From positions 1 to 41,422 of the forward strand of contig CACGHY010000009.1 of the NCBI GenBank assembly GCA_902573085.1: a DNA stretch of 41,422 nt, given 5' to 3'. A program made the translations under genes and the position numbers. A model generated the notes under the pieces. That model ran no database searches. It saw nothing but the letters and a program-made list of their open reading frames with translations, and was not told where the DNA came from. The stretch's first letter is position 1. Each line of letters begins with the position of its first letter. The DNA comes from an uncultured Candidatus Poseidoniales archaeon. Lineage in GTDB: Archaea; Thermoplasmatota; Poseidoniia; Poseidoniales; Thalassarchaeaceae. Below, one piece after another: positions 1 through 41,422 of the stretch.

Positions 1-1317
1 CGTCGACTCCGAGTCACCCATCGATATCTCGCCTATCGCTACCTCCGGTATTCGGGCTTGCTTCACTATCCAGTCTGAAAGGGCTAGCTTGCTGGCCTCT
101 CCCTTGGCTATCGAGACTCTGACGGTGACCATGCCGAAGCTGTCCGATAGCTCGTCCCAGTCCTCCTTCAGCCTTGCCATTTCCTTGGCACCCTTGGGTA
201 GGTCAGGCGCCTCGACCAAGGGGATGCTCATCGCCCAGGTGTTCGCAATCTTGTCCAGTTGCCCGATATCTGAGCTACTGACGAAGCTCCAGGCCTGGCC
301 GCTCTTCCCCATCCTGCCGGTCCTCCCGATCCTGTGCACGTAAACTTCCGTCTCGTCCGGGAGGTCGTAGTTCACCACGTGCGTGATTCCATCGACGTCG
401 AGCCCCCTGGCTGCCACGTCAGTGGCGACGAGTATCTTCTTGCTTCCATCCCTGAACCTGTCGAGGATCTTCTCCCTCTTGTTCTGCGCCATGTCCCCGT
501 GTAGTGAGGCGGAGTCCACTCCCTGCCTGTCCAGCCTCTCTCCAAGCATGTCCACCATCCTCTTGGTGTTCGTGAATATGAGCATCTGGTCTTGCTCAGA
601 CATGCTGGCAACGATTCTTCCCAGTGCCCACATCTTGTTCAGTCGCCCTACTTTGATGGCGAACTGGTCTATCTCTGGCACCTCTACCTCGAGGTCCTCG
701 CTCATCACGTGAACAGGGTCTTCGGTGAATTCCTCTGTGGCATCTAGTACCTCCTGTGGGAAGGTGGCGCTGAAGAGAAGGGTCTGTTCCCTGTCCCCCA
801 TCCTCTCGACAATCCATAGGACGTCGGGGAAGAATCCCATGTCTAGCATCCTATCTGCCTCGTCTAGGCAGAAGATTCCTATCTCTGAGAGGTCTATGTG
901 GCCCCTCTTGCTCATGTCTATCACACGGCCAGGGGTCCCTACGATTACGTCGACCCCCTTGTCCAGAAGCCTTGCCTGCTTCTCCAGGTCCGTCCCTCCG
1001 TATACAGTCTCGATTCCGAGTCCCTTCTTTCCCTGTAGCGCATCGAACTCCTCCGCCACTTGTACGGCAAGCTCCCTTGTGGGGCAGAGTACTATCGCCT
1101 GCGTCGAACCCTTTGGCTCGCAAGATTCTATGATTGGGATTCCGAAAGCGGCGGTTTTTCCAGAGCCTGTCTTGGCCTGTCCTACCACGTCCATGCCCTT
1201 TCTCGCGAATGGTATGGCCTCAACCTGTATCTGAGTCGGCTCTTCCCAGCCGAGTTGGCCTATGGCATCGGCAACGTGCTTCTCCAGCTCCCAGTCATTG
1301 AATGATATCGAGGTCAT
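1..1317 (-). CDS. DEAD-box ATP-dependent RNA helicase (C-terminus beyond window)
   Basis: ATP-dependent RNA helicase that remodels RNA or RNPs in the cytoplasm. Start is the ATG at 1317; the frame stays open to base 1, giving at least 439 residues. The motifs occur in order: Q motif near residues 24-36, Walker A AKTGSGKT (48-55), PTRELAVQ, TPGR, DEAD (152-155), SAT, the LIFTNTKR region, TDVAARGLDV and HRIGRTGR (near 327). These cover both RecA-like lobes. The segment after about residue 375 looks like the RRM-like RNA-binding domain of DbpA/CsdA helicases and is cut by the window edge. It is the last gene of a minus-strand operon, 9 bases after the 95-aa gene. The helicase family is certain; a role in ribosome assembly is only inferred from the DbpA-like tail. 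Confidence 0.95.
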   Translation of the reverse strand, partial: MTSISFNDWELEKHVADAIGQLGWEEPTQIQVEAIPFARKGMDVVGQAKTGSGKTAAFGIPIIESCEPKGSTQAIVLCPTRELAVQVAEEFDALQGKKGLGIETVYGGTDLEKQARLLDKGVDVIVGTPGRVIDMSKRGHIDLSEIGIFCLDEADRMLDMGFFPDVLWIVERMGDREQTLLFSATFPQEVLDATEEFTEDPVHVMSEDLEVEVPEIDQFAIKVGRLNKMWALGRIVASMSEQDQMLIFTNTKRMVDMLGERLDRQGVDSASLHGDMAQNKREKILDRFRDGSKKILVATDVAARGLDVDGITHVVNYDLPDETEVYVHRIGRTGRMGKSGQAWSFVSSSDIGQLDKIANTWAMSIPLVEAPDLPKGAKEMARLKEDWDELSDSFGMVTVRVSIAKGEASKLALSDWIVKQARIPEVAIGEISMGDSEST

Positions 1318-1326
1318 CGTTTGGCC

Positions 1327-1614
1327 TCAGGACCAGGTCTCGGCTTCTCTGATGTCCTTCTGGAGCTCGCCCATCCAGTATTTCCTGCAATTGTCCTTAG
1401 TCAGGAACTGGTCCTTGCTGGAGAAACCGTGGTTGTAGTGCCCCTTGTCCGCGTTTGCCCACTGGTCTTTACTGCGCTTGTGGAACTTCTGGAGGACGTG
1501 ATTCCTCATGTACTGCCTGAACTTCAGAGCCTTTGTTCTGTTAACTCCCTTTGGTGTAACACCTTCCCAGAGCCTCTCGAACCGCTCAAGCTTCCCGTCG
1601 AAATCGTCACTCAT
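1327..1614 (-). CDS. Small basic protein of unknown function (95 aa)
   Basis: I do not recognise this family. The 95-residue product has no signal peptide, membrane segment or cysteine pairs (one Cys), and is rich in Lys, Arg, His and aromatic residues, especially in the second half (motifs KFRQYMRN, KFHKRS, KYWMGEL). That composition would suit nucleic-acid binding but proves nothing. Its ATG overlaps the stop of the upstream HEAT-repeat gene by four bases (ATGA), so translation is probably coupled, and it lies 9 bases before the DEAD-box helicase. The position makes an RNA-related accessory role plausible (inference). The tight packing supports it being a real gene. Confidence 0.8.
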   Translation of the reverse strand: MSDDFDGKLERFERLWEGVTPKGVNRTKALKFRQYMRNHVLQKFHKRSKDQWANADKGHYNHGFSSKDQFLTKDNCRKYWMGELQKDIREAETWS

Positions 1615-2819
1615 CTGCCTTCCTCGCTGCCCGGCCGACCTGACTGGCGTTTATCATCCTCACCCATGGCATGATTAGTGGGCATGTCCTCCAAATCGTC
1701 GTCCATGGGCACGTAGTCAGCTGCTGCGAGCTTCAGGTTCTTCTCTTGCTCGGTCCCCTCGAAGTCGGGATCCACGGCTAGGGATTTGAGCCTCCTCCTG
1801 AGGCCGGGGTCCTTCTCTCCCTTCAGGAGTTCACCTGCCGCCTCCCTCAGTTCTTGACCAGAGAGGATGATCGATATCTGCCCGATGCATGCCCTTCTCA
1901 TCTCGATGTCCTGGTCAGCGGCCCCCTTGAGTATCATCTGAACCACCCTTGGACTCTGGATATCTAGCTTCTTCAGCGCCTTTATCACGGATCCCCTGAT
2001 TTGACGATCGTCCTCTCCGATGCTGGACTCCACCAGTATTACGGCCACTCTCGGCTCCACATCGGCAAGTATTGTGAGGGTCTTGGAAGCGTTCCTGCGC
2101 ACCCTAACCTCCTTGTCTTGAAGCGACCACCCAATCAGGTCCCAAGCCTCGGCGCCTCCTTTGGAAGCTATCGTCCTCAGGATCAGGGACCCTCTTATTC
2201 TTAGGTCATCTTCCTCTTCCCTGATCAGCTCGTCAAGATGGAGGCATCCGACCTCTGGCCACTCTCTGGATGCTAGTTTCAATGCCTCGAAGGCATTCCC
2301 CCTGTGGTCCTTCCTGCTGTCCCGAAGCTCCCTTCTCAGGATCTCCTCACATCCCGATGGGAATAGTGGTGCCACCTTCTTCAGGCAGGTCATAGCCTCC
2401 TCCCTCACAGAATCCTCGTCGTCTTGAAGCCTGTCAGATAGGCAGTGGAACAGGATCCCCTGCCTCCTGAGTGAGAAAGAGGGCAGTGTCTTGAGGGCCG
2501 CTATTCTGACATCTGGGAAGTCATCCTCCAATGCATCGACCAAGGTTTCGTAAGCATGCTCTGCATCCTTTTCTGGAACCTTTGCTAATGCCTTGATAGC
2601 GTCAATCCTCCCCAGGAGCCACCTCTTTCCGTCTGCTAAGATTTCTACCTTTCCGGACTCTCCGTTGGCCAGTGGGAGGATTTCATGTGACTCCAGCCTC
2701 TGCCAAGGCCCGCTATCTGGGTACAATGCGGCTATGCCGACTCCCTTCCGAATGCCCTTTTGCTTGGCGCCGATCCTCTCGCCAGTGCGAGGATCACGTG
2801 CGATGTACTCCCTAGCCAT
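1611..2819 (-). CDS. HEAT-repeat protein (402 aa)
   Basis: A soluble alpha-solenoid scaffold, probably for protein-protein contacts. From about residue 75 to 350 the sequence is a series of paired amphipathic helices with the HEAT/PBS-lyase-like pattern, for example DDFPDVRIAALKTL, DEDSVREEAMTCLKKVAP, DKEVRVRRNASKTL and DRQIRGSVIKALKKL. The first 70 residues form a distinct basic N-terminal part (IARDPRTGERIGAKQKGIRK), and the C-terminal 40 residues are acidic and probably disordered. No catalytic motif is visible. It is the first gene of a three-gene minus-strand operon with the 95-aa protein and the DEAD-box helicase, and is divergent from the DUF2240-like gene across about 95 bases. The partner is unknown; helicase or RNP assembly is a context-based guess. 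Confidence 0.88.
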   Translation of the reverse strand: MAREYIARDPRTGERIGAKQKGIRKGVGIAALYPDSGPWQRLESHEILPLANGESGKVEILADGKRWLLGRIDAIKALAKVPEKDAEHAYETLVDALEDDFPDVRIAALKTLPSFSLRRQGILFHCLSDRLQDDEDSVREEAMTCLKKVAPLFPSGCEEILRRELRDSRKDHRGNAFEALKLASREWPEVGCLHLDELIREEEDDLRIRGSLILRTIASKGGAEAWDLIGWSLQDKEVRVRRNASKTLTILADVEPRVAVILVESSIGEDDRQIRGSVIKALKKLDIQSPRVVQMILKGAADQDIEMRRACIGQISIILSGQELREAAGELLKGEKDPGLRRRLKSLAVDPDFEGTEQEKNLKLAAADYVPMDDDLEDMPTNHAMGEDDKRQSGRPGSEEGR

Positions 2820-2915
2820 TGGAATCGGCCGCGGATAGTGCCATCACACTTCAATGAAGCGCGACTTCGCATAGGACAACCATCAAGCACATTGCTGTGT
2901 AGCAGGCCATGAAAA
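2820..2915. promoter_or_regulatory. Divergent intergenic promoter region
   Basis: This 96-base gap separates the divergent starts of the HEAT-repeat operon (minus) and the DUF2240-like gene (plus), so it should hold both promoters. I see no convincing TATA/BRE pair by eye, so this call rests on gene orientation only. Confidence 0.4.
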
Positions 2916-3461
2916 ATGACCCAGGATGTCGAAATCGAGATCTCCAAGCTCCTCCAGTCATCATTTATTGGAGGGGATTCTGTAAGCATGAGGGACCTTT
3001 CCAGAATTTGGTCCCTGGAAATGCAGTGGTTTCCCCCCGACTCTGCTTTGTCCTTAGCAGGTCGTCTTTACCAATCCGGTTGGCTGGTTGGCAATCATGA
3101 TTCGCTCGAGCCAAGCCCCTCGATACAAGATCACCTTCCCGAGATGGGTTGGCGCCCCTTCCTATCAAGGTTCGAATTTTTGCCTGACGCACCGGATAAG
3201 GTTGTGGAAAACGAAACCATCCATCCTATGGAAAATCCTGCCCACGAGAATGAGAAAAAGGAACCATATCCCCTCGAAAATCAATTGGCTAGTATGGCCT
3301 CAGTCGTTTCGTCGATGTCCGGTCTCGAGAAGAGAGAGGTCATGAGAAGGGCCGAGAGGAAGAGGAGGGCATTGGGCCCCGTTTCTCTTGAGATCGCCAT
3401 ACTTCTCCTCGCTAGGGAGCAGAACCTAGAGATGGAAGGTCTGATCGGGTATCTCAACTAG
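2916..3461 (+). CDS. DUF2240-like archaeal protein
   Basis: The product is 181 residues, soluble and of unknown function. The order of features resembles the archaeal DUF2240 family: an N-terminal winged-helix-like stretch with a WFPPDSALSLAGRLYQSGWL block (family members have a DRxWFSPDQA-like block here), a variable acidic linker, then a C-terminal helical part (KREVMRRAERKRRALG...LEIAILLLAREQNLEMEGL) like the family's C-terminal RxQRELGVTxEAAAVVYARRxGVD region. Start is the ATG at 2916; the nearby ATG at 2909 is in another frame. The stop overlaps that of the convergent RND gene by 4 bases (CTAG). The match is from memory of the family pattern, not a search. Confidence 0.7.
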   Translation: MTQDVEIEISKLLQSSFIGGDSVSMRDLSRIWSLEMQWFPPDSALSLAGRLYQSGWLVGNHDSLEPSPSIQDHLPEMGWRPFLSRFEFLPDAPDKVVENETIHPMENPAHENEKKEPYPLENQLASMASVVSSMSGLEKREVMRRAERKRRALGPVSLEIAILLLAREQNLEMEGLIGYLN

Positions 3462-6013
3462 GAGCCGTTTCCGTTGGTCCTCACCTCTGCCGCGAGCAGG
3501 CCCGGAAGTACCAGCAACGCAAGGATTAGCGAGAAGGCCACCGAGATGGAGCTCACAACACCGAAGTCCCTGATCACTGGGATCGGTGAGAGTAGCAGAA
3601 CCATGAATCCGCAAATAGTAGTGCCAGCTGACATCAGGAGCGCCGATCCGGTATGGGCGTACATGTCCTTCATTGCAGGCCAGATTGCCATGCCTGAGGA
3701 CCTGTTGGACTCAAACCTCCTCCAGACATGGATTGAGTAGTCTATCCCGAGGCCTATGGTGAGTGCTGTGATCATAATCGTCAGGACGTTCCAGTTGATT
3801 CCCAGGAGTGCCATCGAGCCCACGACCCAAGATCCAGCCAGTCCCACTGGGAGTATCACAAGAAGAGACTGGCCTAATCTGCGAGTAAGAGTGGCAAGAA
3901 CGAGCAGAGAGACGGTTAGGCTGATTGCGGTGGAGCTTACGATAGAGGAAATTAGCCCAGAGAGGAGGTTCGAGAGGGTCATCAGGTCGCCGACAGCGTA
4001 CGCCCTGCCTCCTGTGTCAGACGAGACTATTGAAGCCTCAGCCCCCATCTCTTGAGAGATCTGCTCTACCATAGCGCTGCTTTGCGCCTCAACATCTACT
4101 CTGATTCTCAGGTATCTTATCGCAGTACCATCCTCGGTCAGCCCTACGTGCTCCTCGACTCTCTCTGCCCAAGTTGTGCCTCTGAGTTGGTCCCCAACTG
4201 TTTCATTCTCTAGAAGCGAGGAAATAGCTACAGCCAAGTCTCCCTCAACGAAGCTTTCGCTTGGTGCTAGGTCCTCACCGAAGACCTCCAGGTTATTATC
4301 CACTCCGAATGAGGGGTCCTGCTCTATGGCATCTGCCACTATCCTGTAAATGCTATCGTAAGAGGCCCACTCGTTGCTAGTACCCGGGGCCTCCGTTACC
4401 ACTACCCCCTCCATCCTTGCCAAGGAGTCCTCTAGATCCCCAAGAGCCTCTATTAGACCCTCCTCACTATCGAATGAGGATTCTCCCTCGTTCGGCTCCA
4501 CTAGGATGTAGACCGACTTCAGGGCGTTCACCTCGTATGATTCGTAGAGGTCCTCCCTGACCTCCATTATTTCCATCTCGTCCTCGGATAGGAAGTCAGT
4601 CAACTCAAAGCTCGTATCCAGTCCTTGCATCGCGACGACTACTGACCCCGCCGTGATTATCGCTACAGACAGGAGAACCATTGGGGCCTTCCCCCTCTGG
4701 AATTCTGCTGCCCTCTCGGCTAGGTTACCCAGTTCAAGACCCCTGCTTCGAGAGGCCCCCATGGTCCTCTCTACGAATACGTGCATGGCCCCTACTGTCA
4801 CTGTACTCGCCAGGAATGCAGATACTACTCCAAGAGCCAGAGTGGCACCGAATGTCCTGAGGGGGGGTAAGGGGGAAAGAGAATTGGCTAGGAATGCGAA
4901 GACTGTGGTAGTTACGGCCAGCGATAGTGCAACTCTGAGCTCCATAAGGGCCTTTGCCCATGCCTCTGCGGAGCTGCTGGAATCTCCCTTGGCCCTCTCG
5001 TAAGCCCTCTGTAGATGTATTGAGTAATCTATTCCTAGGCCGAGAACAACAGGGGCTACCGCTATCTCCAGGATCGAGAATTTCATTCCCATCATGGATA
5101 TGGCGCCGTAAGTCCAAACCAAAGAAGCCAGCAATGCGGTAAGAGGTGCAACAACCATAGTCGCGGATCTGAAGGTAAGGGCGAGGAGGATTACAACCAC
5201 GATTACCGCGAGAAGAATTAGCCAGACGAGATTGTCTAGAGTAGACTCGTTGATGTCGTTGCTGATAAGATCGTCAGAAATAACTCCGTACTCGAGTATT
5301 GACTGCTCGCTCAGAATGCTTCTGATTCCGTTTGCATACCTCTGCCTGTCTTCACCATCTACATCCCCGCCGATCTCAATTAGCCAAAGTGTACTGCTAG
5401 CACTGGGTGTCGGGTTCCCCGTACCGCTTTCCAGCCAGCTACAAATCGGGGAGTAGTCCAAGTCCTCGTGCAAAAGCGCGGATGAGGCGAACGCAGCATT
5501 AGCAATCGATCGCTCATCGCTTCCAATCGCATCCCCGCATTCTTCTTCTTCCAATACGCTTTCCAGCATCCCCTTCCAGTCGTTGAAATCAGTAATATTG
5601 CCCGTGTAGTTCCTTTCCTCAAGGAACCTCTGTAGGATCTCAGCTGCATTTATTTGCGACGCGATGAAGTGCCCATTCTCATCAGAGTATGACTGGATTC
5701 TCTCATAATCCCCTGACAGCCTGTGAAGTGCCTTCATCTCCAATACATTCGCAAACTGATTCTCACTGACTGACGGCTTCACGTTGACGTATACCAAATG
5801 AGGAGACGATCCTATCGAGCCCTCGATCCTCTCTTGCGCCTCGTCTGCTTCCGTCTCGGGCGCGAAAGAAGACAGGTCAGTTGTGAATGCAAGGCTTCCT
5901 ACTAGGAAATATGCCAGAAATCCGGTCAGGAACAAGCTGACAATTAGAATCGGCAGGGACATCCTGTCAAACGACTCAGCCAACCGTTTTGTCATGGCAT
6001 CCATACCTGACAT
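3458..6013 (-). CDS. RND-superfamily (MMPL/SSD-like) exporter, about 850 aa
   Basis: Predicted proton-driven exporter of the RND superfamily in the cytoplasmic membrane; substrate unknown (lipids or hydrophobic compounds are typical for MMPL/HpnN-like relatives). It has the classic duplicated layout: TM1 near residues 20-42, a large extracytoplasmic acidic loop, a five-helix sterol-sensing-like bundle from about 255, then a second loop and second bundle from about 690. The signature GLGIDYSIH occurs once per half, near residues 323 and 752. Start: the frame opens with TTG at 6025, but ATG at 6013 (MSGMDAM) is preferred. A 7-G run inside it (4861-4868 region) does not break the frame. It converges on the DUF2240-like gene and diverges from rpo11. 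A second RND protein lies at 10698-14078. Confidence 0.92.
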   Translation of the reverse strand: MSGMDAMTKRLAESFDRMSLPILIVSLFLTGFLAYFLVGSLAFTTDLSSFAPETEADEAQERIEGSIGSSPHLVYVNVKPSVSENQFANVLEMKALHRLSGDYERIQSYSDENGHFIASQINAAEILQRFLEERNYTGNITDFNDWKGMLESVLEEEECGDAIGSDERSIANAAFASSALLHEDLDYSPICSWLESGTGNPTPSASSTLWLIEIGGDVDGEDRQRYANGIRSILSEQSILEYGVISDDLISNDINESTLDNLVWLILLAVIVVVILLALTFRSATMVVAPLTALLASLVWTYGAISMMGMKFSILEIAVAPVVLGLGIDYSIHLQRAYERAKGDSSSSAEAWAKALMELRVALSLAVTTTVFAFLANSLSPLPPLRTFGATLALGVVSAFLASTVTVGAMHVFVERTMGASRSRGLELGNLAERAAEFQRGKAPMVLLSVAIITAGSVVVAMQGLDTSFELTDFLSEDEMEIMEVREDLYESYEVNALKSVYILVEPNEGESSFDSEEGLIEALGDLEDSLARMEGVVVTEAPGTSNEWASYDSIYRIVADAIEQDPSFGVDNNLEVFGEDLAPSESFVEGDLAVAISSLLENETVGDQLRGTTWAERVEEHVGLTEDGTAIRYLRIRVDVEAQSSAMVEQISQEMGAEASIVSSDTGGRAYAVGDLMTLSNLLSGLISSIVSSTAISLTVSLLVLATLTRRLGQSLLVILPVGLAGSWVVGSMALLGINWNVLTIMITALTIGLGIDYSIHVWRRFESNRSSGMAIWPAMKDMYAHTGSALLMSAGTTICGFMVLLLSPIPVIRDFGVVSSISVAFSLILALLVLPGLLAAEVRTNGNGS

Positions 6014-6124
6014 CGCTGTGCCCAAAACCTCTCGATGTAAAACTTAGGGGAAGTTTGGTGTTCGTTTGGCTCGGCTTTGGCATGCAAGCCCTCAAAAGGG
6101 CCACTCGTGTCGAGGATGTGTCCC

Positions 6125-6382
6125 ATGCCAGTAAAAGTATTGAAGAACGAGGGCAGAGAACTGCGAATTAGGGTCTTGGACGGAAATCACACTGCTTTGC
6201 AGATGTTCAGGTCCCGTTTGAATGATAGGGACGACGTGGAGTATGCTAACTACTTCCAGAACCATCCTGATCTAGATGATCCGGAGCTGTATGTAAGGTC
6301 TATCAAGGGCAAAAAAGCGGATAAAATTCTCAAAGACATATGCTCAGAGATTGCTAAGGAACTCTCCAGCATCAAGCTTTGA
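6125..6382 (+). CDS. rpo11: DNA-directed RNA polymerase subunit Rpo11 (RpoL)
   Basis: Subunit L/Rpo11 of archaeal RNA polymerase, which pairs with Rpo3 and Rpo10 in the assembly platform (eukaryotic Rpb11, bacterial alpha N-terminal-like). The 85 residues show the family pattern: MPVKVLKNEGRELRIRV at the N-terminus, the DGNHTALQMFRSRL helix (family DHTLxNLLR), DVEYANY, NHPDLDDPELYVRS and a Lys-rich C-terminal helix. The frame extends upstream to 6077, but the ATG at 6125 gives the canonical N-terminus. It is followed at once by truD, so the two are probably co-transcribed. Confidence 0.93.
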   Translation: MPVKVLKNEGRELRIRVLDGNHTALQMFRSRLNDRDDVEYANYFQNHPDLDDPELYVRSIKGKKADKILKDICSEIAKELSSIKL

Positions 6383-6385
6383 GGG

Positions 6386-7786
6386 GGTGATTCCCTGAAA
6401 GGGAGCGAAATCGAAGAATATCTCGGGCTTTGCAAATGGGCAGTGCCCTCCGAGGGCATAGGCGGGCTTCTGAAAGCCCGAGTAGAGGACTTCAGGGTCG
6501 AGGAATCATCGAAGATACCTGCCTTCGAAGATAAGGGGAGGTTCACTGTAGCAAGGGTGACTTTGACAAACTGGGAGACTAATCGATACATCAGACGCCT
6601 GGCTAGGTCCTGCGGAATAAACAAAAACAGAATATTCAGCTCAGGTTTAAAGGATAAGAGGGCTGTCACTACTCAGGTTTTGATTATAGACGCACCTAGG
6701 AAGAGGGTTGAGTCAGTACAGATACCAGATAGTACCATCGAGGTATTGGGGAGGACTCATCAGAAGGCGACCATGGGCGATCACGACGGGAACCGGTTCA
6801 CAATTACCGTACGCGGTTGCTGCGATGAATTGGGAAATCCCATTGATGCCAAGGAGGCTATGCGTAGGGTCCACGAGATTAGAGAGGGACTTTCAGAGGT
6901 CGTAGGTTCCGATGCCTTCCCCAATTGGATCGGACCGCAGCGGTTCGGTTCGGCCAGACCGGTTACGCCTGAAGTAGGGAAGGCAGTAATTGAGGGAGAC
7001 TTCGAAAGTGCGGTAGATATCTACGTCGGCATGGAGGGGGCCCGGGAGGGTCCCGAGTCGGAGGAATTCAGATCTTCATGGAGGGACGAGAAGGACCCGG
7101 GAAAATCCCTCCAAATAGCTCCAGACAGGCTTGGATACGAGAAGTCGATGCTGGAGCACCTAGTCAAGAAGCCGGATGACTTTGTAGGCGCATTCAAGAC
7201 CCTCCCCCACTCTCTACAACTCTTAATGGTCCATTCAGCGCAGTCTCTCGCTTTCAATCACTCCTTATCTGCCAGGATGGAATCAAGAATGTCAATCATC
7301 GAACCTGTAGAGGGCGATTTAGTCGCACCCATTCTCTCTAACGGGAGGATAGACGTTGGCAAGATGGCCCTAGTCAGCAGTACAAACCTTGAGAGGTGCC
7401 AAAGAAACTGTAAATTCGGGAGGCTGGCAGTAACTGGAATCCTGCCTGGAAATGATTCCAATGTCGCCAAAGGTGAGCCGGGCAAATTTGAGGTCCAAGG
7501 CATCGATGCTGCAGGTCTCTCTGATGTGGATTGGGTCGTGAATGAGATTCCAAGGCTAACTACGTCAGGAACTAGGAGGGCGCTTTCCGTCCCCTTCAGG
7601 GATTTCAGTGTAGAGCAGGCTCAGGATACAAACGACCTGTTCAATCGCTGGGAAGATGGCCCGCTTGAGGGCGATCGATGGCATCCCGAAGGAGCATCTC
7701 TAAGACTGAGATTTACCTTACCAGCAGGGGCATACGCAACAGTACTAATGCGTGAGTTTATGAGATCGCCACTCGACCATTACTGA
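6386..7786 (+). CDS. truD: tRNA pseudouridine(13) synthase TruD
   Basis: Converts U13 of tRNAs to pseudouridine. The family signature GLKDKRAVTTQ is present, with catalytic Asp at about residue 90 (counting from 6386), as are the N-terminal GIGG.LK...EDFRVEE block, NRFTITVR and the FPNWIGPQRFGS motif. The TruD-specific insertion domain follows, so the length (about 463-466 aa) is normal for archaea. Start is uncertain: a GTG at 6443 would delete the conserved N-terminal strand. Translation upstream stays open to the rpo11 stop and offers GTG at 6386 or CTG at 6395. A strong Shine-Dalgarno-like GGGGGTGAT covers 6382-6390, overlapping the GTG and sitting 4 bases before the CTG. It ends flush against the convergent aEF1B gene. 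Confidence 0.93.
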   Translation, partial: GDSLKGSEIEEYLGLCKWAVPSEGIGGLLKARVEDFRVEESSKIPAFEDKGRFTVARVTLTNWETNRYIRRLARSCGINKNRIFSSGLKDKRAVTTQVLIIDAPRKRVESVQIPDSTIEVLGRTHQKATMGDHDGNRFTITVRGCCDELGNPIDAKEAMRRVHEIREGLSEVVGSDAFPNWIGPQRFGSARPVTPEVGKAVIEGDFESAVDIYVGMEGAREGPESEEFRSSWRDEKDPGKSLQIAPDRLGYEKSMLEHLVKKPDDFVGAFKTLPHSLQLLMVHSAQSLAFNHSLSARMESRMSIIEPVEGDLVAPILSNGRIDVGKMALVSSTNLERCQRNCKFGRLAVTGILPGNDSNVAKGEPGKFEVQGIDAAGLSDVDWVVNEIPRLTTSGTRRALSVPFRDFSVEQAQDTNDLFNRWEDGPLEGDRWHPEGASLRLRFTLPAGAYATVLMREFMRSPLDHY

Positions 7787-8053
7787 TCAGAGGCGGCCCA
7801 TTTCCAAGGCTTCGATTTGTCCCACTAGGTCGTCGATCTGCTTGACTCTGTCTTCAAATCCGTCAACAATGCCCTCTCCTTCTCCTAGAACCGCTTGGAC
7901 CTCTATGTACATCATTCCGAATGCCAGTGGCTTGATCTCCACTTCTTGCACTTCTTTGAAATCGGAGATAATGCCAGCTATCTCCTCGTAGTTTGGTCTA
8001 CCATCTTCTGGTTGGTCTAGAGTGACCTTGTACTTCACAACTACATGGCCCAC
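7787..8053 (-). CDS. Translation elongation factor 1-beta (aEF1B)
   Basis: Nucleotide-exchange factor for aEF1A in the cytoplasm. The 88-residue product matches the small archaeal family: MGHVVVKYKV at the N-terminus, a helix, the hallmark KPLAFGMMYIEVQAVLGEGEG (family PIAFGL...DxEG), and a final helix ending in an hydrophobic/IxxLEM segment. The frame opens with GTG at 8062, but a strong Shine-Dalgarno GAGGTGAT at 8065-8058 would overlap that codon. It sits 4 bases before the GTG at 8053, which gives the canonical length and N-terminus. It follows the zinc-ribbon gene by 10 bases, a pairing known in other euryarchaea. Confidence 0.93.
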   Translation of the reverse strand: MGHVVVKYKVTLDQPEDGRPNYEEIAGIISDFKEVQEVEIKPLAFGMMYIEVQAVLGEGEGIVDGFEDRVKQIDDLVGQIEALEMGRL

Positions 8054-8063
8054 ATCTATCACC

Positions 8064-8240
8064 TCAGGGCCCTACGAAATTGCACTCAGGACACACATAT
8101 TTCACCGACTGAACCCTGCACGCCTGACTCCTACCTATGGGTGCAGAGCATGCTGGGCAAGGGAACGAAGTGCTCTCGCTGCCCACTAACGGCGTCCCCG
8201 AGGACGCACACACAGTTGCCCTTCCACTGGTCCCGGCCAT
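8064..8240 (-). CDS. HVO_2753-like small zinc-ribbon protein with degraded first zinc site
   Basis: A 58-residue protein of the archaeal small zinc-finger family (DUF1610/HVO_2753-like) that usually precedes aEF1B; it is thought to contact RNA or the translation machinery. Start is taken at the ATG at 8240; the frame continues to 8291 but the extra 17 residues do not fit the family. The family has four CxxC knuckles. Here the second (Cys28/Cys31, CPAC) and fourth (Cys50/Cys53, CPEC) are intact. The first reads C11-A-S-S14 and the third S38-Q-A-C41, each missing one cysteine. The typical NFVGP ending is present. The protein probably keeps only one proper zinc site. Confidence 0.85.
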   Translation of the reverse strand: MAGTSGRATVCASSGTPLVGSESTSFPCPACSAPIGRSQACRVQSVKYVCPECNFVGP

Positions 8241-8361
8241 TTCGTTTTGGCCGTAATAGGGTCCCTTTTTAGCGTTGATTGTGGAAGTCAAAGGACTTCG
8301 GTTGATAGAATCTCAGCCATAACTGCTGAAAATTGAAAAGATTGGACTAGTCGTGTAATGT
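8241..8361. promoter_or_regulatory. Divergent intergenic region upstream of zinc-ribbon/aEF1B and cupin genes
   Basis: This roughly 120-base region lies between divergent genes and should carry both promoters. It contains a short inverted arrangement, GGCCATTTCG...CGGCCAAAACG-like on opposite strands near 8235-8255, and an A-rich stretch near 8328-8342 just upstream of the cupin start. I see no unambiguous TATA box. Confidence 0.3.
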
Positions 8362-8814
8362 ATGGCCGAGGAAGAAATGAGTCTTACAAGGGAGCAATCG
8401 GATCTATCAAATTACGTAAATGACGAAGGGGGCATTTGGAGCCTTAGGCAGGTCGAGAAGATAAGAGGTTGGAACAACATTGAGTATGGAGCCGGACTCT
8501 CTGGAAAGAACACACCTTCAACTGGCCTATCAATGAATAGGGCATACATACCACCCGGAGGAATAGCGAAAGCACATATCCATGTTGACTTCGATGTCAT
8601 GATTTATGTTCTGAAGGGAAGCGTCAGGCACGAGTATGGGGAGGGTTGTCGCCAGTCCGTTGTGCACAGCGCTGGTGACATGTTTTACATCGAACCGGGT
8701 CTCCCACACGAGGTGTTCAATTGCTCAGAAGACGAATGGGTGCATGCGATCGTTTCCAGGTCAGATGCTTCTGAGTGGCAGAATATCGAGCCATATGAAA
8801 GAGACTCGGATTAG
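8362..8814 (+). CDS. Cupin-domain protein (150 aa)
   Basis: A single-domain cupin of unknown substrate. Cupin motif 1 appears as AHIHVDFDVMIYVLKG (residues 71-86): the two histidines (72, 74) are kept, but Asp78 stands where a metal-ligand Glu is usual. Motif 2 is canonical, GDMFYIEPGLPHEVFN (105-120), with the third His at 116. A metal site is therefore likely. The N-terminal 45 residues carry no recognised domain. Possible roles include a sugar isomerase/epimerase-like or dioxygenase-like enzyme or a small-molecule sensor; the sequence does not decide. It is alone on the plus strand, convergent with and directly adjoining the rlmE stop. Confidence 0.85.
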   Translation: MAEEEMSLTREQSDLSNYVNDEGGIWSLRQVEKIRGWNNIEYGAGLSGKNTPSTGLSMNRAYIPPGGIAKAHIHVDFDVMIYVLKGSVRHEYGEGCRQSVVHSAGDMFYIEPGLPHEVFNCSEDEWVHAIVSRSDASEWQNIEPYERDSD

Positions 8815-9553
8815 CTAATCCTTCTTTGGGTGTTTCCTGAAACCGACTACAGGATCAATCCCCGGGCCTTTGTCTTCTTCGACTACTATTCCAATCGATG
8901 CCAGATGATCTTCTACGTGTTGCATCGCGGACCCTTTTTTCTTTGGTTCTGGAAGCTTCCTCTGGCAGACGAGATACGTCTCGGATGACGCACTCCGGCT
9001 GGCAGTGGGGGAAAACCTCCCGACGGAGGCGAACCTCATCTTAGCAGCCTCAACAAGGCCTTCGATCCCCGCTCCTTGGAAGACCTTCGTAACAAAGCCC
9101 CCCCCCTGGGACAAGGAGATCGGATGCAACATCCAGTGCCATTGTGGAAAGCTCCAGAGATATGGCCTGATCAGTGTCATACCTGCCAGTGAGCCTGGGG
9201 GAAATGTCACTGATCACACAGTTGAGTGCCCCTCCCGAAATCTCTCTTGCGATTTCTCCTATCGTCGAGTCATTAGTTATGTCTCCAACTAATACAGTGG
9301 CTCCCTCGACGGGAGATGTGACTAATAGGTCAACGCCGATTACTTTGCCACTCTCCCCGGCCTCCTCTACTGCAACTTGGGTCCAACCGCCTGGATGGCA
9401 ACCTATGTCCAGCACATAGTCCCCCTTCCGAATGATTCCGAACTTCTCTTGGATCTGCTTTAGTTTGTAGGCTGACCGTGCTCGATACCCCTTGGACTTC
9501 GCATCCCTCCTCCAAGGGTCACGCTTGTTCTCTTGGTACCAGCGCTTGCTCAT
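8815..9553 (-). CDS. rlmE: 23S rRNA 2'-O-methyltransferase RlmE/FtsJ (apparent frameshift at 9098-9106)
   Basis: SAM-dependent 2'-O-ribose methyltransferase of 23S rRNA (RrmJ/FtsJ family). It reads in two frames. The first (from 9553) carries RSAYKLKQI, the SAM motif VLDIGCHPGGWTQV, GVDLL and CVISDISP. It then runs into a run of nine G (plus-strand C 9098-9106) and loses homology. The second frame resumes exactly there with GGGFVTKVFQG and later SSETYLV. Removing one G joins them as ...VPGGGFVTKVFQG and restores the family K-D-K-E catalytic tetrad, for about 245 residues. Start is taken at ATG 9553; the frame is open to 9592. The last 45 residues are a Lys-rich/charged tail without recognised domain. 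An extra base in the data is the simplest explanation. Confidence 0.9.
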
Positions 9554-9628
9554 GCCACCACTCGAGGACTTGTAGTTAAGAATCCGAACCATGGATTCTT
9601 ACTATCGAGTGCTGTTGTCCATGCTGAC

Positions 9629-10570
9629 TCAAAGGCCGATTTCCATTATGAGGTCTCTGGCAGTCTCTCTGATAGCATCCTCGGACATCGCTGTTGGCTC
9701 AAACCCGCTGTCAAGCAACCGGGTTACGTCTAGGTACGTCTTGGGGACGTCTCCGGCCCAACCTCTCTTCCCTCCAGTGTAGTCTATCTCGACCCCTTCT
9801 AGGCCACTCTCTTCGATGACGATTTGCGCAATCTTCGAGACTGAGCAGGTGTCTCCCGTTCCCAAGTTATACAGTACCGAACCCTCTTCACCCATCGAGA
9901 TAATATGCAGCATAGACCGCACGCAGTCGTGAGCAGACATGTATGACTTCTCCTGGTTCCCATCTCCCAAAACCTCGAGTCTACTAGGGTTCGACTTGAG
10001 TTTGTGAATGAAGTCGAATATCACTCCATGGGTCCCTCTCGGGCCGACGATGTTTGCGAATCTGTGAATGAAGACCTTCGCTCCGAATGTTCCTGCCCAG
10101 GCTGTGATTAGGGACTCGCTGGCCAGTTTCGAGGCACCATACAAGGAAATGGGCATAACTGGGCCGTAGCTCTCCGGAGTGGGCATGACGCTGGCCTCTC
10201 CATAAACGGCGGAGGAAGACGCAAAGGAAATCCTACCCACTTCGTTCAAACGCATCGCTTCTAGAACGTTGTATGTGGCAATTGTTCCTTGTTTCAGGTC
10301 TGTATCGGTAACTTCTGTCCCAAGCCTGATATCCGGATTTGCAGCCATATGGTGCACAGTCTCGATACCATCCATCGCAGACATAATCGCTTCTCTATCC
10401 AACAGATCTCCATTGATAATCTCGACATTATCGCCAGACATGTGGTGAGAAAGGAACTCTTCTCTACCGCTACTGAAGTTGTCTATCACCCTCACTTTAT
10501 TGCCCTGCTCTACCAAAGCATCAACCAAGTGCGAGCCGATGAAGCCGGCGCCTCCGGTGACAAGTTCCAT
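9629..10570 (-). CDS. NAD-dependent epimerase/dehydratase (GalE-like extended SDR)
   Basis: Probable NDP-sugar 4-epimerase or related enzyme supplying sugars for surface glycans. The 313 residues are typical of extended SDRs. The dinucleotide motif GGAGFIG is at residues 6-12, the adenosine-ribose acidic residue Asp30 in VRVIDNFSSG favours NAD, NGDLLD and HHMAANPD follow, the active site has SSS near 118-120, and the YGASK pair is Tyr144/Lys148. The C-terminal half has the RFANIVGPRGTHGVI substrate-side motif. The exact sugar cannot be read from sequence. It is divergent from the large RND gene and upstream of rlmE on the same strand (36-75 bases, depending on the rlmE start). Confidence 0.92.
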   Translation of the reverse strand: MELVTGGAGFIGSHLVDALVEQGNKVRVIDNFSSGREEFLSHHMSGDNVEIINGDLLDREAIMSAMDGIETVHHMAANPDIRLGTEVTDTDLKQGTIATYNVLEAMRLNEVGRISFASSSAVYGEASVMPTPESYGPVMPISLYGASKLASESLITAWAGTFGAKVFIHRFANIVGPRGTHGVIFDFIHKLKSNPSRLEVLGDGNQEKSYMSAHDCVRSMLHIISMGEEGSVLYNLGTGDTCSVSKIAQIVIEESGLEGVEIDYTGGKRGWAGDVPKTYLDVTRLLDSGFEPTAMSEDAIRETARDLIMEIGL

Positions 10571-10697
10571 GATACCGGCCCATACATCGTGCTATTGAGT
10601 TAATCGGAAACCGCCCTTTCCTCTTGGTGCATTAATCGGCACATATGGATAACGCGCATCCGAACGCTTCATTTGGACTAAGTTGGGGAAGGGGTCT
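10571..10697. promoter_or_regulatory. Divergent intergenic region between epimerase and RND genes
   Basis: A 127-base gap between divergent genes that must hold both promoters. GGGGAAGGGG at about 10686-10695 precedes the ATG at 10698 and may serve as its ribosome-binding site. TATA-like ATTAAT elements are visible at about 10631 and TTGAGTTAAT at about 10595, but none is decisive. Confidence 0.35.
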
Positions 10698-13600
10698 ATG
10701 ACTTCTGCGGAAGGAAGGCCCCAACAAGACGAAGAGCTCGTCTTCTGGTCTTCGTTCTTCGATAGAATTAGCCCTTTCACTGACCGGCTGTCAAGCCTGG
10801 GGAATGTCATTGCAGATAGTCCAGTTGGGGGTTTTATCGACACAGCGGTCCAGCTAATCAACGATATCTCGGATACCGCTCAAATAGCTGTCCAGAGGGT
10901 GGTGGAGTTGACTTACAGTGCGATTCTCAGAAGCCCAGCATACCTGATAGTGACCCTTCTATTGGCTTCGGCACTGATTGGTTGGAGGGCCGAGGACTTC
11001 GAGCACCAGATTAACGGGGATGTTGAGATATATCTCCCTGACGGGGCGAACTCAACACTTCTACTTAACGAGGTGAGAGAACAATGGGCTACGGACATAG
11101 TGATTCTTTACATTCAGACGAATAATGCAGCTATCGGTGCGAAGCATGGTGATGAAAACATAACGGATGCCGATATATTGAATCAGATCTCGTGGATAGA
11201 AGGCGACGATAACAACGCACAAGCCGGGGGTTATGGAAGGGGTCTAGACTACAACAAGGAGGATCGTGGGTCATATTTCTGTTCAAGCCCCATGAGTGGA
11301 TGTGATGGTGTTGTATGGATATTATCCCCGGCTCAAATTGTGAAAGAGGCAAATTCCACCGATTATCGCTTCTCGTGCGCCGTGGAGAAGTATGGACTAC
11401 CAGGTTCTGGTGGTGACTGTGATTTGGCTAGCCTGAATCCTAACGAGGGCTACTCAATACCCCAAGGGGACGGGGCCCAGGATAGAATCGATGGCTATGT
11501 CGAGAACTCGGGGGATCTCTTCTCAAACTTCGTCAGAGACACCAACAATGACGGAATATGGGATACTGGCGTGGTTATAATGGGAATTTCATTCGATATG
11601 ACCAACACAGACATCACTCCCAGGGCAGACCTCAAGACGGGTGAGGATATCAGAGATCACAAGGCATTCATCGCGTATGTCAAAGCACTTCTTTCCTCAG
11701 ATCCAGCCAGAATCCATTGCGCTCTTTGCTTTGAGGTCTATGATGAAGTCTGGACAATGGACAAGGAGAGGTCCGACAAGATTCCTGAAAGGAGAGCGGT
11801 CACAGTTACCGGCCTTACGCCTGTCTTGCATGACGTTTCGGACGAGATATACAAGGCTCTCAGGTACACAATGCTTCCAGTCAGCCTAGTGCTAGTTGGC
11901 CTTACGATGTTCATCCTCCACAGGAGCTGGAAGGTAATCGTAATCTGCGGGACCCCAATAGCAATGAGTCTAGCCGTTACCTTTGGATCCACCGTCATCT
12001 TCGACATCATGCTCACGCCCATGATCATCTCAGCGGGACCCATATTGGTGGGCCTCGGAGTGGACTATTCCCTACACCTGACCAATAGAATCGAGGAGAA
12101 CAGGAGGGATATTCTGAAACAGATGGAAGAGGATGCATGGGCATCAAAGAGAGACGGACTCGAGGTCCCGGAGCCAGATCCTTTCGACCCGCAGATCAGT
12201 CTGACTGCCAACGTAAGAGCAGCCATGACCACTGGAAACGCGATTTTCCTGTCTGCTTTGACTACTTTAGTTGGTTTCAGCGTGCTCACCTGGCATAGCC
12301 TAGTCCCAATAGAACCGATGAGGACTGTTGGGAAGACCCTACTAATTGGAATCTCGACCACCTTCATAATCTCGATGCTCATGGTTCCTGCATGGATAGA
12401 ACTCCTTCGATACAGGAAAGGGGACTCAGACGGCCTTCTTTCGAGCGGAGTGGTAGAGTCTGCTAGGAGGAAGCGAATCGCGGCAAAGAGGGAGTCAAAG
12501 GAAAGAGAAAGTCCTTGGATGAAGAAGGACGAATCTGCCATTGACACCTCGGATGTTTTCGGGACAATACTTGGAATTAACAGTATATTCTTCTATCTCG
12601 CTTCCACATTAGTCCTCACCGGTACGCTTTTCCTAATTACCGATCTAACAAGCTTGGATCTATCCTCATCAAATCTCTTGATTCTCGGTTTCACACTCTC
12701 GACAACCCTGACATTCTCACTACTAGATGAGTTCTGGGAATCTGTAGGCAGAATCCCCCTCAAGGCCACTGTTTTGGTAATCCTAATTTCCACGGCGGCC
12801 ACAGTTTGGGGCGGCATGATGTTCAAGGAGCAGTTGGGGAAGGACATCACCGGATCTTCTGATGAGGTACCTCCGAATCTAGAGTCCTATGAGGCGCTAA
12901 GGGAGTACAGTATCGTTTTCGAGGGCGGCCAGACTAACATGTTCATTGTTGACGCGACTGAATACGTAACCGAAAACGAAACGGCTCCAATCAGAGATCT
13001 GCCTATCCTAGACTCAATTGAGAGGATGCAGACGACCAGAATCGATAACGTGGAGAATACAACAACCATCAGCCTAGTGAATATTCTCAAGGCAATACAT
13101 GTAGACGTAGAGATCGGAAACCTCGAACTATACGAGCAAAGCCTCTGGGACCTAATTCATGATGAGTGTTGGGACGAGTCCACCAATCCCCTCCGTCCAG
13201 ACTGCTGGCCCTACACTGTAAGCAGCAGAGAGGATATGGTTAACATCGCATTCGACACCCTGAGCCCCGAGATCAGATCGATGCTGATGAACTCGGACGA
13301 CGGCGATGGTGAGACCAAGACGCTAGTCTACGTCAACCAGCCATATATCAATCTCGCAATAGCAGGCGGCCTGAGGGACACTATTGACGGCCACCTGGAC
13401 GAGGGGGGCTGCTCTGATGCACTAAGATGCCACGCTCTCGGAATACAGGGAGTCTACAACTCCCTGCTAACTGGTGGCCTCCCCGTTTCCCTGGACATCA
13501 ACGACGGGATTCACGAGGCCCAGTCAAAGACGACTATTGCAACGATGCTGATTCTACTGCTCGTAATGGCCATATTATTCAGGTCTGGAAGACTAGCATT

Positions 13601-14078
13601 ATTCACAATGGCTGCGGTCGGAGTTGTCGTTCTTTGGCAGCCTCTGCTGATGTGGTTCTACAAGGTCAACGTCAACGTATTCACTGCGATGATAGGTACG
13701 CTTGTGTTCGGCATAGGTGTCGATGACTCCATACACATAATAGATCGAATAAAGGACGAACGAGAGACTCCTTCGGGAATACAGAAGTCGGTTTCCAGAA
13801 CGGGAAGAACAATTTTCGAGACCACCGCGACCACTTGCACGGGACTGGCTGCTGGGCTTTTCGTTGCGATTCCGGGTCTGCAGAACTTCTTTTTATTGAT
13901 GATGCTGCTTCTTGTATTGGCGCTTTTGACTAGCTCCATCCTCCTCCCAAGCCTGATCGTTGCCTATCACGAGATTTCCCATGCTCTTAGAGGCAAGTCC
14001 TTCGGAACATGGCAGGACTATGACGAGAGCGGCTCTGTAGCCGATTCTGCTCCTCTGGATGCGGTCGTCCTGAGATAG
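10698..14078 (+). CDS. Large RND-superfamily (MMPL/SSD-like) transporter, about 1,126 aa
   Basis: Second RND-type predicted exporter in the window, in the cytoplasmic membrane, substrate unknown. The first 60 residues are cytoplasmic, followed by TM1 (AYLIVTLLLASALIGW). A long extracytoplasmic domain (about 95-390) is rich in Asp/Asn and contains several Cys. The first TM bundle has GLGVDYSLHL near residue 451. A cytoplasmic linker and two extra TMs follow near 620-690, then a second ectodomain and a second bundle with GIGVDDSIHI near 1004. The second repeat has DDS where the first has DYS. The frame opens with TTG at 10683, but ATG 10698 behind GGGGAAGGGG is preferred. It ends 4 bases before the 3' end of the convergent RNase P RNA. 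Confidence 0.92.
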   Translation: MTSAEGRPQQDEELVFWSSFFDRISPFTDRLSSLGNVIADSPVGGFIDTAVQLINDISDTAQIAVQRVVELTYSAILRSPAYLIVTLLLASALIGWRAEDFEHQINGDVEIYLPDGANSTLLLNEVREQWATDIVILYIQTNNAAIGAKHGDENITDADILNQISWIEGDDNNAQAGGYGRGLDYNKEDRGSYFCSSPMSGCDGVVWILSPAQIVKEANSTDYRFSCAVEKYGLPGSGGDCDLASLNPNEGYSIPQGDGAQDRIDGYVENSGDLFSNFVRDTNNDGIWDTGVVIMGISFDMTNTDITPRADLKTGEDIRDHKAFIAYVKALLSSDPARIHCALCFEVYDEVWTMDKERSDKIPERRAVTVTGLTPVLHDVSDEIYKALRYTMLPVSLVLVGLTMFILHRSWKVIVICGTPIAMSLAVTFGSTVIFDIMLTPMIISAGPILVGLGVDYSLHLTNRIEENRRDILKQMEEDAWASKRDGLEVPEPDPFDPQISLTANVRAAMTTGNAIFLSALTTLVGFSVLTWHSLVPIEPMRTVGKTLLIGISTTFIISMLMVPAWIELLRYRKGDSDGLLSSGVVESARRKRIAAKRESKERESPWMKKDESAIDTSDVFGTILGINSIFFYLASTLVLTGTLFLITDLTSLDLSSSNLLILGFTLSTTLTFSLLDEFWESVGRIPLKATVLVILISTAATVWGGMMFKEQLGKDITGSSDEVPPNLESYEALREYSIVFEGGQTNMFIVDATEYVTENETAPIRDLPILDSIERMQTTRIDNVENTTTISLVNILKAIHVDVEIGNLELYEQSLWDLIHDECWDESTNPLRPDCWPYTVSSREDMVNIAFDTLSPEIRSMLMNSDDGDGETKTLVYVNQPYINLAIAGGLRDTIDGHLDEGGCSDALRCHALGIQGVYNSLLTGGLPVSLDINDGIHEAQSKTTIATMLILLLVMAILFRSGRLALFTMAAVGVVVLWQPLLMWFYKVNVNVFTAMIGTLVFGIGVDDSIHIIDRIKDERETPSGIQKSVSRTGRTIFETTATTCTGLAAGLFVAIPGLQNFFLLMMLLLVLALLTSSILLPSLIVAYHEISHALRGKSFGTWQDYDESGSVADSAPLDAVVLR

Positions 14079-14082
14079 TTTG

Positions 14083-14382
14083 GTGAGGGTGCAGGGAGTA
14101 AGCCCCTTTCTGTTCACCTTTCGGCTGGTCGCATTCAACTATGCATCCTACCCGGTCCTGTCGATGCCATTCGGACCTGCTTGGACTTGCTCCGGCGTGG
14201 TTGCCCGTTCCATCCACACTCAGGAAACCTCTCCCTCACGGGTTCACCGTACTCCTGATATGGTTCGTTTCTGCTGCAGAGCCGGCCCTCCCGGACCCTC
14301 GTCTTGTGACGAGACGCCTGCATCGCGGAGAGGGGACTTTCCTCAGTGTCTAACACTGTCAGCGACCCTCCTGCTCCCTCGG
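14083..14382 (-). ncRNA. rnpB: RNase P RNA (archaeal type)
   Basis: Catalytic RNA of RNase P, which matures tRNA 5' ends. Read on the minus strand, the 5' half holds the universal CR-I/P4 signature GAGGAAAGTCC (about 14334-14344). The 3' half holds the partner ACAGAAAGGGGCTTA (about 14101-14117), and between them is an AACCACGCCGGAGCAAG-like core. Ends were set by P1: GAGGGAGCAGG at the 5' side pairs with CCTGCACCCTC at the 3' side with one mismatch. The length of about 300 is normal. No plausible protein occupies this stretch, although several shadow ORFs cross it. It is convergent with the RND gene and divergent from rpiA. End positions may be off by some bases. Confidence 0.93.
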
Positions 14383-14461
14383 TTTGGCGGATGCACCATA
14401 CCGGAAGAACCCACCGCATCACAAGGGCAACCATCATGCACGTCCTAATAGAGGCGGCTTC

Positions 14462-15163
14462 ATGGGAGATGTAGAGATTTTGAAGGAGCTAGCAGGCATT
14501 GCAGCGTGTCGCTTCATCAAAGATGGCATGGCACTGGGACTCGGTACCGGATCTACAGTTCGGTACTCTATCATAGAGATAGCCAGGCTAATCAGTGAGG
14601 AAGGGATGGACCTCATTGGAGTCCCCACCAGCGAAGATACGAGGAGCCTTTCTGAGGAGTTGGGCATTCCTTTGTTGAAGATTGAGGACGCAGGAACTCT
14701 GGATCTAACAATAGACGGGGCCGATGAGTTTGACTGTAACTTCGATCTCATAAAGGGAGGAGGGGGTGCTCTTACTAGGGAGAAGATTGTTGCTTTGAAA
14801 TCGAAATCTATGGTTGTTGTGGCAGATTACACGAAGAAAGTGGAAGTGTTGGGGGCATTCGACTTACCAGTTGAGGTCGACTCGGACCTCTGGGAAGCAG
14901 TAAGAGAGGATATTTCTCGAATCTGTCCCGGCCAAGTCAACCTGAGGATGAAAGGCTCCAAACCTTTCGAGACAGATAACCAGGGCTTCATCCTGGATTG
15001 CCGCTTCGGTCCAACAATCTCCGATCCCAAATCCTTGGAGATAGCTATTTCTGATACTCCAGGGGTGATCGAAGTTGGGCTCTTCGTGGGCATATGCGAT
15101 GCAGTAATCATGGCTTCAAATGATGGAATCGAAGAGCTGATCAAGTCCGAAGGAAGGATTTAG
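14462..15163 (+). CDS. rpiA: Ribose-5-phosphate isomerase A
   Basis: Interconverts ribose-5-phosphate and ribulose-5-phosphate in the cytoplasm, supplying ribose for nucleotides. The 233-residue product has the RpiA signatures in order: GLGTGSTV (phosphate loop), GVPTSEDTRSL, LTIDGADEFD, LIKGGGGALTREK with the catalytic acid in the adjacent loops, and VNLRMKGSKPFETDNQGFILDC near the end. The frame is open to 14384, but the ATG at 14462 gives the family N-terminus; the upstream part overlaps the RNase P RNA promoter region. The tRNA-Lys gene follows after 39 bases. Confidence 0.95.
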   Translation: MGDVEILKELAGIAACRFIKDGMALGLGTGSTVRYSIIEIARLISEEGMDLIGVPTSEDTRSLSEELGIPLLKIEDAGTLDLTIDGADEFDCNFDLIKGGGGALTREKIVALKSKSMVVVADYTKKVEVLGAFDLPVEVDSDLWEAVREDISRICPGQVNLRMKGSKPFETDNQGFILDCRFGPTISDPKSLEIAISDTPGVIEVGLFVGICDAVIMASNDGIEELIKSEGRI

Positions 15164-15171
15164 CATCCGTC

Positions 15172-15181
15172 GTCGTTAAAG
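15172..15181 (+). promoter_or_regulatory. Possible TATA box of tRNA-Lys
   Basis: The AT-rich GTTAAAGAG lies about 25-28 bases upstream of the tRNA 5' end, the expected position for an archaeal TATA box driving a tRNA. It is a weak match, and read-through from rpiA is also possible. Confidence 0.3.
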
Positions 15182-15202
15182 AGGGCCTGCCAATCCCGAG
15201 CC

Positions 15203-15279
15203 GGGTCTGTAGCTTAGTCAGGTAGAGCACCCGGCTCTTAACCGGGCGGTCGCGGGTTCGAACCCCGTCAGACCCGCCA
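15203..15279 (+). tRNA. tRNA-Lys (anticodon CTT), CCA encoded
   Basis: A cloverleaf folds cleanly. Acceptor GGGTCTG (15203-15209) pairs with CAGACCC (15269-15275), with discriminator G at 15276. The D arm is GCTTAGTCAGGTAGAGC. The anticodon stem CCGG/CCGG encloses loop CTCTTAA with anticodon CTT (reads AAG, Lys). The T arm has TTCGAAC. CCA is encoded at 15277-15279. It lies between rpiA and asparaginyl-tRNA synthetase on the same strand. Confidence 0.96.
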
Positions 15280-15280
15280 G

Positions 15281-15289
15281 TGTATAATG
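15281..15289 (+). promoter_or_regulatory. Possible TATA box for asnS
   Basis: TGTATAATG just after the tRNA resembles an archaeal TATA box. Transcription would begin about 25 bases downstream (near 15312), which favours the ATG at 15344 as the asnS start over the ATG at 15287 that overlaps this element. Confidence 0.35.
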
Positions 15290-15343
15290 TCGAGCAATCG
15301 AGGATTCATAACCAATGGTCTGAGACGGGAGATTGGCGACGCT

Positions 15344-16673
15344 ATGGGGAAAGAGTACTGGATTGGGGAGGTTAGGTCAGGATCTCATGACAGAAAAGAG
15401 GTTGTTCTAAAGGGATGGGTTCACAGGTCCCGCGGCTCCAACAAGATTTGGTTCATCGTAATTCGAGACTCTACGGGGCACGTCCAATGCGTGGCCAAGA
15501 GGCAAATAGTTGGCGATGAGTGCTTCGAATCCCTCAGGAACGCCTTAACAGAATCTAGTGTGGAAATAAAGGGGATAGTAGAGCCAACAGATCGAGAGCA
15601 CGGTCACGAGGTCCAGGTTACTTCGGCCACAGTGATCGGTCCAGTGAACCCCGATCGCCCATTCCCCATAACCGAATCAGCGATGGAGGAATCCGATGGC
15701 GGTGAGACCGAGTTCCTGCTGGACAATAGGCACCTCTATCTTAGAACGAGCCGAATGACTACCATGCTGAAGATTAGAAGTACCGTTTTTGGGGCAATCC
15801 ACTCTTATTTCCGTGATAGAGACTTCACCGAGTACCAGGCCCCAAATTTCGTTGCAGGGGCGGTAGAAGGTGGAAGTACGCTGTTTGAAGTCCCCTACTT
15901 CGGCAAGAAGGCATACCTGACCCAATCTTGGCAGCTCTATGCAGAGGCAGCCATGCCAGCTCTGGAGCGTCTGTACACGATGGCACCCTCATTCCGAGCC
16001 GAGAAGAGTAGGACAAGGAGGCACCTAACTGAGTTCTGGCACGCCGAGATGGAAATTGCATGGGCTTCCAATAGCGAGGTTATGGAACACGGGGAAGGAG
16101 TGGTTCGACATGTCGCGAGTACCCTGCTAGCAGAGAGGTCAGATGAGCTCAGGGAACTGGGCAGGGATTTGTCCATGGTAGCCAGATTCGCTGAAAGCGA
16201 ATACCCCAGGATGCGCTATGACGAGGCTATCGAGATACTTCAGTCGAAGGGAGTTGAGGTCGAGTGGGGCCAGGATTTGGACTACTCCAAAGAGAAGATA
16301 CTAACCTCTGACTTCGAGGTCCCACACTTCCTAACACACTACCCAAGGGTGGCCAAGCCATTCTATCACCGTCCCGATCCTGAAGATCCGAAATACGTCC
16401 TATGTCACGACCTTCTGGCTCCCGAGGGCTATGGCGAGATTATCGGAGGAGGAGAGAGGACGTGGTCCGAAGAGGAAATACTCGAGAGAATTGACGAGGA
16501 GGGAGCCCCCCCGTGAGCCATACGAATTCTACATTGATATCAGGAGATACGGAGGAGTTCCTCATGGGGGCTTCGGATTGGGTGTTGACAGGCTATGCAC
16601 CTGGCTTTCAGGTGCTGAGCACATCAGAGAGGCCATCCCTTTCCCGAGGGATAGCAGAAGGGTCACCCCATAG
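15344..16673 (+). CDS. asnS: Asparaginyl-tRNA synthetase (apparent frameshift at 16506-16512)
   Basis: Class II aminoacyl-tRNA synthetase charging tRNA-Asn. The N-terminal OB-fold has [18 protein letters not shown] and [12 protein letters not shown]. The catalytic core has motif 2, [17 protein letters not shown], the asparaginyl form (AspRS has an H-N-E variant), and [13 protein letters not shown]. The first frame ends at 16516 just after EEGAPP. The other frame supplies [20 protein letters not shown] and motif 3 GFGLGVDRL to 16673. The break is in a run of seven C (16506-16512); six C would give [10 protein letters not shown] and one continuous protein of about 442 residues. The ORF is open to ATG 15287, but ATG 15344 fits the family length better. 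A gene expected to be essential, so the shift is probably a data error. Confidence 0.9.
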
Positions 16674-16684
16674 GAAGTGTTAGC

Positions 16685-17086
16685 ATGGAATCAGAACAGA
16701 ATCGTCCCCTTACGAAGCTTATAGCGCTCTCAGCAGTCACTGCCAGCCTCTGCTGCCTGCCATCAGTCATTTGGGTCATGCTTGCTGGATCTTCGGCCAT
16801 AGTCGCAGCGGACCAGCTCTCTAACGATCTCTACTACTCCTGGGTACGATATGCCCTCTATATGGTATCAATCTCCATGCTATCTTACGGTCTGGTGGTT
16901 TATTTCCGAAACAGGGGAGTTTGTACTCTTGACGACGTGAAAAGAGAGAAGAGAAGAGTTGTCAACACAAGTCTGGCAGTTTTTACTGCGGCTATTCTGA
17001 CTTACCTGGTTTGGAATTTTGTCATTCTGGAGATTGTTGGGATAGCTATCGGCCTTCCCTGGGAGGAATCAGCGTTCTGGAACTAG
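16685..17086 (+). CDS. Small three-TM membrane protein, faintly MerT-like
   Basis: The 133-residue product has three hydrophobic segments: about 12-42, 54-72 and 94-122. The first contains a vicinal cysteine pair (SLCCLPSVIWVML). A third Cys lies in the loop after TM2 (NRGVCTLDD), followed by a basic cytoplasmic stretch KREKRR. A Cys-Cys pair in TM1 plus Cys in the TM2-TM3 loop is the layout of mercuric-ion transporters of the MerT type, but similarity beyond this is weak. I would call it a membrane protein of unknown function, possibly metal-related. It lies 11 bases after asnS and 15 bases before the acyl-CoA dehydrogenase, so it may be part of one transcript. Confidence 0.75.
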   Translation: MESEQNRPLTKLIALSAVTASLCCLPSVIWVMLAGSSAIVAADQLSNDLYYSWVRYALYMVSISMLSYGLVVYFRNRGVCTLDDVKREKRRVVNTSLAVFTAAILTYLVWNFVILEIVGIAIGLPWEESAFWN

Positions 17087-17101
17087 AGCCTCGTCCTACG
17101 A

Positions 17102-18349
17102 ATGTCTCATACGGCGGCCGCCCCTAGCATCACCATGTCAGATAGCTGGAGAGAGATGGATATCGGAAATCCCACTGAGGAGCACTCGATGCTTAGGGAG
17201 ATGGTTCGAAGCTTTGTCAGGGATAGGGTGGAGCCTCAGGCATTGGAGTATGACAGGGATGAGAGATTCAACCTCGAGCTTTTCCGGGAAATGGGCTCTA
17301 TGGGATTGCTAGGATTGACTGCACCATCCGAGTTTGGGGGGGCTGGAATGGATGCCACCTCAGTGGCGATCGTCAACGAAGAACTATCCTACTCGGACCC
17401 AGGCCTCTGTCTCGCATTTCTGGCTCACGACCAACTTTTCGTGAACAACTTGGTTCATAGCGGAACCGACTCCCAAAAGAAGAGAATACTGCCGAAGGTC
17501 TGTAGTGGTGAATGGGTAGGATGCCTGGGTATGAGTGAACCAAACCAAGGAACGGATGTACTTGGGATGGAGACATCTGCCAAACAATCCAACGACGGAT
17601 CTTGGACTATTAACGGAAGGAAGATGTGGATAACAAACGGAATCATCGATGATGATGGCACTCCTGCCGACGTAGTCTGGCTTTATGCTAGAACTGGGAC
17701 TGACGACAGAGGCAGGGCAGAAATAACCACATTCCTGGTCGAGAATGGCATGGAAGGCTACTCTGCGGGACAGAAGATAGAGGACAAGCTGGGCATGAGG
17801 GCGAGCACAACAGCCGAGTTGATTTTCGAAAACTGCGTTGTGCCAGAAGAGAATATCGTTGGAATGCCAGGCGAGTCGAAAATTCATCTAATGAGAAACC
17901 TCGAGCATGAAAGGGTAGCACTGGCCGCAATGAGTGTCGGCATCGCGAGAAGATGCCTCGCAGACATGAACTCCTACGCAACCGAAAGGGAGGCATTCGG
18001 AAAACAAATCAGGAACTTCGGCCAGATTCAGAGGCATATCGGTGAGTCTTGGGCCGAATACAGAGCAATGCGAGCATATGTGTACGATACGGCGAGACAA
18101 ATCGATTTGTCAAAGGCTGGCCAGAGGCTGGACTCAGACGGCGTGAAACTCTTCGCTACTACTGCAGCAAAGAACATAGCAGATAGAGCAATTCAGGTAA
18201 TGGGCGGATATGGATATGTTGGAGAATACGTTGTGGAGCGTCTTTGGAGGGACGCTAAGCTACTGGAAATAGGCGGCGGAACCCTTGAGAGCCACCAGAA
18301 GAACATCACAAAGGATCTGTCAACTGATTCTTCAGCAATAAACCGTTGA
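17102..18349 (+). CDS. Acyl-CoA dehydrogenase, isovaleryl-CoA-dehydrogenase type
   Basis: FAD-dependent alpha,beta-dehydrogenation of acyl-CoA thioesters. The 415 residues include the N-terminal helical domain, FAD-side motifs CLGMSEPNQGTD and KMWITNG, the middle beta domain KLGMRASTTAELIFENC, and the C-terminal helical domain with QVMGGYGYVGEYVVERLWRD. The place of the usual catalytic Glu (IYEGT in MCAD) is IGGGT, with Gly392. Glu270 in LEHERVALA aligns with the relocated base of isovaleryl-CoA dehydrogenase (LDLERLVLA). This points to branched substrates such as isovaleryl-CoA from leucine. Start is ATG 17102; a shorter start at 17135 is possible. With the 3-hydroxyacyl-CoA dehydrogenase at 29345 it suggests acyl-CoA oxidation. 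Confidence 0.93.
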   Translation: MSHTAAAPSITMSDSWREMDIGNPTEEHSMLREMVRSFVRDRVEPQALEYDRDERFNLELFREMGSMGLLGLTAPSEFGGAGMDATSVAIVNEELSYSDPGLCLAFLAHDQLFVNNLVHSGTDSQKKRILPKVCSGEWVGCLGMSEPNQGTDVLGMETSAKQSNDGSWTINGRKMWITNGIIDDDGTPADVVWLYARTGTDDRGRAEITTFLVENGMEGYSAGQKIEDKLGMRASTTAELIFENCVVPEENIVGMPGESKIHLMRNLEHERVALAAMSVGIARRCLADMNSYATEREAFGKQIRNFGQIQRHIGESWAEYRAMRAYVYDTARQIDLSKAGQRLDSDGVKLFATTAAKNIADRAIQVMGGYGYVGEYVVERLWRDAKLLEIGGGTLESHQKNITKDLSTDSSAINR

Positions 18350-18751
18350 TCAGTCGACATCCTCGATTACCTGCATCTGAAGATCCCCATTGGAGGCGGC
18401 GTATTCCACGGATTTGACGGCAACTTTCACTTCTTTTCCATTAAAGGGATCGATGATGTTGGGTTGACCACTCCTGAATATTGACATCAACTCATTGTAC
18501 TCAGACACTGAAGCAGTGCACAGGACATCGTAGACCGCAGACTCTGAACCCTCATCCAACAAGTCGTCCCCCTCGCCACCCCTAATGACGGTTCTTTGTA
18601 TCCTTCTCTCTATTTTGATCTTAATTTCCTTACACGGAAGGATTAATTCAACGTCTTTTGCTTTCTTTGGTTTGAGAATTGACTCCTCTTCCTCATACAG
18701 CTTACCAATCATCGTCAGGCTAAGAGGCCTGACCAACCTGTCCTCGCTCAT
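18350..18751 (-). CDS. Unknown acidic protein, beta-rich C-terminal half (133 aa)
   Basis: I do not recognise this family. The protein has no signal peptide or membrane segment. It begins with a charged region (KLYEEEESILKPKKAKDVEL), then what look like alternating beta strands (IKIKIERRIQRTVIRGG; VKVAVKSVEY; LQMQVIEDV) around a helix (SVSEYNELMSIF). The overall pattern faintly recalls phage tail-tip or baseplate beta proteins, but I cannot support that call. It ends flush with the convergent acyl-CoA dehydrogenase and is the last minus-strand gene after the duplicated cassette, 37 bases downstream of it. Confidence 0.75.
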   Translation of the reverse strand: MSEDRLVRPLSLTMIGKLYEEEESILKPKKAKDVELILPCKEIKIKIERRIQRTVIRGGEGDDLLDEGSESAVYDVLCTASVSEYNELMSIFRSGQPNIIDPFNGKEVKVAVKSVEYAASNGDLQMQVIEDVD

Positions 18752-18788
18752 GGCTTTCGTTTGGGGCCTCTTTTAATCAACATTACAG

Positions 18789-19571
18789 TCATTGTTCGGA
18801 AACCAATGATGCTGTTGGGTTGAATTGATGGACTGAAACCAGTATTGTAATTTCTTCTGAGTCATCTGCAGGGCCGAACCCGCCGTATGTGTTTACATCA
18901 AGGTTGATTTGCACGGAAACCACACCGTCTCCCCACCCCTCTACCGTCCATGGTGAAAGTGCTTGGTATTCGTTAACCGCTGTTTGGTTGAAGCTCTGGT
19001 GTAGGTTGTAGTTTGGGTATGTAACTATCCTCAAGTAAATCGGTTCGCAGTCACTATCCGAACCCGAGAGAGTATTCCCCGAGTCGAACCACTGTCCAGT
19101 CAAAGTCGAATTATCTCCCAGAAGCGTAGCACTTATGGAATCACATTCCCACTCTCCCCCGTCAGAAATCCAAATTCCGTTCTCACACCTGCCTTCACTG
19201 CCTGTTCTGCCATTGCACTCTTCTGGAATAACCTTCACATCTATGTAGCCAACAAAATGCCCATCATCCACCGGTATATCGTCTAAAAAGAAGTCAATCA
19301 CTTTGACGTCTCCGTCTGCCCATATGTCGTCAAACTCGAACGTCAGGTTATCCCCATTATCGTCCACTATATTGTTTTCAAAGACAATATTCCAATTCTT
19401 TTCGGTCTTGACGTAGTCCACTAAATCGGTCTGATTTAGGACTAAGTCGGCTGAAGTGTAAGAGAAAATAAGCGCGGATGCCAAGACACAAGGCAAGTAC
19501 GCCGCCTTAGTACCATTATCTTTGAATAAATTCGAGATTATTGCACCGAAAGAACCGTCGAAATCACTCAT
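18789..19571 (-). CDS. Membrane-anchored ectodomain protein, cassette copy 2 (260 aa)
   Basis: Paralogue of the 249-aa protein at 21004-21753. A short cytoplasmic N-terminus is followed by one membrane segment (about residues 24-45, AYLPCVLASALIFSYTSADL) and about 210 extracytoplasmic residues rich in Asp, Asn and potential N-glycosylation sites. Conserved blocks shared with the paralogue are CDSISATLL, an SDCEPIYLRIVTYPNY segment with a second Cys, an EYQALSPW...GWGDGVVSVQINLDVNT segment, and an EEITILV ending. This copy has two additional Cys in the middle (ECNGRTGSEGRCENG). No known domain is recognised; it looks like a beta-sandwich. It lies 8 bases after its 444-aa partner, so the two are certainly one operon. 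Confidence 0.82.
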   Translation of the reverse strand: MSDFDGSFGAIISNLFKDNGTKAAYLPCVLASALIFSYTSADLVLNQTDLVDYVKTEKNWNIVFENNIVDDNGDNLTFEFDDIWADGDVKVIDFFLDDIPVDDGHFVGYIDVKVIPEECNGRTGSEGRCENGIWISDGGEWECDSISATLLGDNSTLTGQWFDSGNTLSGSDSDCEPIYLRIVTYPNYNLHQSFNQTAVNEYQALSPWTVEGWGDGVVSVQINLDVNTYGGFGPADDSEEITILVSVHQFNPTASLVSEQ

Positions 19572-19579
19572 CTCATCAC

Positions 19580-20914
19580 CTAAATAACCGCAGAATAAAG
19601 GGCACAGATAATCAGGCTAAAGAAAACTACACTAGCCATGCTTGCACTCATTATGTCATAATCTCTTTCATCAATTTTTAGTAAAATTAACTCGTCCATC
19701 TCCATTAACTTCTGAGAAACCGTATCCCCCTCTCTCATGAGATTGGTCATTATCCGTTCCTCCCAGCCAATGAAAATCGCCACCACCATCGCCAGAGCCG
19801 CCGAAGAGATCATTTCTGGAACCGGAAGAAATGATTGTAGAAGTTCAATGACGCTGGAAGATACAATCAACAACATCAAAATTACCATGATTCTTGTGAG
19901 CCAGCGATTTTCCGATGCATCGGAGTCAATAATGTCGAAATTTAATAGGATATACATGAATATTAGAGGGGTGAACAAGTAAACCAGTGTCTCAGATGTG
20001 AAGTCGTACCATATCTCGAATGCCGCAGGAAAACTTTCACATTCAGTTTCCACACAACTCCTCACTATGTCCATAATCGCGTAGTCTACGATTCCGGCAG
20101 TGAATCCAACAATACCGACTAGATACACGATTATTGAGAATCCACTGATTCCCATGTGATAAGTTCTCCAACTTTCGAAAAACAGCAATATCAGTATCGT
20201 ACTCGCACCCATGGAAAGTACCAAATTTGTTCCGAGCCATCCGAAGGTAGATGGCTCCCAGAGACTCCATTCAACTGCAAATCTTGCAAGAAAGTCGTTG
20301 TTTATCGAAATAACCTGTGCCAACCAATACGTCATTTGCTCCCCCAACATCGCTATTAGTAACAAGCCCGCGACCAGAGACATCCTCCTGTGAGAATTTT
20401 CTCCAGTTTCAATCTCCATCAACAGGAAGCGGATGTATACCAGAACCAGAATCATCATCCCAGGGATCAACATAAACCACTCTCCATCACTGTGCCTGTA
20501 ATCTGTAAGTATGGAAATTGTGCTGAGAATTAGTGATAGCACACATATAGAGGCAGTTACTACCTTTATATTCCATTTTCTTTGGAGAATTGGGTATGGG
20601 TAGACGAACGGAAGGAAAACCAACAAAAGAATAGAAATTGTCTTACAAGTCCTTTGGGCGAATCTGAAGAATGAATCTTGTAAATTATTGCTTGAATCTA
20701 TTATCCATAACCCTTCATTGGCGACAATTGTTTCCATCACAGATGTGAAGGTGTATTCTAATCCCTTCAAAACCAAAATCCAACCAATTATCAGACCTGC
20801 AAACTTCTCCACCCATTCTTTATCTCCCGACCTTCTGACGAGAGCTATGGTAACAAAACCCAGAATCAAATCAACAATCGCCGCAACTGGAACGAGCGAC
20901 TGACTCTCCGCCAT
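19580..20914 (-). CDS. Polytopic (about 12-TM) membrane protein, cassette copy 2 (444 aa)
   Basis: Paralogue of the 452-aa protein at 21764-23122; family not recognised. About 12 hydrophobic segments cover the whole length. Blocks conserved between the copies are YPYPILQRK after TM3, the extracytoplasmic CVETEC pair (residues about 290), NFDIIDSD, ELLQSFLPVPEMISSA and FIGWEERIM near TM10-TM11. Conserved Glu residues inside or at the edge of TM10/TM11 suggest a functional site in the membrane. No ATP-binding or redox motif is seen. It is co-transcribed with the 260-aa anchored protein. It could be a transporter, sensor or envelope-processing enzyme; the sequence does not tell. Confidence 0.85.
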   Translation of the reverse strand: MAESQSLVPVAAIVDLILGFVTIALVRRSGDKEWVEKFAGLIIGWILVLKGLEYTFTSVMETIVANEGLWIIDSSNNLQDSFFRFAQRTCKTISILLLVFLPFVYPYPILQRKWNIKVVTASICVLSLILSTISILTDYRHSDGEWFMLIPGMMILVLVYIRFLLMEIETGENSHRRMSLVAGLLLIAMLGEQMTYWLAQVISINNDFLARFAVEWSLWEPSTFGWLGTNLVLSMGASTILILLFFESWRTYHMGISGFSIIVYLVGIVGFTAGIVDYAIMDIVRSCVETECESFPAAFEIWYDFTSETLVYLFTPLIFMYILLNFDIIDSDASENRWLTRIMVILMLLIVSSSVIELLQSFLPVPEMISSAALAMVVAIFIGWEERIMTNLMREGDTVSQKLMEMDELILLKIDERDYDIMSASMASVVFFSLIICALYSAVI

Positions 20915-21003
20915 GGGCTTACTGTAGGACCATTTTTTTTCAAGTCTATGTCGAGTTTACTGGGTATTTCCGCTTTTCTAGATATGGCAAGAACTCTGTA
21001 CAA
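20915..21003 (-). promoter_or_regulatory. Spacer between the two cassette copies, possible internal promoter
   Basis: This 89-base gap separates the first cassette's last stop from the second cassette's start. On the minus strand it contains an A8 tract (plus-strand T8 at about 20932-20939) 20-25 bases before the ATG. The tract could be a promoter element for copy 2 or a remnant of the duplication. All other cassette gaps are 8-10 bases. Confidence 0.3.
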
Positions 21004-21753
21004 TCACATCCCTATGTCAACTTGGAAAGCACTAGCGAGAAAACCAATGACCTCGACAGTGATGGTTATTTCCTCGTCGTCGTCAGTAGCAAAAGGTCCT
21101 GGCTCGGCAGTGTTAACATCCAAATCCACTTTGATTTCCAGTACGCCCTCTCCCCAACCGATATTCTTCCACGGCTGCAATACCTGGAAATCATTTACTC
21201 CAGAAACCGTTATGTTCTCACCCTGGTAGTCGGGATAAACCAATAACGAAAGCTGGATATCCTCACAACTGCTATCCTGAGCTGAAAGTATATTCCCCTC
21301 TGACTCCCATTGGGCCGTAAGATCATTTACAACCACACTTGCAGATATTGCATCGCACTGTGCAACAGGGTCCGCAATACTGAATCCGTCAACGGTATCC
21401 GGTGAGACCGTGATATTTATCATACCAACAGTGTAACCCTCAAATGGCAGCAATTCACTATCGTCCATGTAGAACTCAATAATCCTGCTTTCCTCGTCTT
21501 GCCAGACGTCCTGAAACTCGGAGCCCGTCGTTGATTGGTTAAATTCTACTATCCAGGTTTTCTGTGTTATAGCATCCAGACCTTTCTTGTATTCCGAAGT
21601 CAGCCACCCATGCATATTGAAAGTACATACAATTAATGTGAAAACTGAAAAAAACAACATAGCTAAATTTGCCTCTCTGGAAGAAAAAAGTTCAGATGAA
21701 GACTCTATGAGCCCCCTATCTGACTCATCTTTCACTATTTGTTTCTCTGTCAT
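21004..21753 (-). CDS. Membrane-anchored ectodomain protein, cassette copy 1 (249 aa)
   Basis: Family not recognised. A cytoplasmic N-terminus of about 27 charged residues precedes a single membrane segment (about 29-50, LAMLFFSVFTLIVCTF), then an extracytoplasmic domain of about 195 residues. It shares with the 260-aa paralogue CDAISASVV, SCEDIQLSLLVYPDY, DFQVLQPW, GWGEGVLEIKVDLDVNT and the EEITITV ending. The two shared cysteines probably form a disulfide. It follows the 452-aa membrane protein by 10 bases. The constant pairing suggests that the ectodomain protein and the polytopic protein form a complex (inference). Confidence 0.82.
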   Translation of the reverse strand: MTEKQIVKDESDRGLIESSSELFSSREANLAMLFFSVFTLIVCTFNMHGWLTSEYKKGLDAITQKTWIVEFNQSTTGSEFQDVWQDEESRIIEFYMDDSELLPFEGYTVGMINITVSPDTVDGFSIADPVAQCDAISASVVVNDLTAQWESEGNILSAQDSSCEDIQLSLLVYPDYQGENITVSGVNDFQVLQPWKNIGWGEGVLEIKVDLDVNTAEPGPFATDDDEEITITVEVIGFLASAFQVDIGM

Positions 21754-21763
21754 TCAATCCCCT

Positions 21764-23122
21764 CTATTGGTGAATCCCCATCACTTCGAACAAGAAAGAA
21801 ATAACGAATGCATAGACACACAAAATCATCATTGTCAACGAATAGAATCTATAGTCTCCTTCGGATAATTCGTAACTAGGGATGGACATCACCAATCTTA
21901 CTGATTCGGTGACATTTTTGGTTTTGGATATCAGTTGCTTCATTATTTTTTCTTCCCACCCGATGAAAGCCACCACACCTGCCGCAAAAACGGCAGAAGT
22001 AATCATCTCGGGAACGGGCAATATCAACTGAATCAGTTCGATTAACGTAGAGCTCGTTACTAGTATCAATAGCAAACCCGTGGTCCTGCCAATAACTAGG
22101 CCCCAGCCTGTGTCAGTGTCGACAATGTTGTAGTTCAACATCACATACATGACTAGGAGGGGGACTCCGATGTAGAGCATTATTTGGAATGTAATAACAT
22201 AGAAATTTATCCACGCAACACTGAGAAGATCACAAGAGCTCTCAACACAAGAAGTGATATTATCCATGTATACCAGTGTCAGGAGGAACCAAATAACCCC
22301 CAACCCGAACATTCCTCCTGTCAAATAAGTTAGACCACTGGAACCCTTGTTGAAAGCTCTCCACATCTCGCCAAGGAAGAGAGCCAGAAAAGAACCAACC
22401 AAGAGGGCTTCGAGGACTACTTCCGCCATCCCGCTAATCTTAGTCTGTTCTACGAAGTCCTCAACCATGAATCTCCCTCTGTAGATATTAGCCTGCCCAC
22501 TAAGTTGGATAAGCCAAAACATGTAGAATTTCCCATTCCATGCCATCAGGAGAAGTGCTGCGACCGAGGAGACGTTTCTAGACTCCTTTTCGCCATTGAG
22601 CATTTCACCGAATAAGAACCTCAAATAAATCGCAGTCCAGACTACATATCCAATCATCCATGGTAGGTTCCTGACGTTCCTGTAGGAAAACTCCGTGAAA
22701 ATGTCAAATGGAATCATAACCATGCCGAGTATAAGTACAATTATGCCCAATATCCTGGCTGCTGATTTTCTTTGAATCAAGGGGTACGGGTAAATGAGCG
22801 GAAGAACAGAAAGACCGATGGTGTATCCGCATTCAAATGATCTTTGAGCGTAAGTTAGAAACGTGTAAAATACCTCATCACCGTAATTATTGTACACCCC
22901 AGTCGCTCTGGTTGTTACTCTGTATTCCAGTATCGAAACGAAGAGGTATTGGAAACCGAGAAAAATCAAAACCCACGATATAGTGTACCCTGCTAATCTT
23001 TCATTCCACTCTCTTCCTTTTGCTCTGCTCACCAGAAACAACGCCATCAGCCCGAGAGAAATGTGAACAAATGCAGCTATCGGAGATAGCGTATTTATTG
23101 TCTCGTAGTTTTCATCCGCCAT
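21764..23122 (-). CDS. Polytopic (about 12-TM) membrane protein, cassette copy 1 (452 aa)
   Basis: Family not recognised. About 12 membrane segments start near residues 12, 42, 97, 125, 153, 184, 228, 262, 305, 350, 383 and 427. Blocks conserved with the 444-aa paralogue are YPYPLIQRK, CVESSC (external pair), NYNIVDTD, ELIQLILPVPEMITSA and FIGWEEKIM. The N-terminal blocks also match (AxFVHISLGLMALFLV versus AxIVDLILGFVTIALV; KGREWNERLAGYTISW versus GDKEWVEKFAGLIIGW), so the homology covers the full length. First gene of the minus-strand block, 54 bases downstream of tRNA-Gln. No transport or enzyme family can be named. Confidence 0.85.
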   Translation of the reverse strand: MADENYETINTLSPIAAFVHISLGLMALFLVSRAKGREWNERLAGYTISWVLIFLGFQYLFVSILEYRVTTRATGVYNNYGDEVFYTFLTYAQRSFECGYTIGLSVLPLIYPYPLIQRKSAARILGIIVLILGMVMIPFDIFTEFSYRNVRNLPWMIGYVVWTAIYLRFLFGEMLNGEKESRNVSSVAALLLMAWNGKFYMFWLIQLSGQANIYRGRFMVEDFVEQTKISGMAEVVLEALLVGSFLALFLGEMWRAFNKGSSGLTYLTGGMFGLGVIWFLLTLVYMDNITSCVESSCDLLSVAWINFYVITFQIMLYIGVPLLVMYVMLNYNIVDTDTGWGLVIGRTTGLLLILVTSSTLIELIQLILPVPEMITSAVFAAGVVAFIGWEEKIMKQLISKTKNVTESVRLVMSIPSYELSEGDYRFYSLTMMILCVYAFVISFLFEVMGIHQ

Positions 23123-23157
23123 GATTTGTGGGTTCCTCGAGAAAGTTGTTGATTTTC

Positions 23158-23172
23158 AATTGTGTGACAATT
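23158..23172. promoter_or_regulatory. Perfect 6-bp inverted repeat upstream of the membrane cassette
   Basis: AATTGT-GTG-ACAATT is a perfect palindrome with 3-base spacer, placed 36 bases upstream of the 452-aa gene start and immediately downstream of the tRNA-Gln 3' end. It could be an operator for the cassette operon or a hairpin at the tRNA trailer. In the minus direction it is preceded, not followed, by the A/T run, so a classical terminator for the tRNA is less likely. Confidence 0.4.
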
Positions 23173-23175
23173 TTT

Positions 23176-23251
23176 TGGTAGTCCCGCCCGGATTCGAACC
23201 AGGGTCCCCGGGACCAAAACCCGAGATGATGGACCACTACACTACGGGACT
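23176..23251 (-). tRNA. tRNA-Gln (anticodon TTG), CCA encoded
   Basis: On the minus strand, acceptor AGTCCCG (23251-23245) pairs with CGGGACT (23186-23180), with discriminator A at 23179 and CCA encoded at 23178-23176. The D arm is GTGTAGTGGTCCATCAT. The anticodon stem CGGG/CCCG encloses loop TTTTGGT with anticodon TTG (reads CAA, Gln). The T arm has TTCGAAT. The AGUCCCG acceptor is typical of archaeal tRNA-Gln. Confidence 0.95.
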
Positions 23252-23275
23252 GCGTACGGCCCTCGATGGCTTGGC

Positions 23276-23285
23276 TCTTTTATTT
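23276..23285 (-). promoter_or_regulatory. TATA box of tRNA-Gln (possibly shared with the subtilase promoter)
   Basis: On the minus strand CAAATAAAAG lies about 26-34 bases upstream of the tRNA 5' end, the right place for an archaeal TATA box. The same AT-rich element reads TTTTATTTG on the plus strand about 55 bases before the subtilase GTG and could serve that gene as well. Confidence 0.5.
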
Positions 23286-23336
23286 GACGGGACCAGAAGC
23301 CGTCAATATCAAGCCCCATTCACCCTGCCATAGAGC

Positions 23337-26300
23337 GTGCGAGGTAGGTTTGTACTACTATCGATTGTCTTGCTATTATCCTCCTCGCTGTCCTTTTTGG
23401 CCCACGGAGACACTCCGGACAACGACGAGAATTCTCATTTCGAACATAACCCATCTAGAGAAAAGGGTACCACGAATCCGTGGGTAGAAGAGTCTCTTAT
23501 AGAAAGACACGCCACTGGACAAAAGAACATCCGTGTAACTGCCATAACTAGCTCTTTAGGCCACTTGGACACTTGGCAGAGGCAGATAGGAGCTTTGGAC
23601 AGACAAGCGCCTGCAGGACCCGGGGAGACATTCCGTCACAATGAAATATCCTCCAATGGAAACGAACACCGGACATTTTGGCTAAACTCCTCGTTGTTGC
23701 CAAAGCTTTCCAGAGTCTCAGGAATCTTGGCTTTATTGGATGCCGAAAATTCTCCCGAGCCCTATGGGATATTACCTCTCGAGCCAAGTCCCAATACCGT
23801 GAGATCCGGAGAATTACATGGTGCGAATGATGCTTGGGAGATGGGTTTCTCTGGAGAGGGGCTAATAGTCGCAGTTGCGGATACGGGAGTCGACTTCGCC
23901 CATCCCGATCTGAACGGAACCCAGGCCAGAGTAGGATTCCAGAGCTCCTCATACTATGGCTGGCCTCTTATGTTCGATCACAATAGTATGTACACATGGA
24001 TGGTCGACGGAAAGGCCTATCCTGAGTCAAATACGTGGTACTCTGATACATCCACCATAGATTTTGATAATGACTCCGACGGGATACTTGACGAATCGGG
24101 TTTGAATATCACCGGAGTGAACCAATCTCTCTCGGGAGAGTATCACTTAGGGGAGCATCCTGACTGGCGCCTGCGCGACAAGGCCGGTGGCGAGGTACCT
24201 ATTCTGGTCGTGGATGATAGATTACCAGGGGTATACGAGACCGTTTGGCCCGATACGGATAGAGATGGTTGGTTCGGTAATGAGACTCCAATGCGACCGG
24301 GCGAGGAGACATCCGGTAGGGACACGGACGGGGATGGTCTCTGGGACGTCTCCGCCGGACTGGTATACTGGGTATCCGACGGACTGAATGGGGTGCCCTA
24401 CGGAGGCACCTATTCAGCCAGGCATGGTTACTCTGACAGGATCGCGGGACCAGGCAACCTGACTCTTTTCATGCTAGAGTCTGGGAGCCATGGGACACTT
24501 TGTGCCAGCGCCATTTCCGCTCAGGGCGTCGTTGACGATGGTAGAGTCCTGGGGATGGCGCCTAATGCCACGATTTCCTCAATTGGAAACCACTACTCGG
24601 GGGGGGCACTCATTGGATGCCTGGAGATTCATTGCCGAGGGCTATGATGGAGATCCAAGCACACCAGATCAACCGCACATAGGGTCTTTCTCTTTCGGTT
24701 ATTCTTCCGTTGACGACTCTGGGGCCGATGGATATTCTCTGTATCTAGACTGGATTACCAGAGTTTACAACTCAAATGCCTCATATGCCGTTGCAATCGG
24801 AAACGGGGGACACGGCTTCGGAACTACAAAGGTGCCAGGTGCTGCCCATGGGGTATTCTCAGTGGGCGCTTTCAGCAGCCGCTCCTCCGATTCATGGGGA
24901 CAGAGCGCACCATGGTCGAACAGGGGTCCGAACGCAGTTGGAAGGATGGATCCCGACATCGTAGCGGTCGGTTGGTCAGCAACTGGTGACATGCCACTCA
25001 ACAACTATGACAATGCAAACCAGGCATGGACGACATGGGGGGGAACCAGCCTGGCCACACCAGTAGTGGCCGGCCTCCTCGCTCTGGTGGAGGAGGCTTG
25101 GCTCCAAAACAGGGGATACCATCCCAGATCGCAAGAGCTTCGCGACTTCGTACTATCAACCTCGGATGACAGAGGGTACGAGTCCTTTGTCCAAGGAGGT
25201 GGTTGGATGAACGCCTCTCGCGCTGTAAAAACCCTAGCCGGAGAGAACGGGACTTGGTCTGCATCCCCTGCACAATGGAATACGGGTTTTTTCCACGGCA
25301 CCCACAGAGACGCGAACCTGAATTACATAGCACCGGGAGAATCACAGACATTCGATGTAAAATTCGAAAACCCCGGATCATCAGAGCTACAACTCAATCT
25401 GACACCGGTTTCTTTCCGACCTCTCTCTCACGAGGTCCTAGTCTGGAACAGCAAAGGAAACGGATCAGGAGGGGGGGAGAATGACACATGGGACGGTCAC
25501 CAAGGAGACAGGCCTGACCTGCTCATACCCATACACATAACCAACGATTCATCGCACCAACTTCATTCAGACACGGTACAATTCAGGGCAAGGGCAACTA
25601 TCCAATACGACGCATTCGACCATGATCTGGATAGATCTTCTATGGAGCGGGCGTATCTCGAGATTTTCAGATGGACCGACTTCGACGGCGATGGCATATT
25701 CCACAACGATACCGACAACGACGGGATGGTCGATGAGTCAGAATGGGAGGACTCCGACGAGCTCGAGGAAGTCACCTATTGGTGGTCACATGGCCCTCAA
25801 GCCGAGGTAAGAATGGGTCATCCTTTCGAAGATGCCCGAGACGGACTGCTTCTCGGAGTCTGGAGGCACGATGCAAGCCCTTCGGGCCTCGACCCTGTGA
25901 GGATAGAGATCGATTGGACTACCTTCGGGATCTCCGATGACGAATGGATATCCACGAGCCAGAACATCGAAATCGGGCCAAGCGACGACCACATAGTACC
26001 TGTCACGGTCTCAGTACCAGAAGACGCCACACCGGGCCTGCGCCAACACGGCATTCTTGTCCAATCACAACCAGCGGATGATCCTGACAATTACAGGAGA
26101 TGGACCCTGCCAGTAGTTACAAATGTCCCATGGGAGGGTCCCTTCTCCCTGTTACCTAAGCCCTTAGACGGCAACGTAACCAACCAGACCCTGTACACCG
26201 AATCCTGGATCAGCGGAGCGATGCGATGGGGATGGAGGCCCGAGAGCGGGGACTGGAGGTTCCTCACAGTCGATTGGCCCGAGGAACTCGACCAAGACGG

Positions 26301-29300
26301 GGCGATTATTCTAGATGTTGATTGGGATGACAACCCCTACACGGACATAGATGTGCTCTGGCTTACCGAGACGACTCATGGATACTATGATGACGATCCG
26401 GACTCATACGGGCCCACCACATTCTTCATTGAAGAACGATCAGTGAACAATCACGCCACGAGCGGGCAGCACAATTGGGGGACCTACACGGGCACCTCCA
26501 GAGAGACCTTTGCAGTCCAAGCAACGCCTGGGATTCACCAAATGATCCTCCACACCGCACTGCACGGGGTGGAGACCAACGACAATCCCCTCAACATCTC
26601 AGTCGGGTACATCACAGCAGAATCCTCAGGTTTCAGCCGGACTGTTTCAGACTGGTCAGAGTCCGAAGGGAACGATACCGCCCTCGTAGTATCTACAATG
26701 CCCATGCCGGTGGAGTCCGTTTCGTCCCATGGTTGGGTCAGACCCATTTACCTGGACAACCAGGTAGCATTCCAGGACGACCCTGGTGACAAGATGACCG
26801 CATCTTGGTGGTACAACATGACCGTGGAGGAGGCATCCGAGCTCACCATCTCAATGGACTCTTACGATAGCGTAGACCTTGACCTATTCCTCTTCAGAGA
26901 CGGAGACGGAGACGGGATTTTCTCCTCAAGTGAAGAAGTCACGAGATCATGGAGCGGAACCTCGTCGGAAACGATCTCATTAAATGATCCTGAGGACGGA
27001 CTCTACGGCGTAGCGGTCCACGGGTATTCGGTGGACGGGGAGGGAGCCGACTTCTGGATCGACATCGAGGTCGTCGCAGGATCATCCTTGGAAGTACCCT
27101 CGTTCACCGATCTAAACGAATCAGCAATTTCCGAAATTTGGCCCACCGGGTCAGATTCCCTAGGCGGACGAGTTCCCACCGGGGCAGTAGAGCTGAACAT
27201 CAGCTACCTAAGACCTCCCGAGGAAGGGAACTGGACAGGTTTCATCGACCTGGCCCTCGAGGGAGGTGCGCTGATCAGGCTCCCATATCACTACGAGTTA
27301 GTGGAGCTTGACCCAGAGATATCTTTCACCGCCCCCCAGAACCTCACCGAAACAAACACACAACTGCCGATAACTCTGCATGCTTCAGACACCGGCATAG
27401 GATTCCGCCTCTCCCATCTGACTTGGACATGGCCGTCTAACAACACGACATTCCCAGCAGACTCGGTTTGGGGGTTATCCACAAACGGGACCCTCCACGA
27501 ACTCACCTCTTATTGGAATGGTATCGACAACACATCCGACAACCTTCTCCTTAGGGAGGCCTGGGTGAACTCGACACTCCCCGCTACAGAGCAGTGGTTC
27601 GAATTCCACGCGGTGGTCTCGGACGCTTCTGGACGCACATCCTCATCGGACCTTGCTGTATCCTATGATGTCACATCCCCTATGCTGGCCATTCACGGTG
27701 TTCCTTGGATAACAAACAACGAGACACTGGACTTCCAAATACAAACCGAGCCAGGATCAAAACTAGTCGTAGAAGGCACATTTGTCGAGACTAACAAGGA
27801 AGGCTTAGCCAACCTCTCCTTCGTACTGGAGGAATCTGAGATGGGCCTATACACCGGGCAATCAGGAGATCAGTCGTTCTACTACAACGACGACAAGAAC
27901 GTTTTCGAAATCTCCTCTACGGACAACGCAGGAAACTCGGCTACAGCCTCTTTCCAGGTCGTTTACGACCCCTCTCCTCCTTCCGAAGTCTCTCTCATCA
28001 CACTGCAGGACCAGGCATTCTACACCTACGGCCCGACTGACCTGCAACACCCGATCAACATAACAACCGGCGAGGTGATCCTGGAAATCCCAGCTGATAC
28101 GATGGAATGGTGCGTCTTCGTACTGTACTTCTCATGGGTCCAGACCTCAGATTGCACCGAGGCCACATCTCGGCCGCCAATCCTGAACGCGACCACAGGA
28201 TTCCCACTTCCCGGAACCGACGAATACGAAGAAACTACGGAGATCTCCGTCCCACTCTCCCTAGAAGGCCTGGGGGAGGGGGAATTAGCCATAACGATAT
28301 CACTGGAGGACTGGGCCGGAAACACACACCATAGAAATTGGTCCCTGACCATGGACTCAATTGCTCCTCAAATATCCTGGGTACTTACCCCATCAACCGG
28401 AGATACACTCGGGGACCATGTGCAGAACCTTTCCTGGTGGTCTTCGGAGGAAGTGTCCCTGAGAGTGGTCGTCAACGGTGTAGAGCTGGCTGTTCAGAAC
28501 GGTTCTTCCGGGTCCAAAGCGATGGTTCTGAACTCCACAGGAAGCCAAGCATTCTGCCTCCATGCGGTAGACCGGACCTCTCCTCAGGAAAACAACAACT
28601 CGTTCCATGAGTGCAGGGAAATGCAACTGCCTGAGTCAAACTACGACACATCGGTATCTGGAAGTAGCCAGCCCCTGGTCTCACTCGATAGCATAGACAT
28701 AATCCTGGACAGGCATCCGTCACAAGAAGTCCGCTGGACCAGCCTCACAACAGGCTCAACGGGGGTGGTGGAACCGGGCACAGACAACCCAGTCCTATTG
28801 CTCGATCTGGTTGAAGGCCAGAACGAATTCCTGATTGAGATAGACTCACTAGATAGCACGGACTCCTACACAATTTCTGTAGAGCTAGACTCTACCCCCC
28901 CAGTACTGACGCTCTTGGAGAAGACCTACCAGGGCTCCACATTGTCGAATCTCAGGGAGGTTTTCGGAGATTGCGAACCCGGGCTTCTAGTTAGGATAAG
29001 CAGCGAAGTCCAATCGAGAGACCTAATCTGCCCCGAGACAGGCACCTTCCATCAGAACATCACCGTCCCCGACTCACCCGGGCAGCACACCTTGGAGGGA
29101 TTCTCAATGGATCAAGCCAAGAACGCGAACCAATACCAAATTGACGTACTGAAGCAAGACTGGATAGATTGGGCTGTAGACGATGCTCGGAACTCCGGGA
29201 CAATGCTGTGGGTATTCTCCCTGAGCGGTATTGCGACTCTCTCCGTCGTCATTGCAATAACTCTTAGAATAGCCAGAAGAAGGATTGGCCGTTCGGAGTA

Positions 29301-29301
29301 G
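23337..29301 (+). CDS. Giant secreted subtilisin-like serine protease, C-terminal anchor (apparent frameshift at 24599-24606)
   Basis: Exported S8 (subtilase) endopeptidase, about 1,987 residues after repair. GTG at 23337 opens a clear signal peptide (MRGRFVLLSIVLLL...FLAHG). Catalytic Asp182 is in VADTGVDFAHPDL, His385 in GSHGTLCASA, oxyanion Asn489 in AIGNGGHG, and Ser571 in GTSLATPVVAG. The 200-residue Asp-His spacer holds DxDxDG calcium loops. After the protease come a FDGDGIF..DNDGMVDE calcium loop, a PPC-like beta domain (about 1145-1240), several Ig-like beta domains, and one C-terminal TM (WVFSLSGIATLSVVIAITL) with a basic tail. The first frame ends at 24647; the second carries on from an 8-G run at 24599-24606, and seven G give HYSGGHSLDAWRF without a break. 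His and Ser lie in different frames, so the gene cannot work as written. Confidence 0.92.
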
Positions 29302-29344
29302 CCGCATCCCAAACCTCATGTCTCCTGACATCTCGGAGTCAACC

Positions 29345-30193
29345 ATGACAGTCCAATCGGTAGGAGTCATCGGCTCCGGGCAGATGGGGAACGGGATCGC
29401 TCAGGTCGCTGCTTGTAGCGGCATGGATGTTATCATGGTCGACATAAAAGAGGAACTCCTCGAAAAAGGGATTTCAACGATATCCAACTCATTGGATAAG
29501 CTTGCTTCAAAGGGGAGCTTTACCCAAAGGGAGGCCTCTTCCGCCCTTTCCAGAATCAGTACATCAGTGAGCATGGAAGAGCTCTCGGAATGCGACCTAG
29601 TCGTCGAGGCGATACCCGAGATACCCGAACTCAAGTTCAGCACGTTCAGGGAACTGGACTCCATATGCAAGCCAGGGGCGATCCTGGCAAGCAACACATC
29701 CAGCATCTCGATAAACGAGATAGCTAGCCACACAAGAAGGGCAGATCGTGTAATAGGGATGCACTTCATGAACCCGGTCCCGATAATGAAACTCGTAGAG
29801 ATAATCAACGGTGACGAGACCTCAGAAGAGGTCACTTCCGAAGTGATTTCTGCCTCCGAGGAGATGGGGAAGATCCCGCTTTCTTGCATGGACTCCCCCG
29901 GATTCGTCAGCAACAGGATTCTAATGCCAATGATAAACGAGGCAATCCTGACTCTGCAGGAAGGCGTAGCAGAGCCAGACGCAATTGACGGGATAATGAA
30001 GCTGGGGATGAATCACCCAATAGGCCCACTGGCTCTTGCAGACCTGATTGGCTTGGATACTGTAATGCACATTCTGAAAGTACTCCAGGAAGGCATGGAA
30101 GACGTGAAGTACGCACCCGCAGATCTACTGGTCGACAAGGTATCCAAAGGTGAGCTTGGAAGAAAGTCCGGTAAAGGATTCTATGACTACTAA
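29345..30193 (+). CDS. 3-hydroxybutyryl-CoA dehydrogenase (3-hydroxyacyl-CoA dehydrogenase)
   Basis: NAD(P)-dependent oxidation of 3-hydroxyacyl-CoA to 3-ketoacyl-CoA in beta-oxidation or the butyrate-type pathway. The 282-residue protein starts with the Rossmann motif GSGQMGNG (residues 10-17) in VGVIGSGQMGNGIAQVA. It carries VVEAIPE, LASNTSSISINEIA, and the HxFNPxxxxxLVE-type catalytic block (GMHFMNPVPIMKLVEII, His140, with Met for the usual Phe-Asn spacing). The C-terminal domain has DSPGFVSNRILMPMINEAI and ends GRKSGKGFYDY. The frame is open to 29285, but ATG 29345 gives the family length. It is a soluble enzyme placed between secreted giants; T-rich sequence follows its stop. Confidence 0.94.
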   Translation: MTVQSVGVIGSGQMGNGIAQVAACSGMDVIMVDIKEELLEKGISTISNSLDKLASKGSFTQREASSALSRISTSVSMEELSECDLVVEAIPEIPELKFSTFRELDSICKPGAILASNTSSISINEIASHTRRADRVIGMHFMNPVPIMKLVEIINGDETSEEVTSEVISASEEMGKIPLSCMDSPGFVSNRILMPMINEAILTLQEGVAEPDAIDGIMKLGMNHPIGPLALADLIGLDTVMHILKVLQEGMEDVKYAPADLLVDKVSKGELGRKSGKGFYDY

Positions 30194-30209
30194 ACCGTTG
30201 CACTCGCGT

Positions 30210-30251
30210 GCGGTGTTTTTTTTACACTATTTTTCTTTTACACTATTTTTC
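30210..30251 (+). terminator. T-rich terminator with perfect 16-bp tandem repeat
   Basis: After the 3-hydroxybutyryl-CoA dehydrogenase stop comes a T8 run (about 30216-30223), as expected for an archaeal oligo-T terminator. TTTTACACTATTTTTC occurs twice in perfect tandem (30220-30235 and 30236-30251). The second copy, about 40 bases before the next ATG, may also act as the TATA element of the downstream gene. Confidence 0.55.
30220..30251. repeat. Perfect tandem duplication, 2 x 16 bp
   Basis: Two identical adjacent copies of TTTTACACTATTTTTC lie in the intergenic space. See the terminator entry for the likely role. Confidence 0.85.
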
Positions 30252-30287
30252 ACCAAACTTCAAGTCATACGAGTTAATGGGTATATC

Positions 30288-33200
30288 ATGATAGAGCGTG
30301 CTCGTTCAGTTTCTATCGCGGCCATTCTGTGTATCAGTTTTCTGGCCATGCCGGTAATTGCCGATAACGATGCCGGAAGCGGAGCCGATGCCGGTGACAG
30401 TAGCTCCACAGCAGCTAACCTAAGCGCTATGAACGGGACTTATTATGGAAATCTAACTACGGGAGACGAGGACTGGTATTCCATTCAGATGCCAAATAAT
30501 ACCGCTCTAGCAGCCACTTTGTACGGGTACAGCACCTCAAACGACTTCGATCTGGAGATATACTCATCCTCGGGCTCGCGTATTGACTACTCTTGGTACG
30601 ATGATCCCAATGAGGAGGTCTCCTCAAATGGTACTAGCATAGGAGGGACGAACGTAACACTGAGGGTTGATGCATATTCTGGTTCGGGCGGATACACTCT
30701 GCAGATCTGGATTTTCGCCGAACCACAGGGGCCTCCTCAAAACGATGCAGGAACCGGGGGGGATGCAGGAGACTCTCTGTCATCAGCTACGCATCTTAAC
30801 GGTACTAATCAAACTGTATCGGGATGGATTTCCGACTCTTGGGATCAGCAAGATTGGTACAATATCACAATCCCAGCTAATTATGGCATTTTCGTGTCCA
30901 TGGAGTTCCCCAACGGAACCTTCGCAGTTACCGAACTGTCAATCATCGAATCTAGCGGGAGCTATTACATCAACTACGACTATTCATCGCCATATGAGGT
31001 CACCAGCAATGGGACTAACGTCGCAGGAAGCACCATTTTCATACGGGTAATTACCCCCTCCCAATGGACAACTTCCTCTGGCGACGAAGGTTACTACAAT
31101 CTAACCATTTCTTTGTTTTCGACTTCTAGTCAACCTGGTTCTAGTCAGGATGATGCGAACTCGGGTACCGATGCGGGAGGAACAATGGGCACAGCGCTTA
31201 CAGTTAACCTCACAGGACTTCAGTCTACATTCCCAGGATGGGCAGATGAGAACTGGGATTCAGCGGACTACTACTCATTGTACATCCCAGAAAACTGGAG
31301 CTCTTGGGCTTCTCTATCGTGGGTAAACTCATCCGCAGATTTGGATCTGTATCTTTACGACTCATCAGGTAACTCAATCGATAGTAGCGCCGGATTAAGC
31401 AATCCCGAGGAAGTTTCTGCAAATTCTTCTTCCTTGGGGAATAGTACCATATTTTACAGAGTTTTGTGTTATTCTGGAATCGCAGTAGATTACAACTTGA
31501 CCATCGGACTGGTCAATCTCTCAAGCAGTCCCGCATTCAATCAGAACGACGCAAACTCTGGGGGGGATGCCGGCGATGATTTCTCAACTGCTCTGGCCTT
31601 ACCTTCTGTCAATGGGACATACTACGGTTTTGTTTCTGACTCCTCTGACAACTATGATATCTACTCCGTCCAAGTCCCATCCAGCGTCGCCATAGAGGTA
31701 GAGCTTTCATGGAACAACTCCGCAAACGACTTCGATCTCGGACTTTACGATGAGAGCCAGTCTCTGATAGACTCCAGCCTGTCCGACAACCCAGAATTCG
31801 TCGATAGCGGCTCCACAGACGTAAGCAACACGACAGTCTACATCCTGGTACAGTCCGTTTCGGGCTCCTGGGGCAACGGAGGTGAGGGGGAATACACTCT
31901 GAACACCACATTCGTGAACCAGTCTGAGGTTCCTGGCCTGAACCAGAATGACGCATACACGAGCGGGGATGCGGGGGACGAGTATTCCAACGCCACCCCC
32001 CTAGTCAACGCAACGACCGGCTTTTCGATATGGCCTGGGTACGTCGACAGCGGTTCAGACGACTACGACTACTACCAAGTGTACGTACCCTTAGACCATG
32101 GAATTTCCCTCGAGCTATCCCCCGGGGCCGGCCAGTCGGACTGGCTGACACTTGCACTCTATGACAGCTCCAACAGCCAGATAGACTCCTCCCTGTCCTC
32201 CAACCCACAGGCCGTTTCCACAAACGCCTCGGGGACCTTCACGGGAGGCTCGAACCTCGTGATAGAGGTCTGGGCCTACAGCGGGGGTGACAACTACAAC
32301 CTGTCAATGTGGATATTCACTCTGGATGCGGATGGAGACGGCTACTATGACCAAGTGGAGTACTCATGTGGCTCCGATCCTAATGACAACTCCAGCACAC
32401 CCTCGGACGTGGACAACGACGGGACATGCGACCCGCTGGACGAGGACATCGACGGTGACGGGGTGGACAACGCGAACGACACATTCCCGGAGGACTCTAA
32501 CGAGACCACGGACAACGATGGCGATGGCATCGGAGACAACGGCGATACGGACGATGACAACGACGGCTGGGCCGACTCGGACGAGTACACGTGCGGTTCT
32601 GATGCGAATGACGCTGACTCTTACCCCGACGACTTCGACTCGGACTGGACCTGCGATGTTCTAGACGAGGACATAGACGGAGACGGGTATGATAACCAGT
32701 TCGACAGCTTCGACTTCGACCCCAACGAGTGGAACGACACCGACTCGGACGGAATAGGGGACAACTCAGACGGAGACGACGACGGCGACGGATTCTACGA
32801 CGGGGTCGAGGAAGACTGCCTGTCTGATCCACTAGACTCCTCCTCGACACCTGAGGACACCGACTCAGACGGGGTGTGCGACGAGCTGGACGATGACGTT
32901 GACGGGGACGGTATAGGCAACGACCTCGATGACTTCCCATTCGATGACTCCGAGAGCACAGACACGGACGGTGACGGGATTGGGGACTCGGCCGACCCAG
33001 ACGACGACAACGATGGATACCAGGACGCCTTCGACGCATTCCCACTGGACTCCAATGAGTGGAACGACAACGATGCCGACCTCATCGGAGACAACGCGGA
33101 CCCGGACGACGACAACGACGGGTGGGACGATGCGGACGAGGAGTCCTGCGGTACCAACCCCTCCCTTGTGCAATCTGCCCCACAAGACTGGGACGGTGAC

Positions 33201-33980
33201 AGGCTCTGTGACGTGAACGACCCGGACGACGACAATGACGCATGGAATGACACTGTTGACGCATTCCCGTACGATCCCAACGAGTGGGACGACCTTGACG
33301 AGGATGGCCTGGGGTCAAACTCGGATCCCGACGATGACGGGGACGGTTGGAGCGACGACGACGAACTCAGCATATGCGGGACCGACCCCCGGGACCGGCT
33401 CTCCTTGCCAGCAGACTTCGACGGAGACTGGATTTGCGACAACCTAGACGACGATGACGACAACGACTTGGTACTGGACTTCGACGACGCCTTCCCGAAG
33501 GACCCAACCGAGACCAAGGACACGGACGGAGATGGCATCGGAGACGGCTCAGACACCGATGACGATGGCGACGGATGGGCTGATTCCGCTGAGGTGGTCT
33601 GCCAGACATCCCCGATCTCCGCCACGGAAGAGCCATCGGACTTCGACGGGGATGGAACATGCGACCTGATAGACCCGGACGACGACAACGACGGTTGGGC
33701 GGATTACCAGGATGCCTTCCCATTCGACAGCCTTGAGTGGGAGGACAGGAACTCGGACGGGCTAGGGGACAATGCCAACCCACTCACGATAATGGACAAT
33801 ATGAGGCTCAATCCCGGAGTGTCTGTAATTGCAGTCGGTTCAGTGGCCGCGATGCTTTCCGGCACACTAGCTTTCTTCTTCGGGAGAAGCAGGCTGAAGG
33901 TGCAATTCGACGACGACCAGGGTTGGGACGAGGGGCCAGAAGAGGGCGACGGATACTACGACGAATGGGAGTACCAGTAG
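30288..33980 (+). CDS. Secreted PPC / thrombospondin-type-3-repeat surface protein, 1,230 aa, C-terminal anchor
   Basis: Probable calcium-binding surface stalk or adhesin. ATG 30288 gives a signal peptide (MIERARSVSIAAILCIS..MPVIA); the frame is open to 30150 but overlaps the upstream gene. Five PPC-like beta domains follow, each starting with a QNDAxSGxDAG-type motif, near residues 26, 151, 287, 419 and 552. From about 680 to 1164 come DxDxDG/DxDNDG repeats of the thrombospondin-type-3 kind. In these, six modules hold a Cys pair at constant C-x19-C spacing. A TM helix near 1177-1200 (VSVIAVGSVAAMLSGTLAFF) is followed by an acidic, aromatic cytoplasmic tail. The extracellular part has many N-x-S/T sites. 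No enzyme motif is visible. Its promoter probably lies in the T/A-rich leader at 30194-30287. Confidence 0.92.
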   Translation: MIERARSVSIAAILCISFLAMPVIADNDAGSGADAGDSSSTAANLSAMNGTYYGNLTTGDEDWYSIQMPNNTALAATLYGYSTSNDFDLEIYSSSGSRIDYSWYDDPNEEVSSNGTSIGGTNVTLRVDAYSGSGGYTLQIWIFAEPQGPPQNDAGTGGDAGDSLSSATHLNGTNQTVSGWISDSWDQQDWYNITIPANYGIFVSMEFPNGTFAVTELSIIESSGSYYINYDYSSPYEVTSNGTNVAGSTIFIRVITPSQWTTSSGDEGYYNLTISLFSTSSQPGSSQDDANSGTDAGGTMGTALTVNLTGLQSTFPGWADENWDSADYYSLYIPENWSSWASLSWVNSSADLDLYLYDSSGNSIDSSAGLSNPEEVSANSSSLGNSTIFYRVLCYSGIAVDYNLTIGLVNLSSSPAFNQNDANSGGDAGDDFSTALALPSVNGTYYGFVSDSSDNYDIYSVQVPSSVAIEVELSWNNSANDFDLGLYDESQSLIDSSLSDNPEFVDSGSTDVSNTTVYILVQSVSGSWGNGGEGEYTLNTTFVNQSEVPGLNQNDAYTSGDAGDEYSNATPLVNATTGFSIWPGYVDSGSDDYDYYQVYVPLDHGISLELSPGAGQSDWLTLALYDSSNSQIDSSLSSNPQAVSTNASGTFTGGSNLVIEVWAYSGGDNYNLSMWIFTLDADGDGYYDQVEYSCGSDPNDNSSTPSDVDNDGTCDPLDEDIDGDGVDNANDTFPEDSNETTDNDGDGIGDNGDTDDDNDGWADSDEYTCGSDANDADSYPDDFDSDWTCDVLDEDIDGDGYDNQFDSFDFDPNEWNDTDSDGIGDNSDGDDDGDGFYDGVEEDCLSDPLDSSSTPEDTDSDGVCDELDDDVDGDGIGNDLDDFPFDDSESTDTDGDGIGDSADPDDDNDGYQDAFDAFPLDSNEWNDNDADLIGDNADPDDDNDGWDDADEESCGTNPSLVQSAPQDWDGDRLCDVNDPDDDNDAWNDTVDAFPYDPNEWDDLDEDGLGSNSDPDDDGDGWSDDDELSICGTDPRDRLSLPADFDGDWICDNLDDDDDNDLVLDFDDAFPKDPTETKDTDGDGIGDGSDTDDDGDGWADSAEVVCQTSPISATEEPSDFDGDGTCDLIDPDDDNDGWADYQDAFPFDSLEWEDRNSDGLGDNANPLTIMDNMRLNPGVSVIAVGSVAAMLSGTLAFFFGRSRLKVQFDDDQGWDEGPEEGDGYYDEWEYQ

Positions 33981-34221
33981 ATAATGGTGTACTTTTTGCA
34001 CCTTGTGTGTTTTTTTTACCGAAATATTGCCAAATACCCTTTTCAACCAATTTACATAAAACAGCAAAAAAAATTGAATATATTTTCCTTATCCGAAGAA
34101 TACTTCCTAAAAATGGTATTTTATGAGAATTATTTTCCGGATTAGTGAAAAATTATCAGGATGAGCATACTGAGAGATGTTTATATTTGATACAAAGCCT
34201 GATAGTCACTAAGTGACGCCT
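33981..34221 (+). promoter_or_regulatory. AT-rich intergenic leader with TATA box at 34180-34188
   Basis: This 240-base stretch is far richer in A/T than the surrounding genes and holds no credible ORF. TTTATATTT at 34180-34188 lies about 34-42 bases upstream of the ATG at 34222, so transcription would start near 34210 and leave a very short leader. The remaining 150 bases show A- and T-tracts and may carry regulator sites; I see no clear palindrome. Confidence 0.55.
33995..34018 (+). terminator. Oligo-T terminator after the 1,230-aa surface protein
   Basis: TTTTTGCACC and then GTGTGTTTTTTTT (T8 at 34010-34017) follow the stop codon within 40 bases; GGTG...CACC could form a small stem before the T run. 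This suits an archaeal terminator. Confidence 0.55.
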
Positions 34222-37200
34222 ATGAATGAAAATGCAACAAGATCAGTAAATCTGACACTGCTAATGATTGTCTCGGTTTGCCTACCGATGCTAGGGGCCC
34301 TAGATGCCCCAGCAGAGCTCGACAGAGCCGGTGAGCGAAGCGAGACCCTCGCCAACTGTCAGGGGAACGACGCCTGCAGGGGTGTGGATGCCGGTACAAC
34401 ACTGGATACCTACATCAACCTGACAGACGACTTCTCGTGGACCGGTGAGGAGACGATATCCTACTACGGAGACGAGTATAACGCCACTGGCTACTCCTCT
34501 ACCAGTGCCGATAACCACGACGGGTACATCCTAGATCTGCCCGTGGGTTACGGATTCACCGCCGAGGTCGTATGGAACCACACTGGCGCTTCCTTCTGGG
34601 AAAACTACGCTTTCATGCTGTCTTTGAGCCCAGGTGACGGTTGTGCGACAAACTGGGGAGCATGCGACTGGGGATACCACTACTACTCCACAACAGGCAA
34701 CCTCCTGATGGGGACCGACGGGGAGATGGAAGGGGGCCTCTATGGGGATTGGTACGACGCAAACCCACCAATCGACCTGGTCGGGGAGCCTGCAGTAATC
34801 TACGTCTGGTGCTACTACTGCTTCCAGTCCGGAGTATCCATGGACTACACCCTGAACATAACGGTGTGGACCGGAGACGGAGGAGCGAAGGGAGACGAAA
34901 CCTCTCCCCAGTACAACATACTTCTCGACATGCCCGACGAGCCATCCTCATGGAGCTACCAGTCAGGTACCTTCGAACTATCAGCCGGGCAGTCGGCCGA
35001 CCTAGTCTCGACCTCCTGCGACGTCTGGTGCACCCCAGAGACCTCGGTGGACGTAACGAAGCCCGATGGCTCGACCGAGTCATTCTACCCCGCGGACTAC
35101 TTCACGGGATGGATGGCCACCTACACCGACGAGGGAGAGTACACCGTAGAGAAGTACGACAGTTACGGCGACGGTGGAATGGGCCTCACAGTAGGAATAA
35201 ACGTAGGTAACTTCAGCTCACTGCTATCTGTGGACGACTTCGTGTACGAAGATATGGCGTCCGGTCACGTAGACTCCACAGACACATCAGACATCTACGC
35301 AGTCTGGCTACCTGAGAACTACAAGGCCAACGTCACCCTGCACTGGGAAAACAGCGCTGACCTGGATCTACAGCTTTACTCTGACTACGACGCAGCAACC
35401 GAGACCCTGTCCGGCATGTTCGACTACTCCTGGTTCGACCAGCCCGAGTTCATCGACATCGGGCAGCTTGGAGAAGCGACAATGTTCTTCGCAGAGGTCA
35501 TCCACTACAGCGGACCATCCTCGGGATACATCCTGGAATACCAAACGGAGCCAGGAGCACCTCCTCCATGCTTCTTCCAGGACGACGGCAAGGCTCCCGG
35601 AGAAGGGGTCTTCACCGGAAGCGGGGAAGACGCCTCAGAAGGCCAATTCAGTCCTGATGACGCACCTATCAACGTCACTGGCCTGTCAGACTCCGACGGA
35701 AACGGCGTTTTCCAGGGCATGATGTGCGCTGGATACGACGAGACTGACTGGTACGAGATTACCGTCCCAGCAGGCGACGGACTCTATGCCACACTAGAGT
35801 GGCCAGAGGGCATCGACTCCAACTTCAACGACACGATCGAGATCGAGGGCGACATAAGTTTCGCCATGTACATGGACAACACGTACGGATTCTTTTCCGT
35901 CGTGAGCTCCTCGTACGGGTTCCACCCGCAGGCACTCGCCACAAACGAGTCCAACTTTTACGCCAACAACCTCGGAGTCGACACCACTCTCTACATTAGG
36001 CTTCAACTAGCCGAAATGACAGAGGACTACGAGAGCAACTACACAGTGAGGTTCTCGATTTACAACGCTACTATGGAGCCATGGCAGATGGCCTGCCAGA
36101 ACGATGCAGGACTCGCCCCCATCGGAGAATGCCTCGATGCAGGCAGCAGCTACACCGAGTCGGTGAACCTGACCACGGTTAACCAGACGTTCACCGGGTG
36201 GGGCCACGACAGCCTTGACACCTACGACTACTACAGGATCTACTTGCCTGAGAACTACGCTTTCGAGGTCTGCGTGGAGTTCCCAGTGCAGAACGACGTC
36301 GACCTGAACCTGTACTACGTCAACCCGACATACGGGTGGCTGTCCACAGTAGCGTCTTCCAGTACAACGGCCAACCCAGAGTGCGCTTGGGCCCAGTACG
36401 ACGACGCAAACCAGGACATCTTCATCAGAGTCTGGACGGACAAAGGGTCCGGTGACTACGAGGTAACAATCACCCTAGCCACGCCCGGGCTCGAACCAGG
36501 CGGCAACCAGGACGACTGCGGAATTGCCGGGTCAGTACCCGGAGGAGACGCTGCGGACCTGGTCTACCCAGGTGCATGGAGCGGCCACACCTTCACCAAC
36601 CAGAGCACACAAGCCGATCTGGACCCACTCGACGAGAACGGCACCCTCAGGGAGTACTGGGAGGGCGGTGTCTGCACGGGATGGGTCTCCTACGCATGGG
36701 ACCGCTACGATATGTACAGCATATCCGTACCAGAAGGACACTACGTGAACATAGAGTACGACATGGACCTCGAGGGAGAGGGAGACCCCTCCACCTACCA
36801 CGCGGTATACATGCTGATGTGCCAGAACCAACACATGGCGTGCGCTTTCCCCAACAACGGCGCGTTCTTCGTAGACACAGATTCAGGATACGGAATGGAC
36901 GAACTCGAGCAGAACTCGGGACTATGGCCTGTGGGCACGCTCCACAACGCATCGGGTTGCGACACAGCATTCCCCAACCCGGTTTGCGCGGCAAACGGCT
37001 GGGACGCTACCAACGCGGTCTCTGACACTGCCGGTTGGGTCTACATCTACATCTACACATGCTGCACCAGCGCACCTGACCACATGTACGAGATGAACAT
37101 CACCTTCGCTCCTCTCTCGGAGCTAGAGGGCGGTTCCCAGAACGACGCCAATTCCGGAATGGACGCAGGCCCAGGGCCCGCTACGGCGATACACGTCAAC

Positions 37201-39570
37201 GACTACGTCAACACCACGAACAACACCCTGTCGTTCGATGGGTGGAACATGGCCAGCTTGGACTCGACTGACAGGTACACCTTCGACGTTCCCGCTAACC
37301 ACGGGGTCAACATCGAACTGAGCGCAGGCTACGACGTCCCGGACGTCTGGATGATCCTGGACATATTCGACTCGTCCTGGAGCCAGATCGGAATGTCGGC
37401 ATACACCCCAGGGGGGCAGACATTCAACACAACGACAGTCGCCTCGCCAGTAGACTCATGGATGGGCATAGGGGTGAGGAACTGGGGTAACTACGACACC
37501 ACGGGCACCAACTACACGGTCAACGTGACATTCTACACCCTTGACGCCGACGGAGACGGCTGGCTGGACCAGTTGGAGATCGACTGCGGAACAGACCCCA
37601 ATGACGCCAACAGCACACCGCTCGACACCGACGGCGACGGAATTTGCGACTCGCTAGACGATGACATCGACGGTGACGGAATAGGCAACGACCTCGACGA
37701 GATGCCTCTCGACGAGAACGGCTCCTCCGACCTAGACGGAGACGGAGTAGCCGACGATGTGGACCCAGACATCGATGGCGATGGATGGTCAAACATCGCG
37801 GAGCAGATCTGCCTAGGCGCATCGAGCATGGCACACATGGACGCGAACGTCACTCCGGGTGACTATGACGAAGACGGCCTGTGCGACATCACCTCGGGCT
37901 CCGACCTGGAGCACAACTCCGCCAGCACATACCTGGACTCAGACGGTGATGACGACGGCACGGACGACGAGACGGACGCCTTCGACTTCGACGAGTGCGC
38001 AGACACCGACACCGACAGGGACGGATTGCCAGACTCAATCGACACTGGGCTGCTCGACGAATCCGGCAACAGCATCTGCCTACCGGAGACCCCTACGAAC
38101 CTCACAGAGGACACGGACGACGATGGGGATGGCTACGAGGACCTATACGAGACAGACTGCGGAAGCGACCCACTCCTCGCAATGGAGATGCCAACCGACA
38201 ACGACGGCGACGACCTGTGCGACGTGCTGGACGTGGACGACGACAACGACGGCGTCAACGACACCGACGACCTGTGGCCATTGGACTACACTGAGTGGTC
38301 CGACAGCGACGGCGACGGGCAGGGGGACAACAGGGACATGGACGACGACAACGACGGATGGTGGGACTCCTGCGACCAGAGCGCATGGATGGCCGCCCAG
38401 AACTCGAGCCTGAACAACCCCTCCTACGTAGAGGGAGTCAACTACTTCTCGGGTCAGCCCGGCGGAATAGCCAGCAACTGCCCAGGACACACGGACGCCT
38501 TCCCGACGGACGGCTCCGAGTGGATAGACACCGACGGCGACGGAGTCGGCAACAACGCCGACATAGACGACGACGGGCAGATCTCAGGAAGCGCCGAGGC
38601 CCCAGGGAACAACGACTGGACAGACGCCGAGGAGATTGCCTGCGGTACTGACCCACTAGACCACACGAGCGTCCCAGCGGACAACGACGGAGACTACATC
38701 TGCGATGCAGTCGACACGGATGACGACGGCGACGGCGTTCCCGACGAGCTGGATGCCTTCCCGATGGACGAGACCGAGGCCGCTGACGCGGATGGCGACG
38801 GAGTCGGTGACGCAACGGACGACGACGACGACGATGACGGCTGGACCGACATCGCAGAGGCATCCTGCCTTACCGACCCAATGGACACCATGGACGTCCC
38901 CTCGGACAACGACGGGGACGGCGAGTGCGACCTGACTGACGCCGACGACGACAACGACGGAGTGATCGACCTGGATGACGCGTTCCCGAACAACCCGTTC
39001 GAGAGGCAAGACTCCGACGGAGACGGAATCGGCGACAACACCGACAACGACGACGACGGCGATGGATGGCTGGATGCCCAGGAGGTCGCTTGCGCCAACG
39101 CAGGCGGCTCTGGCGACAAGGACTCCGCAGCTGAGATGCCCGTCGACCTAGACAACGACGGCCTATGCGACGCAGTGGACCCAGACGACGACAACGACGG
39201 CTTCCCGGACCCAGCTTGCGTGAACACCGGCATCGGGACCCCATCGCAGCTCGAGTACGTAGAGTGCGCCGAGGGCGACGAGGACAGATTCCCACGGGAC
39301 AGCGCGGAGTGGTTCGACGCAAACGAGGACGAATTGGGGGACAACGCAAACCCAGTCACGCTGATCGACAACGTGATGTTCGATCCCGCACCATACGCGG
39401 GAATCGCGGTGGCGATCGGCGCCGCCGGATACGGCCTGCTGCAGCTGAACAGGAACGCTGGGCAGGGCACAGAGGACGAGGCCGAGGACTACACTGAGGA
39501 GTTCGAGGAGTTCGACTTCGAGGAGGACGACGAGCCATCTGACGAAGAGGAAGATGGAGAGGAGGACTGA
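34222..39570 (+). CDS. Secreted PPC-like / thrombospondin-type-3-repeat giant surface protein, 1,782 aa
   Basis: Exported surface protein, probably a calcium-rigidified stalk. ATG 34222 follows a GTG at 34213 in the same frame. The signal peptide is NLTLLMIVSVCLPMLGALDA. Residues about 45-1100 hold several PPC-like beta domains introduced by QNDA...DAG-type motifs (GNDACRGVDAG, QNDAGLAPIG, SQNDANSGMDAG) with D-Y-Y-x-I-Y-L-P-E-N-Y strands and more Cys than the neighbour. From about 1106 to 1715 run DxDGDG repeats ending DAFPxDxxEW; at least four modules keep the C-x19-C pair. A TM near 1722-1742 (YAGIAVAIGAAGYGLLQL) is followed by a very acidic cytoplasmic tail. The NANPxTxxDNVMxxP segment before the TM matches the neighbouring 1,230-aa protein. 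Function in adhesion or as an S-layer-like structure is inference. Confidence 0.92.
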   Translation: MNENATRSVNLTLLMIVSVCLPMLGALDAPAELDRAGERSETLANCQGNDACRGVDAGTTLDTYINLTDDFSWTGEETISYYGDEYNATGYSSTSADNHDGYILDLPVGYGFTAEVVWNHTGASFWENYAFMLSLSPGDGCATNWGACDWGYHYYSTTGNLLMGTDGEMEGGLYGDWYDANPPIDLVGEPAVIYVWCYYCFQSGVSMDYTLNITVWTGDGGAKGDETSPQYNILLDMPDEPSSWSYQSGTFELSAGQSADLVSTSCDVWCTPETSVDVTKPDGSTESFYPADYFTGWMATYTDEGEYTVEKYDSYGDGGMGLTVGINVGNFSSLLSVDDFVYEDMASGHVDSTDTSDIYAVWLPENYKANVTLHWENSADLDLQLYSDYDAATETLSGMFDYSWFDQPEFIDIGQLGEATMFFAEVIHYSGPSSGYILEYQTEPGAPPPCFFQDDGKAPGEGVFTGSGEDASEGQFSPDDAPINVTGLSDSDGNGVFQGMMCAGYDETDWYEITVPAGDGLYATLEWPEGIDSNFNDTIEIEGDISFAMYMDNTYGFFSVVSSSYGFHPQALATNESNFYANNLGVDTTLYIRLQLAEMTEDYESNYTVRFSIYNATMEPWQMACQNDAGLAPIGECLDAGSSYTESVNLTTVNQTFTGWGHDSLDTYDYYRIYLPENYAFEVCVEFPVQNDVDLNLYYVNPTYGWLSTVASSSTTANPECAWAQYDDANQDIFIRVWTDKGSGDYEVTITLATPGLEPGGNQDDCGIAGSVPGGDAADLVYPGAWSGHTFTNQSTQADLDPLDENGTLREYWEGGVCTGWVSYAWDRYDMYSISVPEGHYVNIEYDMDLEGEGDPSTYHAVYMLMCQNQHMACAFPNNGAFFVDTDSGYGMDELEQNSGLWPVGTLHNASGCDTAFPNPVCAANGWDATNAVSDTAGWVYIYIYTCCTSAPDHMYEMNITFAPLSELEGGSQNDANSGMDAGPGPATAIHVNDYVNTTNNTLSFDGWNMASLDSTDRYTFDVPANHGVNIELSAGYDVPDVWMILDIFDSSWSQIGMSAYTPGGQTFNTTTVASPVDSWMGIGVRNWGNYDTTGTNYTVNVTFYTLDADGDGWLDQLEIDCGTDPNDANSTPLDTDGDGICDSLDDDIDGDGIGNDLDEMPLDENGSSDLDGDGVADDVDPDIDGDGWSNIAEQICLGASSMAHMDANVTPGDYDEDGLCDITSGSDLEHNSASTYLDSDGDDDGTDDETDAFDFDECADTDTDRDGLPDSIDTGLLDESGNSICLPETPTNLTEDTDDDGDGYEDLYETDCGSDPLLAMEMPTDNDGDDLCDVLDVDDDNDGVNDTDDLWPLDYTEWSDSDGDGQGDNRDMDDDNDGWWDSCDQSAWMAAQNSSLNNPSYVEGVNYFSGQPGGIASNCPGHTDAFPTDGSEWIDTDGDGVGNNADIDDDGQISGSAEAPGNNDWTDAEEIACGTDPLDHTSVPADNDGDYICDAVDTDDDGDGVPDELDAFPMDETEAADADGDGVGDATDDDDDDDGWTDIAEASCLTDPMDTMDVPSDNDGDGECDLTDADDDNDGVIDLDDAFPNNPFERQDSDGDGIGDNTDNDDDGDGWLDAQEVACANAGGSGDKDSAAEMPVDLDNDGLCDAVDPDDDNDGFPDPACVNTGIGTPSQLEYVECAEGDEDRFPRDSAEWFDANEDELGDNANPVTLIDNVMFDPAPYAGIAVAIGAAGYGLLQLNRNAGQGTEDEAEDYTEEFEEFDFEEDDEPSDEEEDGEED

Positions 39571-39574
39571 TAAT

Positions 39575-41422
39575 ATGGAAAAAGCAACACAGACAGCAAG
39601 AACGCTGCTTATGGTGGCCATGATGATAGCGGCAGCTATCGTCCCAATGGCTCCCGAGGCAGTAGAACTACGAGATGAAGCCAAGGCAATGGGGGCGTCT
39701 ATTTCGACCGACGTCACCAGCCTGACCCTGGACGAGGGCGGTTCCAATTGGTACGAGATATCGCTGGACGAGGCACCTGATGGCACTCTAGTCATCACGC
39801 CCTCTTCCGACCACTCGGCAGTCACCGTGGACCCCTCGTACATCAAGTTCACGAAGCTCAACTGGGACATGCCGCAGTACGTGTATGTGGACATCACCGA
39901 CACGGATGACGACGCAGTCAACACCACGGCAACCATATCCCACACGATCTCAGGTACGGACACCGTCTTTTCGAGCGCGACACTTGCCGATGTCTCGGTA
40001 ACCGGAGTCGACCACGACGTCGACTTCGACGGTGACGGCCTGCACGACGGAGTCGATACGGACGATGACGGAGATGGGACCGCGGACGAATCAGACGACT
40101 TCCCATACGACGCAGCCGAGGACACCGACACCGACGGCGACGGGATCGGCAACAATGCCGACCTGGACGACGACGGAGACGGCACCAACGACACCGACCA
40201 GGGCGACGGAGCCGTGGACGCATTCCCATTGGACGCTTCCGAGGACACCGACACCGACGGCGACGGAACCGGAGACAACGGGGACGCTTTCCCCGATGAC
40301 GCATCCGAGGACACCGACACCGATGGCGACGGAACCGGAGACAACGCCGACATAGACTCCGATGGCGACACTGTCAACAACACGGACGAGGAAGCCGGTT
40401 GCGAGCTGCTAGCGGACTGCGACGGTGACGGGACCGGCGACGCTACAGACGCCTTCGACAACGACGCTACCGAGACCGCGGACGCAGACGGAGACGGCGT
40501 CGGCGACAACAGCGACTGGGACTCCACCGACGAGAACGAGACGCTGGACACGGATAACGACGGGGTCGGGAACAACGAGGACACAGACGACGACGGCGAT
40601 GCGGTCGCTGACGCGGACGACGCCTTCCCCCTCGACTCCACCGAGACAGTCGACACGGACGGCGACGGGATCGGCAACAACGCCGACCTGGACGACGACG
40701 GCGACGGCACCAACGACACCGACCAGGGCGACGGCGCCGTGGACGCATTCCCATTGGACGCGTCCGAGGACACCGACACCGATGGCGACGGAACAGGGGA
40801 CAATGCAGACGCATTCCCCGATGACGACTGCGCGGACACGGACACTGACGGAGACGGCGCTCCTGACTCGGTCTGCGCGGCGGACGACTTCAACACGGGA
40901 TGGAACACCGATTCCGGGACCGGAATCAGCGCCATATCCATAGACGCTACCACTGGAGAGCCATCCATCACGATAGGCGAGGAATTCGAGACCAACGACA
41001 CTGACTCATCCTGCGATGCATCGATCACATGGCACACATACAGCGATGCCACGGGATGGGAGTACGTCGATGCGAGCGGCCTATGCAATGGCGATACTTA
41101 CGAGGTCGGGGACACCCTGACCTGCCTATCCACATCGGGTTGCACCGGCTTCGACAACTACCGGGCGACACTCGTAGGAAACGGGACCGGAACGTCCGTG
41201 GCCCACACAGGCCTTTCGACAAGCCAACCGGCCGACACGGACGACGACAACGACGGCGAGCTGGACACGGCCGAGGCTGCGGGTTGCGAGCTCATAGCGG
41301 ACTGCGATGGCGACGGGTACCTAGACGGGTCTGACGCCTTCGATCTTGACGAAGGCGCTTGGACCGACACCGACGGGGATGGCCTGGCCGACGACATTAT
41401 CGCTGCGGGATCCGGATTCGAG
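39575..41422 (+). CDS. Secreted Calx-beta-like / calcium-repeat surface protein, partial (3' end beyond window)
   Basis: ATG 39575 begins 4 bases after the previous stop, with GGAGAGGAGG about ten bases upstream, so the gene is in operon with the 1,782-aa protein. At least 616 residues remain open to the window edge. A signal peptide (TARTLLMVAMMIAAAIVPMA) is followed by one beta domain (about 35-145) with TLDEGGSNWYEISLDEAP and a closing VSVTGVDHD. This is the layout of Calx-beta-like domains common in adhesins. From about 149 come dense DTDGDGxGDN/DAFPxD repeats, then a Cys-containing beta segment (about 435-550), then more repeats. The repeat style differs from its neighbours: EAGCELLADCDGDG modules replace the C-x19-C pairs. 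Whether it also ends in a membrane anchor cannot be seen. Confidence 0.88.
   Translation, partial: MEKATQTARTLLMVAMMIAAAIVPMAPEAVELRDEAKAMGASISTDVTSLTLDEGGSNWYEISLDEAPDGTLVITPSSDHSAVTVDPSYIKFTKLNWDMPQYVYVDITDTDDDAVNTTATISHTISGTDTVFSSATLADVSVTGVDHDVDFDGDGLHDGVDTDDDGDGTADESDDFPYDAAEDTDTDGDGIGNNADLDDDGDGTNDTDQGDGAVDAFPLDASEDTDTDGDGTGDNGDAFPDDASEDTDTDGDGTGDNADIDSDGDTVNNTDEEAGCELLADCDGDGTGDATDAFDNDATETADADGDGVGDNSDWDSTDENETLDTDNDGVGNNEDTDDDGDAVADADDAFPLDSTETVDTDGDGIGNNADLDDDGDGTNDTDQGDGAVDAFPLDASEDTDTDGDGTGDNADAFPDDDCADTDTDGDGAPDSVCAADDFNTGWNTDSGTGISAISIDATTGEPSITIGEEFETNDTDSSCDASITWHTYSDATGWEYVDASGLCNGDTYEVGDTLTCLSTSGCTGFDNYRATLVGNGTGTSVAHTGLSTSQPADTDDDNDGELDTAEAAGCELIADCDGDGYLDGSDAFDLDEGAWTDTDGDGLADDIIAAGSGFE
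40136..40300 (+). repeat. Internal DNA repeat in the Ca-repeat gene, copy A (165 bp)
   Basis: Aligns without gaps to 40661-40825, with 11 differences by my count. Nearly all are at third codon positions, apart from one Gly-to-Ala change. Offset is 525 bases (175 codons). It lies in the calcium-repeat region of the partial surface gene. Confidence 0.85.
40661..40825 (+). repeat. Internal DNA repeat in the Ca-repeat gene, copy B (165 bp)
   Basis: Second copy of the unit at 40136-40300. The next residues diverge (DDCADTDTDGDG versus DDASEDTDTDGDG), which marks the repeat's edge. Confidence 0.85.

Follow-up and report, generated by a model that had tools for sequence, protein, structure and literature searches.

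HisKA_7TM (PF16927) is the N-terminal seven-transmembrane (7TM) region of histidine kinases. It is the named family closest to the larger of two membrane proteins, here called Large and Small, that are encoded side by side in archaea of the order Poseidoniales (marine Group II). We analysed two such gene pairs, or cassettes, in the window, a stretch of 41,422 nucleotides from an uncultured Candidatus Poseidoniales archaeon. By inspection, Large resembles HisKA_7TM in its motif order, R...W..., (F/Y)P, [LR]x[RHN]x[LF]x[DG] past the last receptor helix. However, HisKA_7TM has 7 helices, whereas Large has 12, including the extra TM10-TM12 with E..Q...P and GWEE. Moreover, Large has no kinase or other output domain and has an obligate external partner.

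The unnamed c31/bridge families of Thermoplasmatota (e.g., L071:6870-8363, L301 and L303) stand between the two. Their helices are collinear with those of Large, as judged by inspection, and they share its TM9-TM11 core and the S..E motif in TM10. However, they carry a C-terminal cytoplasmic TerB-like helical domain, which in PDB weakly resembles Tic110 and COG3793, where Large has TM12, and no Small adjoins them in the arrays examined. The solo Large relatives of Poseidoniales (L190-type and L194/L199-type) are full-length homologs (hhalign 99.9% to Large). In those examined, a single-pass gene with a cytoplasmic N-terminus comes next, as in the cassette, but instead of Small it encodes a SAP-domain protein bearing external repeats, or else a short acidic tail protein. 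They also do not retain the invariant GWEE, with GWE in one subgroup and FE in the other. Small has a full-length core homolog of its own beside rpL10/L12 (E ~1e-22 to 1e-34), which is single-pass with a beta domain, syntenic in the 18 loci read, and has no adjoining Large. Distant relatives of each partner thus also occur without the other partner. On structure alone, most of the best Foldseek matches of Large in the PDB library, like the two leading ones in the viral library, were GPCRs. The GPCR match was not significant (lowest E 0.04, query TM-score 0.35, ~10% identity), and no Foldseek match of Large reached E <= 1e-3.

Profile comparisons of Large

Neither Large nor Small reached a family in Pfam, NCBIfam, PADLOC, PHROGs or PDB, and PDB contained no convincing sequence relative of either; the original prediction had likewise been unable to name a family. 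This stands for Small and, as regards named families, for Large, but Large appears, through two intermediate families, to be a remote relative of HisKA_7TM-type membrane proteins. None of 43 Large proteins was matched by PF16927 at E <= 10. Kinship was assessed by a small profile comparison with hhalign. Direct alignment of Large with HisKA_7TM gave 17%, versus ~1% for reversed controls. Against the c31+bridge alignment, Large gave 92.4-92.5% (P 5e-7), in register over TM9-TM11, compared with 0.1-0.5% for reversed controls and <=1.4% for seven other membrane families. A second match over TM1-TM3 was collinear but weaker (27%, P 7e-4). The c31+bridge family in turn reached 95% against HisKA_7TM. 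One bridge protein scored above the Pfam HisKA_7TM cut-off (32.2 versus 28.6 bits), and another was matched directly by the Large HMM (E 1.4e-5). Bridge relatives occur in tandem arrays, with 32 matches in one genome, and we counted this toward sensor kinship because receptor families form arrays likewise. By these sequence comparisons, the assignment of Large as kin of HisKA_7TM sensor-type membrane proteins, via two intermediate families, is supported but remote.

Two gene pairs and their predicted topology

Both cassettes of the window lie on the minus strand. The upstream one comprises Large A (21764-23122, 452 aa) and Small A (21004-21753, 249 aa), separated by 10 bases, and the downstream one comprises the paralogs Large B (19580-20914, 444 aa) and Small B (18789-19571, 260 aa), separated by 8 bases. 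Another site of the same genome carries a third pair (G000:C21, locus L033). The originally predicted open reading frames and gaps were confirmed, and every motif cited with them was found in the proteins. Paralogy of both members over their full length was also borne out, with 32% identity over 444 aa between Large A and Large B (E 3e-75) and 36% over 204 aa between Small A and Small B (E 9e-36).

The AlphaFold model of Large A (pLDDT 84, pTM 0.87) has 12 TM helices, matching the earlier estimate of about 12; its C-terminal end is TM12, leaving no cytoplasmic output domain. For Large, including the paralog Large B, the predicted topology is 12 TM helices with both termini outside, and the loop charges agree with it (15.3 K+R per protein in inner loops versus 3.6 in outer loops). 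The GWEE motif (residues 388-391 of Large A, codons at 21950..21961, minus strand) would lie at the cytoplasmic end of TM11, and its G, W and first E are invariant in 43/43 proteins. CVESSC (residues 292-297 of Large A, codons at 22232..22249, minus strand) would lie in the external TM8/TM9 loop, and both cysteines are present in 25 of the 43. No clear difference in conservation was found between the outer and inner faces of Large (p 0.067), so a receptor-like pattern, variable outside and constant inside, was not demonstrated. Synonymous sites were saturated in most comparisons, and the only computable dN/dS values were 0.122 and 0.046. The latter compares Large B with the single cell AG-457-A01, the sole Large comparison with measurable dS, and in that one comparison purifying constraint on Large B is strong.

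The model of Small A (pLDDT 86) consists of a single long N-terminal helix and a beta-rich domain, in agreement with the one N-terminal TM helix and external domain proposed before. Small, a single-pass protein in both cassettes, is predicted to have a cytoplasmic N-terminus, a TM segment at about residues 30-50 (Small A numbering) and, outside the cell, an acidic beta-sandwich domain, which contains C133/C163 in Small A. Its jelly-roll matches (E 1e-4, TM-score 0.2-0.3) were taken as generic beta-sandwich similarity. An archaeal type IV pilin or archaellin was considered; the class III signal peptide that marks these proteins, [KR][GA] immediately preceding the hydrophobic helix, was not seen by eye in an alignment of 42 Small sequences. 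Cytochrome oxidase subunit II was also considered, but the set of CuA ligands (Cys, His, Met) is not conserved: no His or Met is among the conserved positions.

Pairing, exchange and deletion of cassettes

The cassette was found in 102 of 319 Poseidoniales genomes and nowhere else. Small lies directly downstream of every complete cassette-type Large found (~96 distinct), and most gaps fall between -34 and +13 bases. The two proteins also co-diverge (r = 0.917 for 92 pairs; best of 1000 permutations, 0.093). The evidence for pairing is strong, and the large and small genes are not mostly apart in other genomes. The original prediction took the pairing to imply that the two products work as a complex, and the divergence of the copies to suggest two substrates or ligands. 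The retained pairing is evidence for such a complex and, with the co-divergence, suggests that Large and Small associate physically; the two copies may differ in specificity. Two apparent gene fusions were set aside. The 'fusion' codon of a 723-aa Large-Small open reading frame (L127) is TNA, a stop codon with an ambiguous base. An S8-Small fusion in AG-457-A01 (L128) is probably an amplification chimera, because S8 is divergently oriented in other genomes, and a clean HMM gave no match for a domain common to S8 and Small.

The two pairs had been described as a tandem duplication, and their adjacency on one strand and whole-length similarity are what a local duplication of one cassette within this genome would leave. 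However, the tree places Large A in clade A and Large B in clade B, which are old, separate and well supported and include members from other genera. The window copies are therefore old paralogs standing side by side. In other genomes the same chromosomal slot is occupied by A or B on its own, by A2+A or by A+B, or shows a deletion scar, and a simple local duplication is highly improbable. A scar in genome G124 joins 27 Large codons to ~24 Small codons, with flanks otherwise collinear. Cassettes are thus exchanged at one slot and deleted, and their distribution is patchy. They have also been transferred between families: a Large in another family (L052) shares 83% identity with Large A and groups within copies from the genus of the window, while the gene flanking it is native. 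In addition, 31 of 47 cassettes lie at assembly breaks versus 12.3 expected, a location that suggests population-level variability.

Such strong patchiness, exchange and deletion, the location at assembly breaks and the acidic external domain of Small would all fit a surface-structure module that serves to anchor, mature or protect surface proteins, or a virus attachment or exclusion factor whose diversity is driven by viruses. However, no viral homolog was found in IMG/VR, and the PADLOC anti-phage defence models gave only sub-threshold noise. Where measurable, dN/dS (0.05-0.12) indicates purifying selection, and long secreted proteins are not generally enriched beside cassettes (p 0.15). We consider this explanation improbable.

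Neighbouring genes and possible functions

The slot in the window is bordered by a divergently transcribed gene for a secreted S8 subtilase with a PPC domain (23337..29301, plus strand), split by a frameshift near 24490-24647 and identified from the intact copy L053 (PF00082, E 8e-34). On the other side lies an acyl-CoA dehydrogenase-like gene (17102..18349, plus strand), named by sequence inspection. Directly downstream of the cassettes, on the same strand, is a gene for a 133-aa soluble protein with no named family (18350..18751, minus strand). In related genera, this protein (cluster c2) comes after the cassette at two distinct chromosomal sites, and G124 retains it although the cassette itself has been deleted there; it is an unproven candidate member of the system. 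In nine loci, of which about seven are independent, a lipobox-bearing PHB-depolymerase-like esterase lies <=2.3 kb from the cassette, and in four of the nine it directly follows Small on the same strand, 21-137 bases away. Most cassettes have no esterase or protease beside them.

These hydrolases bear on a possible role in transport, in which Large would be a permease or channel and Small an external substrate-capturing or gating subunit, importing hydrolase products that vary by cassette. The operon-like link to the surface esterase in several loci and the secreted subtilase at the window slot agree with this, as do the 12 helices with conserved residues inside the membrane (E252, E362 and Q365), the lack of a cytoplasmic domain and the patchy, exchangeable content typical of nutrient-uptake genes. 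However, no transporter family in Pfam, NCBIfam or PDB resembles Large, and the sole remote kinship found is with sensor-type 7TM proteins. Furthermore, no energy-coupling partner is encoded nearby, and relatives of Large have a cytoplasmic helical domain in place of the partner. Dedicated transport appears rather unlikely.

We favour, at a probability of roughly 45%, a surface ligand-recognition complex derived from 7TM-type sensors, acting as receptor or in uptake, with swapped specificities. Each gene pair would produce one cell-surface membrane complex. Large would descend from the archaeal HisKA_7TM-type sensor superfamily, with nine receptor-like helices and two with the S-E-Q-P and GWEE motifs, and would have lost the cytoplasmic output domain of its relatives and gained a twelfth helix. 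The beta-sandwich of Small would project outward and presumably sit atop the external face of Large. The complex would most likely recognise an external ligand, probably organic matter freed by surface hydrolases, and the event would be passed inward via the conserved cytoplasmic face of Large (GWEE, YPxP...K) to some partner, or be coupled to uptake. Different cassettes, which are exchanged, stacked and lost whole at chromosomal slots, would carry different specificities. We infer this biochemical activity, including ligand recognition and the role in signalling or transport. The sensor-type interpretation is weakened because Large has no output domain, the neighbourhood holds no conserved signalling partner and the link to HisKA_7TM is indirect. 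The narrower idea of a new archaeal receptor class, in which a kinase-less 12-TM protein from 7TM sensors and its dedicated external beta-domain co-receptor are exchanged between marine archaea as cassettes beside surface hydrolases, is tentative and somewhat unlikely.

The uncultured Poseidoniales rank among the most abundant archaea in surface ocean waters and are thought to use proteins and lipids (PMC9723583). Their means of recognising or taking up these compounds are poorly known. The cassette is a recurrent, exchanged, order-specific membrane system that is unannotated in the libraries searched. It may also exemplify a sensor family whose output domain was lost and which acquired an external partner, and its ligand and downstream partner are therefore testable. 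The cassette makes up a surface module that had no name before, is patchy and exchangeable, and is confined to marine Group II archaea. It is probably a receptor or uptake complex with its origin among sensor-type membrane proteins.

Two Large-Small units and their pairing

The minus strand at 18789-23122 carries two two-gene units, A and B, each encoding a membrane protein (Large) and a single-pass protein with an external beta domain (Small). Large A (21764-23122) is separated by 10 bases from Small A (21004-21753), and Large B (19580-20914) by 8 bases from Small B (18789-19571). Identity between Large A and Large B is 32% across 444 aa (E 3e-75), and between Small A and Small B 36% across 204 aa (E 9e-36). 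The genome has a third, more distant cassette on a separate contig (G000:C21). Neither protein reached a family in Pfam, NCBIfam, PADLOC or PHROGs, and no sequence relative was found in the PDB, in agreement with the original prediction, which could name no family.

AlphaFold modelled Large A with 12 TM helices (pLDDT 84, pTM 0.87); its model of Small A has a long helix at the N-terminus, followed by a beta sandwich (pLDDT 86, pTM 0.74). Lys and Arg numbered 15.3 per Large protein in the inner loops versus 3.6 in the outer loops, which places both ends of Large outside. Residues G24, P112, G275, E362, Q365, P369 and G388-W389-E390 were kept in 43 of 43 Large proteins; E362, Q365 and P369 lie at the outer end of TM10 and the GWEE motif at the cytoplasmic end of TM11. 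A cysteine pair (CVExxC) is located within an external loop of Large, and another (C133, C163) in the external domain of Small in 36 of 42 members. The conservation of Large did not differ significantly between its outer and inner faces.

At all loci uncut by a contig end, Small lay directly downstream of every cassette-type Large on the same strand, confirming the retained pairing that had been proposed. Across 92 distinct pairs the gaps were mostly -34 to +13 bases, and the Large and Small identity matrices correlated with r 0.917 (permutation maximum 0.093, n = 1000). Because linkage by itself would also give a correlation, this value indicates unswapped partners rather than touching ones. 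An apparent natural Large-Small fusion was inspected and discarded. In comparisons with measurable synonymous divergence, dN/dS was 0.046 for Large B and 0.122 for Small A, so both are under purifying selection.

Probable kinship of Large to sensor-type membrane proteins

Two intermediate, unnamed Thermoplasmatota families, c31 (e.g., L071:6870-8363) and bridge, the latter from another class of the phylum, link Large to sensor-type membrane proteins. By inspection, both have the helix layout through TM11 in common with Large but, unlike Large, terminate in a cytoplasmic TerB-like helical domain. Profile comparison gave 99.2% for bridge against c31 and 95-96% for the two combined against HisKA_7TM (PF16927), and one bridge protein exceeded the Pfam HisKA_7TM cut-off. 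Large matched the enlarged c31 and bridge family at 92.4-92.5% (P 5e-7) with TM9-TM11 in register, compared with 0.1-0.5% for reversed controls and at most 1.4% for seven unrelated membrane families; a weaker collinear match covered TM1-TM3 (27%, P 7e-4). The Large HMM also matched a bridge protein directly (E 1.4e-5). Foldseek returned chiefly 7TM receptors, none significant. Kinship of Large to the HisKA_7TM sensor-type proteins is probable rather than proven. Bridge genes are arranged in tandem, as at L331, L332, L333 and L334 of a related Thermoplasmatota class, where the arrays encode HisKA_7TM-related proteins with 9-11 TM helices and a TerB-like cytoplasmic end; genome G340 had 32 matches.

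Distribution, exchange and loss

A profile built from 43 Large proteins matched 102 of 319 Poseidoniales genomes and, among 293 genomes sampled from the phylum, none outside this order. Scanning 84,980 prokaryote species yielded Poseidoniales-type records only, and the viral contigs searched gave no match. One record titled 'Rhodobiaceae bacterium' (L157, CALDQY010000024.1) has a Poseidoniales cassette; it is probably a mislabelled MAG, because the identical contig is in a Poseidoniales genome (G055:C24). Presence was patchy, even inside one genus; G042 is a member of the window's genus.

Diverged Large relatives lacking Small were followed, in the members examined, by a different single-pass protein with a cytoplasmic N-terminus, having either a SAP domain and external repeats or an acidic N-terminus with a short tail outside the cell. 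The SAP type (c18; L190, L191, L201, L202) is encoded directly behind a Large relative and carries its SAP domain at the cytoplasmic N-terminus, the external part being made of repeated modules. A core Small relative adjoined the rpL10/L12 genes or their neighbours, syntenic in the 18 loci read, none of which had a Large beside it; this synteny was found in many Poseidoniales (L249-L266). With distant matches included, Small reached 219 of 319 genomes. Since relatives of each protein occur without the other, the cassette is a combination of two older protein families of Poseidoniales.

A tree built on 108 Large proteins grouped Large A with copies of the window's genus and of related ones, and put Large B in a separate, well-supported clade. 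The site between the S8 subtilase gene (23337-29301, plus strand) and an acyl-CoA dehydrogenase-like gene (17102-18349, plus strand) differs in content from genome to genome: A alone (L053, L116, L117), B-type alone (L127, L149, L150, L131, L132), A2 with A (L204), A with B (the window, L112), or a content consistent with A and B (L113, single cell AG-457-A01). The simple tandem duplication originally predicted was thus not borne out. In G124 only a scar remains, in which the first 27 Large codons run out of frame into about 24 Small codons; the flanks on either side share 72-75% identity with the window. Two near-identical cassettes with the same upstream genes lie on separate contigs of G114 (L125, L126), representing either a recent duplication or one locus assembled twice from strain variants.

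A second site shows a similar pattern. There a genome of another family, G112, carries a cassette 83% identical to copy A that nests inside the clade of the window's genus, so the simplest explanation is that it was transferred between families. The G112 contig is native, because a 235-aa flanking protein has 100% identity to its counterpart in G243 and 82% to that in G241, all three genomes being of one genus. The flanks are about 98% identical to G243, which lacks 5.1 kb including the cassette except the last codons of Small. At the deletion junction the Small 3' end overlaps codons of a TSP3 gene by 17 bases (L337, 4559-4575, versus L052, 3570 and 8712), which suggests that short repeats of acidic-residue codons recombined.

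Among 47 cassettes, 31 lay no more than 2.5 kb from a contig end versus 12.3 expected, a number reached in 0 of 200,000 simulations. Assemblies break at repeats and strain-variable sites, and the excess is therefore consistent, indirectly, with population-level variability.

Neighbouring genes and a possible role at the cell surface

The cassettes had 75 different combinations of flanks, and long secreted proteins beside them showed no general enrichment. In the window, the S8 subtilase gene consists of two ORFs, 23337-24647 and 24490-29301, which overlap at 24490-24647 and reflect a frameshift or an assembly error; related genomes have a single ORF of about 2000 aa. It is adjoined by giant surface proteins (30150-33980 and 34213-39570) with weak TSP3 and PPC matches. 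On the other side, 18350-18751 encodes a 133-aa soluble protein of no family (c2), kept downstream of the cassette in two chromosomal contexts, and 16685-17086 a 133-aa membrane protein (c5) with weak MerT similarity and conserved synteny.

One recurrent neighbour was an alpha/beta hydrolase with a lipobox and with similarity to PHB depolymerase, whose copy beside the third cassette of the window's genome exceeded the PF10503 cut-off. It lay within 2.3 kb of a cassette at nine loci, about seven of them independent, and at four it followed Small immediately, 21-137 bases away and on the same strand. Strong copies number roughly one to a genome (18 in 16 genomes, a part of them picked for this very pattern), and on that basis we estimate that chance would give about 0.3 such cases.

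The main rival reading is that the cassette is a transporter. Our best reading is that it would form a surface recognition complex, in which a membrane protein of receptor type is joined by a partner with an external beta domain, and that such cassettes are exchanged as whole units; the recurrence of the hydrolase beside them points to organic matter being used at the cell surface.
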